Assembly (NCBI GenBank): GCA_020442185.1
Contig: JAGRKS010000041.1
Span: 30,538-94,537, forward strand
DNA: 64,000 nt
Direction: 5' to 3'
Source: Hyphomicrobiaceae bacterium
GTDB lineage: Bacteria > Pseudomonadota > Alphaproteobacteria > Rhizobiales > Hyphomicrobiaceae
In this document: piece after piece, positions 1-64,000 of the stretch
Position numbering within the stretch: position 1 is the stretch's first letter
Layout: every line of letters begins with the position of its first letter
Program-made: the position numbers and the translations under genes
Notes under the pieces: model-generated
Database searches by the model: none
What the model saw: the letters and a program-made list of their open reading frames with translations, nothing else
Told to the model about the DNA's origin: nothing

Positions 1-623
1 ATATCCATGTAGTAGATATAGACATGGCAATCGGGCAGTTCCTCGCGGATCTCCATGGCCATGTTGGCCGATACCGTGCAGCAGATTTTCGAGCACCATT
101 CGCGGCCGATCTGGCGGTCACGGCTGCCGACACACAACAGGATCGCGACGCGCTTCGGCTTGCGCCCGTCCGACGGACAGCGCACACCCTTGCCGCTCGA
201 GATCATCTGTTCGACCTGCGTCGTCGTCACGACATCGGGATACTGGCCGAAGCCCCACTCCGGCTTGTTGATCGAATCGAAGTGCGTGAACCCCGTCGTC
301 AGGATGGCCGATCCGACCTCGATCTTGGCGCCGTCCGACAGTTCGGCGACAAATGCCCCCGGCCCGCCGTTGAACGCCTTGACCGTCGTCGACAGCCGCT
401 TCTCGACTGTCGTGTCGGTCTCGACCCGGCGCGCCATTCCGCCGATCGCATCCTTGGCCCAAAGCCCCGACGGCACCAGCTTGGCATAGCCCGAATGGAT
501 GGGCGCACCGCCCAGAATGGCCGTCTTCTCGACAAGCACACTCGGCTGGCCAACCGTCGAAAGCGCGTGAGCGGCCGCGAGGCCCGCCGGGCCGCCGCCG
601 ACAATGAGAATGGGTTTTGTCAT
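1..623 (-). CDS. shdrA: sHdrA, FAD-binding subunit of the sulfur-oxidising Hdr-like complex (3' part cut by window)
   Basis: Only the first ~207 residues are present; the frame stays open to the left edge. Translation starts at the ATG at 621-623. It begins with a Rossmann FAD motif (VGGGPAGLAAA, residues 8-18) and later shows the HdrA hallmark CVGSRD followed by CSKICC (about residues 165-183). In this family HdrA is the flavin-bearing core of a cytoplasmic complex that oxidises protein-bound sulfane sulfur to sulfite. It follows shdrB1 and shdrC1 on the same strand (117 bp gap), the usual sHdr order. Family assignment is secure. The sulfur-oxidising rather than methanogenic-type role is inferred from the neighbours: DsrE, lip genes and Apr/Sat. 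Confidence 0.9.
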   Translation of the reverse strand, partial: MTKPILIVGGGPAGLAAAHALSTVGQPSVLVEKTAILGGAPIHSGYAKLVPSGLWAKDAIGGMARRVETDTTVEKRLSTTVKAFNGGPGAFVAELSDGAKIEVGSAILTTGFTHFDSINKPEWGFGQYPDVVTTTQVEQMISSGKGVRCPSDGRKPKRVAILLCVGSRDRQIGREWCSKICCTVSANMAMEIREELPDCHVYIYYMD

Positions 624-740
624 CTTGTATCGACCTTCACGTGGTGACTGGATGCGGTTGGGCGCCGCCAGCGCCTCGCTTCCCTCTATGATCCCGGAAC
701 GCCGCCGGCGCCCGCGATAACGAACGCGTATGGCGGCCGT

Positions 741-2138
741 CTACTCGGCGGCAGGCGGCGGCGGAATGACCTCGCGCTTGACCGGCTTGAACCCGGGCCC
801 CGACGTGATCCTGAGGCGGGGATCGTAGAGCTGGTCCGGCGTCGCGCCCTTGCTGATGGTCTCGACGTAAGCCTCGAACTCGCGCTTCTTGAGCTGCCAG
901 TCGATGCCGAGCTTCTCGAGCAGTGTCTCGATCGGCGAAGCATGCCAATGCGTCTGCACGATGCGATAGGGATCGGCACCGCAGACGAGCGCGGCGAATT
1001 GGCAATCGGCCATGACGGGAAGCTCGTAGCCCTTGCCGGCCGCCTTGCCTATCCACTGGTTCTTGTCGAGCGTCGTGATGCAACCGGTATCGTGGCCGAT
1101 CATGACATCGGATTTCGCCTCCTCGACCGCGATCTTGATCTTGCGGTCGATGGCGAACGAGCGTGTGAACTCGCGTTCCGATATGATGTGACGGAAACCG
1201 AAACCGCAGCAGTCGTACCACGTCTTGTAGTCGATCACGTTGGCACCGAGTGTCTCGATGACGCCAGTCGAGACGGCGACGCGATTTCCGTCGAGCACGT
1301 CGTCGTCGTAGATCACGTCCTCGGGGATCATCTTGTAGACGTGGCACGCGGGATGGATTGTCGCGCGGACACCCGAGGCATCGATCACCTGGTGGTTCGC
1401 GATCTGGTGGCGCATCACGTGCACCCACTCGGAATAGTGGACGATCTCTTCCGGGATAAGCAGCTTGCCATCGACAAGGCGGCCGAGCTTGCCGAGGATC
1501 TTGGTGACGCGCTCGCGCAATTCCGCCGAATGGATCAGGTAGCCGCGGATCTCCTTGTAGTTGCCGAAGCTCGTGCCGCAATGGACGAGCGGATAGAAGT
1601 GGCCCTCGGGTAATCCCTGGGCCTTGGACGCGACGTAGGCCTGATGGAAGTTGCGCAGGAATACGGCGGCGAGGCTCTCGACATTGCCGATGCCCGAGCC
1701 ATGATAGTTCCACGCCGTGCAACTGGTCTGGTCGGTTTCGTCCAGATACGAAACGCCCATCTTGTTCATCAGCCACAACAGCGACACCGGATAGCCGGGA
1801 ATGTTGCCGCACTGACCGCAGCTCTTGTGATGCCAAAGCTGATTGGTCGGAATCCGCTTTGTCCAGCCGTAGAGCGTCTTCGCGTCGACGGGCTTGTGCT
1901 GGTCCGAGATGCGATGGACGACGATCTGGCCTTCCTTCTCGAGCTGCCACATGGCATCGCGCACGTCCTCGACGCGATCCTTGTTGGTCAGCAGCGAACG
2001 CTTGTCGATCTTCTGCTCGACCCACGCCGTCGCGACCGCGGCATCTTCGGGAGAAAGTTTCGAATCGGTCCATTCCGCGCCATGCCCGGTGAACCGCTCA
2101 CCTGGCTGCTTCGGGATCTCGTTTTCGCCGTTCGACAT
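741..2138 (-). CDS. shdrB1: sHdrB1, cysteine-rich (CCG-type) subunit of the sHdr complex
   Basis: 465 residues. HdrB-type subunits carry a non-cubane Fe-S cluster that is the presumed site of disulfide/persulfide chemistry. Cys positions that fit the CCG pattern are visible: CGQCG near residue 107, HPAC near 265, YDCCGFGF near 310 and a later single GC. The final CxxC of the canonical motif is reduced to one Cys, as in B1-type paralogs. The protein has no membrane segment or signal. It lies between shdrC1 (107 bp upstream) and shdrA (117 bp downstream) on the same strand, so probably one operon with dsrE3C. Confidence 0.9.
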   Translation of the reverse strand: MSNGENEIPKQPGERFTGHGAEWTDSKLSPEDAAVATAWVEQKIDKRSLLTNKDRVEDVRDAMWQLEKEGQIVVHRISDQHKPVDAKTLYGWTKRIPTNQLWHHKSCGQCGNIPGYPVSLLWLMNKMGVSYLDETDQTSCTAWNYHGSGIGNVESLAAVFLRNFHQAYVASKAQGLPEGHFYPLVHCGTSFGNYKEIRGYLIHSAELRERVTKILGKLGRLVDGKLLIPEEIVHYSEWVHVMRHQIANHQVIDASGVRATIHPACHVYKMIPEDVIYDDDVLDGNRVAVSTGVIETLGANVIDYKTWYDCCGFGFRHIISEREFTRSFAIDRKIKIAVEEAKSDVMIGHDTGCITTLDKNQWIGKAAGKGYELPVMADCQFAALVCGADPYRIVQTHWHASPIETLLEKLGIDWQLKKREFEAYVETISKGATPDQLYDPRLRITSGPGFKPVKREVIPPPPAAE

Positions 2139-2245
2139 GTGTTGCTCCGTCCAGCGTTCGTTTCATCGGCATTCGTTTGACCGGCAGTTCCGGCATTCGC
2201 CATGCGGGACCCGTGGCGGCCGCGACATCGCGGCCGCCGAGCCCG

Positions 2246-3004
2246 TCAAGCGTCGTCGTCCTCGTCGTCCTGTTCGTCGAGGAAGTCCTGCCAGTCGTCG
2301 CGCTTTTCCTCCATGATGTCGGTAATGACATCGAAGAGGTTCTCGTCGATCGTCTCGAGCTGACCGAGGACGCCCGTCATCTCCCATATCGTATAGAGTT
2401 CGACCGACGTCTTGAGGTTGACCTCCCACGCCGTATCGGTCGTGTTGAGCGTCGCCATCGGAATCGCCTTGCGCAACAACTTCAGCGGCGCATCGACCTT
2501 CGAAATATTCGGCCCCCAGTCCGCGAAGTGATCGGGGTTGATCATGTCGGGAGCGAGCTGGTTGCCGGTCGAGATGAGCTTCAACATGACGCGGCTGAAT
2601 GGCCGAAGCACGTCCTTGGCCGACTGCATGCCGTGCTTGATAGAGACCTCGCGCATCATCATCACGAGGCCGCCGGGCGAGTTCTTGAAGGGACAGCGTG
2701 CGGCGCAGGTATAGCACTGGGCGCAGGCCCAGATTTTCTCCTGCATCGCATCGTAGATGCCCTCGAGGTTTTCCGTCCACAACAGCTGCACGATCTCTCG
2801 CGGGGAGAAGTCGTAATAGTGCGCGGCCGGACACGTTGCCGTGCAGATGCCGCAGTTGAGGCAGCCGTTCAACTCATGGTCAAATCGCAGATCGCCTTGG
2901 ATGTCGTTGAAGATCTCTTCGAGCTTCGCACGCGGCACGGGCGGGGCTTGCGAAACCGGATCGCCGATGAAGTCCTGAATGCGTGTGGCCGTGCTGTGAG
3001 ACAT
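2246..3004 (-). CDS. shdrC1: sHdrC1, ferredoxin-like subunit of the sHdr complex
   Basis: 252 residues. Two [4Fe-4S] binding motifs are plain: CLNCGICTATCP (about residues 48-59) and CAQCYTCAARCP (about 93-104). HdrC-type subunits pass electrons between HdrA flavin and HdrB clusters in the cytoplasm. The C-terminus is strongly acidic (DEQDDEDDDA). It sits 73 bp downstream of dsrE3C and 107 bp upstream of shdrB1. The order dsrE3C-shdrC1-shdrB1-shdrA matches known sHdr loci. Confidence 0.92.
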   Translation of the reverse strand: MSHSTATRIQDFIGDPVSQAPPVPRAKLEEIFNDIQGDLRFDHELNGCLNCGICTATCPAAHYYDFSPREIVQLLWTENLEGIYDAMQEKIWACAQCYTCAARCPFKNSPGGLVMMMREVSIKHGMQSAKDVLRPFSRVMLKLISTGNQLAPDMINPDHFADWGPNISKVDAPLKLLRKAIPMATLNTTDTAWEVNLKTSVELYTIWEMTGVLGQLETIDENLFDVITDIMEEKRDDWQDFLDEQDDEDDDA

Positions 3005-3077
3005 GCGGAATTCTCTCTCCGGACAAACGACGTCGGCGGCCGACCGTAGTCACTAAGTCAGCACATTGCTGACCTGC

Positions 3078-3458
3078 TCAGTACGTCAGCACCTTGCAGT
3101 TTTCGTCCTCCATGATCTCCTCGATGAGATAGGCGCCACCGACGATGCCTTCGCATTCTGGGATCAAATCGTCTTTGCTCATGTCGAAAAGATCGAGGTT
3201 CGGCGAACAGCAGTAGAACTTGGCGCCTGCCTCGTGCGCGTCCTTGATGAAGTCGTAGACGCTCTTCGGGCTGCCGGGCTTGACGAACAGTTTTTCGGCA
3301 ACGCCCTTTTTCATGAGGCGGCCGGATGTTGCGGTGCAAATAACCTGCACGTCGTATTCCATGGCTGCAGCCACCGAAGCCTGGAAGATCGGCGCCCCCA
3401 GTTCCTCGCCGTTACGCGGGTCGGTGTTTGCCATGACGATAACGAGCTTCTTGGACAT
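3078..3458 (-). CDS. dsrE3C: DsrE3C-type sulfur-carrier (sulfurtransferase) protein
   Basis: 126 residues of DsrE/DsrF fold. The segment FYCCSPNLDLFDM (about residues 81-93) carries two adjacent Cys at the place where DsrE3 proteins bear their persulfide Cys. Proteins of this kind pass sulfane sulfur via TusA and DsrE to the sHdr complex. It is the first gene of the dsrE3C-shdrC1-B1-A run. A palindromic operator-like site (3591-3608) lies about 130 bp upstream of the ATG at 3456-3458. The C-subtype rests on context and the Cys pair; membership of the DsrE family is firm. Confidence 0.85.
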   Translation of the reverse strand: MSKKLVIVMANTDPRNGEELGAPIFQASVAAAMEYDVQVICTATSGRLMKKGVAEKLFVKPGSPKSVYDFIKDAHEAGAKFYCCSPNLDLFDMSKDDLIPECEGIVGGAYLIEEIMEDENCKVLTY

Positions 3459-3590
3459 CGTTTTTTACCCCTGTGTTGGCGTGAGACCGCGATCGTTTTC
3501 CACGGAATCGGAACCAACTGCAATCCTGACCCCAGGCCTCGGGGATTGTTAGGCTGAACGTAGCCCTTCACCCTGATCCATGCAAGGGCA

Positions 3591-3608
3591 TATTCGCGAT
3601 TGTGAATA
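3591..3608. promoter_or_regulatory. operator-like inverted repeat upstream of dsrE3C-shdrC1B1A
   Basis: Plus-strand sequence is TATTCG-CGATTG-TGAATA, an inverted repeat with a 6-base centre. Flanking AT bases extend it (read on the minus strand it is AATATTC-N8-GAATATG). The same architecture occurs before lipS1 (10294-10321) and dsrE3A (18031-18048). The shape fits dimeric ArsR-type repressors, a class known to control sHdr genes (sHdrR, SoxR). No regulator gene lies in this window. Confidence 0.6.
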
Positions 3609-3695
3609 TTTAAGATCGCACGCAGGCCGGCGCAACCGGCCGCACGCCGCGCTGGCCATAAAAACACGCAAAATCTGTTGCTTGACCGAGGACCG

Positions 3696-4400
3696 TCAGG
3701 ACATCAGGCGAGTCGCCTTGACGAGGCCGGTCATGATCGGCACCAGCGCGTTCTCGATCCGAGGCCCCAGTTCCGCAAGCTGGTCGAGGACCGGGCCGGG
3801 GTTGTCCGGCGTCTCAGCGCCATCGAGCCCCTCCATGATCAGGTCCTCGATCATCGCCCGGCGCACACCGGGATTACCGACGAACCCGAACGCATTATCG
3901 CCGATCTGGAAGACGGCCGGGGCGCCGCTTTCGAACGTCGCGAGAACGGTGGCGTAGTCCGGCGGCCGCGGCCTGTCGCGCATGTAGACGACGCTCGGAA
4001 ACATTTCCGGCATGTAGCCGCAAAGCGCGTTCTCGCTTGCCCGCCGCGCCGTCTCGATCGTCAGCGTCAGCGGATGCGGGATCGATCCGCCGTCCGCCGC
4101 GATGGCGAGAACCTGCGCTCCGAGATCCATCGCGATCACCGGTTTCGAGAGCATGAGACAGGCGCGAACGAGCCTCACCTCGGGCTCGAGCGTCGGCAGC
4201 GGCTTGCCAGTTGCCACCGTGCCCCACGTTCCGCCGCCGACCAGCACCAATGCATCGCCGACGACATCGACATCAGGAAGCACGCCCCCGTTGTTGAATG
4301 GCCGCACGTAGCCGAAGCGGATCCCGCGCCCTTCGAAATGATCCTCGATATGGCCGAGCCATTCCGATTGCGTGTGCTGGATGACGGTGACGTGCTTCAT
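3696..4400 (-). CDS. class I glutamine-amidotransferase-fold protein lacking the catalytic triad
   Basis: 234 residues with the GATase1 layout: LVGGGTWG at the oxyanion-strand position (about residues 52-59), KPVIAMDLGAQVLA where active enzymes have PVLGICLGHQ, and FVGNPGV where they have QFHPEV. The nucleophile Cys is Asp, the catalytic His is Asn and the Glu is Gly, so hydrolysis of glutamine is not expected. It lies between sLpl(AB) and dsrE3C on the same strand, 237 bp before dsrE3C. I recall gat-like genes accompanying sHdr/lip loci, but the role is unknown. A binding or scaffold role in lipoate loading or sulfur transfer is inference only. Confidence 0.75.
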   Translation of the reverse strand: MKHVTVIQHTQSEWLGHIEDHFEGRGIRFGYVRPFNNGGVLPDVDVVGDALVLVGGGTWGTVATGKPLPTLEPEVRLVRACLMLSKPVIAMDLGAQVLAIAADGGSIPHPLTLTIETARRASENALCGYMPEMFPSVVYMRDRPRPPDYATVLATFESGAPAVFQIGDNAFGFVGNPGVRRAMIEDLIMEGLDGAETPDNPGPVLDQLAELGPRIENALVPIMTGLVKATRLMS

Positions 4401-4612
4401 TGTTTTCGACTTGCCTCCGACGCAGAATCAGTGATCGAGGGCCAACGCAGGATGCGGCCCAACGGGAATGACATTGCGAGACCGATCTGACCGGAGCCCC
4501 AACCGACCAGCGCACCCTCCGACCAGAACGCCTTCTGAAAATCGCCATCGCGAACCCGCCGCCGTCGCTTCGATCGTCGCTGCACATCGGCCCGGTCTTC
4601 TACCGCGGCCAT
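4397..4612 (-). CDS. possible small protein translationally coupled to the amidotransferase-like gene
   Basis: A 71-residue frame whose TGA overlaps the ATG of the next gene as ATGA. The N-terminal third is Arg-rich and unconvincing. The C-terminal part (from about residue 26, AFWSEGALVGWGSGQIGLAM) is more protein-like. I recognise no family. The overlap is the main argument; without it this would be taken as noise or as the remnant of a decayed gene between sLpl(AB) and the amidotransferase-like gene. Confidence 0.27.
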   Translation of the reverse strand: MAAVEDRADVQRRSKRRRRVRDGDFQKAFWSEGALVGWGSGQIGLAMSFPLGRILRWPSITDSASEASRKQ

Positions 4613-4657
4613 ATGCCGGGTGCGTGGCGGCGACGCGCCAGCGCTGAAGCCTCGGTC

Positions 4658-5728
4658 TCAATTCGATCCAGTGAGAGCGGCCTCGACGGCATCACGGAAA
4701 TCGGATGGCGCGATCGAAATGAGATCGGGCTGGCAGGCCGCGAAGAACTGCATGACGGCCGCGCCCGCTTCATCGATCTGAACGCCGCGCAGCTTCGCTT
4801 CGAGATCCATGACGAGCCGCGGCGGCGTGACGAAAAAATCACCCGTTATCAGCGCTTCGCGGATGCGCCGCGCGCCGCCCTCACCTTCGATGCGCAGCGC
4901 GGCGTGTACTGTGCCGCCAGCCGACTGGACACTCGCCGAAAGCGCTTCGCGCGCGTCTCTGGCATCGATTTCGAACACGAACGCGTCACGGCCGATGTCC
5001 GCGTCGTGCAATTCCGTGGCACGCCGCTCTTCGACCTCCAGACTTTCGCCCGCTATCGCATCGAGACCGAGTCCCAACGCCAGCCCATCGATCAACGCCC
5101 GTTGTACAGTGGCAACCTCAGGAGCCTGGCCCAACAGTTCCTTCAGGGTGACAATCCGGCTTTCCGGACGGTCGAGGCCATGCTTTTCGAGCTTGGCCCG
5201 CGGCACATTCAGCGCCGCCATCACACGCGATGGATCCGCGTCGATCAGTACGGTGCCCTGATAGAACAGCGTGTCCCCATCGAAGAAGCCGCCAGTGCCA
5301 GAAATCTTGCGGCCATCGACCTCGATGTCGTTGCGCGGACGGAACCGGGCATCGATGCCAAAGGTGCGGGCCAGCCCGTCGGCGGCGCTTTCGCATATCC
5401 GCGTCGCATAGGCGGCAAGCGTCGGCAGCGGCAGGCGCGCCCGGGAGATGACGAGTTCCCACCCGAGCTGACCTGGATCGAGATAGATGGCCCCGCCTCC
5501 GGTAATGCGGCGCACGAGGCCAATGCCGTTATCTCGGCAATACTCGACATTCAGCTCGCGACCAATTGCCTGATGACGACCGACGAGAGCCGACGGCTCG
5601 AAGCGGAGGAAGCGGATGGTGTCGGGAATTTCGCCAGCGCGGTGCAACTCGATCATCGCCTCGTCGAAGGCGATGTTCGAGCGGCCCTCGCGCAGCCCCG
5701 TATCGATCACCCGGAACGCCAACGCCAT
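4658..5728 (-). CDS. slpl(AB): sLpl(AB), lipoate:protein ligase for sulfur-oxidation lipoate-binding protein
   Basis: 356 residues. Ligase motifs are visible: RRITGGGAIYLDPGQLGWEL (RRxxGGGxVYHDxGN-type, about residues 73-92) and GRKISGTGG (about 138-146). The length covers both the catalytic domain and the C-terminal accessory domain, as in the fused AB form. The enzyme adenylates octanoate or lipoate and attaches it to the carrier lysine of LbpA. It ends the run lipS1-lipT-lipS2-ykgJ-DM13-slpl and starts 3 bp after the DM13 stop, which suggests coupled translation. The acceptor lbpA is not in the window. Confidence 0.88.
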   Translation of the reverse strand: MALAFRVIDTGLREGRSNIAFDEAMIELHRAGEIPDTIRFLRFEPSALVGRHQAIGRELNVEYCRDNGIGLVRRITGGGAIYLDPGQLGWELVISRARLPLPTLAAYATRICESAADGLARTFGIDARFRPRNDIEVDGRKISGTGGFFDGDTLFYQGTVLIDADPSRVMAALNVPRAKLEKHGLDRPESRIVTLKELLGQAPEVATVQRALIDGLALGLGLDAIAGESLEVEERRATELHDADIGRDAFVFEIDARDAREALSASVQSAGGTVHAALRIEGEGGARRIREALITGDFFVTPPRLVMDLEAKLRGVQIDEAGAAVMQFFAACQPDLISIAPSDFRDAVEAALTGSN

Positions 5729-5731
5729 GCC

Positions 5732-6223
5732 TCAGGCCCCCGCATGAGCAAGATCGGCCGGCGCGATCAGCACCGAGAAATGCTCACACCAGATGACGAC
5801 GCTGCCGAAGCGCTTGAGATCAAGCCCGGCGGGAATGTCGTAGCGCTGGCTTCCCTTGAAGGCGCGCAGTCGGCCGAGATCGACGAACATCTCTCCGCTG
5901 ACATCGCCCGAGGACCGGACCGGCGCCTTCGGCACCAGATAGACGTGGTACTTGGGGCCGGGCCCGACTTCGAAATCCGACTTCAGGAAGAGGCTCTGCT
6001 CGCGCACCTCGACGCTTCCCTTGCCCCAGTGGATCGGATCGTTCGGATCATGCCGCACGAACGAACCAGTCGCCTTGACGGCCGCTGATTTGTCGGCGGC
6101 CGAAAGCGTCTCCGCGGCCGGCGGCGGCGGGAAGACGAATGGAAAAGCAAAGAAACCAAGAGCAACGCCGAACCCAGTGCCGAGGATGGCGCCGAGCAGA
6201 AATGAAATGATGCCGCGCTTCAT
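5732..6223 (-). CDS. exported or membrane-anchored DM13-domain protein
   Basis: 163 residues. A hydrophobic segment just after MKRGIISF (about residues 5-30) is a signal peptide or anchor. The rest matches DM13: GSFVRHDPNDPIHWGKG, LFLKSDFEVGPGPKYHVYLV, a mid-domain DLGRLRAFKGSQRYDIP and the conserved Cys in VVIWCEHFSV. DM13 domains have been proposed to act in electron transfer using that Cys. The ATG at 6221-6223 was chosen because the frame upstream of it is Arg-rich and overlaps ykgJ. Its stop is 3 bp from slpl(AB). An envelope redox protein inside a cytoplasmic lipoate operon is unexpected. Confidence 0.8.
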   Translation of the reverse strand: MKRGIISFLLGAILGTGFGVALGFFAFPFVFPPPPAAETLSAADKSAAVKATGSFVRHDPNDPIHWGKGSVEVREQSLFLKSDFEVGPGPKYHVYLVPKAPVRSSGDVSGEMFVDLGRLRAFKGSQRYDIPAGLDLKRFGSVVIWCEHFSVLIAPADLAHAGA

Positions 6224-6294
6224 GCTGTGGCCTCGCTTTGCTGCGTCGATGATCCCGCCCCCCTCCACTATCACGAGAAGGCTGACACGAGGAC

Positions 6295-6702
6295 TCACGT
6301 CATCGCGGGTTCGATTGCCGGCGGCAACGGCGCCATCCCGCGCCCCTCGCGCGCCATCGTGCAGGCGTCGTCCCCCGGCTGGCAATCGCGGCAGACGACC
6401 GGGCGGTTCTCGTAGACGGTGCATGATGTCGCGACGCCAACCTCGCCTGCGAGCGCTGCACAGCGATCCGCGACGCTGAGCATGCGCCAGTGCTTTTCAT
6501 CGACCAGCGCCGCCGGCAGCCGTGCGACGTCGGCATCATCCTCGAGTGTGAAACGCGGCCACTCGGCGGAATGGGCGCAGCAGGCCCCGCATGCCTGGCA
6601 TGGCGACTGGCTGGCGAGAACGGGCGCAACCGTCTGAGGCAGCGCTTGGCCGACGTCGACGTCGTCGGAACCTTCACACGTATCCCCCACGACCGCCGCC
6701 AC
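6295..6702 (-). CDS. YkgJ-family cysteine-cluster protein
   Basis: 135 residues from a GTG start directly next to the lipS2 stop. The N-terminal motif CQACGACC (about residues 35-42) and later Cys residues (CAAL, CTVY, CRDC, DDAC) define the zinc/iron-chelating YkgJ (UPF0153) family. Members bind a metal or Fe-S cluster; their function is unsettled. The position between lipS2 and the DM13 gene suggests help with Fe-S supply or repair of the radical-SAM lipoyl synthases, which sacrifice a cluster in each turnover. That role is inference. Confidence 0.75.
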   Translation of the reverse strand: MAAVVGDTCEGSDDVDVGQALPQTVAPVLASQSPCQACGACCAHSAEWPRFTLEDDADVARLPAALVDEKHWRMLSVADRCAALAGEVGVATSCTVYENRPVVCRDCQPGDDACTMAREGRGMAPLPPAIEPAMT

Positions 6703-8004
6703 TCAGTTCCAGTTCTCGGGCTCGAGATCCTCATCCTCGACGAAGGCCTCGCCAGGCCGCTCCATATCGAGCTGCTGGCGAATCTTGCGAATGTCCACGG
6801 CCTGCGGCTGGAACGGATAGCTCGCGATGTTCGACGGCGGACTGTCACCGTATGGCCGGTCGCAGGCGGAAATGTCTTCGGCCACTTTCCCCGGACATCC
6901 CGAGGTACGGAAGGCCAGCCCCTTGTCGATCACACCATCCAGTTCGCCCGGAGGCAAACCGAAGTCCGTGACGCGGCCGGCATCGTCGAACGTCATCTGC
7001 TCGACGCGCACGCCCGCGTAATCGATCAGATACCGCGCAAGCTGCACGCGCCGCCACTGATCGCGCGGCGTCGCCGGAAGATGATCCATCAGCGATCCTT
7101 TTTCCGGGAAGAAGCAGAACATATGGCTATGCCCCCCCATATCGACGAGACGCTGCACAAGCGTCAGCACGTCGTGTTCCGTCTCGCCCATGCCGACGAT
7201 GATATGGGCGCCGAACTTCTGGGTGCCGAAAATATCGCGGGCGTCCTCGAGAATCTCCCAGTATTTCTTCCAGGAATGCGGGCTGTCGACGCCCTTGCCG
7301 CGCGTCCTGTCGAAGATTTCCGGTGTCGCCGCATCGAGTGCGACGGTGAAGATGTCGGCGCCGAGATCACGCAGCGTCGAAACGTCCTTGCGCTGCATGG
7401 TCGTCGGATTCGACAGGATAGACACCGGGACGGTCGCCGGGTCGATGCGTGACGTCCACTTGCCCAGCACAGTAACCGTATCGTCGTCCGATCGCGGGTG
7501 CGTAATCATCGAGATGCACATGCGGTGGAATGGTGTTTTTTCGCCGTCGCGCGCGACGATCTCGATGATCTCGTCCATCGGCACCGCCGGCCAGTCGACG
7601 CGGATGAAATTGCGGTCGGCATAGTCGCGGTCCGCTTCCCGGTGGCGCGCCAGGCCGCAATAGGCGCAGTTGGCGCGGCACCCTTCTGGGTATGTCAGCA
7701 GCAGGTTGAGGCAGCGCGTGCAGCCACAACGGTGCATCTTGCCGGGCATGACCCCGAGCGTGATCGCGGCCGCCGTCGACATCTGCACGTACTCGGGCGA
7801 ACGCATGTGCGGAGCAAGGCGGTTGTTGTTCGGTAGATAGACGCCTTCAGGCGGCACATTGGCCGCCTTGACGCGAGCGCCGTTCTTGGCCTCGGCTGGA
7901 GTCGCGGTCGGGATGCGCGGCTGCATCACATCGAAGGCATTGAAGTCGCGCCCGTCCGAACCGGCAGGCGACGGCAATGCGGTCTCTCGCTTCAAGCAGC
8001 TCAT
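6703..8004 (-). CDS. lipS2: LipS2-type radical-SAM lipoyl synthase component
   Basis: 433 residues. The radical-SAM triad CRANCAYC (CX3CX2C) lies near residues 108-115. It is preceded by extra Cys (RCGCTRC, about 92-98) and followed by one in the C-terminal TSGCPGK, consistent with an auxiliary cluster that donates sulfur. LipS1 and LipS2 together insert two sulfurs into protein-bound octanoate and replace LipA in archaea and in sHdr bacteria. The start is the ATG at 8002-8004. It lies 21 bp after lipT and abuts ykgJ. Which paralog is S1 or S2 is assigned from gene order only. Confidence 0.82.
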   Translation of the reverse strand: MSCLKRETALPSPAGSDGRDFNAFDVMQPRIPTATPAEAKNGARVKAANVPPEGVYLPNNNRLAPHMRSPEYVQMSTAAAITLGVMPGKMHRCGCTRCLNLLLTYPEGCRANCAYCGLARHREADRDYADRNFIRVDWPAVPMDEIIEIVARDGEKTPFHRMCISMITHPRSDDDTVTVLGKWTSRIDPATVPVSILSNPTTMQRKDVSTLRDLGADIFTVALDAATPEIFDRTRGKGVDSPHSWKKYWEILEDARDIFGTQKFGAHIIVGMGETEHDVLTLVQRLVDMGGHSHMFCFFPEKGSLMDHLPATPRDQWRRVQLARYLIDYAGVRVEQMTFDDAGRVTDFGLPPGELDGVIDKGLAFRTSGCPGKVAEDISACDRPYGDSPPSNIASYPFQPQAVDIRKIRQQLDMERPGEAFVEDEDLEPENWN

Positions 8005-8025
8005 CGGATCGTCATCCTCTCAACG

Positions 8026-9141
8026 TCACGCCGCCCAGTATTCGGGAAACGCAATCCAGCTTCGTGTCAGATCAGCGGCGCGCGGACGCCCGCCCCCCTC
8101 GTAGATGCGCATCAACTCACGGCGTCGTTCGACAGCGCGCGCCAGCGAGGCGCCGAACAGGGCCGCGATCTCGTCAGAGTAATCGACCGCTGCATCCGCC
8201 CTTCCCTTGAGCCAGCGCGCGGCGGCTTCGCCCGCGAGCTCGCCCGAGACAACCGCGGCGTTGATGCCGGCGCCGGTGATCGGATTGGTGAGCCCCGCCG
8301 CGTCGCCCGCGAGCAGCACCAGCGCGTCGCCGAGGCGGCCGACCGGATCGACCGGACCGCCGACCGGAATGGCGCCCCCTGTATAGCCGAGAACGTCGCC
8401 GCCAACGCGGCCCTGATCCGCGAGTTGACGGTGCAGATCGTCGAGAAGCGGCTTGAAACGCGCCTTGTGGGCAGGCGCCCCGCCGAGGCCGAGGTTGGCG
8501 ACGTCGCCCTTCGGGAAGAGCCACGCATAGCCGCCCGGCAGCTGGCTCGTAAGGAAGATGTCGGTTTCGGCGAACGGCTGCAACAGACGAACCGTCATCT
8601 GCCGCGATTCGGCGATCTCGGTGACAGGGTGGCCGATCGCCTCGCCAACGGGGGAGCCCGGGCCGTCGGCGCCGACGATAACGCGGGCGCGGATCGTGCT
8701 GCCGTCCGAGAGGTGAGCTGTGCCGTCAGCGTCGAAGCGGCGGAGTTGGCGCGCGAACCAACACGCGGCACCGGCCGCGCGGGCCGCCTCGACGAGAGCC
8801 GCGTCGAAGGCTACGCGGTCGATCATGACGCCCGGGAAGTTTTCCTTGAGATGCGGCGGCTGATCCTCGACGAACGTCGTCATCGCGCGGATCGGCTGCC
8901 GCTTGGCAATCGCAACCGCCGCGACTTCCTGGCCGATCATCGCCGGCACGAACTCGGCACACTGCACCGGCACGCCCGCTTCGCGCTTGCGGTCGATGGC
9001 GACCACCCGCGCGCCGCCGCGCGCGGCCGCAGCCGCGGCACAGGCCCCCGCCGGCCCCAACCCGACGACCAGCACATCGGCGTCGGGCGCAGCGATCCCA
9101 GATCCGGTCTGAGGCTCAGCGTCCGTCGAAGCGGCTACCAT
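8026..9141 (-). CDS. lipT: LipT-like FAD-dependent oxidoreductase (geranylgeranyl-reductase family)
   Basis: 371 residues. FAD-binding GLGPAGACAAAAAA starts near residue 27; the acceptor-loop motif VLLAGDAAGLTNPITGAGI (about 283-301) is the conserved second flavin contact of the geranylgeranyl-reductase/UbiH-like group. PVQCAEFV (about 57-64) matches the CAE motif of these reductases. Flavoproteins of this type sit between lipS1 and lipS2 in sulfur oxidisers and are thought to supply electrons for radical-SAM chemistry. Here it is 13 bp from lipS1 and 21 bp from lipS2. Confidence 0.82.
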   Translation of the reverse strand: MVAASTDAEPQTGSGIAAPDADVLVVGLGPAGACAAAAAARGGARVVAIDRKREAGVPVQCAEFVPAMIGQEVAAVAIAKRQPIRAMTTFVEDQPPHLKENFPGVMIDRVAFDAALVEAARAAGAACWFARQLRRFDADGTAHLSDGSTIRARVIVGADGPGSPVGEAIGHPVTEIAESRQMTVRLLQPFAETDIFLTSQLPGGYAWLFPKGDVANLGLGGAPAHKARFKPLLDDLHRQLADQGRVGGDVLGYTGGAIPVGGPVDPVGRLGDALVLLAGDAAGLTNPITGAGINAAVVSGELAGEAAARWLKGRADAAVDYSDEIAALFGASLARAVERRRELMRIYEGGGRPRAADLTRSWIAFPEYWAA

Positions 9142-9154
9142 GCGGTGTCATCCA

Positions 9155-10288
9155 TCATGCGGCGCACGATGCGGCACCGCGTACCTTCGTGCCGCCGACC
9201 TTGATCGAGCAACAGGCGTGCGCCTGGCTATAAGGTCGGCCGATCGCATCAGCAACCGCGACGGCGCCGTCGGCTGGGAACGCGATGCCGTCGAGACCAG
9301 CCATCACTGCGTAGGCATCGACGATGCGCTTGTGCATGCCGGGCGGTCGCGCGCAGCCGAGATTGACCGGGCGATCGGGCAGCCGGCGCCGCGCCTCGCG
9401 GAAGATGCGTCCAACGTCGCCGGTCGCCGGTGTCACGAACGTTCCGGCCTTGGCATAGAACGGCATGATGACGACGAGCACCAGCGAATGGATGTTGTGG
9501 CGGGCGCAGATGTCGAGCGCATTCGCCTCGCCGACGATCTGTCCGTAGTGGAGGCCAACGACGATATGCGGCACGACCTCCATGCGGGTTGCGCACAAGG
9601 CTGCAAGCGTTGCCTCGAAATCGGCGACCGGACGATCGAGATGGTAGACCTCGCGTATCGTCTCTTCGGCCCCGATCACGTCCATCATCGCGGTATCGAC
9701 GCCAGCCGATTCCATCAGTCGCGCCCGCGGCTCGTCAAGGAGCGCGGAATGAATCGCGATCTTGAGATCGGGGTGGTCGCGCTTCAGCCGTTCGATGACC
9801 GGATAGTATTTCTCATACTTGATTTCGTTGCGCCGGTTGGACCCGCCCGACAACAGAAATCCCTGCAGCCCTTGCATCAAGATGAGATCGCGAACCTTCT
9901 GGTCGAGCATCTCGGGCGTCGTTGCCGGAATCATCGGCTCGAGGATCTTCGCCTTGCAGTGATCGCAATCGAGCGCGCAGGCACCGGCCGTCACCGAAAA
10001 CGCAGGGAACGAGTTCTTGCCGCAGCCCTGGATTTCGGAGGACGCGTATTCCTTGAAGGTCGGCGTCGAAAAGCGGATCGGCTGAAGGGCGCGCACCTCG
10101 GCATCCTGTTGCAGGAGCGCGACGAGTTCATCGTCAAAGGTGGCATCCTCTAGAACCTCAATGCCGGCGAGGCGCTCGCGCCAAGTGGACAGCTCGTTCC
10201 GTTGCGACGGCAATTCGGTCGCTCGCGCCATCCCTTCGGGGGTCGCGGCTTCGGCGGAGGTCAGGCTATCGGACGTTGTCTCTGTCAT
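9155..10288 (-). CDS. lipS1: LipS1-type radical-SAM lipoyl synthase component
   Basis: 377 residues from the ATG at 10286-10288. The radical-SAM motif CALDCDHC (CX3CX2C) lies near residue 103. Further Cys occur in QGCGKN before it and in GCARP and HACCS near the C-terminus, plausible auxiliary cluster ligands. It acts with LipS2 to make lipoate on the carrier protein. It is the first gene of the lip run. A near-perfect palindrome (10294-10321) begins 6 bp before the ATG and leaves no good ribosome site, so a leaderless mRNA or a later start (internal ATG about 19 codons in) is possible. Confidence 0.82.
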   Translation of the reverse strand: MTETTSDSLTSAEAATPEGMARATELPSQRNELSTWRERLAGIEVLEDATFDDELVALLQQDAEVRALQPIRFSTPTFKEYASSEIQGCGKNSFPAFSVTAGACALDCDHCKAKILEPMIPATTPEMLDQKVRDLILMQGLQGFLLSGGSNRRNEIKYEKYYPVIERLKRDHPDLKIAIHSALLDEPRARLMESAGVDTAMMDVIGAEETIREVYHLDRPVADFEATLAALCATRMEVVPHIVVGLHYGQIVGEANALDICARHNIHSLVLVVIMPFYAKAGTFVTPATGDVGRIFREARRRLPDRPVNLGCARPPGMHKRIVDAYAVMAGLDGIAFPADGAVAVADAIGRPYSQAHACCSIKVGGTKVRGAASCAA

Positions 10289-10293
10289 GGGCG

Positions 10294-10321
10294 CAATATA
10301 TTCGCCATTCCGAATACATTG
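10294..10321. promoter_or_regulatory. near-perfect operator palindrome upstream of lipS1
   Basis: Half-sites CAATATATTCG and CGAATACATTG flank a 6-base centre (CCATTC); 10 of 11 positions pair. It is the best example in the window of the TATTC(G/A)-N6-CGAATA element also found before dsrE3C and dsrE3A. Its position right at the lipS1 start would block initiation, as expected for an ArsR-type repressor site. The binding protein is not encoded here. Confidence 0.7.
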
Positions 10322-10439
10322 CAACGCGCGCGTTGCGCTCCCGTGCACATGTCCTCCAGCCAGGATGAGGCGGCAAGACCCCCTGTGCCCATGCCAGTCT
10401 CTGGGCCGGCCGATCACGCCGCCCTCGGCATCCGCCCGG

Positions 10440-11750
10440 CTATTCTGCCGGGTTCGGAGCCCCCTCGATATGATCCGCCAACATTTCGACGATGCTCAAC
10501 AGCTCCTTGTCCCATCCGAGGGCGGCGCTACTCTCGTCCATCGTCAGACGGCAGTTTGCACAGGCTGATACGAGCGCCGGCGCACCTGTCGCCTCGACTT
10601 GGGCCATCTTGATCCGGAACACCTCGTGGCGGACGTCCGCTGCCCGCCCCATCGCCTGGACGCCGCCGCCGCCACCACAACACCAGTTGTAGTTGCCTGT
10701 CGGCGTCATCTCGCGGAAGTCCGTGGCGAAGCCGTCGAGCAGATAGCGGGCATCGGCCGTGGCGCCACCGCGCCGGGAGATCTGGCAGGGATCGTGATAG
10801 GTCACCGCCTGGTCCGTGTACGGCGTGAACCGCAACTTGCCCTGCCGCTTCAACGCCGCCAGGAATTCCGTGATGTGCATCACCTCGAAGGGCAATTCCC
10901 GTCCGAGCAGGTTGCCGCCGGTCCAGCGCAGGACGCCGTAGGCATGGCCGCACTCGGGCACCACGACAATCCTCGCGCCGACACTCTCAGCCGCCGAGGC
11001 GATGCGCTCGACCATGAGTTTCGCAATATCGGCCTTGCCCGAGAGCACGCCGAAATTGGTGGCCTCATAGCCCTTCGACGACAACGTCCAATCGACGCCG
11101 CCGGCGTTCAAAAGCTTGGCCATCGCGACGACACTGTCGGGATACTTCATCATCTCGATCGACGAGACGGTGAGTAGCACCTCGGCGACCGGCTTATCGA
11201 GCGGTATCTCTGTTTCGTGTTCGTCGGCCAGCCATTCGACACGATCGGCGAGCTTGGCTTCCGTCAGGCCGAGGGGGCTGCCTCTGGTACGCGCGTTCTC
11301 CGCCGCCTCGAGGAGATCTGGCGGCCCGAGCCCTGCCGCGACGAACGCCTGCCGCGTTGCCGCGACGACGCTCGCGATATCGATCGCCATCGGACACACG
11401 ATCGTGCAGCGTGCGCACATCGTGCAGGTATCGAAGATCAGCGGCTCCCATGCCCTGAGGTCCTGCTCGGTCACCTCCGGCGCAAGACCGAGAGCCTTGC
11501 GGAGGCCTGAGAATGGCGCCTTGCTGCGCCGGTACACCCGCGTCATGGGCTGGAGCTTCAACGCCGGCGTCAGGCGCGGGTCCTTTGTCGCCTCGTGGAA
11601 ATGACAGGCCTGGGCGCACTGCCCGCAATGAACACACGCGTCGAGGTAGGCGGCGATATGGCCACCGAGAAGCGCTTCCATCTTGGTGACAGCGGCGCCG
11701 ACGTCGACGGGCCGGTTGTCGGGCGTGATTGTTCCTGGCTCAACGGTCAT
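10440..11750 (-). CDS. HdrCB-fused / DsrK-like Fe-S protein of a membrane electron module
   Basis: 436 residues from the ATG at 11748-11750. Two ferredoxin-type motifs come first (CVHCGQCAQAC and CTMCARCTIVC), then a CCG region: DPCQISRRG, NWCCGGGGGV and CANCR. This is the HdrC+HdrB fusion pattern of DsrK/HmeD. Such subunits exchange electrons between cytoplasmic thiol/persulfide substrates and quinone through a partner cytochrome b. The start overlaps the stop of the NarI-like gene (ATGA), so the two are probably translated together. It is not the separate shdrC2/shdrB2 pair of sHdr operons, because both halves are in one chain. Confidence 0.85.
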   Translation of the reverse strand: MTVEPGTITPDNRPVDVGAAVTKMEALLGGHIAAYLDACVHCGQCAQACHFHEATKDPRLTPALKLQPMTRVYRRSKAPFSGLRKALGLAPEVTEQDLRAWEPLIFDTCTMCARCTIVCPMAIDIASVVAATRQAFVAAGLGPPDLLEAAENARTRGSPLGLTEAKLADRVEWLADEHETEIPLDKPVAEVLLTVSSIEMMKYPDSVVAMAKLLNAGGVDWTLSSKGYEATNFGVLSGKADIAKLMVERIASAAESVGARIVVVPECGHAYGVLRWTGGNLLGRELPFEVMHITEFLAALKRQGKLRFTPYTDQAVTYHDPCQISRRGGATADARYLLDGFATDFREMTPTGNYNWCCGGGGGVQAMGRAADVRHEVFRIKMAQVEATGAPALVSACANCRLTMDESSAALGWDKELLSIVEMLADHIEGAPNPAE

Positions 11751-12403
11751 GGCGTGAACCCCCTGCGGCCGTAGGTGGCGCCGGTCCGGGCGCGGGCGAA
11801 GGCAAATGTGAAGGCGTGCATCAGGCGGCTGAATGGGAAGTAGATCATCAGCGCCTCGACCGTCAGCATGTGGAACGCCCTGAGCCCCGCGTGGGCTTCC
11901 TGCAGCGCGAGACATCCCGTCAACATCACGATGAACGTCAACCAGACGCCAAGGTGATCATCGATATCTGTGAGCTGCTTTTTCACGGGGTCCGTCAGGC
12001 GGTGCACGTAGAGCAGGATGAGGCCAGCGAACGCCGCCTCAGCCGCGACGATGAATGCCCATCGCGGCATCTCCGGCCAGCCGATGTCGGCGCCGATCAA
12101 CCGCTCCTGGATGAAGGCGACGTGAGGCGCCGCAAACAGCACCAGTACGAACAGGCCGATATGGAACATGTAGCCGGTGACGAAATGATAGATCGTGCGG
12201 CCAAGGTTGCCGCCGTGCGGGATTGAGTGGATGACGAGCGCCTTGGTCGCGCCGCCGACGCCACCAGCCCCCTCACGCGCCACCGAGAGGTCGCGCGGCC
12301 GCTTCATCGCAAGCAGCGAAAAGATGCGCCAGGCGATGCCCAGGACGAAAACCGCGAGTGCAAACGACCATAGCGGTCCTTCAATGAACTCGATCACACT
12401 CAT
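11747..12403 (-). CDS. NarI/DsrM-like integral membrane cytochrome b
   Basis: 218 residues with about five hydrophobic segments and His residues placed as heme b ligands (for example IYHFVTGYMFHIG near residues 71-83, and later QEAHAG and RLMHAF). Nitrate reductase gamma-type subunits carry two hemes b and exchange electrons with quinone. It overlaps the FDH-gamma-like gene by 4 bp upstream and the HdrCB-like gene by 4 bp downstream, so the three form one unit. With the DsrK-like partner it resembles a minimal DsrMK/Hme complex. Confidence 0.82.
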   Translation of the reverse strand: MSVIEFIEGPLWSFALAVFVLGIAWRIFSLLAMKRPRDLSVAREGAGGVGGATKALVIHSIPHGGNLGRTIYHFVTGYMFHIGLFVLVLFAAPHVAFIQERLIGADIGWPEMPRWAFIVAAEAAFAGLILLYVHRLTDPVKKQLTDIDDHLGVWLTFIVMLTGCLALQEAHAGLRAFHMLTVEALMIYFPFSRLMHAFTFAFARARTGATYGRRGFTP

Positions 12404-13665
12404 GGCCGTGCTCCCTGCATGATGCCGTCGCCTGCCGCCGCGGCGCTCACTTCGGCGCGCTTGCGATCGGTCGTCGCCTCGCCACTATGCTCCGCGTACC
12501 AGAGGTCGTGGTGTTCGCGCGCCCAGTTCTCGTCGACAGTTCCTTGCGCCATCGCCTCGAACGCGCCTTCCATACCGATTGAACCGATGTAGGCGTGGCC
12601 GATCCCGACGGCGATGAAGATTACAGCGGCAATGCCGTGCGCGAGATTGGCCAACTGCGCCTGCGAGCGATCCGCGAGTGTGTCGGGGAACAACAGCACG
12701 ATACCCGACACCGAGATCGCAAGGCCGAGCACGATCGTCAGCACGAACCAGATCTTTTGACCTGCGTTGTACTTGTAGGAACTCGCATGGCCACCGAACA
12801 GCCCGCCGCCCTTTGCGAGCCAGGACAGGTCGACGAGGCGCGGCGCATTACCCTTGATGAAGAGAACGAGGATCGCGAGCACGGCGGGGAGGAACAGCGG
12901 CCCAAACAGGTTGTGACCCTGCATCGCCGCACTCGCGACGAGCGCGAAACCCTGCGGCCCGAGCACCGGCATCAACAGCGATTTTCCGAACAGAATGACG
13001 AGACCCGAAATCGCCAGCAGAACGAACAACACCGCGGCGAACCAGTGCGCGATCCTCTGCGCCAGCGAGAACCGCGGGATGACGCGCCCGGACCTGCCGT
13101 TGTCGATACGAATGCGCCCGCGCACGAGGAAGAAGAGCGCGATCGCCGCAATGACCGCGAGCAGCATCTGGCCGCCATAGCGGACGACCTGATCGTTGCG
13201 CAGGAGGCGCCATGCCTCGCCAGCGCTCTGGATCAGAACGCCGCGCTCGCCGCCGGTCAGTACCGACTCGCCTGCCTGCCCGTGTCGTATGCGATCCCAT
13301 AGCCCTTCGGTAACGGATTCGTGCCCGAGCACGGTGTCAGACGGTGCCGACGGAAAGGAAGCACCCTCGCCCTGTCCAGGGCGGCGCACGGCATTGCTCG
13401 TCGTGTCGGGAAGATTGACGGCACCCGCAGGCGGTCGCACCGAGCCACCCGGCACCGCGATCGACTGCCCTTTCAGGGATTCGGGAGAGGGCAACTGCTG
13501 TGCCTCTGCCATCTCGCTCATGGTGACCGCGAGCGACAGCGTCGACAACGCGGCGCATACCGTCACCGCAACTAGCGCCCGTAGCCGCCGAGCACGAGAC
13601 AACCGCCGCATCGGCGGGCGCGCCACCGTTGGCCCAGCGGTTGACATTCGGGCATCCTCCGTCAC
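12400..13665 (-). CDS. orphan formate-dehydrogenase gamma-like cytochrome b
   Basis: 421 residues: signal/anchor (about 25-55), a periplasmic stretch with the VNLPD and LIQSAGEAWRLLRN motifs of FDH gamma subunits (about 80-160), then a four-helix cytochrome b with RIAHWFAAVLFV and HGIAAVIFIAVGIGHAY holding candidate heme ligands. FdoI/FdnI-type subunits normally anchor FdhA and FdhB, but neither is present. Its stop overlaps the next start (ATGA). A second ATG six codons in is possible. The inferred role is a quinone-reactive cytochrome joined to the DsrMK-like pair. Confidence 0.8.
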   Translation of the reverse strand: MTEDARMSTAGPTVARPPMRRLSRARRLRALVAVTVCAALSTLSLAVTMSEMAEAQQLPSPESLKGQSIAVPGGSVRPPAGAVNLPDTTSNAVRRPGQGEGASFPSAPSDTVLGHESVTEGLWDRIRHGQAGESVLTGGERGVLIQSAGEAWRLLRNDQVVRYGGQMLLAVIAAIALFFLVRGRIRIDNGRSGRVIPRFSLAQRIAHWFAAVLFVLLAISGLVILFGKSLLMPVLGPQGFALVASAAMQGHNLFGPLFLPAVLAILVLFIKGNAPRLVDLSWLAKGGGLFGGHASSYKYNAGQKIWFVLTIVLGLAISVSGIVLLFPDTLADRSQAQLANLAHGIAAVIFIAVGIGHAYIGSIGMEGAFEAMAQGTVDENWAREHHDLWYAEHSGEATTDRKRAEVSAAAAGDGIMQGARP

Positions 13666-13807
13666 GCGAGCCTCCTGGATCTGGTTCCATGCAGCGGATG
13701 GCGAATGCGCTGCCGATCACTCCAAATTAGACCGTTGCGATCAGAACCGCGCAAATTTGCGCCGCCCTCTTCGCCTGCATTCGCCATGCGGTCCATGAAC
13801 AGATTGC

Positions 13808-13835
13808 CATGCGCGAATGTCTTGGATGTTGATCA
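13808..13835 (+). promoter_or_regulatory. 28-bp conserved block, copy 1
   Basis: Starts with CATGCGCGAATGTC and continues with GA-N-GT-N-GATCA. The same arrangement, with 23 identical positions by eye, occurs at 19145-19172. Its CGAATG lies where the right half of the sulfur operator would fall. On the plus strand it points away from the FDH-gamma module. Confidence 0.45.
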
Positions 13836-13842
13836 AGGTCAA
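13829..13842. promoter_or_regulatory. FNR/FixK-type box
   Basis: TTGATCAAGGTCAA matches TTGA-N6-TCAA exactly and the longer TTGAT-N4-ATCAA with one mismatch. It is about 165 bp before the FDH-gamma-like ATG, suggesting oxygen-responsive control of the membrane module. It overlaps the conserved 28-bp block. Confidence 0.45.
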
Positions 13843-14036
13843 CGAATGGGACGCTCGTCGTCGCGGCGTGTGGTTCGGTCGCACCGTGGCAATCGCATTC
13901 GATCGATCTTGAAACCAGCGGCACTTGCCGGGAACGACGCCAAATATCGCCGTAAAATCATATGCTACGTTGGTAACGGCACCCCGGAATGCACCGCGGT
14001 CGATGTCGCGGCGGCACATGAGGGTTCCCGGGCCGC

Positions 14037-16367
14037 TTATCCGGCAGACGGCGGAATGAAACGGCGAATGAGCGCGACGGTCGCCGGCAGGATCACGAGC
14101 TGACCGATCAATGCAGCGAACAGACAAACGGCCGTCAGCTCACCGAACTGGCGAAGCGAGGGCAAGTCGGAGAGCATCGTGACACCGAGGCCCAACGCCA
14201 GCACGATCGTCGTCAGCACGACGGCCGGTCCGATATGATGAACGGTGCGGACGAGGGATTGGAACGTATGGGCCGGGCCCGCCGCGCCCACGAGGCGCTC
14301 TTCCTCGAGATGATAGCGGTTGAGGAAGTGGATGGTCGAATCGATGGCCAGCGAGAAGGCGACCGTGATGGCGATGATCGATGCGAACTGCAGACCCTGT
14401 CCCGTGAGCCAAAGCAGCGTGCCCGTGGCGAAGATTGGGAACAGCGAAGGCAGCACGCTCGCCAGTCCTGCAAGCCATGATCGCAATGCGATACCGAGGA
14501 AGATGAAGATGATGAACATGTCTCCGACGAGGCCCCAGTTCATCTCGTCGATCAGCTTTGCGGAATTGCGGGCAGCGATCGCCGGCAATCCGGTGACGAC
14601 GATCTCATAACCAGGATTGGCTTTGCGCACCGGCGCGAGCGCTTCGTCGATCTGCTCGACGACGGGCAGGATCTCGCTGGCATCGATGTCCGGCATGCGC
14701 GCGGTGACGAGAACCGCACGCTCGTCCTTGTCGATGAAGCGGCGCGTCAGATGCTCGGGCAGGATCGCGACATAGCCTTTCACCGTTTCGATGCGCGTAT
14801 CACCCGCTTCCGCAAGCCAGCGCCGCAAGCTGTCGAGCGACCAGACGTTGCCGAGCCCAGCGCGCTTCTCGAGCACGTTGTGCGCGTCGTGAATGGCCTT
14901 CAGGGTGTCGGCATCATAAAGGCCGTGTTCAGGCCCCCACTTGATCATGACATGCAGCGGATTGGCGCCGGTCAACTTCTGGTCGAGCGAAGCGGTGCCG
15001 GCGAGCGCCTGCTCCTTGTCGGGCACCTGGTCGGCGAGGCGATACTGCGGCACGAGCTGCACGTAGGCGAGCCCGGTCAGCACGACCGCCAGGACGCCGA
15101 ACAGCGAGAACACGACCGGCCGCGCCGCAACGGCTCGTACGATCGTCTCCGTCATGCGCTGCAATGTGCCGACGCCGCCATCCTCCGCATCGATATCGCC
15201 GGCCCGGCTCGCCGGCTCGCGACGGACCAGCAGCGCTGCGAGCGTCGGCACGACGACGGCAACGGCGATATAGGAGATGCCGACGGCCATCAGCGCCGCG
15301 ATGCCGAACGTCTTGATGAGCGCGCTATCGGCGAACTGGAACGAGAGGATCGCCAGCGCGGCATTCATCGCCGTCAACAGGCAGGCCGGCGCGACATCGA
15401 TCACGGCGGCCCGCGCCGCCTCCAGCCGATCGACGCCAGCCAGAATGGAACGGCGCACCGAGAACACAAGATGCATGCTGTCGGAGAAGCCGGCGACCAA
15501 GATCAGCGGCGTGATGACGTTGACGAACAGATTGAGGCGGAAGTCGAGCGCACCCAAGGCACCGAGCGTCCACAGGATCGCGATGGCCGGGCCGGCAACG
15601 GCAATCAGGGTCAAGGATATGCGCCGGAAAAACAGATAGGCGACGACGATGCCGACCACGAAGCCGAGGCCGTTGTAGAGGATGCGGTCGCGCTCGACGG
15701 CGTTGCGGATCTCGAGCTGCATGACAGGCGCGCCGGTCAGCTTCGCCGTCAGTCCAGACGCCTTCAATTCTCGATCGACGATCTCCTGCAGGCCGCCAAT
15801 GATCTTGCGCGGACCTTCCGTCGCGACGCTCTTGCGGTCGAGCGAAATCACGATCAGCGCCAACTGGCCATCGTCGGACAGGAATTTACCGGAGACCACA
15901 TCGTTGGCCCGCAGCCGTTTGACGATGTCGTCGAAGGCCGCCCCCTCGGGCAGATCGTCGGGCACAAGCGGCGCCGCATAGCCATTGGCGTCGGGCTTGT
16001 CACGCGCGGAGAGCATCGAGATGAGGCCGTTCACGCCGTCCGCAAGCTGCAGCTCGATCGTCAAGTTGCCAAACGTGCGAAGGCTCTCCCGCGACAGCAG
16101 TTTCTGGCCCTCGACCACGACGAGCACGTCGAACTCGCTCGAGGGAAAGCGACGGTCGATCTCTTCGTACTGGCGGAACTCCGCGGTGTCGGTGCGAAAC
16201 AGCTCCGAGAGCGAGTCGTCCACCTTGAGACGCATCACGCCCATCACCGCAAGCGCCGTCACCAGCAGGATCAGGACCGCCGATACATACGGCGCCTTGA
16301 GGGCAATCAAACCCAGTCGCTCGAGACCGAACGAAAACCGGAATGAGCGTCGTGGCTCCTCGCTCAT
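14037..16367 (-). CDS. RND-superfamily (MMPL-type) exporter
   Basis: 776 residues from the ATG at 16365-16367, which follows a GGGGGAATA ribosome-site region; an upstream extension is not protein-like. The pattern is two repeats of one transmembrane helix, a large periplasmic loop and five further helices, as in stand-alone COG1033 exporters related to hopanoid and lipid transporters. The sequence DSTIHFLNRYH, near the end of the second repeat, is typical. Substrate unknown. It is downstream of the deacetylase-family gene (228 bp) on the same strand. Confidence 0.85.
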   Translation of the reverse strand: MSEEPRRSFRFSFGLERLGLIALKAPYVSAVLILLVTALAVMGVMRLKVDDSLSELFRTDTAEFRQYEEIDRRFPSSEFDVLVVVEGQKLLSRESLRTFGNLTIELQLADGVNGLISMLSARDKPDANGYAAPLVPDDLPEGAAFDDIVKRLRANDVVSGKFLSDDGQLALIVISLDRKSVATEGPRKIIGGLQEIVDRELKASGLTAKLTGAPVMQLEIRNAVERDRILYNGLGFVVGIVVAYLFFRRISLTLIAVAGPAIAILWTLGALGALDFRLNLFVNVITPLILVAGFSDSMHLVFSVRRSILAGVDRLEAARAAVIDVAPACLLTAMNAALAILSFQFADSALIKTFGIAALMAVGISYIAVAVVVPTLAALLVRREPASRAGDIDAEDGGVGTLQRMTETIVRAVAARPVVFSLFGVLAVVLTGLAYVQLVPQYRLADQVPDKEQALAGTASLDQKLTGANPLHVMIKWGPEHGLYDADTLKAIHDAHNVLEKRAGLGNVWSLDSLRRWLAEAGDTRIETVKGYVAILPEHLTRRFIDKDERAVLVTARMPDIDASEILPVVEQIDEALAPVRKANPGYEIVVTGLPAIAARNSAKLIDEMNWGLVGDMFIIFIFLGIALRSWLAGLASVLPSLFPIFATGTLLWLTGQGLQFASIIAITVAFSLAIDSTIHFLNRYHLEEERLVGAAGPAHTFQSLVRTVHHIGPAVVLTTIVLALGLGVTMLSDLPSLRQFGELTAVCLFAALIGQLVILPATVALIRRFIPPSAG

Positions 16368-16595
16368 GGCGGTATTCCCCCCTTGGTTCAATGCTTCTGC
16401 GGCACGTTCCCGTCGCGCTGACAGAAGTCCGGGCAAGCACGTCCGCGACAGGGCCCCTCGCCACGCCGCAACGGATATTGGGCGCGCCCGGCACCTCTCG
16501 ATAACCGGAATCGGTTACCGGCCGCCGGAGCGTTGCATTGCCCGCGCACCGAAGGCAAGCGCACGTCGGCGTGTTGGCTGGCACCGGCGACGGTT

Positions 16596-17723
16596 CTACG
16601 GCGTCTCGATCCCAAGCGTTGCGATAATGTCATGGATTTCCGCGCGCACCGGCGTTTCGGTCACCGTATCCGCCAACCGCTCGAACCAGATAGCGGCACG
16701 ATCGTCGTCGTCGACGAGATCACAGTCCAGTCCTTGCAGCAGATCGATGGCGGCCGGCGGCAGCGTATCGGGCACTGTTTGCCCGGAGAGGATCGCCCAC
16801 ATCCCCGCCCAAAGGCGCGCAGTGGTCCATGGGTTGTAGCCGCCGCCGCCGAGCACGACGGCATGCGGCGCACATTCGACGGCCGCCTCCGTGGCCTGCC
16901 AGAGCGCCGCATTGGACAGTGCCATGCCGGCCAGCGGATCGCCTTCCAGCGCATCGGCACCGAGCGTGACGACGATCCCTTCGGGCGCCGCGGACTCAAG
17001 AAAGGGAGCGACGGCTGCCGTCCAGACGGCGTCGAGTTCGCTATCTGAAAAGCCGCGCGGCACGGGAATGTTCAGCGCGCGGCCGCCAAGACGATCCGTC
17101 ACGGAACCGGTGCCGGGCCAGCGGCCGGCTTCGTGGATCGAGACGAGGTGCACGCGCGGTTCCTCAGCGAAAGCCGCTTCGACTCCATCACCGTGGTGGG
17201 CGTCGAGATCGACGTAGGCGACACGGTCAAGTCCACGGTCGAGCAAGCGTTTGACGGCGAATACGGGATCGTTGAGATAGCAGAAGCCGGAGGCGCGGTC
17301 CGGCCTGCCGTGATGCGTGCCACCGCCTGGATGGAATGCAATCGTGCCGTCGATCGCGAGATCGGCCGCCAGGATGGCGCCGCCGACGCTCGCTGTCGCC
17401 CGAGTCCACAGATCGGGAAAGATCGGACACTCCATCGTGCCGAGATTATATTGCTGGCGATCGTCGGCGGTCGCGACGCCGTCTGCCGACACGCGCTCCA
17501 GCGCATCGAGGTAATCGGGTGCGTGGAATTGCTCGAGCGTCGCGCGATCCGCTGGCTCGGCGATCCGCTTGAGAGCTTCCGGCAGCAGACCCAGCACCTC
17601 GACCAGCGACAGCAACGCCGCCTGCCGGTTGATCGACAGCGGATGATGACGGCCAAATCCCGGGCGCGAGAAGACCGGGTGCGTGATGAAGCAGGCGCCG
17701 CGCGCCGATGTTGGTCTGATCAT
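16596..17723 (-). CDS. histone-deacetylase-family (AcuC-like) Zn amidohydrolase
   Basis: 375 residues. Active-site segments are intact: HPGGGTHHGR (catalytic His pair, about 129-138), YVDLDAHHGDG with the Zn-binding Asp and His (about 169-179), GADALEGDPLAG with the second Zn Asp, and GGGGYNPW with the catalytic Tyr. Bacterial members deacetylate small molecules, polyamines or acetyl-CoA synthetase (AcuC). No acetoin or acetyltransferase gene is adjacent, so the substrate is unknown. Confidence 0.88.
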   Translation of the reverse strand: MIRPTSARGACFITHPVFSRPGFGRHHPLSINRQAALLSLVEVLGLLPEALKRIAEPADRATLEQFHAPDYLDALERVSADGVATADDRQQYNLGTMECPIFPDLWTRATASVGGAILAADLAIDGTIAFHPGGGTHHGRPDRASGFCYLNDPVFAVKRLLDRGLDRVAYVDLDAHHGDGVEAAFAEEPRVHLVSIHEAGRWPGTGSVTDRLGGRALNIPVPRGFSDSELDAVWTAAVAPFLESAAPEGIVVTLGADALEGDPLAGMALSNAALWQATEAAVECAPHAVVLGGGGYNPWTTARLWAGMWAILSGQTVPDTLPPAAIDLLQGLDCDLVDDDDRAAIWFERLADTVTETPVRAEIHDIIATLGIETP

Positions 17724-18135
17724 GTCCTGACGCGCGCCCGCTTGCCCAACCGACGGCCCAGGTCTCCCCCCATCCTACCCCGGACGTCTACCTGCCTGTG
17801 CGGCTCGGGATGGCAGCGGCACCAACCTGGCTGCCCGTTGTGACGCGCCCCACTGCTGCACCGCAACATTGCGCCCGACCCTGGAAGTTCGGCCAATTTC
17901 TCCGCTGCGCAGCCTCGAGCTGCTTCGATCCGCATTGCACTCTCCCCTTGCATGCCGACGTGATAATCGACACTTTCCCGCAGGAGTGTGACCGGGCGGC
18001 CATTCGCCGTAGTTGACGCCGATGTCATAATCTTCGAATGTCTGAATACTAATCCGGCAATCTGCATCCGGCAACGGCATGCCCGACGCCGTCGGGCCGA
18101 CGCCATCCAGAACAAGACCCAGGGAGGACGAACCC
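17724..18135. other. intergenic region before dsrE3A
   Basis: Divergent spacer between the deacetylase-family gene and dsrE3A. I see no gene. It holds a degenerate sulfur operator (18031-18048) and a TTGACG hexamer at 18013-18018 that could be a -35 element. Confidence 0.5.
18031..18048. promoter_or_regulatory. operator-like inverted repeat upstream of dsrE3A
   Basis: TCTTCG-AATGTC-TGAATA, 88 bp before the dsrE3A ATG. Each half differs from the lipS1 palindrome by one base, and the right half is identical to that before dsrE3C. Spacing (N6) is the same in all three. Confidence 0.5.
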
Positions 18136-18633
18136 ATGTCCGCGACCGAATCGAACCAGAAGCACATGTCGATCATCGTCACCAAGGGGACGCTCGACTG
18201 GGCCTATCCCCCCTTCATTCTCGCGACGACCGCCGCGGCGATGGGCGTGAACGTCACGATGTTCTTCACATTCTACGGATTGGCGCTGCTCAAGAAGGAT
18301 CTCGACCTGCAGATCTCGCCGCTCGGCAAGCCCGACATGGCAATGCCGATCGCCGGCATGCACATGAAGATGCCGAACATGGTGGCGATGCTGCCGGGCG
18401 TGAATGCCATGGCGACAACGATGATGAAGAACCTGATCGCCAAGAAGGGTGTCGCGTCGATCCCCCAGTTGCGTGAGGCGGCCGTCGATTCCGACGTCGA
18501 GATCATCGCCTGCCAGATGACGCTCGACCTCTTCGAAATGAAGAAAGAGGATATGATCGACGGCATCAAGCTCGGCGGCGCGGCCACCTATATGGAGAAA
18601 GCGCTGTCGTCGGACATCAATCTCTATATCTGA
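18136..18633 (+). CDS. dsrE3A: DsrE3A-type sulfur-carrier protein
   Basis: 165 residues from the ATG preceded by GGAGGAC. The N-terminal ITKGTLDW-like segment (here VTKGTLDWAYPPFILATTAA) and FFTFYGL are hallmarks of the DsrE3A/peroxiredoxin-annotated group. The single conserved Cys is in IIACQMTLDLFEM (about residues 121-133). These proteins exchange sulfane sulfur with TusA. tusA follows 144 bp downstream with a hairpin between. DsrE3A-TusA pairs deliver sulfur to sHdr in many oxidisers. Confidence 0.88.
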   Translation: MSATESNQKHMSIIVTKGTLDWAYPPFILATTAAAMGVNVTMFFTFYGLALLKKDLDLQISPLGKPDMAMPIAGMHMKMPNMVAMLPGVNAMATTMMKNLIAKKGVASIPQLREAAVDSDVEIIACQMTLDLFEMKKEDMIDGIKLGGAATYMEKALSSDINLYI

Positions 18634-18710
18634 CCGCTTGAAATCGTCCCGGCTTGGTTCGTGCCAAAGGCCGTGATGTGATGTGACAGCTGGCAAGGAA
18701 AAGGTCGGGT

Positions 18711-18729
18711 CTCCGGTGAAACACCGGAG
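18711..18729 (+). other. intercistronic hairpin between dsrE3A and tusA
   Basis: CTCCGGTG-AAA-CACCGGAG: a perfect 8-bp stem with a 3-base loop, 49 bp before the tusA start and without a T-run. It is more likely an mRNA-stability or attenuation element than a full terminator. Confidence 0.5.
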
Positions 18730-18777
18730 GCTCCGAGTGCGAATTCAGGACATAGACCACCAAGAAGGACAATCGAA

Positions 18778-19005
18778 ATGGCTGACAAAGTACTGGACGC
18801 GAAGGGTCTCAACTGCCCGCTGCCCATCCTCAAGGCGAAGAAGGCGATCGTCGAGGTGCCGAAGGATGGCACACTCGAAGTTCTGTCGACCGATCCAGGG
18901 TCTGTTGCCGACTTTCAGGCGTTCTGCCGGACCACGGGCAACACCATGCTCGAGCATGGGGAATCCGATGGTGTCTACCGCTTCGTGATCAAGCACACAG
19001 GCTGA
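18778..19005 (+). CDS. tusA: TusA sulfur-carrier protein
   Basis: 75 residues, the full family length. GLNCPLPILKAKKAI (about residues 10-24) contains the CPxP motif whose Cys carries the persulfide. TusA passes sulfur from rhodanese/DsrE donors to the sHdr pathway (or to tRNA thiolation in other settings). The context with dsrE3A points to the dissimilatory role. A ribosome site (AAGGA) lies before the ATG. A GC hairpin follows the gene. Confidence 0.95.
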   Translation: MADKVLDAKGLNCPLPILKAKKAIVEVPKDGTLEVLSTDPGSVADFQAFCRTTGNTMLEHGESDGVYRFVIKHTG

Positions 19006-19082
19006 CCAACGCCGAAATACCTGGTGCTGCAACGCAGCATCGTGTGTGGCTGCTTAACATCACACTCTGACATAACGACCAG

Positions 19083-19115
19083 GAGCCGCGCCAAACTTAT
19101 GGTGCGGCTCTTGTC
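19083..19115 (+). terminator. Rho-independent-type terminator after tusA
   Basis: GAGCCGCGCC and GGTGCGGCTC pair (10 bp with one G-T) around an 8-base loop, followed by TTGTCATTT. It closes the dsrE3A-tusA unit. Confidence 0.65.
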
Positions 19116-19138
19116 ATTTGCGTATCGCTTGCCGCTAA

Positions 19139-19172
19139 TATGAGCATGCGCGAATGTCGCAGACGTAGATCA
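19139..19172 (+). promoter_or_regulatory. conserved block upstream of the FadL-type gene, copy 2
   Basis: Contains CATGCGCGAATGTC (19145-19158), identical to 13808-13821, and GA-N-GT-N-GATCA after it. TATGAG-CATGCG-CGAATG (19139-19156) keeps the N6 spacing of the sulfur operator with a poor left half. It is about 120 bp before the FadL-type start. Confidence 0.4.
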
Positions 19173-19292
19173 GTTTTCAAGAACCGCAAAAAAAGCGGCA
19201 CTCTGCCAATTACGAGAGCTCGCCGATAGCTCTTTCGAACTTCCAGGGAAACGGTTCGGGGCGTTGCAGGCGCAGCGCAGGGGGATTTCAAG

Positions 19293-20651
19293 ATGAATGC
19301 CATACGACGCTACGGTTCGGCTGCGCTGCTTGCAGCCACCGTTTCCACATTGACCTTCGGCACGGCATCGGCCACGGAGGGTTACTTCTCGAACGGCTTC
19401 GGTGCACGCCAGAAGGCACTTGCTGGAGCTGGCGTCGCGGACAGCCGTGACGCAACGGCCGGCGCGCTCAACCCGGCAGGCCTGACGCACGTGTACGGCA
19501 CCGAAATCGATTTTTCGGTCTCCGCATTCGCACCGGTGCGCGGCTATTCTGGTGATCCCGGCCCCGGCCTGACACCGACTGGTGAATTCGAGAGTGGTCG
19601 CGAGTTCTTCTTCATCCCGAACGTCGCCTGGAGTTCGGATGCCTACAAGAACTCCTTGTTCGACGTCGTTGGCATCTCGCTTGTCGGCAACGGTGGTATG
19701 AACACGGCCTTCAGCGGCAACTCGATCTGCGGATTTGCGGGTCCGGGTCCATTCTGCGGCGGAACGGCTGGCGTCAACCTGCTGCAGATGTTCATGTCAG
19801 TCGCGTTCGCAAAGCAGGTTGCACCGGGCATTTCGATCGGCGTCGCGCCCATCCTTGCCGCGCAGGTCTTCGAGGCCAAGGGTCTCGGACTATTTGCCGC
19901 ATTTCCGGGCGTAACGACTGATCCTACCAGTCTCGTCCCCGGCGGACAGAACGACTGGTCGTTCGGTGGTGGCGTCCGCGCCGGCATCGAAATCGCTCCG
20001 ATGCGCAACGTGCGAATCGGCGTCTCGGGTACCACGCCCATCTGGATGCAGAAATTCGAGCAGTACCGCGGCCTGTTCGCCAACGGTGGCGAATTCGACA
20101 TCCCAGCTTCAATTCAGGCTGGTATCGCCGTCGATGTCACGCCGCAGCTGACCCTGATGGCCGACTGGCGCTACATTTGGTACTCGGGTGTCGATGCCAT
20201 TTCGAATCCCTCGACAAATGCCTTCAACTGCCCGGGTCTTGGCTTTGGCGGTATCGATCCGACGCAATGCTTTGGCGGCACGAACGGACCAGGTTTTGGC
20301 TGGAGCGATATCAACGTCGTCAAGCTCGCCGCGGAATACCGCCATAGCGACAAGCTGACGTTGCGCGCGGGTTATGCCTGGAACGAGAACCCCGTCAGCT
20401 CGCGTGACGCACATCTCAACATCCTGGCACCGGGCGTCGTCCAGCATCACATCACGGCCGGCTTCCAGTATGACCTCGGCGGCGGCTACCATCTCGAGAT
20501 GGCCGGCATGTTCGCACCGAACAATACCGTTCGCGGTGACGATCTCTTCGGGCCTCCCGGCAACAACCGGGTCGAGATCGAGATGTACCAGTACGAAGTT
20601 ACGGCTGGCATCAAGTACAAGTTCGGCGAGCCGGACGCTCCGTTGAAGTAA
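19293..20651 (+). CDS. FadL/TodX-type outer-membrane channel
   Basis: 452 residues. A signal peptide ends near ATA|TEGYF; mature FadL proteins have a similar start, followed by the plug motif NGFGARQKALAGAGVA and NPAGL. The remainder alternates short strands with aromatic girdles as in a 14-strand barrel. The family imports hydrophobic molecules. Between tusA and unknown genes, an organosulfur or hydrophobic sulfur substrate is tempting but unproven. The ATG follows GGGGGA. A strong GC hairpin follows the stop. Confidence 0.85.
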   Translation: MNAIRRYGSAALLAATVSTLTFGTASATEGYFSNGFGARQKALAGAGVADSRDATAGALNPAGLTHVYGTEIDFSVSAFAPVRGYSGDPGPGLTPTGEFESGREFFFIPNVAWSSDAYKNSLFDVVGISLVGNGGMNTAFSGNSICGFAGPGPFCGGTAGVNLLQMFMSVAFAKQVAPGISIGVAPILAAQVFEAKGLGLFAAFPGVTTDPTSLVPGGQNDWSFGGGVRAGIEIAPMRNVRIGVSGTTPIWMQKFEQYRGLFANGGEFDIPASIQAGIAVDVTPQLTLMADWRYIWYSGVDAISNPSTNAFNCPGLGFGGIDPTQCFGGTNGPGFGWSDINVVKLAAEYRHSDKLTLRAGYAWNENPVSSRDAHLNILAPGVVQHHITAGFQYDLGGGYHLEMAGMFAPNNTVRGDDLFGPPGNNRVEIEMYQYEVTAGIKYKFGEPDAPLK

Positions 20652-20717
20652 CGACGGCGCTCGATTTGGCCAGACCCGCAGACAGCGACGATGCTGCTGG
20701 TCCCACGACGAACTCAA

Positions 20718-20762
20718 TCGCCCGCGCGTGCGCTTCGATGCCACGCGCGGGCGAAGTCGTTT
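20718..20762 (+). terminator. terminator after the FadL-type gene
   Basis: A perfect 13-bp stem: TCGCCCGCGCGTG pairs with CACGCGCGGGCGA around an 11-base loop, followed by AGTCGTTTC. Strong stem, weak T-tract. Confidence 0.6.
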
Positions 20763-20822
20763 CATGGTTTGATGCTACCAGTGCCAATGGGCGTCGAGAC
20801 GGCGAATCGGAAGCGGATTGTC

Positions 20823-21182
20823 ATGCGGTTGATCGAAGATCTGCGGGCGCAGGCCGAGCGCGAGGAAAGCTATTTCAGGGCCTATCTGATCAAGGAGGAT
20901 ATCGTTCGGCTCGAGCGGACCTGGCAGCTTGCAACGGACGCCCAGGCGTTGGATGCGTTCGTAAAAAGCGCGTGGTTTCTCGGCTGGACGCCGGACGATC
21001 TCCGCACCAATGAACTCGCGCCAGCTCTCGAGCCGTTTCTTTCGGCCGTGTTCGATCTCAGTCGTGGCATCGCCGACGCCGAAAGTCGCGTCGCTGCCAC
21101 GTGGCTCGCGCTTGACCGTCTGCGCATGGATCGCCTCGTCGGCTGTCTGGCGCGGGTGCCGCGTCCCGACAACGATAGCTAG
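20823..21182 (+). CDS. hypothetical protein, helical
   Basis: 119 residues from the ATG at 20823 (GGAAGCGG upstream); a longer start at 20691 would run through the terminator stem and is rejected. The chain is rich in Ala, Leu, Glu and Arg and looks all-helical (MRLIEDLRAQAEREESYFRA at the start). No signal, Cys or known motif. It lies 171 bp after the FadL-type gene on the same strand. I do not recognise it. Confidence 0.6.
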   Translation: MRLIEDLRAQAEREESYFRAYLIKEDIVRLERTWQLATDAQALDAFVKSAWFLGWTPDDLRTNELAPALEPFLSAVFDLSRGIADAESRVAATWLALDRLRMDRLVGCLARVPRPDNDS

Positions 21183-21415
21183 CCGGCCCTACGACGGAAG
21201 CGGGCTTGAACATCGAGGGATCGGTGTTGGCGTTTGTGTTGGCGTCCGCGGCCTCGGCTCCGTCGCACGAACGAAGGCGCCGCAATTCAGCCGCACGCCA
21301 CGGCTTTCCTGCCGCCGTTCGGCGGCTCGATCCATTGGCCTCACATGTAGTCGTGCGGCGGCCGCGGTGAGCCGAACCGCGACAGCGGGTTTTCCTCCGA
21401 GAAGCAGGTTCATGC

Positions 21416-22495
21416 ATGATGTCCAACTGGGGCGAAGGTCCATTTGATTCGACACGCGTCAGACCGCGGCCGGTCGGCATACGTCCGCGCCGCACGCTTC
21501 TGTTGCTGCTCGCCGCCATCGCACTCTTTACAGCGCCAGCGCCATGGCTCGAGACACGACACGAGGCGAGAGCCCAATCGGCAATCGATCGCAAAGCCAC
21601 GACAGCCGCGCAGGCGGCGAACAGCCGCGTCGTTCTCGATGTACCTCAAGGATATGTCGCCGCCAAACTCTACTCGGGATTCGAGAACCAAAGCACAGGC
21701 GTTTCATTCGTTATCTTCGAAGCCCCCGTCGAGGCCTATCCGGAGATGGCCGCGGCCTTCACCGCCGAGGCATTGGCCAAGCGCGGGATAGAAGCCGCGG
21801 AGGCTGGCGAGATATCCATCGCCGCGCCCCATCGCTACATGCGTGCCCGTCAGTCGACCCCGAACGGCGCCTACGCCAAGTACTTCCTGCTCTTCCAGAC
21901 GTCCGATCAAACGGTTCTCCTCTCGGCCAATGTGCCGATGGCTGCTTTGGAAGGCGGGCGCGTGACGCGCAACGAAATCGAGAGCATCCTGGCCTCGGCC
22001 CGAACGGTCACCGTCACCGCCGACAAGCCGATCTATACGCTCGGCTACCTCGGCCCTTTCAGAGAGGCCGGGCGCATCGCGGGAACGAGCACGCTCTATA
22101 CGCTCGACGGCAAAACTCAGTCCAAACCATCCGAGGCTGTGAGGCCGTTGCTGATCGTCGCTCCATCGATCGATGCGCGCCAGATCACGAACGCCGACGA
22201 AACCGCTCGAACCATGATCGGACAATTGGCGGGATTTGAAGATCCTGTTTTCGGATTGACCGAACGCGAAACGGTGGCGGGCCGAACGGGCGTGGAATTG
22301 ACGGCGCGCGCAACCGATAGCTCCTCGCGCGCAGCCGTCGAGATCTATCAATTGCTCCTAATCGGCAAGTCCGGCGGCTACACGCGTGTCGTCGGTATCG
22401 CGCCTGCCGACAGGGCGTCCGAACTCATTCCAGAATTTCGCAAGATCGCGCTCAGCTTGTCATTTGCCGAAGATGACGGCGGTGGCGCTCGATAA
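21416..22495 (+). CDS. hypothetical exported or anchored protein
   Basis: 359 residues. An Arg-rich N-terminus is followed by a hydrophobic stretch (LLLLLAAIALFTAPA, about residues 28-42) that is a signal or uncleaved anchor. The rest is a soluble region with repeated beta-type segments (VVLDVPQGYVAAKLYSGFEN; RFLLF-like pairs) of the sort seen in uncharacterised alphaproteobacterial periplasmic proteins. No catalytic motif is visible. It converges on the cytochrome c gene. Function unknown. Confidence 0.7.
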   Translation: MMSNWGEGPFDSTRVRPRPVGIRPRRTLLLLLAAIALFTAPAPWLETRHEARAQSAIDRKATTAAQAANSRVVLDVPQGYVAAKLYSGFENQSTGVSFVIFEAPVEAYPEMAAAFTAEALAKRGIEAAEAGEISIAAPHRYMRARQSTPNGAYAKYFLLFQTSDQTVLLSANVPMAALEGGRVTRNEIESILASARTVTVTADKPIYTLGYLGPFREAGRIAGTSTLYTLDGKTQSKPSEAVRPLLIVAPSIDARQITNADETARTMIGQLAGFEDPVFGLTERETVAGRTGVELTARATDSSSRAAVEIYQLLLIGKSGGYTRVVGIAPADRASELIPEFRKIALSLSFAEDDGGGAR

Positions 22496-22606
22496 AGCGT
22501 TCGCGCTGCGATCAGATTGCGACAGCGAGCCCGTGAGCGACGTTGGACGTGCTACTGACGAACCTGTGTCGAGCCTCTGCCGCACCCGACGTCAGATCGC
22601 GATACG

Positions 22607-23086
22607 TCAATTCCCGTCCGACGCTCGGAGATGGTCGATAATCTTGCGGCGCTGTTCCGCGTCCTGGATTCCGGCGTAGGGCTTCATGTTATTGCCGGGC
22701 ACGACGGCGTTTGGATTGGCGATAAAGGCATCGAGTTTTTCGGCGGTCCATGTGAAATCGGATCGCGAAAGTGCGCTCGAATACGCATAGCCTTCGGCTG
22801 CCGCCGCTTTCCGGCCGACAATCGCATGGAGATTGGGACCAAGCCTATTGTCGCCAGCATCCGTCGAGTGACACGTCCGGCACGCATTGTTGAACATCAG
22901 CTTGCCGTCCTCCTCGCCTGACGCTGGAAGCGGCGACGCGAGCATTGCGAACGCCAGCGTGACAACGGACAACGTGGTTACCTGAGGGACGTCTTGCCTC
23001 GATGAATCCGGCAACCGTGCCGTCACGGCCCCAAGTTGCATCCACCTCCCAAGCGTGGCCTTTCGAATTGTCGCGTTCCCTATCAT
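22607..23086 (-). CDS. class I monoheme cytochrome c (c2/c550-like), periplasmic
   Basis: 159 residues, about 105 of them mature. A signal peptide precedes GEEDGKLMFNN; the heme site is CRTCH, and the distal Met lies in NNMKPYAG near the C-terminus, as in soluble class I cytochromes c. GPNLHAIVGR is typical of cytochrome c2/c550. It could carry electrons from sulfur oxidation to a terminal oxidase. The exact start is uncertain: the ATG at 23041 would also leave a signal peptide. Confidence 0.88.
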   Translation of the reverse strand: MIGNATIRKATLGRWMQLGAVTARLPDSSRQDVPQVTTLSVVTLAFAMLASPLPASGEEDGKLMFNNACRTCHSTDAGDNRLGPNLHAIVGRKAAAAEGYAYSSALSRSDFTWTAEKLDAFIANPNAVVPGNNMKPYAGIQDAEQRRKIIDHLRASDGN

Positions 23087-23513
23087 TCGGGCCTCCTGCA
23101 GCGTCGGCGTGCGCGAGGCAGCCGCTTATTGCTTTCGTGAGTTCCTCATCTTGCAAACGGCTTTGCGCAATCGAAGTTCCCGGCCGCCTCGAACGACGAT
23201 CGACCCGCTGCTTGACTGATAGCAACGAGAGGCCGGCCAGCCGGCGCGGCGCCTTTTGGCTGAAGCGGTATCGCTCTGCTGCGATGGGCGAGATCCGGGA
23301 TAAACTAGCGTGATGCAAGTCTCGCCGGCTTTGTCCGCTTGACAGCGGCGCACGCTCTCTGGATAACGGCTGCCAGCGCTCGCGCGGATACTCGGTGCGC
23401 GACTGGCCGTCGGCGGCCGGCGCCGGTTTCCGGCAAGCGAGCGGTGATGGAGATGGGTCGAGGGTTTACGCGGCACGCCGCGAATGGGCCTCTAGAACCT
23501 CTCCTGAATGGCC
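23087..23513. other. spacer between cytochrome c gene and tRNA
   Basis: No gene recognised; it must contain the divergent promoters of the cytochrome gene and tRNA-Val. Short open frames here lack ribosome sites and motif content. Confidence 0.4.
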
Positions 23514-23588
23514 GGGCGGTTAGCTCAGCGGTAGAGCACACGCTTCACACGCGTGGGGTCACAGGTTCAATCCCTGTACCGCCCACCA
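23514..23588 (+). tRNA. tRNA-Val (anticodon CAC)
   Basis: Full cloverleaf: acceptor GGGCGGT pairs with ACCGCCC, D-arm GCTC/GAGC, anticodon stem CACGC/GCGTG with loop TTCACAC, T-arm ACAGG-TTCAATC-CCTGT, and an encoded CCA end. Confidence 0.95.
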
Positions 23589-23728
23589 TGAATTCCGAAA
23601 TGATTGCATCGGGTTGAGGCGCTCTTCGGCAAGGTGCCCATAGGTCCGTTCAGGCTCCGACAAAGCTGCCGGGATAGCAAAAATGCGGTTGGTGCCCCGG
23701 TGACCGGTGTTCGGTGTGGTCGCGGAGA

Positions 23729-25222
23729 TTATCGACCGACGCCTGCTGATGGCTGGCCCTCGGCGACTGGATCGGACTTTCTCAGCTCCAGGGTTTGCTC
23801 GATGACGGCATTGACCAATTCATGTTGCTGTCCGAGGTAACCGTCCGGCTCGAGGAGTTCGTCAATCTGCAACGGAGAGAGCAGACGGGAAGCCGTCGGA
23901 TCGCGCATCAGCGCCGCCTTGAAGCCGATCTTCTCTTCGAGCGCGCCGTGAATGATGGCATGTACCAGAACATCCGCTTGGTCCTTGCCAAGGGTTTTGC
24001 CCAGCGTGAAGGCAACGCGTTGCGCCACGATCATGCCATTTGTCCGGTCGAGGTTCGCGCGCATCGCACTCTTGTTGACGCGCAGTTCCGCGAGCAGTGC
24101 TTTCGCCGTCTTGAGATTGCTATCCGACCTTACGGAAATTTCCTTGAGAACCTTCTCGGGGCCCGACGTGTTGTCGCGCTCGAAAAAGTTCACGACGTCG
24201 TCCAGGACCACCTCGGCCAACCTCGGTATCATCCGACCGGCCTGAATGAGCACTTCGGATTTGCGCGGGTTGACCTTCTGCGCCATCGACGAACTGCTGG
24301 CGGCCTGAGCATCGAGCGGCTCTAGCGTCTCGGCGATATCGGTCATCTGCAGCAAGAACAGCTCTTGCCCGATACTGGCAAAAGACCGGCTGATGAGCGC
24401 GAGCGTCAATGCGTAGTTGGCAAACACATCCCTGCTACCGTGCCAGTCATCTGGGTAGGGCGGCTTCAGGCCGAGTTCCCGCGCAAATGACTTCTCCGTA
24501 TCGATCGCCTTCTCGCCAAGCCCGGCATACGTGCCGACGGCACCTTTCAGAATCGCAGAGCGATCAAGTTCATCGAGGGATCGCTTCAGCCGCTCGATAT
24601 TGCGCCGGTTCTCCGCGACCCAGCCACTGACCTTCTTGCCGAACGTAATCGGTAGCGCGTGCTGGCCGAGCGTCCGGCCGGCCATGACCGCATCGACATT
24701 ATCCTGCGTCAGCTTGATCAGAACGGATTCTATCTCTCGCATACGGCCGATGAAAATGAGTGCCGACTGCCGCAGCTGCAGTGTTGTCGCGGTATCATAG
24801 ATATCAACCGTCGTGGTGCCGTAGTGGACATATTGACGAGCGTCCTCGTCGATCGACCGGCGCCATACATTGAGGAGCGCCACCATGCGATGGCCGACGC
24901 GTTTTCGCTCTGCGGCAACCTCGTCGAGGGGTGCGTAGCGGAGTTCCGCCTTGCGAGTAATTTCATCGGCAGCGGCTTGCGGGATCGTCCCGTTTGCGGC
25001 CTGCGCTCGCGCCAACGCAGCTTCGATAGAAAGAACAATCTGGTTTGTTTGTTCAGGTGAAAAGAAATCGGCGACGGAAGAGGGTATGGCGCCGGCGGAG
25101 TCGCGCGCCAGAGCCACAGTTGGCAGCAACATGAAACATGCGGCAATGAACGCAAGAACGCTGACGGCTGATTTGCGCGTCAAGCCGTCACGCCACAACG
25201 CCGGCGGTGCCGATGTTGACAT
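23729..25222 (-). CDS. exported fumarase-superfamily lyase (PcaB/PurB-like)
   Basis: 497 residues from the ATG at 25220-25222 (17 bp after the hydrolase stop). A signal peptide (about residues 15-39, ending ALA|RDSAG) is unusual for this cytoplasmic superfamily. The three superfamily regions are present: HYGTTTVDIYDT, GRTLGQHALPITFG (the RTxxQ form of 3-carboxymuconate cycloisomerases) and the signature SSSMAQKVNP with the mobile-loop Ser. It could cleave a C-N or C-O bond with release of fumarate, or cyclise a muconate, in the periplasm. The substrate is unknown. It is cotranscribed with the hydrolase and barrel genes. Confidence 0.82.
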   Translation of the reverse strand: MSTSAPPALWRDGLTRKSAVSVLAFIAACFMLLPTVALARDSAGAIPSSVADFFSPEQTNQIVLSIEAALARAQAANGTIPQAAADEITRKAELRYAPLDEVAAERKRVGHRMVALLNVWRRSIDEDARQYVHYGTTTVDIYDTATTLQLRQSALIFIGRMREIESVLIKLTQDNVDAVMAGRTLGQHALPITFGKKVSGWVAENRRNIERLKRSLDELDRSAILKGAVGTYAGLGEKAIDTEKSFARELGLKPPYPDDWHGSRDVFANYALTLALISRSFASIGQELFLLQMTDIAETLEPLDAQAASSSSMAQKVNPRKSEVLIQAGRMIPRLAEVVLDDVVNFFERDNTSGPEKVLKEISVRSDSNLKTAKALLAELRVNKSAMRANLDRTNGMIVAQRVAFTLGKTLGKDQADVLVHAIIHGALEEKIGFKAALMRDPTASRLLSPLQIDELLEPDGYLGQQHELVNAVIEQTLELRKSDPVAEGQPSAGVGR

Positions 25223-25239
25223 TCCAGCCCCTTCCACCA

Positions 25240-26217
25240 TCACTCGCCGGCGCGCGTCAACCGATGCTGCGGCCATGCGCCGGCGAGGATCGCCGCACCG
25301 GCAGGCGCCATTCTATCAGCCTCATGACCAACTCCGGGGACTTCGTCCATGTGCCAGCGGAAAGGAGCGTTCATACGTCTCGCGATCTGGCCCGCCCGGT
25401 CAAAATAGAAAAGGCCACGTTCATACCGAGTAGCCCCCTGCTCCGCGGCACCCGGTTCGACACGAAGCCCCGCGGTATTCACGTCTGCCGTGCCGAGCAG
25501 CAGGGTAAAGTCGCATGCAAAGGCGCGCCGGATCGTCGGCTTTGGAATGGGAGCACCACGCAGACCAAATGGAAATTGGAATTCGTTGTCCGGCACCAGA
25601 TACCAGCCAGGATTGGCCGAGACCGCGCGATCGATCATGCCGCATCCCGCGTGCAGCACGTACCTCTGGATGAACTGCGAGCCTGCGCCATGCCCGAACA
25701 TGCTGAACTTGCGGCGGCGGCTGTCGACACTGCGGGCGGCAAGCCGGAATGCGCGCTCGACGACGTAGAAGCTCGTCTGCCGCCATGGTTTAGGCTCCAG
25801 CCGCCGGCTGCGGACATTGCCGATGTTGTAAGCCCATGAGCCGGGCCACTTCTTCGACGTGAATTCCGGAACGAGCAGGATTGCGCCATACTTTTCCGCC
25901 AGCGGTTGCCATGTGTCGTAATAATCGAATGCAAGATGTCGAGCCTCGTCTCTCCTCGCCCCGGGCATGACGATCCAGATCGGGCTCTCTGGTCCGGCAG
26001 ACACCGGGCGATAGGAATAGACGGTTACCGGACCGCGGGCGATGCCATCGACATCGAAGGAACCATGGCCGACCGGCATGGTCTCGCCTGCCTGCGGGCT
26101 GAATTGCCTTTCCGTCGCGTTCGCGCCAACGGATGCGACGGCGATGAATGCCAGCGAGATGACGCATCGCACGATCGTGCTGCACCATGCTGTCGGGAAA
26201 TTTGACTTGCTGTCCAT
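25240..26217 (-). CDS. exported alpha/beta-hydrolase-fold protein with altered nucleophile elbow
   Basis: 325 residues. A signal peptide (about residues 15-34) ends before TERQF. The fold resembles poly(hydroxyalkanoate)-depolymerase/PET-hydrolase-like esterases (WIVMPGARRDEARH near the oxyanion strand; FGHGAGSQFIQRY at the elbow; GVGHEAD near the C-terminus with the His). The elbow reads G-H-G-A-G where active members have G-H-S-A-G, so the Ser nucleophile is missing. Either it is inactive or the catalytic residue has moved. It sits between the exported lyase and the double barrel. Confidence 0.72.
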   Translation of the reverse strand: MDSKSNFPTAWCSTIVRCVISLAFIAVASVGANATERQFSPQAGETMPVGHGSFDVDGIARGPVTVYSYRPVSAGPESPIWIVMPGARRDEARHLAFDYYDTWQPLAEKYGAILLVPEFTSKKWPGSWAYNIGNVRSRRLEPKPWRQTSFYVVERAFRLAARSVDSRRRKFSMFGHGAGSQFIQRYVLHAGCGMIDRAVSANPGWYLVPDNEFQFPFGLRGAPIPKPTIRRAFACDFTLLLGTADVNTAGLRVEPGAAEQGATRYERGLFYFDRAGQIARRMNAPFRWHMDEVPGVGHEADRMAPAGAAILAGAWPQHRLTRAGE

Positions 26218-26242
26218 TGTCGGAACCTGTCGGTGAACTGGA

Positions 26243-28681
26243 CTAGAATTTGATGCGGGCGCCGGCGTATCCGAGCATCAGATCGGTGAGCGGGATGGGC
26301 CCCACTCGCGTCACGTTGCCGTTTGGACGGACGTCCACGCCCTGAGCGTGAAAGGAATAGAAACGGACGCCCGCATAGAGATCCATGCCCGCCGCATCGA
26401 TATCCTGCGAAATTGCCGCTCCAAACATCGACAACCGGCTGTCCGTCACCTCGCGCGCGTCTGCCTCGCGCAATCCGGTGATCGCATCGTCAACCTGGGC
26501 ATACTCGCCATAAAGCGACGTATCACCCAGCGACCAATATGAGCGTCGAAGTCCGAAGGCCGTATAGAGGTAATCGATCGGCGGGCGATTCGAACCTGCG
26601 GGCGTGACCAAGCCCGTGGTGTTCTCGCCGAAGATCGCCTGGTCGGACGGATCCATGCCGTTGAATTCGCGCCGGACATAGGCTGCCGTGCCGAACAGGC
26701 CTGTTGGAACGTGCAGTACGCTCAGCGAGCCCTTGTATTCTTCTCGGTCGCGTTGGCTGTTGGCACGACCATTCTCGTCGGTGTCGTGCAGATAGCCCGC
26801 GCCGAAACGGACCATCCAGTCGTTGTGATTGACGCTGTATTCGACAGAGGCATCGAAAAAATCATCCTCTCCCAAGGCTACCGAGCCATCGAAGTTGCCG
26901 AATTGTGTCCGCAGTCGCGGAGCATCGTAGCGAACGACGTTCCGGCGGAGCGTATCGACGCTTGCACCGGCGGAAAAATCATTGAGCGTCGTTCGCGCGA
27001 TCAGCGCGCCATTCCCTTGCTCGAACGAATCGGACCGGCGGACGATGAAGCTGCCACCCATCGTCGCGATGTTTGCCGCGCCGGGCATAATGCCGCCGAC
27101 GTCCTTGAGTATGATGTCGTCCGTAGCCGTTGAAGCGAGACCAACCGTAACAGTGCCGTAGCGGTTGCTCCGCACCCACCAGTTGGATTGTCTGAGTTCT
27201 ATCTGATCCTCGCCATCGTCGGTGAGCTGGTCCAGATCGTTTGCCGCCGCATGGTCGAGACCGATAGAGGCAAAATAGCCGGCACTCCAGCCCCGCGCGA
27301 TCTTCGCCGAACCAATGAAGCCAAAGCGGCTGCGTGACGCTGGATTTTCAGCAACGTAGGCATCCGTCTTGGCACCGTCATCCCAGACCATGAGCATTTG
27401 GTTGATCTGGCCGAAGACCGTGAGAGAAACGCTGCGGTTGCCTGAACGCGCACCCAAGTCTTCCAATTCGGAGATGCGTTCTTCAACGCTCTCTGTCGTT
27501 GGCGGAGACGTGTCGACCAGGAGTGGAGCGGGGCTCGTGCTGATCGGCGACGATCCATCGAGCTGGAACGTCAACCCCAGCGAACCGCCGTAAAACCAGA
27601 CGCTGCTGTTGGCGCGGACGTTGTGCTCGTCGAGATCGCCGATCGTCGCGTAATGGGGAAGCGCGGTGCTCACATTGTTGAGCCAGACGGCTTGCCCCGT
27701 AGCGGTAAGATAGACGCCGTCGGTCACCTTGAATTCAATCCTCGGCTTGAATTCGAGGGACTGCGAAAACACGTTGTCGCGATCAAACGTCTTATGGTTC
27801 CGGAGGTCGGTTCTATTCTCCGAGATGAAGGAGCGGTCCCGGGTGACAAAGTTGTTATATAGCCCCGCCTTCAGGCTGCCGCCCAGACGAATGCGGTCGC
27901 CGACCGCGAACATGTGATCGAGCCCCAACCGGACACCAAGCAGGTAGTTGTCCGTCCTGGCGGTTGTATGATCGCGATCGTCGTCGTTGCCGAGCCCCGG
28001 GAAATCATCAGCATCTTGCATTGCGGTCGAGGACAGTGTCTCGCCGAAGTAGATGCCGCGCACGCCGAGGGACACACCCTGGATGCCGAACGGTTGTAGG
28101 AAATTGGCCTCGGCACCGTAGAGCTCGGTCTGGTGATGCACGTTAAGTGCGAAGATGTTGTCGGAGTTCGTCGAGAAGATCGTAGCGTTGCCACTGTAGA
28201 TCGTGTCCGTATCGGCGATATTACCCGCTTCGGAACCAAGATTGGTCGCTGTCGCTTCCAACGTGATCGGCTTCAGGAAGAACGCAGAGAACGACATCGG
28301 CTGGTCGAGAATTTTCGCGGCCAGCGTGATGTTGGCGCCGAACGACAACCTGTCACCGTCCAGTGCAGACGACGTGAAAGGGATGAAGGGATTTACGGCG
28401 GAGCCTGCCGTCGTAAAGGGAAAATTCTCGAGGCCCTCGCGGGCGAGCGCGATGCCTTCGATTGTCAAGCCACCCCAGGCATTCCGTCCGGCCGCGACTT
28501 TTATGCCATTGGCCGTTGCGTCGCCCTCTTCGGCCAAGACTTGACCGTCAGGGCCGTCCTCTCCTGCCGCAAGAGCAGGTGCGGGAGACCATGCGAGCAT
28601 CAGGCTCAGGAGCCCAACGATGCCCGGAGCAATCGAGGCAGCGTGCCCCCGACGCAAAGGGTCGGATGTTGGGTGGCACAT
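26243..28681 (-). CDS. large outer-membrane protein, apparently two fused beta-barrels
   Basis: 812 residues from the ATG at 28679-28681, with a signal peptide ending ALA|AGEDG. Residues ~60-390 look like a BBP7/Lpg1974-type barrel (GGSLGLTFQ near its end). A Ser/Thr/Pro linker follows, with a short acidic helix (VEERISELEDLGARSG). Residues ~430-812 form a second barrel that begins VSLTVFGQINQMLMVWDDG, as in Gram-negative porins, and ends in Phe (GYAGARIKF), the usual BAM signal. Likely the uptake route for the substrate of the lyase and hydrolase below it. The domain split is by eye. Confidence 0.72.
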   Translation of the reverse strand: MCHPTSDPLRRGHAASIAPGIVGLLSLMLAWSPAPALAAGEDGPDGQVLAEEGDATANGIKVAAGRNAWGGLTIEGIALAREGLENFPFTTAGSAVNPFIPFTSSALDGDRLSFGANITLAAKILDQPMSFSAFFLKPITLEATATNLGSEAGNIADTDTIYSGNATIFSTNSDNIFALNVHHQTELYGAEANFLQPFGIQGVSLGVRGIYFGETLSSTAMQDADDFPGLGNDDDRDHTTARTDNYLLGVRLGLDHMFAVGDRIRLGGSLKAGLYNNFVTRDRSFISENRTDLRNHKTFDRDNVFSQSLEFKPRIEFKVTDGVYLTATGQAVWLNNVSTALPHYATIGDLDEHNVRANSSVWFYGGSLGLTFQLDGSSPISTSPAPLLVDTSPPTTESVEERISELEDLGARSGNRSVSLTVFGQINQMLMVWDDGAKTDAYVAENPASRSRFGFIGSAKIARGWSAGYFASIGLDHAAANDLDQLTDDGEDQIELRQSNWWVRSNRYGTVTVGLASTATDDIILKDVGGIMPGAANIATMGGSFIVRRSDSFEQGNGALIARTTLNDFSAGASVDTLRRNVVRYDAPRLRTQFGNFDGSVALGEDDFFDASVEYSVNHNDWMVRFGAGYLHDTDENGRANSQRDREEYKGSLSVLHVPTGLFGTAAYVRREFNGMDPSDQAIFGENTTGLVTPAGSNRPPIDYLYTAFGLRRSYWSLGDTSLYGEYAQVDDAITGLREADAREVTDSRLSMFGAAISQDIDAAGMDLYAGVRFYSFHAQGVDVRPNGNVTRVGPIPLTDLMLGYAGARIKF

Positions 28682-29051
28682 TGATCTATTACCCCTCGGA
28701 ACCGACACCGGTATTCCTCCCCCGAACGTTTTTTGTCTTTTGATGCGGCGCGCAAAAAGGACATCGGCCGACGGATGCGAGTGTGTTCCGTATGTCATTC
28801 GAAACTACGCGAATCTTTGAATTCGAGGCTTTGAAAACTGAAGGGGTGGAAAAGAAGCACTGCAATTTCAGTTCATTGCGCTGATGCGCTGACAGCACCG
28901 GGCTGATCACTATGCAACTGTGAGTGTGTTGCTTGAGCAACGGGTGCGGGCGGCCGACGATGTTTAGTTCACCAGCTGCCGTTGCTCATCCTGGCGACGC
29001 AGCGACAGTCAGCACGCGACTCGGAGGGACCAGCACCAACCGATGATCGCG
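28682..29051. other. intergenic region upstream of the double-barrel gene
   Basis: Contains the promoter for the barrel-hydrolase-lyase run and the 3' flank of the LysR gene. The AT content is higher than around it (28800-28880). No gene recognised. Confidence 0.4.
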
Positions 29052-30014
29052 TCATGACACCTCGCCTTCGCACTCTTCGTCCGTACAAATCAGTTCGATC
29101 GAGGGGGCATCGCTCGCGTTACTTCGCATCATGTCTTCGACGCCCACACGGATGCAGTCGAGGAACATGTAAGCATTTTCCGACAGCGCGCTTTCTTTCG
29201 GGTGGATGGCGCCGAAGGTGAGGTGGCGCGCCGGCATGAGCGGGCGAAGCAAAAGTCCTCGACTATCAATCCCGCGGGCAGAAACCGCATCGACCAGAGT
29301 GATGCCCGCACCGTCCCGCACCAGTTGGCAACCCATGAGAACATGTCTGGTCTGGACAACGAAGTCTCCAGCCACACCGCCGGCGATCAAGAATTCGTCA
29401 ACCTGCTGGCGCCATTGCTGGTCAGGCCAGAGCCCAATCATGGGTTGGCCCTTGAGTTCCGCCACGGACACAGTCGGAGATCTTGCCAGTTCGTGTTCCT
29501 CGGGCAGCAACACACCGACTTGGGAGCGGACGAGCGGCCGGATTCCGATCGAGCGATCCGGCACGGCAACCGGAAGCGTACCGATTGCGAGATCGAACTG
29601 CTTAACACCGACCAGGCTTTCGAAGCGTGATCGCGATTCGACATCGACCACACAGCGGAGCTTCGGATTCATCCGGCGCAGGCGAGCCAGAGCGGGCGAT
29701 ATAAGGCCTTGCGCAATCTTGTGCGTGACGATCAGCTTGAATTGCTGGCCATGGTCGCGCAGGTCGCTGGCGATGCGTGGTATCTCATCGAGCCCCGCAA
29801 CGATATGCTTGATCTCACGGTGGAACGCCTGTCCCTCGCTGGTCAGCGTGAGGCTGCGCCTGGTGCGGTGGAACAGCGGCAGTTTGGTATCGCTCTCCAA
29901 AAGCGCGATGAGGCGGCTCACTGAAGGCTGGCTGAGTTTCAACGCCTTCGCCGCTGCAGCAAGCGAGCCGCGCGTAACGATCAGATCGAAGGCTTTCAGC
30001 GCTTTTATGTTCAT
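29052..30014 (-). CDS. LysR-type transcriptional regulator
   Basis: 320 residues: N-terminal winged helix-turn-helix (AAAAKALKLSQPSVSRLIALLE, about residues 19-40 in shorter pieces SLAAAAKALKLSQ and PSVSRL), then a periplasmic-binding-type effector domain. It is oriented toward the barrel-hydrolase-lyase run and divergent from the SLC13 transporter with 607 bp between. Likely it senses the pathway's acid and controls both arms (inference). Confidence 0.85.
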   Translation of the reverse strand: MNIKALKAFDLIVTRGSLAAAAKALKLSQPSVSRLIALLESDTKLPLFHRTRRSLTLTSEGQAFHREIKHIVAGLDEIPRIASDLRDHGQQFKLIVTHKIAQGLISPALARLRRMNPKLRCVVDVESRSRFESLVGVKQFDLAIGTLPVAVPDRSIGIRPLVRSQVGVLLPEEHELARSPTVSVAELKGQPMIGLWPDQQWRQQVDEFLIAGGVAGDFVVQTRHVLMGCQLVRDGAGITLVDAVSARGIDSRGLLLRPLMPARHLTFGAIHPKESALSENAYMFLDCIRVGVEDMMRSNASDAPSIELICTDEECEGEVS

Positions 30015-30621
30015 GGGTCTTGCAGGTGTGACACGCGTTTCGCTCGGAGCCGTGGATGCGGGCCGCGGCTAACAGCCCTAACCGGGCCCAAAGTGCCGGT
30101 CAACTCGCCTGCTGCCGTGAGGTCGCTTGGAACATCTGTTCCGGTGCCACCTCTGCGTTTCTCGAATGAGTTGCTGCGATAACTCGACTATTCGCGGTAA
30201 TATATGTGTGTGAGAGTGAGCGGAGCGGCAAGTAGCCGAGGACCGGCGGGGGTGGCGTCGCGCTCTGTTTGACCGATGGTGTGGGCTAGGTTTGGTCTAC
30301 CATGGCGCGACAATCGCAACACGAACTCCAAGATGTTGCACGTGCCCCCTATGTCGCTCCAAAAAAAATCGGACGCGGGTGGGGACATGATGCGAATTTG
30401 GCGCGACGGGCCACGAGGTGCATCGGCCAACCGAGTGGTGTGGAGATGAGCAACGGATTTCGGTCACCCACCACAGCGGCTTGGCTGCTCCCCATCGATG
30501 ATGATGATGATTGCTCGTGCGACGTGGCGACATACCGGGGTGCCGCCTGTCAATTCGCAGATATTGCCGAGCTTCCGACGGAAACGCCAGAGCGCCCCGA
30601 AAGATCAGGCACGGCAAGCTG
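30015..30621. other. long divergent promoter region, LysR / SLC13 transporter
   Basis: 607 bp without a convincing gene. An AT-rich island at about 30185-30215 (GGTAATATATGTGTGTGAG) is a likely regulator or promoter site. A GATGATGATGAT run lies near 30498-30510. Confidence 0.45.
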
Positions 30622-32121
30622 ATGTCTGATAAGACAGCCGGAGATGCGCTTTCGAAGGACGGCAAGGCACCGGACACCATCCCGCTCAGCCGATTGTTCG
30701 CTCTTGTTGCCGGGCCACTTATCGCCGTGGTGCTGCTATGCCTGCCACCCCCGGCCGCATTGTCGGAGCCGGCATGGCATCTTGTGGCTATCGTGCTCTG
30801 GATGGTCATCTGGTGGCTCAGCGAGGCGATCGCGCTACCAGTCACAGCACTCTTGCCGATACCGCTGTTCCCGCTACTTGGCATTTCGAGCGTCAGCCAA
30901 ACCACCTCGAACTACGCCCACGAACTGATCTATCTGTTTCTCGGCGGATTCATGCTGGCGGCGGCAATGCAACGCAGCAATCTGCATCGTCGCATAGCAC
31001 TCAAGGTCATCAGCCTCGTCGGCACCCGACCAACATCGATCGTTGCCGGATTCATGCTGGCAACGGCCATGCTGTCCATGTGGATTTCCAACACCGCAAC
31101 GACGATCATGATGCTTTCGGTTGCAGCATCCGTGATCGCACTGCACGACGAACAAGCGGAAAATTGCGCACAATCTCGCAATTTCAGCATCGCCCTTCTT
31201 CTCGGCATTGCCTACTCGGCTTCAATCGGTGGGTTGGGCACCTTGATCGGGACGCCCCCCAACGCGCTCCTCGCATCGGTCCTCAAGACCTCGCATGGAA
31301 TAGAAATCAGCTTCTTGACGTGGATGTTGTTTGCAATTCCCGTCGTGTTGTTCCTGCTTCCCGTGACGTGGTACCTGCTGGTGAAGGTCCTCTATCCGAG
31401 CGCTGGATCAACGGATCTGGGCGGCGGCACACTGACGCTGGAATTCGATCAACTCGGCCCGATGCGCAGGGATGAGAAACTCGTACTCGTACTGTTCGTC
31501 CTGGCTGCCAGCGGCTGGATATTCGGCAAGGAGATTTCAAATCTCACCGGCCTCGTCATCAACGACACGTCCGTCGCGATCACGATTGGAATCTTGGCGT
31601 TTTCCGTCCCATATTCGCTTCGTCGTCCCAGATTTCTACTCGAGTGGAGCGACACTCGCGAGCTGCCATGGGGGCTCCTTTTGATCTTTGGTGGCGGTCT
31701 CGCAATCGCCAGCGCGTTCGGAACAACGGGCCTCGCCACAGCCATCGGTGGCAGCATCACTGGATTTGGCGCGTTCGGCATCTGGCCGTTCGTGCTCCTC
31801 GTTTCGGCGACAATGGTCTTTCTGACAGAGATCACATCCAACACCGCGTCAGCTGCAACATTCCTTCCAATCGTCGGAGCGATCGCGGTTGGGCTAGGTT
31901 ACGATCCACGCCTCTTGATGGTGCCCGTGACCCTTGCCGCATCGATGGCCTTCATGATGCCGGTCGCGACGCCGCCAAATGCGATCGTCTTCTCACATCC
32001 GGACCTGCATATCAGGGACATGGTTTACGCCGGAACCTGGCTCAATTTCATTGCCATCGGCGCCTGTTTTGCCGCCGTGTATTTTCTGTCCGGTCCTGTC
32101 TTCGGCATCGCCACGCCTTGA
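30622..32121 (+). CDS. SLC13/DASS-family divalent-anion:Na+ symporter
   Basis: 499 residues from the ATG at 30622; about eleven to twelve membrane helices. Two internal family signatures are present: SNTATTIMML (about 158-167) and TSNTASAATFLPIVGA (about 413-428), the paired SNT motifs that bind Na+ and dicarboxylate. GTPPNALLAS and ATPPNAIVFS are the accompanying loops. Substrates of the family are C4-dicarboxylates, citrate or sulfate. Next to a possibly fumarate-forming exported lyase, a dicarboxylate is the best guess. Confidence 0.88.
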   Translation: MSDKTAGDALSKDGKAPDTIPLSRLFALVAGPLIAVVLLCLPPPAALSEPAWHLVAIVLWMVIWWLSEAIALPVTALLPIPLFPLLGISSVSQTTSNYAHELIYLFLGGFMLAAAMQRSNLHRRIALKVISLVGTRPTSIVAGFMLATAMLSMWISNTATTIMMLSVAASVIALHDEQAENCAQSRNFSIALLLGIAYSASIGGLGTLIGTPPNALLASVLKTSHGIEISFLTWMLFAIPVVLFLLPVTWYLLVKVLYPSAGSTDLGGGTLTLEFDQLGPMRRDEKLVLVLFVLAASGWIFGKEISNLTGLVINDTSVAITIGILAFSVPYSLRRPRFLLEWSDTRELPWGLLLIFGGGLAIASAFGTTGLATAIGGSITGFGAFGIWPFVLLVSATMVFLTEITSNTASAATFLPIVGAIAVGLGYDPRLLMVPVTLAASMAFMMPVATPPNAIVFSHPDLHIRDMVYAGTWLNFIAIGACFAAVYFLSGPVFGIATP

Positions 32122-32252
32122 AGCCGTTTCGTCCTCGATCCGGCAAGGGGCGCAGCGCAATACAGTCGCCGCGCGCCCCGTGTCACGTCATGGCAAGAGC
32201 GCCTCGTGGTCAGCGGACCTTGCCGCAAGGCTAGGCCGGCGGCGACAGCACG

Positions 32253-32870
32253 TCAAATCGAGCTGATCGCATGCAGCCGCGCCAGTTCGGCCTCGAGATC
32301 GGCGATGCGATTGCGCAGCCCGGCATTCGCACGCTCGATGACCTCGAGGGTAAATCGCGGCGTGATGTGCTGCGGGCAGTTCCAGTCGAAGGCTTCGACA
32401 GTGACGAGAATGGCTCGTTCGACAATGGCACGGTACCCAGGAACTTCGAGACGCTCCAATAGCGCAGCATCAGCCGAGTCAACGAGCGACACACGTCCGA
32501 GCAGCTTCAGCCGCGTGCGATTTGGGTAGTCCATGAAGAACATCGAGACGCGATCGTTGGCAGAGAGGTTGCCGACGCTGACATACTGCCGGTTGCCGCG
32601 ATAGTCGGCGAAGCCAAGGGTCTTCTCGTCGAGCACTCGCACAAAGCCCTCAGGACCGCCACGATGCTGGATATACGGCCAGCCCGTCTCGCCAACCGTT
32701 GCCATGTAGAAGCTGTCGCGCGCGCCGATGAATTCCGCCTCGCCGGCACCGAGCAGACCATTGCGCGTCTCGCCGCTCTCCAAGCGGGCATAGGAACTCC
32801 GGCTTCCTTGCTGTTCCTGGATCGCCTTCACATTGGGCGTGAAGGCAAGTTCTGCAAACTTGTGCCCCAT
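32253..32870 (-). CDS. pyridoxamine 5'-phosphate oxidase (PPOX)-family flavin/heme-type protein
   Basis: 205 residues from the ATG at 32868-32870. DSFYMATVGETGWPYIQHRGGPEG (shorter pieces FYMATVGETG and YIQHRGGP, about residues 53-75) and FADYRGNRQYVSVGNL are characteristic of the split-barrel PPOX family. The C-terminal ~30 residues form a coiled helix (ANAGLRNRIADLEAELARLH). Likely a flavin-dependent reductase or oxidase of unknown substrate. It follows the exported hydrolase gene by 109 bp on the same strand. Confidence 0.8.
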   Translation of the reverse strand: MGHKFAELAFTPNVKAIQEQQGSRSSYARLESGETRNGLLGAGEAEFIGARDSFYMATVGETGWPYIQHRGGPEGFVRVLDEKTLGFADYRGNRQYVSVGNLSANDRVSMFFMDYPNRTRLKLLGRVSLVDSADAALLERLEVPGYRAIVERAILVTVEAFDWNCPQHITPRFTLEVIERANAGLRNRIADLEAELARLHAISSI

Positions 32871-32979
32871 AGGGATTGCCTTTCCTGACGTCTGTCTACG
32901 ACAACCATGAACACCGGGGCCGGCCGTAGCCAGCCGACCCCGCACGCATACCGACTGCGGCCTCGATCCTCATCAAACC

Positions 32980-33996
32980 TCACTTCGCCGCCTTCTGCGC
33001 CTGCACGTTACGACCGAGAAAGTCCCGGATCAGTTCGGCGATACGCGGCCCGTGCGTCTCGATCGCGAAATGTCCGGTGTCGAAGAAGTGGACTTCGGCG
33101 TTGGCATTGTCGCGCTTGTAGGGGGCTGCACCAGCAGCCACGAAAATCGCATCGTTCTTGCCCCACAGGACCAGCGTCGGCGGCTGGTGCTTGCGGAAAT
33201 AGGCCTGCCACGCCGGATAGAGCGGAATATTGGTCCGGTAGTCGTAGAAAAGATCGAGCTGGATTTCCTGATTGCCTGGGCGGTCGAGCAGCGATTGATC
33301 GTGTGTCCAGGTATCGGGGCTTACGAGCGAAATGTCGGGCACCCCATTGGTGTATTGCCACTTGGTTGCCTTCGCCGACGTCAACCAGCGGATGGCCTCG
33401 CGATCCTCCTTGGCGCCACTTGCCCAGTATTTCTGGATCGGCTCCCAGAATGTCTGGATGCCCTCGTCGTAGGCGTTGCCGTTTTGGACGATCAGCGCCG
33501 AAACCCGCTCTGGATGTCTGGCAGCCAGACGGAAGCCGATCGGGGCACCGTAGTCCATCACGTAGAGCGCATAACTTCTGACGCCAAGCCTATTGGTCAA
33601 GCTCTCGATCAGCCGTGCATACGTGTCGAACGTGTAGTTGAAGACCTCACGCTTGGGCATCGCGCTCTGCCCGAAGCCCGGGTAATCGGGCGCAATGACA
33701 CGGTAACGGTCCGCGAGCGCAGGGATCAAATTGCGGAACATGTGTGACGACGTCGGGAAGCCGTGCAGGAGTATGATTGCAGGCGCACTCTCACGGCCCG
33801 CCTCCCGATAGGCGACTTCGACACCGTCGATCACGGCGCTCTTGTAGCGAACCTGAGAGGCCGGCACGCTTCGCGTATCGCGTAGATGCGCCCCTGTGTC
33901 CGCTGAGGCGACCCCGCCCGATACGATCGACAGCCCGATGACGCAGGCGGCCGCGGCAAAATTGAGTGAACGATTGCGCTTGGTGGGGAACGGCAT
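32980..33996 (-). CDS. exported alpha/beta-hydrolase, haloalkane-dehalogenase/epoxide-hydrolase-like
   Basis: 338 residues from the ATG at 33994-33996. A signal peptide (about residues 14-32, ending ASA|DTG) precedes the fold. [12 protein letters not shown] is the oxyanion segment, and the elbow [11 protein letters not shown] has Asp as nucleophile, as in dehalogenases and epoxide hydrolases rather than esterases. The C-terminal His is in GHFAIE. Substrate unknown. It is divergent from the LysR gene at 34182, which probably regulates it. Confidence 0.85.
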
Positions 33997-34181
33997 GACC
34001 GGTTTCCTTTTTTGAGCTGACCCAAATGGATGCGTGGCGGCTCGGGCGTCACTGAGCGCCAAGACGGAAGCAAAGCTGATTTCCTGGCGCGCCGTTGCCG
34101 ACAGCGAAGAAATACCCCTCCCATGACCTCGCAAGAATGCTATAAATATGGAACTCATTATTTCACTAGGCGGAATCATCT

Positions 34182-35111
34182 ATGGACCGGTTTCACGAGT
34201 TGCGGGTGTTCGTTGCCGTCGCCGAGGCCGCGAGCTTCGCAAAGGCCGCTGGCGCGCTGCCGAGTTCGCCGCCCGCCGTCACACGCGCGGTGGCCGCACT
34301 GGAAGAACGCCTCGGCGTGCGCCTTTTCAACCGCACGACGCGACGAGTGGTCCTCACCGAACCGGGAGTGCGCTTCCTCGAGGATGCCAGACGGGTTCTG
34401 AGCGACCTAGAAACGGCCGAGCAGGACGTGCGCGGCGAAGCGCGGGATGCAAGTGGCAAGCTCGCGATCACCTCATCGGTGACATTCGGGCGAAGCGTCC
34501 TGCAATCGATCGTCGCGGACTTCGTCGCAGCACACCCGAAAGTCCGGGTGTCGATGATGCTGCACGACCGGATCGTCGACCTCGTGGACGAGGGCTTCGA
34601 TCTCGCTGTACGCATCGCGCATCTTCCCGACTCCTCGCTCGTTGCAACCACAGTCGGTGAAGTTCGCGGCATGCTGGTGGCCAGTCCAGAGTATCTACAG
34701 ACCCGCGGCAAGCCGCGGATACCACCGGATCTCAAGACGCATTCGGTGATCGGTCATGTGACGCTTCTGACGGGCGGGACGTGGCGCCATGTCGATCACG
34801 GGAGGGAGGGCCGCGTGACGGTACAGCCGATTGTCGAAACGAACGATGCGCATGCCAATATCGCGCTTGCCGAGGCAGGGCACGGGATCACCGCGGTGCT
34901 CTCGTATATGGTGACAGAACAAATCAAGGCGTCGAAGCTCGTGCCTGTCCTCGAAACCTTTGCCGCGCCGTCAGTACCTGTTCATCTCATCTATGCGCAG
35001 CGTCGGATCGTCTCACCCAAAGTGCGCGCCTTCGTCGATTTCGCGGTACCGCGGTTGCGGACGAAGCTGGCCGAGACTGGTCAAAGTCGACGCACGAAAC
35101 GTGCTCGATAA
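34182..35111 (+). CDS. LysR-type transcriptional regulator
   Basis: 309 residues with the N-terminal helix-turn-helix (ASFAKAAGALPSSPPAVTRA) and an effector domain of the CrgA/DsdC-like type common in alphaproteobacteria. Divergent from the hydrolase-PPOX pair with 185 bp between, so probably their regulator. Confidence 0.87.
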   Translation: MDRFHELRVFVAVAEAASFAKAAGALPSSPPAVTRAVAALEERLGVRLFNRTTRRVVLTEPGVRFLEDARRVLSDLETAEQDVRGEARDASGKLAITSSVTFGRSVLQSIVADFVAAHPKVRVSMMLHDRIVDLVDEGFDLAVRIAHLPDSSLVATTVGEVRGMLVASPEYLQTRGKPRIPPDLKTHSVIGHVTLLTGGTWRHVDHGREGRVTVQPIVETNDAHANIALAEAGHGITAVLSYMVTEQIKASKLVPVLETFAAPSVPVHLIYAQRRIVSPKVRAFVDFAVPRLRTKLAETGQSRRTKRAR

Positions 35112-35304
35112 CGTGGGCATCGTGTATGCGTGAACAGCCTTTCGACGCTTTCCCGCCGGTCAGCCACGGTGCAGCCACTCCGTGCATGCCATCGTACGCT
35201 TGTCCGAGAAATTGGGCACGAGCCCTATGGGATTGTACTTGTGTCCGCCGGTCTCGCATATCGACATGCCGGCAGCGCTGCGCCGAGTGCCGCGACCCGA
35301 TACG

Positions 35305-36243
35305 TCAGCGTTCGTTGCCCCGCGAAGATTGAACGATGCAATCGGGGAAATGCTTCCTCACCTCGGTGCGCAACAGGTCCGCCAGTATCTTGTAGCTCGC
35401 CTGCATCGGACTCGATCGGCGCCAGATCAGCGCGACACTGCGATGCAAGGAGCGATCGGCTAGTCCAATCGTGCGAATGTTCGGGTCCTTGCTGGCCACG
35501 GCCCTGACGTAGAGGCCGGGCAGAAACGTAACGCCCATGCCCATGGCGACCATCTCCCGTAACGTATCGAGGCTGGTGCCCTCGTAATCGGAACGCAGAT
35601 CGGCGCCGAAGTCCTCACAAATGGACGCCACCGCGTCGTGAAGCTGATGGCCCGGCCCGAGAGCCAGTATTTGCTCGCCAGCCAGATCGGCGCGGCGAAC
35701 CTCGGTCGCGGCGGCAAGGGGGTGTTCGGCTGAAACCGCAAGCGCCAGCGGCTCACGGAACAGTGGCTCCGCGCTGAGGCTGGCGGAACTGATCGGCAGA
35801 AGCGAAATGATCAGATCGAAGCTGCCGTCCTCGATGGCCCTCGGCAGGTTGCCGGGAAGCTCCTCGCGCACGTAGAGCTTCAGGTCGGGAAATTGTTCGC
35901 GCAACGCAGGTATGACCGACGGCAGCAGATAAGGCCCGATCGTCGGCGGTAAACCGAGGCGGACGACGCCGGTCAGCTCCGTCCCCCCGCTGTTCGCCAA
36001 CGCCTGGATCTCGGCTGCATCGGCCAGCATACGGCGGGCAATCTCGACCACCTGCCGGCCGACCGGCGTGATGGCGACGTGCGATCTCGAACGCTCCACA
36101 AGTTGCACCCCCAACCTCTCCTCCAGCGCTTTGAGTTGTTCGCTGAGCGTCGGCTGCGTCGTGTTGGTTCGTTCCGCCGCTCGCCGGAAGTGGAGCGTCT
36201 CCGACAAGGCCACGAGATATTGCAGCTGTCTCAGGTTCGGCAT
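35305..36243 (-). CDS. OxyR-like LysR regulator lacking the peroxidatic Cys
   Basis: 312 residues, closely OxyR-like through its length (MPNLRQLQYLVALSETLHF; LREMVAMGMGVTFLPGLYV). In E. coli OxyR the redox loop reads GHCLRDQAMGFC; here it is GHQLHDAVASIC, so Cys199 is Gln and only Cys208 remains. Disulfide sensing of H2O2 is therefore unlikely. It is divergent from the Dps-like/NhaA/carbonic-anhydrase group, where dps would be a classic OxyR target. It may sense another ligand. Confidence 0.82.
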   Translation of the reverse strand: MPNLRQLQYLVALSETLHFRRAAERTNTTQPTLSEQLKALEERLGVQLVERSRSHVAITPVGRQVVEIARRMLADAAEIQALANSGGTELTGVVRLGLPPTIGPYLLPSVIPALREQFPDLKLYVREELPGNLPRAIEDGSFDLIISLLPISSASLSAEPLFREPLALAVSAEHPLAAATEVRRADLAGEQILALGPGHQLHDAVASICEDFGADLRSDYEGTSLDTLREMVAMGMGVTFLPGLYVRAVASKDPNIRTIGLADRSLHRSVALIWRRSSPMQASYKILADLLRTEVRKHFPDCIVQSSRGNER

Positions 36244-36440
36244 GTCGGATCCACTTCAATAGCTCAGCGGACAGATTGGGCTTCGACCATCGGGTTTGAA
36301 GGTCTCCCCGCATTGCATCCGGGACATGATCGGAATTCCCGATCAGAACTTCGCCCGCTTCCAATTGGCGATTTGGTCGGCGGGTTACAACCTGTTGAGC
36401 ATGGCATCCCCGCCCCCACACGAAGCGAAGGAAGAACACG

Positions 36441-36602
36441 ATGACCCTCCAACGGAAATCAGCCCCGCCGTCCGGTTCGGACTGGCCGCAGAGGCCTGTG
36501 ATGGCCGACGAAGCGCCGATCTACGCCTCGGTGCACGGCCACGCGCAAGCCTGGATTGCCAAGCCGAAGCCGGTGACCGCCGCGACGCTGCCGACCCGAT
36601 AA
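36441..36602 (+). CDS. small hypothetical protein (53 aa)
   Basis: ATG at 36441 preceded by GAAGGAAG at good spacing; 53 codons to a TAA. The product is Pro/Ala-rich with no motif (MTLQRKSAPPSGSDWPQRPV at the start). It is followed 50 bp later by the 94-residue gene. Plausible but unverified. Confidence 0.4.
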   Translation: MTLQRKSAPPSGSDWPQRPVMADEAPIYASVHGHAQAWIAKPKPVTAATLPTR

Positions 36603-36652
36603 CCGCCGACCAGCTCGCTGGTCTCGTAAAATCCACCTCGAAAGGAAACCCG

Positions 36653-36937
36653 ATGTTCGACATTTCGCGCCTGACCGACTTCTTCAGCGGCATTGCAGAA
36701 CACACCCAGAACTTGGCACCCGACAGCGTGATGCAGAAGGTTTCCGAATTGGGGATCGACCCGACAATGCTGCAATCTATCGGCTTCGAGGACCTCCTCG
36801 CGCAGCTGTCCGAACTTGGCATCGACCCCGCCGCGATGGATGCCCAGCAGCTCGGCGACATCGCAAGCCGCCTCGGCGAAGGTACCCCCGTCGCCGAACT
36901 CATTCAGCAACTGACCGGTGGCGAGGGGACGACATGA
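36653..36937 (+). CDS. small repeat-containing protein (94 aa)
   Basis: ATG at 36653 after AAAGGAAA. The acidic helical protein contains SELGIDP twice (about residues 30-36 and 53-59) with similar flanks, a short internal duplication. No signal, Cys or known domain. It is 56 bp before the Dps-like gene on the same strand, suggesting a stress operon. Confidence 0.55.
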   Translation: MFDISRLTDFFSGIAEHTQNLAPDSVMQKVSELGIDPTMLQSIGFEDLLAQLSELGIDPAAMDAQQLGDIASRLGEGTPVAELIQQLTGGEGTT

Positions 36938-36993
36938 CCACGCGCCTCGCACTTTCAATCCCCCGAACGCACTGTCAGCCAGGAGGAACAGCG

Positions 36994-37533
36994 ATGAACA
37001 TGCATCAAACGAACGTTGCAACGCTCGATGTGCACAAACGAGAGCCACTTGGCCGTCGAGGCTCGACACATCCCACACGTGCAATCGTCGACGCTCTTTC
37101 CGGCGTGTTCGCAGACACATTGGACGTTGCACAGTTCTCGCGACACGCGCGCTGGAACCTGACCGGGCCGCGCACGGCCATACTCGGCAACGTGTTCTCA
37201 GGCATCTCTCGCGATCTCGACAAGCGTGCCCATCTTCTGGCCTCGAGGATCGCCGCACTCGGCGGCACGGTCCACGGCACGGTCGATGCAATTGCTGACA
37301 ACTCTCAGATCGATCCACTCGAGCGCCAGCCGCGAGATGAGGCCGAATGGATCCTGGCCGCAAGCTATCGCCTGCGTCTGCTTTCCGCGTCCTACCACGA
37401 CGCCATCCGCGACTGTGAGCGGCTCGGGGACACTGTCACCGTCCACCAGTTGAACGACGGCGCGGCGATCGTGGAAGAGCAGTTGTGTGTCGTCGATCGC
37501 CATACCTCACCCAACGAATGCAACAGCGCATAG
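36994..37533 (+). CDS. Dps-like ferritin-fold protein with the ferroxidase ligands replaced
   Basis: 179 residues from the ATG at 36994 (AGGAGGA upstream). The Dps helix-turn signature is clear (FSRHARWNLTGP; ASRIAALGG). Aligned ungapped with E. coli Dps from the WN pair onward, ligands H63, D67, D78 and E82 are Gly, Ser, His and Ser; H51 is Arg. Iron oxidation at the usual intersubunit site is therefore not expected. A basic N-terminal extension might bind DNA. First larger gene of the group running to nhaA and carbonic anhydrase. Confidence 0.8.
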   Translation: MNMHQTNVATLDVHKREPLGRRGSTHPTRAIVDALSGVFADTLDVAQFSRHARWNLTGPRTAILGNVFSGISRDLDKRAHLLASRIAALGGTVHGTVDAIADNSQIDPLERQPRDEAEWILAASYRLRLLSASYHDAIRDCERLGDTVTVHQLNDGAAIVEEQLCVVDRHTSPNECNSA

Positions 37534-37645
37534 TGTTCATCCCCTGCTGTCCGCACACGCAATTGACACGCGGCGGCGCTCGCCATTGCCCGACGGCAAC
37601 CGTGCCGACGGGCATTTTCATGATAGCCAAACGAGGTGTGATGCC

Positions 37646-38860
37646 ATGACCACGAGCGGGACCCGCGGCGCTCCCCTATCAAGCGATGCCGCCGCCGGCA
37701 TCCTGCTGATCGCGGCAGCTGTCCTGGCTTTGGCGTTCTCCAATACCTCGCTGTACGTGATCTACACGGGGTTACTCAACACCAAGGTCTCACTCGTGAT
37801 CGGTGCGTTCAGCATCGACAAGCCACTGCTGCTGTGGATCAATGACGGCTTGATGGCTGTCTTCTTCCTGCTGGTCGGCCTGGAACTGAAGCGCGAGTTC
37901 ATCGAAGGCGAACTCTCAGATCGCCGTCGCGCCGCGCTGCCGCTCGTTGCCGCGCTCGGCGGACTGGCGATGCCGGCCGCGATCTATCTTCTCGTCAATT
38001 ACGATGACGCCGACGCCCTGCGGGGTTGGGCCATTCCCGCAGCCACCGACATCGCGTTCGCGTTGGGCATACTCGCGCTGCTCGGTTCGCGTGTTCCCGT
38101 CGCGCTAAAGGTCTTTCTGCTCGCGGTTGCGATCATCGACGACCTCGCGGCCATCGTCATCATCGCAGTGTTCTACACGGACGCGATTTCAGCGACATCT
38201 CTCGCAATCGCGGGCGCCGGGACCGCCGCACTGTTGGCCATGAACCGGCTGGGCGTTCGCAGGATCGCGCCATTTGTCCTGGTCGGCATCGTCGTTTGGG
38301 CTTTTCTGCTGAAGTCCGGCGTGCACGCGACTCTCGCCGGCGTTGTCACTGCGCTATTCGTGCCGCATTCAAAGCGCCAGGTTGCGGACCGAGAAACCGT
38401 CCTCCTTGCTGCAGAACACAACCTGAAGCCCTGGGTCCTCTTCTTCATCATGCCCGTATTCGCCTTCGCCAATGCCGGAGTGTCGTTCGCGGATATTTCC
38501 GCAACCGACGTGTTCGGACCCATTACGATCGGCATCGCGCTCGGCCTTTTCCTGGGCAAGCCAATCGGCATCATGGGAGCCGTGTGGCTAGCCGTGCGCG
38601 CAGGACTTGCGAAACTGCCGGAGGGCATCACGTGGCAGCACATATTCGGTGTCGCGCTCCTGGCGGGTGTCGGCTTTACCATGAGCCTCTTTATCGGCAG
38701 TCTCGCCTTCGCCGGGGCACAGGACGGCGCAAGCGTCCGCATCGGTGTCTTGACCGGCTCCGTGCTCTCGGGACTATGCGGCTACCTTGTGCTACGACGT
38801 GCGCTGAATCATACCGCGTCCAACCGGCACGTCGTTCAACAGGTACAACAACCAGCGTGA
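37646..38860 (+). CDS. nhaA: NhaA Na+/H+ antiporter
   Basis: 404 residues from the ATG at 37646. The ion-binding Asp pair lies in AIIDDLAAIVII (about residues 160-171); GLELKREFIEGEL and ATDIAFALGILALLG are family hallmarks. About twelve helices in the inner membrane. It lies 112 bp after the Dps-like gene and 13 bp before the carbonic anhydrase, so it is probably cotranscribed with the latter for pH homeostasis. Confidence 0.95.
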   Translation: MTTSGTRGAPLSSDAAAGILLIAAAVLALAFSNTSLYVIYTGLLNTKVSLVIGAFSIDKPLLLWINDGLMAVFFLLVGLELKREFIEGELSDRRRAALPLVAALGGLAMPAAIYLLVNYDDADALRGWAIPAATDIAFALGILALLGSRVPVALKVFLLAVAIIDDLAAIVIIAVFYTDAISATSLAIAGAGTAALLAMNRLGVRRIAPFVLVGIVVWAFLLKSGVHATLAGVVTALFVPHSKRQVADRETVLLAAEHNLKPWVLFFIMPVFAFANAGVSFADISATDVFGPITIGIALGLFLGKPIGIMGAVWLAVRAGLAKLPEGITWQHIFGVALLAGVGFTMSLFIGSLAFAGAQDGASVRIGVLTGSVLSGLCGYLVLRRALNHTASNRHVVQQVQQPA

Positions 38861-38873
38861 AAGGGGGCAAGGC

Positions 38874-39509
38874 ATGTGTGCACCATCACATCTGAAGACC
38901 GGCTATGAAGCCTTCAGGCGCCAGCGCTACGCCATCGAGGCGGAACGCTACCGCGAGCTGGGCGAAGGCCAATCGCCGCGTACGATGATCATTGGCTGCG
39001 CGGACAGCCGTGTCGACCCGGCGACAATATTCGCAGCAAAGCCGGGGGAGCTCTTCGTCGTCCGCAATGTGGCCGCCATCGTGCCGCCCCATGAAGAGGA
39101 TGATGCTCATCACGGCACATCCGCGGCCGTCGAATTCGCCGTGACGGGGCTCAAGGTCGATACCATCGTGGTGATGGGACATGGCCAGTGCGGCGGAATC
39201 GCAGCCTCTCTTGCCGCGGCGGAGCAACGTCCGATCGGCCGCTTCATCGCGCCGTGGGTGCGGCTGCTGGACGAGGTCCGCGACGAACTGCTTTCGCGCG
39301 GCGACACCACCTCACTTGCTGAGCGCCAAAGGGCGCTCGAACTCATGTCCGTTCGGCGATCTCTCGAGAACCTACTGACTTTTCCGTTCGTGGCTGAAGC
39401 AGCGGCCAACGGGAAACTGGCGCTTCATGGCGCATGGTTCTCGATCGCGGAGGGACAGCTTCACTGGCTGGATGGAGATCGCAGGACGTTCAGTCCTCTC
39501 ACAGTCTGA
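38874..39509 (+). CDS. beta-class carbonic anhydrase
   Basis: 211 residues. Zn ligands are in CADSRVDP (Cys and Asp, about residues 42-49) and HGQCGG (His and Cys, about 102-107); VVRNVAAIVPP is the conserved intervening segment. It hydrates CO2 in the cytoplasm. Coupling to NhaA (13 bp gap) fits acid production during sulfur oxidation and supply of bicarbonate for CO2 fixation. Confidence 0.94.
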   Translation: MCAPSHLKTGYEAFRRQRYAIEAERYRELGEGQSPRTMIIGCADSRVDPATIFAAKPGELFVVRNVAAIVPPHEEDDAHHGTSAAVEFAVTGLKVDTIVVMGHGQCGGIAASLAAAEQRPIGRFIAPWVRLLDEVRDELLSRGDTTSLAERQRALELMSVRRSLENLLTFPFVAEAAANGKLALHGAWFSIAEGQLHWLDGDRRTFSPLTV

Positions 39510-39599
39510 CCGATACGAGCATTCCCGATGCCGCTGGAATATCGCGTCAGCCTCATTGCGGCACCGGCGGCGGAGGCGATGGCGGGGGCCCGACACATG

Positions 39600-39628
39600 G
39601 GCGAAACCGCGCACGTTTCAGTTTCGCC
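39600..39628. terminator. hairpin between convergent genes
   Basis: GGCGAAAC pairs perfectly with GTTTCGCC around a 13-base loop, between the carbonic-anhydrase and phosphoesterase stops. Could act as a bidirectional terminator; the T-tract is short. Confidence 0.45.
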
Positions 39629-39629
39629 T

Positions 39630-40337
39630 TCAGCCGATGCAGTGCACCTTGAACACCGGCCGATTGCGCTCGGCGTCATTCGTCACCCCCTTGCGCAAAT
39701 CCCTCGCGACACATGTCAACGTGCTCGCATCCACCGACCCCAGGGCTGTTTCGAACGTCCGGTGGACATGCCCGCAGAAAATCCCGCGCACATTTGGGTG
39801 CCGGGCGAATTCGGCAGCGAGTTGCTCCGCATTCGACCAGGATTCGTATTGAAATGGATCGGGGGCAACGGGAACCGGGAACGGCGGATGGTGCAGGAAC
39901 AGCGCGATTGGGCGTGAGGCGTCGGCGCGCAACAGGGCCGCGATTTCCGCCATCCGTTGCTCGCAAACGCGGCCCTTGTTGCTGTCCACGCTCGCGGTAT
40001 CGGCGAAGATCAACCGCGTGTCGAACGCCTCGACCGCGTATTGCACATACGCCATGTCCTTTTGGATATATCGGCCATCGGCAAAGGCGTCGATGAGTTC
40101 GTGGCGGTTGTCACGGTTGCCCGGGATGACGAAATACGGGGCGGTGAGAGTGTCGAGGACAGCGCGCGCCGTCGCATATTCCTCAGCGAGGCCGTCATGG
40201 GCTACATCGCCAGTATGGACGACCACGTCGGGCTTGGGATCGAGGGCGTTGATGCGATCGATGCACACTTCGAGATCGGCGACACGGGCCGGATTGTTAC
40301 GTGAAATGTGGGTGTCGGAAATCTGTACGATACGCAT
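39630..40337 (-). CDS. calcineurin-type metallophosphoesterase (CpdA-like)
   Basis: 235 residues from the ATG at 40335-40337. The metal-site motifs are intact: DTH (QISDTHIS, about 7-11), GDVAHDG, GNRDNR, FLHHPP and GHVHRTF. The arrangement is that of the CpdA/class III cyclic-nucleotide phosphodiesterase group, but the phosphodiester substrate cannot be told from sequence. Confidence 0.85.
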   Translation of the reverse strand: MRIVQISDTHISRNNPARVADLEVCIDRINALDPKPDVVVHTGDVAHDGLAEEYATARAVLDTLTAPYFVIPGNRDNRHELIDAFADGRYIQKDMAYVQYAVEAFDTRLIFADTASVDSNKGRVCEQRMAEIAALLRADASRPIALFLHHPPFPVPVAPDPFQYESWSNAEQLAAEFARHPNVRGIFCGHVHRTFETALGSVDASTLTCVARDLRKGVTNDAERNRPVFKVHCIG

Positions 40338-40669
40338 CGCGCTCCCCTCAATCTGCGATCCAAATGTGTCACGACGGGCATCACGGTCGAGGCCCGGACG
40401 CTCGACAAGCCCGCCTATTGAAGCCGGGTGTGCAGCCACGATAAGGGCACAGGATTTCACCCTCGACGGGACTGTCCGCCACGAACCACTTCGAGTGGCC
40501 GCTGAGCTCGGCTTCTGCTAGATGTCGCAAGCGCATATCGAAAGTGCGAGACAGGCAAACGACTCGAAGTTTTCTTGGCGACTGCGCCATGCCCACCCCG
40601 CATCGCGGCAGGAACACGCGACCTGAAAACGCACGTCATCCATTCAACCCTTGTGAATAAAATCTCGCC
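40338..40669. other. spacer between phosphoesterase and MazG-type genes
   Basis: Divergent promoter region. No gene, repeat or site that I can support. Confidence 0.35.
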
Positions 40670-41035
40670 ATGACCGAAGAACGACCATCACTCGCCGACA
40701 TAACACAGCGCCTTCTCGAATTCCGGGACGCGCGGGACTGGCGGCAATTCCACTCGCTCAAGGATCTCATCCTGTCTCTCAACCTCGAAGCCTCCGAGCT
40801 TCTTGAACTCGCGCAGTGGCAGGGCGAGGAAAAATTCGAAGCCAACTCCCAGAATGAGGACGTGCGTCGAAGGATCGAGGAAGAATGCGCCGACGTATTG
40901 CTCTACCTGCTGCTGATTGCGGAGCGCGTCGGCATCGATCTCCAGGTTGCAGCGGCTCGCAAGATCGCGATCAACGACGAGAAATATCCCGTCGCCAAGG
41001 CGCGCGGCACCGCCACCAAATACAAGAACCTCTGA
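40670..41035 (+). CDS. MazG-type nucleotide pyrophosphohydrolase
   Basis: 121 residues, one all-alpha MazG domain. The metal-binding EASELLEL (ExxE, about residues 41-48) and EECADVLLYLL (EExxD, about 70-80) motifs are present. Such small enzymes remove non-canonical NTPs. It converges on sat with 34 bp between. Confidence 0.88.
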   Translation: MTEERPSLADITQRLLEFRDARDWRQFHSLKDLILSLNLEASELLELAQWQGEEKFEANSQNEDVRRRIEEECADVLLYLLLIAERVGIDLQVAAARKIAINDEKYPVAKARGTATKYKNL

Positions 41036-41069
41036 ACGACTTGTGCCTTCGGACACCGCCCTGCGCCAC

Positions 41070-42263
41070 TCACGGTCTTTCGCGATAGTGATCGATCAGG
41101 ATCTGCGCCACTTCGGGCCGGCTGAACTCCGTCGGAGGCGCTATTCCGTTGCCCAGCATTTCGCGCACCGCCGTACCGGACAACATGACGAAATCTTCCT
41201 TCGTGTGATCCGGCGCCTCGCTGATCATCACGACCTTGTTCAGCTTCTTTGAGTACGCGGTATGGTCCGCATTGAAGATTTCGATTGCAAGCGATCCCGG
41301 GGGGATCGTCTTGAAGATGTCCTGAGCCTCGAATGGATCGTAGTAATCGCCGACGCCCGCATGATCGCGTCCGATTATGAGGTGCGTTGCCCCCATGTTC
41401 TGGCGGAAGATGGCGTGGAGCAGCGCCTCGCGCGGCCCCGCGTAGAGCATGTCGAAGCCGTAACCTGTGATCAGGGTCGATCCGGGCGGGAAATAGAGTT
41501 CCACCATCTTGCGGATTGCAGCGTCCCGCACCGGCGCCGGGATATCGCCAGGCTTCAGCTTGCCAAGCAGCATGTGGATGACGAGGCCATCCGCGTTCAA
41601 GCGATCCATCGCCATGCGGCACAGTTCTTCGTGTGCGCGATGCATCGGATTGCGTGTCTGAAATGCGACGACCCGACTCCAGCCACGCCGCGAAATTTCT
41701 TCGCGGATCGCCATCGCCGTTCGAAACGTCTCCGGAAAATCTGTTTCGAAATAGCTGTAGTTCAGCACCTGCAGCGGCCCGGAAATCGCAACGCTACCTT
41801 GCGCCAGGAACTCAGCCACTCCCGGGTGCTTGCGATCCGTCGTACCGTAGACGTCGGCTGTCAGCCGCTCGATCTCCTCCGGCGAGAAGACCTCGACGTC
41901 GTCGACGGTCTGGATCGCGAGGATCGGATTTCCAGCAACGTTCGGATCCCGCAACGCGATACGATCGCCCTTCTTGATCCCGCCAGCATCGGCAACCAGG
42001 TTGAGCACCGGCGTCGGCCAGAACAACCCGCCCGTGGTGCGCATCGATCGGCCGACCGACATCGCGTCCGCCTTGGTCATGAAGCCCTGCAGCGGCGTGA
42101 AATACCCGCCCGCCAGCATCACCGCGTTGCTCGCAGAAGCCGACGTCACCACGATCGCGGGCAATGACGATGCTTCTTCGATAAGCGACGCGCGCTTGTC
42201 CGCGTCCTCGACAATCAACGGTGTCAGTTGCGATGCGCCATGCGGCTGTATCAAGGTTCCCAA
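41070..42263 (-). CDS. sat: ATP sulfurylase, dissimilatory (Sat) type
   Basis: 397 residues, the homo-oligomeric Sat type, not CysDN. QTRNPMHRAHEEL (about residues 199-211) is the substrate-binding QxRNPxHxxHE motif, and GRDHAGVGDYYD carries the second. In sulfur oxidisers it runs APS + PPi to ATP + sulfate, giving substrate-level ATP after AprBA makes APS. aprMBA lies 1.5 kb away on the other strand. Cytoplasmic. Confidence 0.95.
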   Translation of the reverse strand: MGTLIQPHGASQLTPLIVEDADKRASLIEEASSLPAIVVTSASASNAVMLAGGYFTPLQGFMTKADAMSVGRSMRTTGGLFWPTPVLNLVADAGGIKKGDRIALRDPNVAGNPILAIQTVDDVEVFSPEEIERLTADVYGTTDRKHPGVAEFLAQGSVAISGPLQVLNYSYFETDFPETFRTAMAIREEISRRGWSRVVAFQTRNPMHRAHEELCRMAMDRLNADGLVIHMLLGKLKPGDIPAPVRDAAIRKMVELYFPPGSTLITGYGFDMLYAGPREALLHAIFRQNMGATHLIIGRDHAGVGDYYDPFEAQDIFKTIPPGSLAIEIFNADHTAYSKKLNKVVMISEAPDHTKEDFVMLSGTAVREMLGNGIAPPTEFSRPEVAQILIDHYRERP

Positions 42264-42650
42264 CGTCTCACTCCAGTGGCTCTATTCAGCGAACGATGCT
42301 TCTCGACGAAGTCGAAGCCGCAATTGTCATGCGGTTCGGCAACGGGTAAAGGTGCGGCCTGCCGCCGTCGCGAGCACGTGCGCAGCGGGTCGCCATTTCA
42401 TGGATCTCGGCACATCCTGAAACAGATGGTTGCCCCTCAGATTGATCGGGTGACGACTTCGGATTCAGCGCACGGCTGAATAATCGCCCCGTCCCCACAT
42501 TTCCGCTTCGCAGGTCTTCGGCAAAACAACTCGACCCATAGATTGGCCCCAGTCGATTGCAATTTCCCAACTCAGTCACGCCCGCCAGCTCTGCTTCGGC
42601 GAGTGCGCGCGCATTGGGACGAAACCCAACGCCCTGCCGCACCCCCCGGT
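42264..42650. other. spacer between sat and the PAPS-reductase-like gene
   Basis: 387 bp without a supported gene. Includes the sat promoter. Open frames here are short and lack ribosome sites. Confidence 0.4.
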
Positions 42651-43286
42651 TCAGAACTGGTAGAGCGGATACGTGACGCCGTCGTTGCGCCCCTCGTAAT
42701 CGAACGACCGCGCCGCCAGCTTGTGCCACGGAAGCTTGTTTGCCTGCATGAACTTCGCGACATCGTCCTTCGTCCAACCGTAGAGCGGATGAACCTTCGT
42801 CAATCGCCCCTCGATATCGACGCGAGTCCGTACGGTGCTCGGCTCCGAGCCGAAGTGATAGACCGCGCTGATCCAACACGAATATGGGGCGAGAGCGTCG
42901 TTCAGGTGCAGAAGCTGATGTGAACTGCCCGGCATATCGCGATAGTGCACCCACATGTTTTCGCAATGGTCGATGTCACCGGGCCGGACTTTGGTTTCGT
43001 GCCCTTCATTGAGTGTGTAGTTGCGCAATCCGAGAAGATCGATGATCTTTGCGCGATACTCGACGCTTTCTTCGAATGCCGGTGGCCGGTGACAGAAAAT
43101 GACCGGAGTATCGCGATCGATATCCGAGATCATTTTCAAAACGACAATGCTGGGAGCCCGCAAAGAAGCGGTGACGACAGTTTTCCCAGGAAATCGTTCC
43201 TTGATCAAATGCCGCAAAAGCTCCTGCGCATCGACACCAGCGCCGATGGATTGGATATCCTGCAAATACGTCAATTGCGCCTCCAT
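42651..43286 (-). CDS. PAPS/APS-reductase-fold protein lacking the C-terminal catalytic Cys
   Basis: 211 residues, about 30 shorter than CysH. The adenylyl-binding fold is recognisable: TPVIFCHRPPAFEESVEYR corresponds to TPVIFxDTGxLFxET, and VHPLYGWTKDDVAKFM is the conserved helix. The C-terminal ECGxH motif is missing; the chain ends GVTYPLYQF. The Cys pairs of [4Fe-4S] APS reductases are not visible either, although HCENMW and APYSCW hold single Cys. It may bind an adenylyl sulfate without reducing it. Next to sat, a role in APS/PAPS turnover is inference. Confidence 0.72.
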   Translation of the reverse strand: MEAQLTYLQDIQSIGAGVDAQELLRHLIKERFPGKTVVTASLRAPSIVVLKMISDIDRDTPVIFCHRPPAFEESVEYRAKIIDLLGLRNYTLNEGHETKVRPGDIDHCENMWVHYRDMPGSSHQLLHLNDALAPYSCWISAVYHFGSEPSTVRTRVDIEGRLTKVHPLYGWTKDDVAKFMQANKLPWHKLAARSFDYEGRNDGVTYPLYQF

Positions 43287-43740
43287 TTATCAGCGACGAC
43301 AGCCTGCAAGGTATTCCCTATCCTCCTATCAGTTCCCTCTATGAAACTCCCGCTCGACAAGAATGAAATTATCGATATAAACTCTCGCATGCACAGATGC
43401 TGATGCTAGCATACGGGTCTTCCGACATGAAGCACATTATGCCGCTCGACACTTTCGATGCTCTCGTATCGTCCAAGCCAGCCGCGTGGCCGCCGCAAGT
43501 CCACGCAACGTCCATTTCGCAACTGCGAAGACGGATTCCGCTTTTGGTTCGCACCTGCCAAAGCGTACTGTCGCCGGACGATCTTGGCATTCGACTTTCG
43601 CGCTCAATTCGCGAACAGTAACGTGTTCGGCGAGGAGCTTTGGTGTGATCTGGGGCCGAAAGCAGAGTTTGGTGAGACGTTAGCTCTCCGGTCGGTCCAT
43701 CGTCGTTGGTCCTGTTGCTTTGAAAGACGGGGCCGCATTC
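43287..43740. other. divergent promoter region before aprM
   Basis: 454 bp between the PAPS-reductase-like gene and aprM. No gene supported. An inverted repeat TTCGCG-N7-CGCGAA lies at 43597-43615, about 125 bp before aprM. Confidence 0.4.
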
Positions 43741-44604
43741 ATGCAAGCGGGGGTAAGCACCGTGTTGGTTAGTAATCCATTCGCCGAACTGTCCGGGTTC
43801 ATCTCGCCGGATGCGATGCAGGCATTTGTGATCTTGATGTTCCTGCTCGTTGCCGGCGGCACGATCTACGACATCTGGCATAAAAAGAGCGCGCAGTACT
43901 TCTTTGAGAACTGGCGCAAGTCACAGAGCAAGGCGCGCCAGCCTGTCAGCAGCGGGGAGATGATGTCCCTGGCGGTCAAAACCGTAACCGACGAGGTGCT
44001 CACGTCGGGGGAGTTCTGCAATCCCCAGCGCCGCCTCGCCCACCTGTTCACCATGTACGGCTTCATCGCCTACGTCATTTCAACGGCGATCATGGTGTTC
44101 TGGTATCCGACACCGGCGACGCCGACACCCGCCATCTGGCCATTGCTGTGGTTCCTGGGCGCGCTTTCCGTTTGCGTTGGCGGTTACTGGTTCTGGTTCT
44201 TCATCCGCGCCGATGTCGCGGCTGAAGGCAATTCACCGTTCCGCGTCGTGAAGGCAGACCTCTTCATCTTGTCCCTGCTCGCCAGCGTGACCCTGGCACT
44301 GGTATGGGCATTCCTCCAGGCGATCGACAGCGCTTGGGACAACTTCTTCGCGGTGCTCTACATCATCGCCACGGTCGTGCTGTTCGGCTCGGTGCCGTGG
44401 TCCAAGTTCTCGCATATGTTCTTCAAGCCGGCCGCGGCGTTCCAGAAGCGCGTCGCCAAGGCTGACGGCTCGCTCGATATGTTGCCGGCGCCCGCGGACA
44501 GGTCGAGCCCGGCCGATCGTGACCGGCACTCGATGGAGCTTCTGAAGGACGCGTCGATGAACATGGGGCTCGGCATCAAGCGTGAAGCGCCCCGCCACTA
44601 TTGA
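43741..44604 (+). CDS. aprM: AprM, membrane anchor of APS reductase
   Basis: 287 residues from the ATG at 43741 (a TTG seven codons earlier is possible). About five to six hydrophobic helices; LAHLFTMYGFIAYVISTAIM and YIIATVVLFGSVPWSKFSHM give membrane His residues. AprM replaces QmoABC as the quinone-side partner of AprBA in many oxidisers. The N-terminus resembles HdrE/QmoC-like cytochrome modules. 47 bp before aprB. Confidence 0.87.
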   Translation: MQAGVSTVLVSNPFAELSGFISPDAMQAFVILMFLLVAGGTIYDIWHKKSAQYFFENWRKSQSKARQPVSSGEMMSLAVKTVTDEVLTSGEFCNPQRRLAHLFTMYGFIAYVISTAIMVFWYPTPATPTPAIWPLLWFLGALSVCVGGYWFWFFIRADVAAEGNSPFRVVKADLFILSLLASVTLALVWAFLQAIDSAWDNFFAVLYIIATVVLFGSVPWSKFSHMFFKPAAAFQKRVAKADGSLDMLPAPADRSSPADRDRHSMELLKDASMNMGLGIKREAPRHY

Positions 44605-44651
44605 ACAACAAACAAGCTGCGATCTAGCGACTATCCGGGAGGGAGCAGAGT

Positions 44652-45131
44652 ATGCCGACATTCGTCTATATGACGCGATGCGATGGCTGCGGGCACTGCG
44701 TTGACATTTGTCCGTCCGATATCATGCACATCGATACGACGTATCGCCGTGCCTACAACATCGAGCCCGACATGTGCTGGGAGTGCTACTCCTGCGTGAA
44801 GGCCTGCCCGCAGTTCGCGATCGACGTCCGCGGCTATGCGGATTTCGCTCCGCTTGGCCACTCCGTACGCGTGCGCCGTGAGGAGGAGAAGGGCACGATC
44901 GCCTGGAGGATCAAATTCCGGGACGGCACCGAGAAGAATTTCCTCTCGCCGATCACCACCAAGCCGTGGGGTCGGGACATCCCCAAGCTCGCCGAGGTGC
45001 CCGGTCCCAACAGGGAGTTGCGCGACAGCGAACTGCTCTATAGCGAGCCCAAATTCATTCGCTTCGACGACGGCGGGTTGCATACCTTGGAAAAGGCCGG
45101 TTTAGCGTTCAAGGCAGGGGTATATTACTGA
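44652..45131 (+). CDS. aprB: AprB, ferredoxin-like beta subunit of APS reductase
   Basis: 159 residues after a GGGAGGGAG ribosome site. Two [4Fe-4S] motifs, CDGCGHCVDICP (about residues 10-21) and CWECYSCVKACP (about 42-53), and the long C-terminal tail that wraps AprA are present. It moves electrons from the AprA flavin to AprM. Its TGA overlaps the aprA ATG (TGATG). Confidence 0.96.
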   Translation: MPTFVYMTRCDGCGHCVDICPSDIMHIDTTYRRAYNIEPDMCWECYSCVKACPQFAIDVRGYADFAPLGHSVRVRREEEKGTIAWRIKFRDGTEKNFLSPITTKPWGRDIPKLAEVPGPNRELRDSELLYSEPKFIRFDDGGLHTLEKAGLAFKAGVYY

Positions 45132-47056
45132 TGGCCTATAAGACAATCATCGAAGACAACATCGACGTCCTCGTCGTCGGCGGCGGTCTCGGCGGCACCG
45201 GTGCCGCGTTCGAGGCCAGGTACTGGGGCCAGAACAAGAAGATCGTGATCGCGGAGAAGGCCAACATCGACCGCTCCGGCGCTGTCGCGCAGGGCCTCTA
45301 CGCCATCAACTGCTACATGGGCACGCGATGGGGCGAGAATAACCCCGAAGATCACGTCCGCTACGCTCGCATCGACCTCATGGGTATGGTGCGCGAGGAT
45401 TTGCTGTTCGACATGGCGCGGCACGTGGACTCGACCGTTCACCAGTTCGAGGAGTGGGGCCTGCCGCTGATGCGCAACCCCAAGACCGGACAATATCAGC
45501 GCGAGGGCCGCTGGCAGATCATGATCCACGGCGAGAGCTACAAGCCGATCGTCGCGGAAGCTGCCAAGAAGTCGGCTGACAAGATCTTCAACCGCATCTG
45601 CGTCACCCATCTGCTGGTCGACGACGCCAAGGCGAACCGGATCGCCGGCGCGGTTGGTTTCAACGTGCGGACGGGCGACTATCACGTCTTCAAGTCGAAG
45701 ACCGTGATCTGCGCGGCGGGCGGCGCTTCGAACATTTTCAAGCCGCGATCGGTCGGTGAGGGCGCGGGACGCGTGTGGTATGCGCCATGGTCGTCGGGCT
45801 CCGCATACGGTCTCTTGATCGAGGCCGGCGCGAAGATGACGCAAATGGAAAACCGCATCGTATTGGCGCGCTTCAAGGACGGTTATGGTCCTGTCGGTGC
45901 CTACTTCCTTCACCTCAAGACGTACACGCAGAACGGGTTCGGCGAGGAGTATGAATCCAAGTGGTTCCCCGAATTGCAGAAGTTGGTCGGCAAGGAATAC
46001 CTCGATCCAGAGGTGTCGCACCGTACCCACAGGCCGATCCCGACGTGTCTGCGAAACCACGCGATGATCAACGAAGTGATGGCTGGCCGCGGCCCCATTC
46101 ACATGGTGACGATGCAAGCGTTCCAGGATCCGCACCTCGAAGAAGTGGGTTGGGAAAACTTCCTCGGCATGACCATCGGTCAGGCCGTTCTGTGGGCCGC
46201 GACCGACGTCGATCCCAAGAACGAGAATCCCGAGTTGACCACTTCGGAGCCCTACGTCATGGGCTCGCATGCGACCGGTGCCGGCGGCTGGGCCAGCGGA
46301 CCGGAGGATGTGTCGCCCCCCGAGTATTTCTGGGGCTACAATCGCATGATGACGGTTGAAGGCCTGTTCGGAGCGGGTGACGCGGTCGGCGGCACGCCGC
46401 ACGCCTTCTCTTCGGGCTCTTTCACCGAGGGTCGTCTCGCGGCGAAGGCTGCCTGCAAATACATCGACGACGGCAAGGCGCACGGAATTCGCGTCTCCGA
46501 CGAGCAGATCGAGCGCCGGCGCAAAGAAATCTACAAGCCGCTGGAGCACTACAAGGTCTATCGCAACGAGGTCGTCGCGGGTGACGTCAACCCGAACTAC
46601 ATCACTCCAAGGCAAGGTCTCTCGCGACTTCAGAAGCTGATGGACGAGTATTGCGGCGGCGTCACGGTCGGCTACATGACCAACGAAAAGCTGCTCAATA
46701 TCTGCCTCAAGAAGCTGAAGGTGATGGAGGAGGATCTGGAGAAGGTCGCCGCCAAGGATCTTCACGAGTTGCTGCGGGCCTGGGAGTTGAAGCATCGTCA
46801 TCGCACCTCCGAGTGCGTCACGCATCACACCCTGTTCCGCAAGGAAACGCGTTGGCCCGGCTACTATTATCGTGGCGACTATATGAAGCTCGACGACGAA
46901 AACTGGCATGTTCTGACGGTTTCCCGTCGTGACCCGAACACGGGCGAGTACACGATGGAGAAGGCGCCCTGCTACCACCTCGTCGGCGACCTCGAGGACA
47001 AGGCGCTCGCCGAGTTGAAGGAAAGAGAAAAGGCCGGCGTGGCGGCCGACCACTAG
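45131..47056 (+). CDS. aprA: AprA, FAD-containing alpha subunit of APS reductase
   Basis: 641 residues, full length. The FAD motif VVGGGLGGTGAAFEA starts near residue 16; RSGAVAQGLYAINCYMG and the later GLFGAGDAVGGTPHAFSSGS are signatures of this fumarate-reductase-related subunit. In the oxidative direction it joins sulfite to AMP to form APS in the cytoplasm, using sulfite released by sHdr. Translation is coupled to aprB. A GC-rich terminator follows. Confidence 0.97.
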   Translation: MAYKTIIEDNIDVLVVGGGLGGTGAAFEARYWGQNKKIVIAEKANIDRSGAVAQGLYAINCYMGTRWGENNPEDHVRYARIDLMGMVREDLLFDMARHVDSTVHQFEEWGLPLMRNPKTGQYQREGRWQIMIHGESYKPIVAEAAKKSADKIFNRICVTHLLVDDAKANRIAGAVGFNVRTGDYHVFKSKTVICAAGGASNIFKPRSVGEGAGRVWYAPWSSGSAYGLLIEAGAKMTQMENRIVLARFKDGYGPVGAYFLHLKTYTQNGFGEEYESKWFPELQKLVGKEYLDPEVSHRTHRPIPTCLRNHAMINEVMAGRGPIHMVTMQAFQDPHLEEVGWENFLGMTIGQAVLWAATDVDPKNENPELTTSEPYVMGSHATGAGGWASGPEDVSPPEYFWGYNRMMTVEGLFGAGDAVGGTPHAFSSGSFTEGRLAAKAACKYIDDGKAHGIRVSDEQIERRRKEIYKPLEHYKVYRNEVVAGDVNPNYITPRQGLSRLQKLMDEYCGGVTVGYMTNEKLLNICLKKLKVMEEDLEKVAAKDLHELLRAWELKHRHRTSECVTHHTLFRKETRWPGYYYRGDYMKLDDENWHVLTVSRRDPNTGEYTMEKAPCYHLVGDLEDKALAELKEREKAGVAADH

Positions 47057-47070
47057 TCCAGCAATCAATA

Positions 47071-47122
47071 GAGGTCCGCCGCGCTCCACGAACGATGGGC
47101 GCGCGCGGACCTCTTGCCGTTT
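47071..47122 (+). terminator. terminator after aprA
   Basis: GAGGTCCGCCGCGC and GCGCGCGCGGACCTC form a ~14-bp GC stem with an interior mismatch and a ~14-base loop, followed by TTGCCGTTTCC. Confidence 0.7.
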
Positions 47123-47270
47123 CCTCAGTGGGGAATTATTGCGGGGTACCGTTGCCCGAGAGGCAGCTGTTTCCTCCGGTGCAGGGCGCGGCGATCCAAC
47201 GACCTGTTAGACCCTACAGTTGGACATCCCTCCCCTTCGGTTGGGCATCTCTCGATTTGGTAAGTTACTG

Positions 47271-47621
47271 ATGAATATCACCGCAAAAACTGATGACGAG
47301 ATTCTGGCAATCGCCCATCCGATGTGGGCCGATCTCGTCAAGTATTCGAACGAGGGCAACTACGGCGAGTTCGTCAAGAACTTCTCCTTTGCGCTCACGA
47401 ACGGGTTGCATGAAGTCGAGGTCGGCCGTCAGTTCTCGAGCAGCGAGTTGACCCGGAGTTTGTCCCCCGACGTCGATTATCTTGGGATCATTCGCCGAGG
47501 AGATTACGTCACGGTGCTTTACCGGCAGCGCAGTACAAAAAAGCCAGGCGAATGGCTGGGCAGACTCGTCCTTGGTGAGGAGGACGGCAAGATCAGGATA
47601 TTCGGCGCGTCGATTTTTTGA
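47271..47621 (+). CDS. conserved-looking hypothetical protein (116 aa)
   Basis: 116 residues from the ATG at 47271. Mixed alpha/beta, no Cys and no signal. Features such as HPMWADLVKYSNEGNYGEF and VDYLGIIRRGDYVTVLYRQR suggest a small SnoaL/NTF2-like fold, but I cannot confirm this. It lies after the apr terminator and 34 bp before the FKBP gene on the same strand, so it has its own promoter and may be cotranscribed with the FKBP. Confidence 0.65.
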   Translation: MNITAKTDDEILAIAHPMWADLVKYSNEGNYGEFVKNFSFALTNGLHEVEVGRQFSSSELTRSLSPDVDYLGIIRRGDYVTVLYRQRSTKKPGEWLGRLVLGEEDGKIRIFGASIF

Positions 47622-47655
47622 GCGCTGGCGGCTCAGACCGCTGAACGGATGCGAT

Positions 47656-48168
47656 ATGAGCGAAACGATCAAGGACGGCAAGTTCGTCGAACTCACCTAC
47701 AAGGTGAGCGACAGCAAGACAGGCCATGTGCTGAGCGCCGTCGAATTCCCATTGGGTTATGTGCACGGGCACAGTGACTTGCTGGCACCTGCGGTCGTTG
47801 AAGAGCTGGAGGGCAAGGCGGCTGGTGACGTCTTCGAGGTGCCGATCGATTGTGATCGCATCTATGGGCCACGCGACGAGCGGCTCGTCTTCACCGACTT
47901 GATTGACAACGTTCCCGAGGAATACCGGGAGATCGGCACCACGATCATCATGGAGAATGAGAAGGGCGAGGCCCGGAATTTCATCGTGACGAAAATGGAC
48001 GACAAGACGCTGACGGTTGACGGCAACAATCCGCTTTGTGGCCGGGAGGTTGTTTTCCGGATGGAGGTCCTGAGCGTCCGGGATGCCACCGAGGAAGAGA
48101 TCGAGGCGGGCGGACCGGTCGGTGGCCCTGGACCTGCTATCGATCCGTCGCTCAAAATGCAGATCTGA
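47656..48168 (+). CDS. SlyD-like FKBP-type peptidyl-prolyl isomerase
   Basis: 170 residues from the ATG at 47656. The split FKBP domain encloses an IF chaperone insert: VELTYKVSD, GYVHGHSDLLAPAVVEELEG, then IYGPRDERLVF and DGNNPLCGREVVF. SlyD-type proteins fold proteins and deliver metals. There is no His-rich tail; the end is Gly/Pro-rich. Near aprMBA it may help assemble Fe-S/flavin subunits (inference). Confidence 0.85.
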   Translation: MSETIKDGKFVELTYKVSDSKTGHVLSAVEFPLGYVHGHSDLLAPAVVEELEGKAAGDVFEVPIDCDRIYGPRDERLVFTDLIDNVPEEYREIGTTIIMENEKGEARNFIVTKMDDKTLTVDGNNPLCGREVVFRMEVLSVRDATEEEIEAGGPVGGPGPAIDPSLKMQI

Positions 48169-48369
48169 TCGCAACGGACCAACACGCAAGTTCCATCGGT
48201 TCGCAACTTGCGGGGCGGCGTCGGCTACCAGCCCATTACCGCGCGCGGCAACAAGGTCGGCAGTCGTCAGATTTCCGAGCTCCCATTACAGGAATTGCGT
48301 TCTGGGAGTAGCGTTCCGGGAGCCCAGATCCGGAGGTCGCGTTCCAGAAGTTCACACGTGCTCACAAGA

Positions 48370-48404
48370 ATTCGGGCCCGCGCCTGTAAGGCACGAGCCC
48401 GAAT
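48370..48404. terminator. hairpin between SlyD-like and 52-aa genes
   Basis: ATTCGGGC pairs with GCCCGAAT, with an inner GCCT-GTA-AGGC stem. It lies between convergent genes (48168 and 48445) and is probably a bidirectional terminator. No long T-run. Confidence 0.55.
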
Positions 48405-48444
48405 GAACGAGAGCCTTTATCGTCGCAACCAGGGTCGGCCGCGA

Positions 48445-48603
48445 CTAGGGGCGCTTCGGAACAGTATATGGAACCTCTTTCTGCATCGGCTCCCAGACCG
48501 TTTCGTATCCGACGAAACCCTTTGACGACGGCTGCATCTGACGGGTCTTGAAGAACCGTGAGTTGCCCTCTGGAACTTTGGCAACCGGCTTCTGTTCGGC
48601 CAT
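48445..48603 (-). CDS. small basic hypothetical protein (52 aa)
   Basis: ATG at 48601-48603 preceded by GGGGAG at the right distance. The product starts MAEQKPVAKVPEGNSRFF and includes SKGFVGYETVWEPMQKEV; it is Lys/Pro-rich, soluble and without Cys. Codon use and the ribosome site make it look real. I do not recognise a family. It closes the apr region. Confidence 0.6.
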   Translation of the reverse strand: MAEQKPVAKVPEGNSRFFKTRQMQPSSKGFVGYETVWEPMQKEVPYTVPKRP

Positions 48604-48880
48604 ATGTCCACTCCCCGAATTTGTCTGCGCAATTCGTAGACGCAAGTCCGTCACGGTATCATCGCGCCGGGCTCGCATCGCATTCCCGCGGGATAATACA
48701 GTCCGGCCTTGCAGGAGAGAAGCGGTTTCTACGTTTGATGACACGTGAAAGCGGCAATCGTCGGTATGCGTGAGGTTGCGATCGGGCGCCCGCCCCAACT
48801 CCACGGGCTAGGGCGCCGTGCGTCGTGGTACGCTTGCCGCCAGCCCCACGCTCGACATCCCCGGCGATGTGGAAACGGCT

Positions 48881-48933
48881 ACGGCCAGGATTTGGCCAGG
48901 ACTTGGCCAGGACTTGGCCAGGACTTGGCCAGG
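48881..48933 (+). repeat. 11-bp tandem repeat, about 4.8 copies
   Basis: Unit ACTTGGCCAGG: three perfect copies (48901-48933), one with a single change (48890-48900, ATTTGGCCAGG) and a partial first copy (48881-48889). 11 bp is close to one helical turn, so each copy presents the same face. It lies about 120 bp before the DGPF/sigma pair. Confidence 0.85.
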
Positions 48934-49050
48934 ATGCGGTTGAAGCCCGTCTCTCGATAATCATGCAGCCTGTCGCCACCTATTATTCACCAACCGTTGT
49001 CGGCGACGTCGGCCGCCATGCGTCCTCGGTCTGACAGGAGGTCCCCACAC

Positions 49051-49425
49051 ATGCAGTATGCGATCCTTTGCTATCACGACGAAAAAGTGACGTGCGCCTG
49101 GTCCAAGGAACAGGACGATGCCGTCATGGAGAAACTCGGCGCCGTGCAGGAGCGGCTTGCGAGGTCAGGCAAGCTCGGTCCCGTGGCGCGCCTGCTGCCG
49201 ACGACTGCGGCAACGACGTTGCGCAAGGATCGCGATCCGCCGCTCGTGGTCGACGGTCCATTCGCCGAGACGAAAGAGCAGCTTCTCGGCTTCTATATCG
49301 TCAACTGCGACAGCCTGGAGGAAGTTCTGGATATCGCCCGCGACCTCGGACGAGCCAATCCGGGCGGCGCCTATGAAATCAGGCCCGTCGGGCTGTTCTT
49401 CGATACGCCGGATGCTGCATCGTGA
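49051..49425 (+). CDS. YCII/DGPF-domain protein paired with ECF sigma factor
   Basis: 124 residues from the ATG at 49051 (AGGAGG upstream). VDGPFAETKEQLLGFYIV (about residues 69-86) is the DGPF motif of YCII-like proteins, a ferredoxin-like fold. Such genes accompany ECF42 sigma factors. Its stop overlaps the sigma start (ATCGTGACC), so the two are coupled. Role in signalling unknown. Confidence 0.9.
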   Translation: MQYAILCYHDEKVTCAWSKEQDDAVMEKLGAVQERLARSGKLGPVARLLPTTAATTLRKDRDPPLVVDGPFAETKEQLLGFYIVNCDSLEEVLDIARDLGRANPGGAYEIRPVGLFFDTPDAAS

Positions 49426-50714
49426 CCGACACGAGCTGGATCGGCGCGGTCATGACAGCGGCCCGGCCGAAGGCCATGGCGGCACTCGTCCGCTATTTCC
49501 GCGACCTCGATACGGCTGAGGAGGCTTATCAGGAGGCGTGCCTGCGCGCACTCAAGTCCTGGCCATCGAACGGCCCCCCGCGCGATGCGGCCGCTTGGCT
49601 GATCATGGTTGCACGCAATGCCGGCATTGATAGCGCGCGCCGCCAGCGCCGCATGCAGCCGTTACCGCCCGAAGACGTGATTTCCGACCGCTCGGACATG
49701 GAGGCGGTAGCGGCAGAGCGCGCCGATGGGGCCGACTATCGCGACGACATTCTGCGTTTGATGTTCATCTGTTGCCATCGAGAGCTCCCCGCGACGCAGC
49801 AGATCGCACTTGCGCTGCGGATCGTGTCCGGTCTTTCAGTCCACCAGATCGCCCGCGCCTTCATGGTTTCCGATGCCGCGATGGAACAGCGCATCACGCG
49901 GGCCAAGGCGCGGATTGCGAAAGCAGAAGTGCCGTTCGAGACCCCGAGTGCGGTCGAACGCGCTGAGCGTGTGGCAGCGGTCGCCGCAATGATCTACCTC
50001 GTATTCAACGAGGGTTATACGATCGACGTCGCGGCCAACGGCTGGCGCGCGGAACTTTGCGAGGAAGCCATACGTCTGGCCCGGTTGCTGCTCAACCTGT
50101 TTCCGGTCGAGCCAGAGCTGATGGGCCTCGCAGCCCTGCTGTTGCTCCAACACGCCCGGGCCGATGCCCGGTTCGACGCGGACGGTGCGGCCATCCCGCT
50201 CGATCAGCAGGACCGTTCGCGGTGGAATTCCAAGCTGATCGCCGAAGGCCTGGCCTTGATGGACAAGGCCCTGCGGCACCGGCGGCCGGGACCATTCCAG
50301 CTACAGGCAGCAATCGCCGCCTTGCACGCGCGGGCGGGCCGGCCCGAGGATACGGACTGGCCGCAGATCGCTCTCCTCTATGGTGCGCTCGAACGTATGC
50401 AGCCCTCCCCCGTCATCGCGCTGAACAGGGCCGTTGCGGTGTCGCGGACGGACGGCGCGGAGGCGGCGTTGGCGATCATTACCCCGCTTGCCGGCGCCCT
50501 CGATGGCTACTTCTATTTCCACGGCGCCCGCGGCTCCTTCTTGAAGCAGCTCGGTCGCTACCACGAAGCCCGCGAGGCCTACAACCGCGCCATCGCACTC
50601 GCCAACACGCCGGCCGAGGCCCGCCACATCCGACAACAACTCGATAGCCTAACGGAGGCGGCAGCAGCACCATCATCGCAACAGGCGGCGCGCGAGAACG
50701 ACCAGCGGCGATGA
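49422..50714 (+). CDS. ECF42-type RNA polymerase sigma factor with C-terminal TPR-like extension
   Basis: 430 residues from a GTG start. Sigma regions 2 and 4 occupy about residues 15-180 (YFRDLDTAEEAYQEACLRAL; VSGLSVHQIARAFMVSDAAM). The remaining ~240 residues form helical repeats (LNRAVAVSRTDGAEAALAII; YHEAREAYNRAIALA) typical of ECF42, in which the extension replaces an anti-sigma factor. Overlaps the DGPF gene. Confidence 0.92.
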   Translation: MTDTSWIGAVMTAARPKAMAALVRYFRDLDTAEEAYQEACLRALKSWPSNGPPRDAAAWLIMVARNAGIDSARRQRRMQPLPPEDVISDRSDMEAVAAERADGADYRDDILRLMFICCHRELPATQQIALALRIVSGLSVHQIARAFMVSDAAMEQRITRAKARIAKAEVPFETPSAVERAERVAAVAAMIYLVFNEGYTIDVAANGWRAELCEEAIRLARLLLNLFPVEPELMGLAALLLLQHARADARFDADGAAIPLDQQDRSRWNSKLIAEGLALMDKALRHRRPGPFQLQAAIAALHARAGRPEDTDWPQIALLYGALERMQPSPVIALNRAVAVSRTDGAEAALAIITPLAGALDGYFYFHGARGSFLKQLGRYHEAREAYNRAIALANTPAEARHIRQQLDSLTEAAAAPSSQQAARENDQRR

Positions 50715-51095
50715 CCGCGCTCCAGGCATCGGACTTCGTCGCGGGTTCCCGCCCAGTAGTTGCGAAAATATTTCACGGGGAGGTCGGCTTGCCCGATCTT
50801 CGCCCGTCCTAGCTGCAAGAATGGCATCGGGTCACGGTGCGGCATCAGCGCGGGTCCGCGATGCGGCAACAGCACGGGCGCGCGATGCCGCCGACCACGG
50901 CTTCATGTGTGAAGCACGCCTTCGAGGATCTCGACGGCCATGTCTGGGAGATTTTCTGGATGGACCCCAAAATTGGTCCAGCCGTCGTGATGACGTGGTG
51001 ATGGCGCGAGGGAGTGCCGCACCATGCTGTGGCCTCGGCGAATCGGGAACCTCCGGAACGGCGCGGCCAAACAAAACGCATTTCGAGGAGCGAAC
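50715..51095. other. spacer before the MoaD-like gene
   Basis: 381 bp. It contains short CGGGTCCGCGATGCGGCAACAG-like near-repeats (GCGCGATGC, GTCCGCGATGC) around 50855-50890 but no supported gene. Confidence 0.4.
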
Positions 51096-51365
51096 ATGGC
51101 ACGTGTCGTCTTCACGCCCAACATTCAGCGCCACGTTGCGTGCCCTGAGGCGGAAGCGCCCGGCAACACCGTGCGCGAAGTCCTCAATGGCGTGTTCGCG
51201 GGCAACCCGCGCGCCGCCGCCTATGTCCTCGATGATCAGTCCGCGTTGCGTAAACACATGACCATCTTCGTCGACGGCCACATGATCCGCGATCGCAGCG
51301 GCCTCACCGATCCCGTCGGGCCCGCGAGCACGATTTACATCTATCAGGCATTGTCTGGAGGCTGA
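51096..51365 (+). CDS. MoaD/ThiS-like beta-grasp protein with C-terminal Gly-Gly
   Basis: 89 residues from the ATG at 51096 (CGAGGAG upstream). The beta-grasp pattern fits MoaD: VREVLNGVFAGNP, HMTIFVDGHMI, then ASTIYIYQALSGG ending in the exposed Gly-Gly tail used for adenylation and thiocarboxylation or conjugation. No moaE, moeB or thiF gene is near. It is 2 bp from the BNR-propeller gene, a pairing I know from other genomes without an assigned role. Confidence 0.82.
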   Translation: MARVVFTPNIQRHVACPEAEAPGNTVREVLNGVFAGNPRAAAYVLDDQSALRKHMTIFVDGHMIRDRSGLTDPVGPASTIYIYQALSGG

Positions 51366-51367
51366 CC

Positions 51368-52468
51368 GTGAGTGACACATTGCTCGTATCGACACGCAAA
51401 GGTCTTTTCTGGGTGCGACGCGGAGGCGGACGTTGGGACATCGACCATGTCGATTTCCTCGGCGACAACGTCACGCTGACAACGACCGATCCGCGCGATG
51501 GCCGCCACTATGCGGCACTCGATCACGGCCACTTCGGCGTCAAGTTGCATCGCTGGGAAGATGGTCGATGGGACGAAATGGCGAGCCCCACCTATCCGCC
51601 GAAGCCCGAAGGCCTCGAGGAAAACGACATGTGGGGCCGGCCGATCGCCTGGAGCACGGCGCGGATTTGGGCATTGCGGGCCGGCGGCGACGATGAACCG
51701 GGCGTCATCTGGTGCGGCACGCTGCCGGGCGGCCTCTTCCGTTCGAGCGACAACGGCGAAAGCTGGGAAATCGTGCGTTCGCTCTGGGACCATCCGAAGC
51801 GGCGGATGTGGATGGGTGGCGGCGCCGATCTGCCAGGCATCCATTCGATACTGGTCGATCCGCGAAATTCGCAGCGCATCTGGATCGCCGTCTCGACCGG
51901 CGGCATCTGGTTCACCGAGAATGGCGGCTCAGATTGGGTGCAGCGCGGCGAAGGCATGCGCGCCGACCATGTGCCGCCGGAGTTGACCAACGATCCGATC
52001 GCCCAGGATGTGCACTGCCTTGCACAGTGCGCGAACGCCCCCGAACGCATGTGGGTCCAGCATCACAACGGCATCTTCGTCTCCTCCGACGAGGGGCGCA
52101 CGTTTACCGAGATCACCGATGTCGCGCCGTCGACGTTCGGTTTTCCGGTTGTCGTCCATCCGCGCGATCCCGATACCGCATGGTTCGTGCCCGGCATCAA
52201 GGACGAGTTGCGCATACCGCACGATGGCCAGCTCGTCGTGACGCGCACCCGCGACGGCGGCAGGACGTTCGAGAAGTTGACCAGCGGACTGCCACAGAAA
52301 CACGCCTACGACATCGTCTATCGGCACGGACTTGACATCGACGGGAGCGGCGACAGGCTGGCCTTCGGCTCGACGACGGGCGGTCTCTGGGTCAGCGAGG
52401 ACCAGGGCGACACGTGGGAAAACATCGCCAACACGCTGCCACCGGTCTATGCCGTCCGCTTCGCATGA
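51368..52468 (+). CDS. BNR/sialidase-like beta-propeller protein
   Basis: 366 residues from a GTG start 2 bp after the MoaD-like stop. BNR-type Asp-box repeats recur: SSDNGESWE, ENGGSDWVQ, SSDEGRTFTE, TRDGGRTFEK and SEDQGDTWEN, about one per blade. No signal peptide, so it is cytoplasmic, and no sialidase catalytic residues are recognisable. It may dock or carry the MoaD-like partner (inference). Confidence 0.85.
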   Translation: MSDTLLVSTRKGLFWVRRGGGRWDIDHVDFLGDNVTLTTTDPRDGRHYAALDHGHFGVKLHRWEDGRWDEMASPTYPPKPEGLEENDMWGRPIAWSTARIWALRAGGDDEPGVIWCGTLPGGLFRSSDNGESWEIVRSLWDHPKRRMWMGGGADLPGIHSILVDPRNSQRIWIAVSTGGIWFTENGGSDWVQRGEGMRADHVPPELTNDPIAQDVHCLAQCANAPERMWVQHHNGIFVSSDEGRTFTEITDVAPSTFGFPVVVHPRDPDTAWFVPGIKDELRIPHDGQLVVTRTRDGGRTFEKLTSGLPQKHAYDIVYRHGLDIDGSGDRLAFGSTTGGLWVSEDQGDTWENIANTLPPVYAVRFA

Positions 52469-52623
52469 CGTAGCGGCCTCGTACCGAGTGACCGGGTGCG
52501 CGAGAACACGGCCGATGGCTCGCGGTTCACGATCGCTCAACCGCGCTGGCGTACACTCCCCCAAGATCGCGAGTTTCTAACGATCGACTAAGTCCTGTGC
52601 CAATTGTCCGCGTGTGAGCATCG

Positions 52624-53406
52624 ATGTCCGAGCCGATACCTGCCCTATCGATACGCAACCTCCGCAAGACGTTTGTCGAGCCCGCTGTCGACAACCTCTC
52701 GCTCACCATACGACCGGGTGAATTCTACGCCCTCCTCGGTCCCAACGGCGCCGGCAAGACGACCACGTTGCGCATGGTGGCGGGCCTTCTCACCCCGGAC
52801 AGCGGCGACATCGCGATCACCGGCATCGATGTTGGCGAACACCCGGTCGAGGCCAAGCGCGTGCTCGCCTGGGTCCCTGACGAACCGATGATCTACGACA
52901 AGCTCACTCCGGTCGAATACCTCGAATTCGTTGCCGGTCTGTGGAGCATGGATGGCGATGTCGCTCGCGCCAAGGCCGACGTATTGATCGATTCCCTCGC
53001 CTTGACGCGTCACGCCGACGAGCGATGCCAGGGCTTTTCCAAGGGCATGAAACAGAAAGTGGCGCTTGCCGGCGCGCTGATCCACGATCCGAAACTGATC
53101 ATACTCGATGAACCGCTGACCGGCCTCGATGCCCGGTCGGCACGCCAGGTCAAGGAAATCCTGCGCCATCTCGTCAGCACCGGTGTGACGGTCATCATGA
53201 CCACGCACATTCTCGAAGTGGCCGAGCGCATGGCGGACCGCATCGGCGTCATCGCCAAGGGGCGTCTCATCGCCGAAGGCACGCTCGACGAGCTCCGCCG
53301 CGACGCCGGTGGCGCAGGCTCGAGCCTCGAGGACATCTTCCTGACACTCGTCGAAGAACCGACCGATCAGGCCCGAACGATGCTCGACGACGACGAGGCC
53401 GCATGA
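52624..53406 (+). CDS. ABC transporter ATP-binding protein
   Basis: 260 residues. Walker A GPNGAGKTT (about residues 39-47), signature FSKGMKQKVALAGAL, Walker B LIILDEPLTGLD and a switch His in TTHILEV. It belongs to the ABC-2/CcmA-like exporter group. It overlaps the permease start by 4 bp (ATGA). Confidence 0.93.
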   Translation: MSEPIPALSIRNLRKTFVEPAVDNLSLTIRPGEFYALLGPNGAGKTTTLRMVAGLLTPDSGDIAITGIDVGEHPVEAKRVLAWVPDEPMIYDKLTPVEYLEFVAGLWSMDGDVARAKADVLIDSLALTRHADERCQGFSKGMKQKVALAGALIHDPKLIILDEPLTGLDARSARQVKEILRHLVSTGVTVIMTTHILEVAERMADRIGVIAKGRLIAEGTLDELRRDAGGAGSSLEDIFLTLVEEPTDQARTMLDDDEAA

Positions 53407-54989
53407 CACGTCGATCGTCATTCGCCCGGTTTGCACACCACGAGCTGCGGCTCGCCTGGCGCGACTGGACCGCCCTGATGTCCGGCGGTCTCCGCATCAG
53501 GAACCGCGTCATCGTGATGGCCGTGGCGTTGTTCATCCTGCTCCTTCATGCCGTGGCCGTTGGCGTTCTGGCGTCCGATCAGCCGCTCACGCTCGACAAC
53601 AACAAGGCCCTGCTCGTCACCTTGTCGGCGTCGATCCTGCTGAGCTTCACGATGATGATCTCGCAGGCGCTGGAATCGGTGACACGAGCCTTCTACGCCC
53701 GCGACGACCTGGACCTGATCCTGTCCTCGCCCGCCCCCGCGCGCCATCTGTTTGCGGTTCGCATCGCCGCGATGAGCGTGACGACGGCCGCAATGTCCGC
53801 TCTCCTCGTCGCACCGTTCGTCAACGTTGCGGCACTTCTCCACGGCCCGCACTGGCTTGCCGCATACCTGCTCGTCTTCGCCCTCGCGATGGTCGCGACC
53901 GGCATTGCCGTCGGGCTGACGCTCGCGATGTTCCGCATGTTCGGCGCCAAGCGAACGCGCCTCGTGGCCCAGATCGTCGCGGCCGTCGTCGGCGCATCCT
54001 TCCTCATCGGCATCCAGGTCGTCGCCATCCTCTCCTATGGCAGCATGTCGCGGTTCTCGGTTCTCAGTTCAACCGACCTCGTCGATGCCGCGCCCGGTCC
54101 CGGCAGCCTGGTTTGGCTTCCCGCGTACGCCGCGATGGGCCATGTCGGCGCCTCCCTGCTCATCTTCTCGATATCCGCGGCCTTCTTCGCGGTCGTCGTC
54201 TCCTATGCCTCGCTGCGCTTCGGCGAGCACGTGGTCGCAGCGCTCTCCATTCCGCAAGAGCGCCGCAGTCAACGGCGCGAGCGCAAGGCCTTCCGCCAGA
54301 TGACGACGCAACGCGCACTCATCCACAAGGAATGGATGCTGCTCCGTCGCGACCCCTGGCTCGCGTCGCAATCGCTGATGCAGGTGCTTTATCTCATTCC
54401 GCCCGCGCTCATGCTATGGATGCGCTACGGCTCCGATACCGACATCCACGTCATCCTGGCACCGGTGCTGGTCATGGCAACAGGCCAGCTTGCGGGTGGT
54501 CTTGCGTGGCTCGCCATTTCCGGCGAGGACGCGCCCGATCTTGTCGCAACCGCACCGGTGACGCCGCGCGCGCTGCTCTGGGCGAAGGTGGTGTCCGTGC
54601 TGAGCGTCGTCGTCGCGATTGCAGCACCGATGGTCCTTGCGCTGGCGTTCGTTTCCGTTGTGGGCGCCTTCGTGACATTCGCGGGCGTCATCCTCGCCGC
54701 GACCTGCGCGCTGGTCATTCAGTTGTGGTTCCGCGCCCAGGCTAAACGCACCAACTTCCGGCGGCGTCAGGTCGCGTCGCGCATGTCGACGTTCCTCGAG
54801 GCGTTCGCGTCGATCCTGTCGGCCGCGACCACTGGATTGGTCGCTGCCGGAACATGGGCTGCCGTCTTTCCAGGCGTCCTTCTCGCCATCGTCATGCTCA
54901 TCGCATGGCTCGTCAGCCCGCGCGAAAAACGCAAACGGCGATCGCCACGCCGCAGCGCTCCCCCGGTATCAGCGCACGCGCTATCCTGA
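53403..54989 (+). CDS. ABC-2-type permease
   Basis: 528 residues with roughly twelve hydrophobic segments in two sets separated by a basic cytoplasmic loop (QERRSQRRERKAFRQMTTQR, about 280-299). Large two-set permeases of this kind pair with single ATPases for export of unknown substrates. Coupled to the ATPase gene by an ATGA overlap. The C-terminus is basic. Confidence 0.85.
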   Translation: MTRRSSFARFAHHELRLAWRDWTALMSGGLRIRNRVIVMAVALFILLLHAVAVGVLASDQPLTLDNNKALLVTLSASILLSFTMMISQALESVTRAFYARDDLDLILSSPAPARHLFAVRIAAMSVTTAAMSALLVAPFVNVAALLHGPHWLAAYLLVFALAMVATGIAVGLTLAMFRMFGAKRTRLVAQIVAAVVGASFLIGIQVVAILSYGSMSRFSVLSSTDLVDAAPGPGSLVWLPAYAAMGHVGASLLIFSISAAFFAVVVSYASLRFGEHVVAALSIPQERRSQRRERKAFRQMTTQRALIHKEWMLLRRDPWLASQSLMQVLYLIPPALMLWMRYGSDTDIHVILAPVLVMATGQLAGGLAWLAISGEDAPDLVATAPVTPRALLWAKVVSVLSVVVAIAAPMVLALAFVSVVGAFVTFAGVILAATCALVIQLWFRAQAKRTNFRRRQVASRMSTFLEAFASILSAATTGLVAAGTWAAVFPGVLLAIVMLIAWLVSPREKRKRRSPRRSAPPVSAHALS

Positions 54990-55026
54990 CCCCGTGCGAA
55001 CGCGTCTCTGACCGGCGCAACGGTCC

Positions 55027-55758
55027 TCACCGCTTCTGCAACGCTTCGAGATAGGCTGCGATGCGTTCCTTCAAGCCGGGCGCGGCGAGCGAGCGCACGA
55101 GTTCGGCAAGGTCGGCGTCCGGCGCATCGCGACGCGTCAAGCGCAGCAATCGCTCGCGCGACGCTGGCGACAGCACGGCCGCATCTCGCGCCGCCTCGGC
55201 GGTGATCGCCTCCCAGTCGGCCATCTCCGCGATGCCGGAGAGGAACCCCATCGGCAGAGCCTCGGACGCCGTGAAGATACGGCTGGTCATCAGCAGCGAA
55301 CGGGCACGATCGTGGCCGACGAGCGCCGCCAGCCGGCGCGTCCCGAGGGCGATCCCGAAGCGCAGCCCCGGCATGCGAAACTTCGCATCAGCCGTCGCAT
55401 AGCGCAACGTGCAGGCCGCGACGATGTCGGCGGCAGCGCCGAAGCACGGACCGTGTGCGAGAGCAAGTGTCACGAAGGGCGCCGTCCAGACCGACTGCAG
55501 AAGCATTTCGAGCCGAATGAAGCGAAGTGCGAGATCACCATCTGAGAGCGCGTCGAGACCACCGAAATCGAAACCGCCTGAAAACCCTTTGCCGGCTCCC
55601 CTCATCACCAGCAGGCTGGTGCCGTCATCGCGTGCCTGATCGAACGCCACAAGCAATGCCTCGACGAGCGCTTCGTCGAGGGCGTTCAACTTCGCAGGAC
55701 GGTTCAGCGTCAGCACGGTTCGCCCGCCCTCACGCGCGATCAGCAAGTGGTCATGCAT
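55027..55758 (-). CDS. enoyl-CoA hydratase/isomerase-family protein
   Basis: 243 residues. NRPAKLNALDEAL at the N-terminus and MRGAGKGFSGGFDFGGL (oxyanion segment) mark the crotonase fold; AHGPCFGAAADIVAACTLRYA follows. The usual hydratase Glu pair is not evident by eye, so isomerase or hydrolase activity is possible. It may serve the CoA-transferase pathway next to it. Confidence 0.85.
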   Translation of the reverse strand: MHDHLLIAREGGRTVLTLNRPAKLNALDEALVEALLVAFDQARDDGTSLLVMRGAGKGFSGGFDFGGLDALSDGDLALRFIRLEMLLQSVWTAPFVTLALAHGPCFGAAADIVAACTLRYATADAKFRMPGLRFGIALGTRRLAALVGHDRARSLLMTSRIFTASEALPMGFLSGIAEMADWEAITAEAARDAAVLSPASRERLLRLTRRDAPDADLAELVRSLAAPGLKERIAAYLEALQKR

Positions 55759-55951
55759 AAAAACCCCGATGCTTGTTCATCAAAACTATTCATGTCTCGT
55801 CGAGCACGATGTTGACACCTGTCAAAGGGGCCCGTCGCGCTGCACTCTAGTGTTCCATATGTCTCCGACACTTGGCTCCCCTTGCAGCAAACGGGGACCA
55901 AGCGTTAGTGACGCAACACTAGCCTGCAAGGCGATCGAGAACGAGGTAGCC

Positions 55952-56401
55952 ATGACCACGACACCGCCTCCGACTCCGACTCCGAAAATGCAGAAGCCCG
56001 ATTCCGCCGGTGAGCCACCCCTCTGCGTATCGCGCATGTTGGCACGCCTCGAGCAAGCGGCCGGCGATCTTGCCAAGGGAAAATCGAACGGCCCGTATCT
56101 GCTCGAAGCACTGCTCGATGATGTCGATCTGTGCCCGTCCTTGGCAACCGACGCTGATGCGGCCGTTGCGACAACCACGTCTCATGATACGACACTCGCC
56201 CGTCGCGTCGCGGAAGCGCGCGATGCGGCGCGACTGGTGATCCAATGTCCTGAGGTATCGCGCACCTTTGCCCTCGAGCGCTTGAACATCGCGATTGCCT
56301 CGGCCCGAAATGCTCTCGACGCAAAGGTCGCCGAGGCCGATGCAAATGGCGCGCGCGAGGCCTTGTTCGGTCCCCGCTGCGCCACGTGCACATTCGCCTG
56401 A
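55952..56401 (+). CDS. hypothetical protein (149 aa)
   Basis: ATG at 55952 after GAGGTAG. A Thr/Pro-rich N-terminal tail (MTTTPPPTPTPKMQKPDSA) is followed by Ala-rich helices and a final GPRCATCTFA with two Cys in CxxC. I do not recognise it. It is divergent from the enoyl-CoA hydratase gene and convergent with the CoA-transferase gene. Confidence 0.5.
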   Translation: MTTTPPPTPTPKMQKPDSAGEPPLCVSRMLARLEQAAGDLAKGKSNGPYLLEALLDDVDLCPSLATDADAAVATTTSHDTTLARRVAEARDAARLVIQCPEVSRTFALERLNIAIASARNALDAKVAEADANGAREALFGPRCATCTFA

Positions 56402-56559
56402 TGCGAACAGCAGTTCCGACATTGACAGAACGCCCGACGTCCACCGAACGCCAGATGCGACACTCACCAGGCCCGCACAGGAAACGTCGCGACGCGCAGA
56501 GGACACGACAACACCCTCCATCGGCCCATCGCGTGACGCATCGCCAGGCTGCGGCTCCT

Positions 56560-57783
56560 TCACCGCCCGTCTCGGCCCGCGCTGCGCGCGCCTCTCCGGT
56601 CGTCTCCCGATAGCCAGTCCTCGAATACCTCCTCGGAGTGCTCCCCGAGCCGAGGCGGCCGCCGCGTGATCTCGAAGGCATACCCCGTCATGGCCACCGG
56701 ATAGGCCGTGGTTCTGGTCTTGGCGCCATTCGCCAATGTCAGCCCTCGCACGAGCCGCATGTGCTCGACCTGCGGATCGCTGAGAATGTCGCTGTAGCCG
56801 TTGATCGGCGCGCTCGGCACGCCACGCCGATCCATCTCGGCGAGCCAGTCGGCCGCCTTGCGCGACTTGAAATGCGGCGCCAGTAGATCAGCGAGCGCAC
56901 TTTGATTTCGCGCGCGGTCAGGTTGCGTGCGAAACCTCGGATCGTCGGCGAGTTCGGGCTGGCCAACGGCTTCGGCAACCTGGCGCCAAAGAGCATTGTT
57001 GCCAGCCGCGATGACGAAATATTCGTCGGCTGCCTCGTAGGCCTGGTATGGCGCGTTACGCGGATGCGCCGAGCCGAGTTTGCGGCCACCACCACCGGTG
57101 CCGAAATATTCGCTCGTCTGCAGCGCCGCAACGCCCAATAGCGAGCCGAGCATCGAGCAATCTATATGAGAGCCCTCGCCCGTCGCCTCTGCCTTGCGGA
57201 CGGCGGCCAGGATCGTGAATGCGGCGTAGAGGCCGGCGCAGAAATCGCCGACGGGTACGCCGCATTTGACCGGCGGCCGGCCTTCTTCGCCGGTCACGCT
57301 CATCAATCCGCTCATCGCCTGCACGGTGACATCGAAGGCACCCTTGGAGGCGTAGGGCCCCGTCTGGCCGTAGCCGGAGATCGAGCAGTAGACGATTGCG
57401 GGGTTCATGCGGCGTACGTCCCCATAGCCGAGGCCCAGCCGCGCGAGCACACCGGCGCGGAAGTTCTCGACGACGATGTCGGTTGCCTCGAGAAGTTGCC
57501 TGAGGCGTTGAACGGCAATCGGATCTTTCAGGTCCGCAACGATGGATCGCTTGTTCCGGTTGAGCGACGCGAAATTCTCGCTGAAGGTATCGGCGCCGTC
57601 AGGCCCATGCGTCAGCGGCGGCCAACCGCGCATGCCGTCGCCGCCATCCGGATTCTCGACCTTGACGACATCGGCGCCGAGGTCCGCGAGCAACGATCCC
57701 GCGAACGGACCGGCGGCAATCTGACCGAACTCCAGCACGCGCAATCCCGCAAGTGGACCCGTCGCAGGACTTTGGAATGTCAT
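56560..57783 (-). CDS. CaiB/BaiF-family (class III) CoA-transferase
   Basis: 407 residues from the ATG at 57781-57783 (a GTG three codons earlier is possible). GLRVLEFGQIAAGPFAGSLL, DLGADVVKVE and the Asp of the YAAFTILAAVRKAEATGEG region are family features. The conserved catalytic Asp lies in the KGAFDVTVQAMSG segment (about 150). It moves CoA between acids, such as succinyl-CoA to an aromatic acid. Directly downstream of the Rieske oxygenase gene (24 bp). Confidence 0.92.
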   Translation of the reverse strand: MTFQSPATGPLAGLRVLEFGQIAAGPFAGSLLADLGADVVKVENPDGGDGMRGWPPLTHGPDGADTFSENFASLNRNKRSIVADLKDPIAVQRLRQLLEATDIVVENFRAGVLARLGLGYGDVRRMNPAIVYCSISGYGQTGPYASKGAFDVTVQAMSGLMSVTGEEGRPPVKCGVPVGDFCAGLYAAFTILAAVRKAEATGEGSHIDCSMLGSLLGVAALQTSEYFGTGGGGRKLGSAHPRNAPYQAYEAADEYFVIAAGNNALWRQVAEAVGQPELADDPRFRTQPDRARNQSALADLLAPHFKSRKAADWLAEMDRRGVPSAPINGYSDILSDPQVEHMRLVRGLTLANGAKTRTTAYPVAMTGYAFEITRRPPRLGEHSEEVFEDWLSGDDRRGARSAGRDGR

Positions 57784-57807
57784 ACGCTGCACCCCGGCGT
57801 TGATGGC

Positions 57808-58932
57808 CTACTCGGCAGCTTCGGATCGCGAACCAGCCTGCTCCGTGCGATGCATGTCGACCAGGATCTTGCGGGCGCGACGCAACGCGAGGTCGGGCTT
57901 CAGGAAGACTTCCGAATAACCCTCGTCGGGATACTCGAACATGCGCTGTTGTTCGGCAACCGCCCAAAGATCCTCGGCCGCGACCTCGGGAAACATCTCG
58001 GCGACACGCTTGGCGGTCGATTTGCCAGGCTCACCTTTCGACATGTTGTCGGCTGGACAATTGACGATCACGCGCCAGACGTGGCTGCGTTCGTCGACGG
58101 GAGTGTGCGTATGAATGAGCACGTAGCCGCGTTCGATACCTGTCGGCTCGAGATGACCGGGGAATTCCGTGTCGCCCTCGCGCACGTCGAGCTCGCCCGG
58201 AGGGGCATTGCGCATCACGACGCGCGTCAGACCCGGACTCATCATGCAATGCGTGTGATGGCGATCGACGACCGGATAATGGAACCAGTCCTCGAGATAG
58301 GGCGGCTGCGTGTAGGACGACGTCTTGCGCACGGTCATCACGTATTCGTTGCCGTCGACGGTACCTTCCTCGAGTTCGATCGGAATGCGGCTGTTGGCGA
58401 TATCGCCGATGTTGCCGTCGTGCAGCGGATAGAAGTGCGTGATATCGAGCAGGTTCTCGATCAGAAGCATGTAGTTGGCGGAAACGTTCATCGGGCCGAC
58501 GCAGATCGATTCCCAGCGCGCGTCGCCGACCTCGGGCACGCGCGGCGGCTTTCTCGTTTCGGACTTTTCCGGATCGCCGGGCCAGATCCAGACGAGGCCG
58601 TCCTGCTCGATGATCGGGAACGCGCGGACCGTCGCTTGTGGCGAAATCGGTCCCGTCGGGTGCGACGGGATCATAACGCACTTGCCCGACGTATCGTAAC
58701 GCATGCCGTGATAGGCACATTCGAGCGTGCCGTCCGCCATCAGCCGTCCCTTCGAGAGCGGGAAGCGCTTGTGGGAACAGCGATCGTCATAGGCGACGAC
58801 CTCGCCATCCTTGGTTCGCCAGATGACGATCGGCCGCTTGGCAATGACCTGCCCCGTCAGCTTTTCCGCGGGGAAGTCGTCCGACATTCCAGCGACGTAC
58901 CAGCAGTCACGGACAAAAATCTGTTCTGTCAT
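57808..58932 (-). CDS. Rieske oxygenase alpha subunit, vanillate-demethylase/phthalate-dioxygenase-like
   Basis: 374 residues from the ATG at 58930-58932, which has GGAGGA just upstream. The Rieske cluster ligands are CSH (about residues 47-49) and CAYH (about 66-69). The mononuclear iron site is in LLDITHFYPLHDG with Asp and two His. The length and lack of a beta subunit fit class IA oxygenases that demethylate methoxyaromatics or hydroxylate aromatic acids. The reductase gene follows upstream at 59090. Confidence 0.92.
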   Translation of the reverse strand: MTEQIFVRDCWYVAGMSDDFPAEKLTGQVIAKRPIVIWRTKDGEVVAYDDRCSHKRFPLSKGRLMADGTLECAYHGMRYDTSGKCVMIPSHPTGPISPQATVRAFPIIEQDGLVWIWPGDPEKSETRKPPRVPEVGDARWESICVGPMNVSANYMLLIENLLDITHFYPLHDGNIGDIANSRIPIELEEGTVDGNEYVMTVRKTSSYTQPPYLEDWFHYPVVDRHHTHCMMSPGLTRVVMRNAPPGELDVREGDTEFPGHLEPTGIERGYVLIHTHTPVDERSHVWRVIVNCPADNMSKGEPGKSTAKRVAEMFPEVAAEDLWAVAEQQRMFEYPDEGYSEVFLKPDLALRRARKILVDMHRTEQAGSRSEAAE

Positions 58933-59089
58933 GTTTTCCTCCATCGGCACCGTTGCACGGTGCTTGTCGCTTCGGATAATTCGACCCACGGTCGAACAAC
59001 CCTGCAGATGTCCTTGCGGCAGAAGCGGCAACCGGCCCCGAACGTGCAATCGCGACATCGGCCCGGAACGCCACTCTCGATGCCCCGCC

Positions 59090-60133
59090 TCACAGATCGA
59101 GCTCGAGCAATCCCTTCGCTCTTGCGCAGCACACCATCACATAGGATTTGCGCTCCTTGTCGGACAGCACGGTATCGCGATGCTCGGGCGCGCCCGCCAG
59201 ATACCTGGTGATGCAGGTCCCGCAGTAGCCCTCGTTGCAATCGGTCTCGACGTCGCAGCCATTGAGCTTCAGCACATCGACGATCGACTTGTCGGCGGGC
59301 ACTGCAAGGACGGTTCCCGATCGGCGCAGTTTGATCTCGAAGGCCTCGTTGCCTTCCTGATCCAACCCCGTTCCGGAGCCGGCGAAGAACTCGCGATGAA
59401 CCGCATGCGGCGGCCATGGTTCGAGACAGGCGCCGCAAGCCTGCATAAAGCCAGGTGGCCCACAGAAATAGAGATGCGTCCCGATCTCGAATTCGGCCAA
59501 GGTTGTCTTGATGTCGAGCCCGCGTGTCGGATCTCCTTCGTCGTGATGCAGCACCACCTTGCCGGCATCGACATAGGGTTGCAGCTGCGCCATGAACGCC
59601 GTGCGTTGCGGGTTCCGCGTACAGTAGTGCAGCTGCCAGCGTGCGCCCCGCCGCTCGAGTTCTGCAATCATCGCGATCATCGGCGTGACACCGATGCCGC
59701 CGGCCAGCATCAGGTGGAAGCGCGCCTCGCGACCGGCGAGCGGGAAATGATTGCGCGGCGCCGCGATGACGAGTTGGTCGCCGACACTCACATGGTCGTG
59801 CATGTAGCTGGAGCCACCTCGCCCCGCCGCCTCGCGCAGGACCGAGATGACGTAATGATCGTGCCGTTGCGGATCGGAACACAGCGAATAGGACCGGATG
59901 ACGCCTGTCGGCAGATGCACTTCGACATGCGAACCGGCGGTGAAGGGCGGCAATGCGCGACCGTCCGCGCTGCGCAGCTCGAAACTTCGAATGCCGTCCG
60001 CCTCGTCGTGGATACGCGAAACCGTCACGGCCAGCTTTTGCTTGTCGATAAGGTCAGCGCTCGCCGTCGATATCGTCATCGTACCGTTCGTCGCTCCGTT
60101 CATTCCGTCGGACGTGTCCGCTGCCTCGAGCAT
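59090..60133 (-). CDS. Rieske-oxygenase reductase, FMN/NAD/[2Fe-2S] (VanB-like)
   Basis: 347 residues. Order: flavin-binding RSYSLCSDP (about 80-88), NAD-binding LAGGIGVTPMIAMI (about 143-156) and YFCGPPGFMQ, then a plant-type [2Fe-2S] domain with CDVETDCNEGYCGTC and a last Cys in VMVCCARAKG. This phthalate-dioxygenase-reductase layout supplies electrons to the oxygenase in the next gene (157 bp downstream). Confidence 0.92.
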   Translation of the reverse strand: MLEAADTSDGMNGATNGTMTISTASADLIDKQKLAVTVSRIHDEADGIRSFELRSADGRALPPFTAGSHVEVHLPTGVIRSYSLCSDPQRHDHYVISVLREAAGRGGSSYMHDHVSVGDQLVIAAPRNHFPLAGREARFHLMLAGGIGVTPMIAMIAELERRGARWQLHYCTRNPQRTAFMAQLQPYVDAGKVVLHHDEGDPTRGLDIKTTLAEFEIGTHLYFCGPPGFMQACGACLEPWPPHAVHREFFAGSGTGLDQEGNEAFEIKLRRSGTVLAVPADKSIVDVLKLNGCDVETDCNEGYCGTCITRYLAGAPEHRDTVLSDKERKSYVMVCCARAKGLLELDL

Positions 60134-60588
60134 TTGTCCTCATCCGCTGTCATCGCCAGATCCGTCACCATGCCTACATCCTGCGGAGATCGACCCATTG
60201 AAACAAGCGATATTATTTCGATATTTTGCATCAATATTTCTGATTATTCTTCGGTCTTGCCGAACTCCATTAAGCCGTGCTGGCTGCGCCAACCAGCATG
60301 CCCGCGCCCAAGCACGAAGCAGAACTTGGCGTACGCATCGGCGCGAGCGCAACGTGGCGAGCAGCTGTCGTGAACACCTGCGGGCAACCGCGTCGCCCGT
60401 TACCTCGAATTCAACGTCCTAACGCTACGAACACCAACACGCCCTCATGTGCTCGCACGCCGAGAAGGCGCAGCGGCCGTCGCGGGTGAAAGGCGCGCGC
60501 TCGCGACTGCGAACGCGCGCTTGTCGGATCAAACACCACGATGTTCCGACCCCGCCCACGTTGGCGACGCCGGCTACTCGCGGGCTGT
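60134..60588. other. promoter region of the oxygenase group
   Basis: An AT-rich island (60205-60250) within GC-rich DNA contains GATATT twice, TCGATATTTT (60218-60227) and ATCAATAT (60230-60237). The same two words occur in the LysR/dctP spacer at 61861-61902. No gene supported. Confidence 0.5.
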
Positions 60589-61695
60589 TCAGGCCGGCCA
60601 GCTGAAATCGAGACTCCGCGCGCGCAGGAAGTCGGCTTCCGCGACGTCGCTGTAGCCCTTCTGCTGACCGCGAAACTTGTTCATGCTGTCGAACACCTTC
60701 TTGCTCAACGCGTCCTTGCCCGTGACTTCCATCAACACGGTCGCAGCCATCTCGCCGATCTTCTTGATCTGCTCGTCATTGAGCTTCTTGATGATGACGC
60801 CATGCTTCTGAACGAACTGTTCGAGCACCGGTCCGGAGCGCGCCTGAAACTCACTCAGCATGACAACGTTTGTTGCGTAGGCGCACTGCTCGACGATGGC
60901 CTTCAGGTCCGGCTCCAGGCCATCCCACTGCGCCTTGTTGACGAACAGTTCCAGAACCGTCCCCGGCTCGTGCCAGCCGGTCGCATAGTAATATTTGGCG
61001 TGGCGCCAGAACCCCATCGACGCTTCACCGTAGGGGTTATTCCACTCCGCCCAGTCGATCGTGCCGGCCGCGAGTGCCGTCGGCACCTCGCTGCCTGGCA
61101 GGTTGACGACGGTTGCACCGAGACGCTTCATGATCTCGCCGCCGAGACCTGGCATGCGCATCTTGAGCCCTTGGAAGTCCGCGAGCGTATTGACCTCCTT
61201 GCGACTCCAGCCGGGGTGCTGCACGCCGGTGTTGCCGCACGGCAGGAACTTGCAGCCGAACGCACTCTCGTATAGCTCGTCGCACAACTTGTCGCCGCCA
61301 CCGAAATGATACCAAGCGTTGTATTCCTGCGCGGTCAGGCCAAACGGGAAGTTACTGACGAGTTCGGCCGCCGCTGCCTTGCCCTTCCAATAGTAGGGAC
61401 AGCCGTGGCCCATCTCGACGGTGCCGGACTTGACGGCATCGATTGATTCAAACGCCGGGACGATCTCGCCAGCCGCCGCCAATTGCACCGTCAGACGACC
61501 ACCTGTGCATTTTGTCACCTGATCGGCGAAATACTGGGCTCCGGTGCCGAGGCCCGGCAGGTTCTTCGGCCACGTCGTGACCATGCGCCACTTGCGCAGG
61601 TTCTGCGACAGCGCGGGCTTCGGAAAGCTGGCGGCAACAGCCGCAACTCCCGCCGACGAGATCGCGGCGTTCTTGAGAAAGGTCCTGCGTTCCAT
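60589..61695 (-). CDS. TRAP transporter substrate-binding protein (DctP-type), Tat-exported
   Basis: 368 residues from the ATG at 61693-61695. The N-terminus MERRTFLKNAAISSAG is a twin-arginine signal ending PALS|Q. WPKNLPGLGTGAQYFADQV and the later TIDWAEWNNPYGEASMGFW are typical of the mono-carboxylate/ectoine-type (DctP with W-rich ligand pocket) group. It binds an organic acid in the periplasm for the TRAP permease at the window's right edge. Divergent from the LysR gene. Confidence 0.9.
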   Translation of the reverse strand: MERRTFLKNAAISSAGVAAVAASFPKPALSQNLRKWRMVTTWPKNLPGLGTGAQYFADQVTKCTGGRLTVQLAAAGEIVPAFESIDAVKSGTVEMGHGCPYYWKGKAAAAELVSNFPFGLTAQEYNAWYHFGGGDKLCDELYESAFGCKFLPCGNTGVQHPGWSRKEVNTLADFQGLKMRMPGLGGEIMKRLGATVVNLPGSEVPTALAAGTIDWAEWNNPYGEASMGFWRHAKYYYATGWHEPGTVLELFVNKAQWDGLEPDLKAIVEQCAYATNVVMLSEFQARSGPVLEQFVQKHGVIIKKLNDEQIKKIGEMAATVLMEVTGKDALSKKVFDSMNKFRGQQKGYSDVAEADFLRARSLDFSWPA

Positions 61696-62054
61696 TTGAA
61701 ATCTCCGATCGAGGATCGGATGCCCCGCCGATACATCGCGCGAGGATGCCGCCCTCTTTCCCATTCTGATTGCGTTTCCAACCGACGAGGTGGCCTGGTT
61801 GACCCAGACCCGGCTTGTTGACGTTGGCGATCACAGCGGACACGTGGAGCGATGCGCCAAATCAATATCTGGCCAATCAACTATCACAACAATCGATATT
61901 TTCAGATCGCGTGGGTTCAACTATTTTGATGCTGCAAGAGACATCCTGTGAACGCTTCATACAGGTGAAGCCATTATTGCGCGGTCGCGGACGCGCCGCC
62001 CTCGAGTTCCTGCGCCACGCCTTGTCGCGATGTCGCCACCGTTGGAGATCGGCC
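61696..62054. other. divergent promoter region, dctP / LysR
   Basis: Contains an AT-rich cluster (61855-61930) with ATCAATAT (61861-61868) and TCGATATTTT (61893-61902), likely regulator sites. An open frame runs through it from 61815 into the LysR gene but is not protein-like. Confidence 0.5.
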
Positions 62055-62945
62055 TTGAACTTCAAGCAGCTCGAAACCTTCTACTGGGCTGTTAAGCTCG
62101 GCAGTTTCAGTGCCGCCGCCCATCGTCTCAACGCAACGCAGTCGACCATCTCGATGCGCATCATCGAACTCGAGCGCGATCTTGGAGTCGAGTTGTTCGA
62201 CCGCACCCAGCGCGTCGCCCGGCCGACAGCCAAGGGCCGTGAGCTGCAATATTACGCCGAACAGGCGATGCGCCTGTCTGTCGACATGCACCAGCACATC
62301 AGCAGCGACGACGCGACACCAGGCGTCGTGCGCATGGGTGTCGTCGAGATGATTTCGGTGACCTGGCTGCCCGCCCTCGTCAAGCGGGTTCACGAGAAGT
62401 ATCCGCGGATCACACTCGAACTGGACGAAGCGCTGACGCACGACCTCATCGCAAGCCTGAACCAGGCGTCACTCGACATCATTCTCGCGCCCGGGCGCGT
62501 GCCGGGATACAGCGTCACACCGGTCTCCCTCGGCAGCGTCACATTCGCGTGGATGGCCAGTCCGTCGCTCGGCGTTCCCGACGGCGTCATCACGCCTCGC
62601 CAATTGGGGGAATGGCCGATCATCGCGCTGTCGCGCGAATCCTATCATCACACGTCGATCGAGGACTGGTTCCGCGCGGGCAATGCACGGTGCCGGCGGA
62701 TCGATACCTGCAAGAGTTTCGGTGTCGCCGCCTCCCTCGCAGCGGCGGGGCTCGGCGTCACCCTGCTGCCGCCGCGCTGGCATCAGGAAGCCATTGCCTC
62801 CGGCAAACTGCGGATCATCGAAACAGATCCGGTCTTCCCCGCGGTCGAGTTCACAGCGACCAGCGCCGTCGAAAGCATGCAGGCGATCGCGCAAAAGATC
62901 GCGCGCATGGCTCGCGACGTCAGCACCTTCGACAGGGCGGTATAA
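62055..62945 (+). CDS. LysR-type transcriptional regulator of the TRAP/oxygenase group
   Basis: 296 residues if the TTG at 62055 is used: it gives the standard LysR start (L/M)NFKQLETFYW and has GGAGATCGG upstream. A longer frame would add ~80 residues unlike LysR. The helix-turn-helix is FSAAAHRLNATQSTISMRI. It lies between dctP and dctM on the other strand and probably controls both, together with the oxygenase genes. Confidence 0.85.
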   Translation: MNFKQLETFYWAVKLGSFSAAAHRLNATQSTISMRIIELERDLGVELFDRTQRVARPTAKGRELQYYAEQAMRLSVDMHQHISSDDATPGVVRMGVVEMISVTWLPALVKRVHEKYPRITLELDEALTHDLIASLNQASLDIILAPGRVPGYSVTPVSLGSVTFAWMASPSLGVPDGVITPRQLGEWPIIALSRESYHHTSIEDWFRAGNARCRRIDTCKSFGVAASLAAAGLGVTLLPPRWHQEAIASGKLRIIETDPVFPAVEFTATSAVESMQAIAQKIARMARDVSTFDRAV

Positions 62946-62970
62946 TGTGCGAGGAGCGCCGGTTCGCTGC

Positions 62971-64000
62971 CTACCGCAGCAGTATGCCCGGCAGCCACGT
63001 GGTGATCGCTGGAAACACCCAGATCAGCGCCAGAACTGCGATTTGGAGCACGATGAACGGCAGCACGCCGCGATAGATGTCGGTGGTCGCGATCTCGCGT
63101 GGTGTCACGCCCCGGATATAGAATAGAGCCCACCCGAAAGGCGGCGTGAGGAAACTCGTCTGAAGGTTCAGCGCCATCATGACGCCGAGCCAGATCGGGC
63201 TGATGTCGGCCATGAACAACGCCGGCGCGACGATCGGGACGATGATGAAGACGATTTCGATGAAGTCGAGTACGAAGCCCATGACGAACATGACGATCAT
63301 CACGACCAGCATGGCCGTGAAGAAGCCTCCAGGCAGGCCCGTCAGGAAGCTCTGCACGAGGTGATCGCCGCCGAGGCCGCGAAACGTGAGGGAGAAGATC
63401 GACGCGCCGATCAGGATCGTGAACACCATCGAGCTGATGCGTGCCGTCGCCCTGACGACCTCTGTCAAGACTTCGCGGGTCAGAAAGCCGCGGAGAAGCG
63501 CGAGAAGCGTCGCCCCCACGCCACCGAATGAGGCCGATTCCGTCGGTGTCGCAAGTCCGCCGAGGATCGAGCCAAGCACCGCCACCACCAGGAGTATCGG
63601 CGGCAGCAACGCCTTTACGACACGCACCGCGAGATCGCGGCCGCTGACACCCTCGACATAATAGGCAGGGCTCGAGTCGGGATCCTTGATGGCCTTGAAG
63701 ATCAGGTAGAGGATATACGAACCGCTGAGGATGAAGCCCGGCACGATGGCCCCGGCAAACAGGTCGATGACACTGAACGGCTCGACCATGTAGTTGCCCT
63801 TGGCGAGCTGCGCTTCCGCATAGAGCCCCGACAGCGAGTCGCCCAGAATGACGAGCGCTATCGACGGCGGAATGATCTGGCCAAGCGTTCCCGATGCGCA
63901 GATCGTTCCGCACGCGAGCTTCGGGTCGTAGCCGGCGCGCATCATTGTCGGGAGGCTGAGCAGGCCCATTGTGACGACCGTTGCGCCGACGATGCCCGTC
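62971..64000 (-). CDS. TRAP transporter large permease (DctM-type), 5' end cut by window
   Basis: The frame is open to the right edge (reading TGIVGATVVTMGLLSLP into the visible part). About nine membrane helices remain. CGTICASGTLGQIIPPSIAL and GLATPTESASFGGVGAT are DctM signatures. It works with the DctP-type protein at 60589-61695 and a small permease presumably beyond the edge. It is convergent with the LysR gene (25 bp). Confidence 0.92.
   Translation of the reverse strand, partial: TGIVGATVVTMGLLSLPTMMRAGYDPKLACGTICASGTLGQIIPPSIALVILGDSLSGLYAEAQLAKGNYMVEPFSVIDLFAGAIVPGFILSGSYILYLIFKAIKDPDSSPAYYVEGVSGRDLAVRVVKALLPPILLVVAVLGSILGGLATPTESASFGGVGATLLALLRGFLTREVLTEVVRATARISSMVFTILIGASIFSLTFRGLGGDHLVQSFLTGLPGGFFTAMLVVMIVMFVMGFVLDFIEIVFIIVPIVAPALFMADISPIWLGVMMALNLQTSFLTPPFGWALFYIRGVTPREIATTDIYRGVLPFIVLQIAVLALIWVFPAITTWLPGILLR

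Follow-up and report, generated by a model that had tools for sequence, protein, structure and literature searches.

A Shared 18-bp Operator Predicted for the shdr, lip and dsrE3A Promoters of a Hyphomicrobiaceae Bacterium

Introduction

In Hyphomicrobium denitrificans, the repressors SoxR and sHdrR bind DNA fragments located upstream of lipS1, upstream of dsrE3C, and in the soxT1A-shdrR and soxA-soxY regions. A fragment downstream of tusA is bound by neither protein, and deletion of the regulator leads to derepression of shdr and lipS1 (PMC10451225, PMC12423496). The main texts of these two papers do not give an operator sequence.

Several other repressors have published recognition sites. 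SqrR of Rhodobacter capsulatus binds ATTC-N8-GAAT (PMC9774250), whereas the site of NolR is (A/T)TTAG-N9-A(T/A) (PMC8960804, PMC12445080). RexT recognizes ATTCG-N15-CGAAT, and guanine has been proposed to be read by a basic residue with which its recognition helix begins (PMC8960804).

Here we describe predicted operators for this type of regulon in a Hyphomicrobiaceae bacterium. The regulon type itself is already known. The new elements are an operator at the level of single bases, its mapping onto the published fragments, its spread across lineages, a probable regulator with additional predicted targets in the genome, and two half-site dialects. A regulon known in a single organism from gel shifts and expression measurements would thereby gain a precise 18-bp operator with which genomes can be scanned.

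Operator sites in the window

The analyzed window is a stretch of 64,000 nucleotides (bases 30538-94537 of contig 81) from a 4.0-Mb assembly that is 94.7% complete. The genes and predicted regulatory sites relevant to this study are the following.

741-2138, minus strand: sHdrB1; CCG domain; 82.5% identity to H. denitrificans
2246-3004, minus strand: sHdrC1; 4Fe-4S dicluster domain; 87% identity to H. denitrificans
3078-3458, minus strand: dsrE3C-type sulfurtransferase, first gene of the shdr operon; Pfam DrsE_2/DsrE; 82% identical to H. denitrificans dsrE3C
3591-3608, no strand assigned: predicted operator 1; TATTCG-N6-TGAATA, 133 bp upstream of dsrE3C at the head of the shdr operon
3696-4400, minus strand: glutamine-amidotransferase-like gene in the lipX position; 60% identity to H. 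denitrificans
4658-5728, minus strand: lipoate-protein ligase of the sLpl(AB) type; NCBIfam lipoyltrans/LplAB, under the cut-off; 59% identity to H. denitrificans
6703-8004, minus strand: lipS2; NCBIfam LipS2, under the family cut-off; 81% identity to H. denitrificans
8026-9141, minus strand: lipT-type FAD oxidoreductase; position matches H. denitrificans
9155-10288, minus strand: lipS1, radical SAM lipoyl synthase subunit; NCBIfam LipS1, under the family cut-off; 73% identity to H. denitrificans LipS1
10295-10324, minus strand: predicted lipS1 promoter; TTGCAA-18-TATATT; 1 found versus 0.1 expected
10299-10316, no strand assigned: predicted operator 2; TATTCG-N6-CGAATA without mismatch, immediately upstream of lipS1
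16596-17723, minus strand: HDAC-like gene, divergent from dsrE3A; Pfam Hist_deacetyl; a neighbor of the lip cluster in many genomes
18031-18048, no strand assigned: predicted operator 3; TCTTCG-N6-TGAATA, in the intergenic region that separates dsrE3A-tusA from the divergent HDAC-like gene
18136-18633, plus strand: gene named dsrE3A in the initial annotation; NCBIfam assigns its product to DsrE2 (NF047629, 222 bits versus a cut-off of 210)
18778-19005, plus strand: tusA; Pfam TusA
19139-19156, no strand assigned: candidate operator 4; TATGAG-N6-CGAATG, between tusA and the FadL-type porin gene
19293-20651, plus strand: FadL-type outer-membrane porin; Pfam Toluene_X

Operators 1, 2, and 3 read TATTCGCGATTGTGAATA, TATTCGCCATTCCGAATA, and TCTTCGAATGTCTGAATA, respectively. 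The initial annotation had reported three sites with common half-sites and an exact N6 spacing at these places, and we found them all, the middle one at 10299-10316. It had also described 10 of 11 paired positions per half in the lipS1 copy. This pairing is indeed present, with one mismatch beside the core followed by at least four further pairs. Each site had further been said to stand before a different sulfur-oxidation unit, and this holds for shdr, lip, and dsrE3A, with the correction that the dsrE3A site lies in a region shared with the divergent HDAC-like gene.

The SqrR-class operator, ATTC-N8-GAAT, is found exactly in operators 1 and 2. Operator 3 is weaker: it has CTTC-N8-GAAT and does not match the SqrR-class sequence exactly, and it was assigned by its matrix score and its conservation. 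We scanned the window with a matrix built from 103 sites of relatives, with the window itself excluded. Operators 1, 2, and 3 ranked first, second, and third, with 21.6, 21.1, and 16.6 bits, and the fourth rank (13.6 bits) fell at 19139-19156, upstream of the FadL-type porin gene; since the training sites were chosen for the likeness of their half-sites, these scores are partly circular, whereas the spacing and H. denitrificans tests described below are not.

Operator 2 fills the spacer of the sigma70-like lipS1 promoter and overlaps the -10 element by two bases. The same promoter search gave no match at operators 1 and 3. A rule that all operators overlap a -10 element was abandoned: oriented alignments of the sites contained no consistent -10 and -35 elements, and a clear promoter match was found at lipS1 only.

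Conservation among relatives

Of 149 related genomes, 22 encode LipS1, which was also found in 80 named loci from Hyphomicrobiaceae and from further members of the alpha-, beta-, and gammaproteobacteria. In the upstream regions of relatives, with the window left out, we counted pairs of half-sites that matched at least 10 of 12 bases at spacings from 0 to 14. At N6, such pairs were present upstream of dsrE3C in 13 of 51 regions, dsrE3A in 18 of 32, lipS1 in 32 of 83, and the HDAC gene in 25 of 56. Every other spacing gave between 0 and 4 matches, and dinucleotide shuffles gave on average less than 1. Upstream regions of genes inside operons, which served as controls, contained 0 (lipS2), 0 (lplA), and 1 (hdrC1) matches at N6.

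Operators 1 and 2 occupy the same places in other genera, the latter mostly 5-12 nt ahead of the start codon. These matches show that one operator is common to sulfur oxidation and lipoate supply in many alpha- and gammaproteobacteria. The initial annotation had looked to related strains for conservation of the sites, and within the genus the outcome was divided. All three same-genus genomes retain operator 3 in the form TCTTCG-N6-CGAATA, the soxYZ site described below is kept in two (loci L306 and L307), and the fadL upstream regions of two same-genus genomes carry an operator-like site. The lip and shdr sites, though present in other genera, are absent from the same-genus loci L061 and L067, where the dsrE3A site alone is left in the island; the lip site is also absent from the same-genus locus L058. 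In the two genomes represented by L061 and L067 (also as loci L042 and L043), the lip and shdr genes run in one direction from the divergent dsrE3A region. Judging from this arrangement, the single dsrE3A operator may serve all of these genes, in both directions.

The position of operator 3 between divergent genes raises the question of which side it controls. It could act on the HDAC-like gene and what follows rather than on dsrE3A-tusA, and in many relatives the HDAC gene stands at the head of the lip genes or ahead of them. Against this, same-genus genomes in which no HDAC match was found between the MMPL gene and dsrE3A (L042 and L043) keep the site 85-101 bp upstream of dsrE3A. We therefore consider it unlikely that operator 3 controls the HDAC side instead of dsrE3A-tusA. 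It may serve the HDAC/lip side as well, and control of both sides is possible.

Agreement with published binding in H. denitrificans

The H. denitrificans genome used here was identified by its sHdrA, which is identical over 349 amino acids to PDB 6tjr, the protein of this organism. Within 35 kb of this genome, all six positions that reached at least 13 bits fall in sulfur promoters. Each of the four fragments bound in EMSA contains a site (15.9, 13.8, 20.3, and 14.3 bits), whereas the unbound control reaches 0.2 bits, with the fragment bounds taken from gene order and published lengths rather than from primers. The predicted operators are TATTCAAACATGCGAATG, TATTCCATCATGCGAATG, TATTCCTATATTCAAATA, and AATTCACATATGATAATT, and the published binding fragments are thus placed on exact bases. 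This agreement (four of four bound fragments versus none of one unbound) is the strongest evidence for the identity of the operator.

The soxT1B-tusA promoter of H. denitrificans, outside the published EMSA fragments, carries a strong predicted operator upstream of tusA (TATTCGAATTTTTGCATA, locus L301, 1183-1200, 22.7 bits). The predicted targets are soxT1B-tusA in H. denitrificans, dsrE3A-tusA, and fadL.

The probable regulator

The initial annotation had placed the regulator outside the window and had pointed to ArsR-type regulators encoded near shdr. The genome contains a single close SqrR-family homologue, an ArsR repressor gene that does lie outside the window, on contig 102 (C102:37826-38206). 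It sits not near shdr but next to soxYZ and a gene for flavocytochrome c sulfide dehydrogenase.

The protein is an ArsR-type winged helix (Pfam HTH_5, 47.9 bits; NF033788 over the cut-off). Its best relative in the PDB is SqrR, and its Cys49 and Cys115 align with the sensor residues Cys41 and Cys107. Its identity to the H. denitrificans proteins is 62% for sHdrR and 36% for SoxR, and in the tree it belongs to a 14-row clade with sHdrR (SH-aLRT 99). The placement in this clade, together with the difference in identity, rules out its assignment to SoxR on the grounds of its adjacency to soxYZ. With the BigR equivalog NF040642 it scored 68.8 bits, below the cut-off of 155. The ArsR proteins on contigs 94 and 49 were rejected as candidates, since they do not have the cysteines, and the one on contig 202 is only distantly similar. 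We found no operator upstream of the regulator gene itself in this genome. Because the assembly is incomplete (94.7%), a second regulator could be missing from it.

Among the described systems, the sHdrR/SoxR regulon of H. denitrificans is alike in its target genes (dsrE3C-shdr-lbpA, lip, and sox), in the operator class of the bound fragments, and in having an sHdrR-clade regulator with both cysteines. It differs in that only an sHdrR-type protein was found here, encoded beside soxYZ. SqrR (PDB 6o8k-6o8o) likewise has both sensor cysteines, and the recognition helix is RQAAVSQQLARLR here and RQSLTSQHLTHLR in SqrR; its targets in R. capsulatus, unlike those considered here, are genes of sulfide-dependent photosynthesis. 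NolR (PDB 4omy, 4omz, 4on0) is similar in fold and operator geometry, and the TATTAG-N6-CGAATA sites seen in the outer lineages match its consensus, but NolR has no sensing cysteines, carries a serine-type recognition helix, and governs a symbiosis regulon. RexT shares the ATTCG/CGAAT half-sites but differs in its N15 spacing and in being a peroxide sensor.

The model proposed for H. denitrificans has two related repressors, SoxR and sHdrR, occupying the sites in competition or as a heterodimer. SoxR and sHdrR of H. denitrificans share all four bound fragments (PMC12423496), and many relatives combine TATTAG and CGAATA as unlike half-sites of fixed orientation and have several SqrR-family paralogues. 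The genome studied here, in contrast, has one close SqrR-family regulator and near-symmetric operators. Moreover, unlike half-sites need no heterodimer, because the site of NolR has been published as asymmetric (PMC8960804, PMC12445080), and we dropped the heterodimer as a necessary reading of such sites. Occupancy by two repressors thus appears improbable.

The initial annotation had proposed that shdr, lip, and dsrE3A form one regulon under an ArsR-type repressor belonging to the sHdrR/SoxR class. The match to the EMSA fragments, the SqrR site, and the genome's own regulator all support this proposal. The sites are, in all likelihood, operators of one persulfide-sensing sHdrR-type ArsR/SqrR repressor, whose binding in the organism we infer from sequence. 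A homodimer would read the 6-bp half-sites TATTCR ... YGAATA exactly 6 bp apart, overlap the core promoter, and block transcription. The repressed units would be dsrE3C-shdr, lipS1-lipT-lipS2-lpl, and dsrE3A-tusA, plus soxYZ and soxAXB on other contigs and possibly fadL and the divergent HDAC gene. Once sulfane sulfur becomes available from thiosulfate or sulfide, Cys49 and Cys115 would be joined by a sulfur bridge, the bridged repressor would leave the DNA, and the sulfur-oxidizing enzyme and the lipoate cofactor machinery would be made together. The sulfur-oxidation and lipoate genes very probably switch on together in this manner when sulfur is present.

Half-site dialects

Outside the family to which the window belongs, many loci carry TATTAG/CTAATA half-sites, either alone or together with a CGAATA half in a fixed orientation. 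Among the operators in regulator loci, those accompanied by a regulator whose recognition helix starts with Arg (Arg68 in the regulator found here) were C/C in 12 cases and A/A in none, and those accompanied by a non-Arg regulator were C/C in none and A/A in 7 (Fisher 2e-5), although the tree permits only one independent contrast for this association, so that common descent may be its cause. For the same reason, we no longer regard an Arg68/Ser68 code as established.

We tentatively propose, as an idea with somewhat less in its favor than against it, that a single residue where the recognition helix begins decides between the two dialects. Arg68 would specify TATTCR, Ser, Lys, or Gly would specify TATTAG, and sHdrR-type proteins with Arg68 would run the regulon without SoxR. 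SqrR (Arg; ATTC) and NolR (Ser; TTAG) follow this rule, and H. denitrificans SoxR has Asn at the position of Arg68. Such single-residue specificity can be tested with simple mutants.

Genome-wide distribution and further sites

The genome-wide list of sites was made by pattern rather than by matrix. TATTCG-N6-CGAATA with at most one mismatch occurs in five places, two of which are the lip and shdr sites. Two others lie inside genes (RTX and pirin-like), and one is 65 bp upstream of a GNAT gene. When up to two mismatches are allowed, the symmetric pattern occurs in 71 places; resemblance to it is therefore weak evidence by itself, and operator 3 needed outside support. The relaxed consensus learned from relatives, HATTMR-N6-YKAATD, matched six places, as opposed to none for the reversed pattern. 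The initial annotation had named random placement in a genome scan as evidence against its reading; three of the six matches are sulfur promoters (shdr, lip, and soxYZ), and the other three have no known link to sulfur.

With the matrix, an operator of 13.7 bits was found on a separate contig between soxYZ and a divergent gene. Contig 42 carries another, of 16.4 bits, at 214 bp upstream of soxAXB; the next best position there within 18 kb scores 1.4. The shdr-lip-dsrE3A island, soxAXB, and soxYZ are located on three contigs in this genome. As predicted from these sites, the regulon would also take in soxYZ, soxAXB, and perhaps fadL.

That AT-rich promoter words are merely alike by chance in three promoters is extremely improbable: the 71 places with TTCG-N6-CGAA palindromes at up to two mismatches, a one-mismatch match with the same spacer inside a coding gene, and the two mismatches of operator 3 speak for it, but it is opposed by the enrichment of N6 only in relatives, the first three ranks with an outside matrix, the agreement with EMSA, and the matches at soxYZ and soxAXB, and the spacing, outside-matrix, and H. 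denitrificans tests reject it for the whole set. As a set, the three sites are not a product of chance.

A good operator match, CATTCGATAACCTGAATA, was also seen near one end of contig 80 of G000 (186-203), upstream of an alginate-lyase-like gene.

Neighboring genes

At the expected place of sHdrA to the left of the window (L005, 10119-10637), the translation contains a run of unknown residues, and an assembly gap or mask seems likely. The segment from lipS1 to the MMPL gene (10440-13665) encodes an iron-sulfur protein similar to DsrK/HmcF, a short membrane protein similar to NarI, and a cytochrome b resembling the formate dehydrogenase gamma subunit. A DsrK-like gene adjoins lipS1 in one same-genus genome (L043). 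In alpha- and gammaproteobacteria, an HDAC/AcuC-like gene such as that at 16596-17723 recurs as a neighbor of lipS1 and dsrE3A-tusA.
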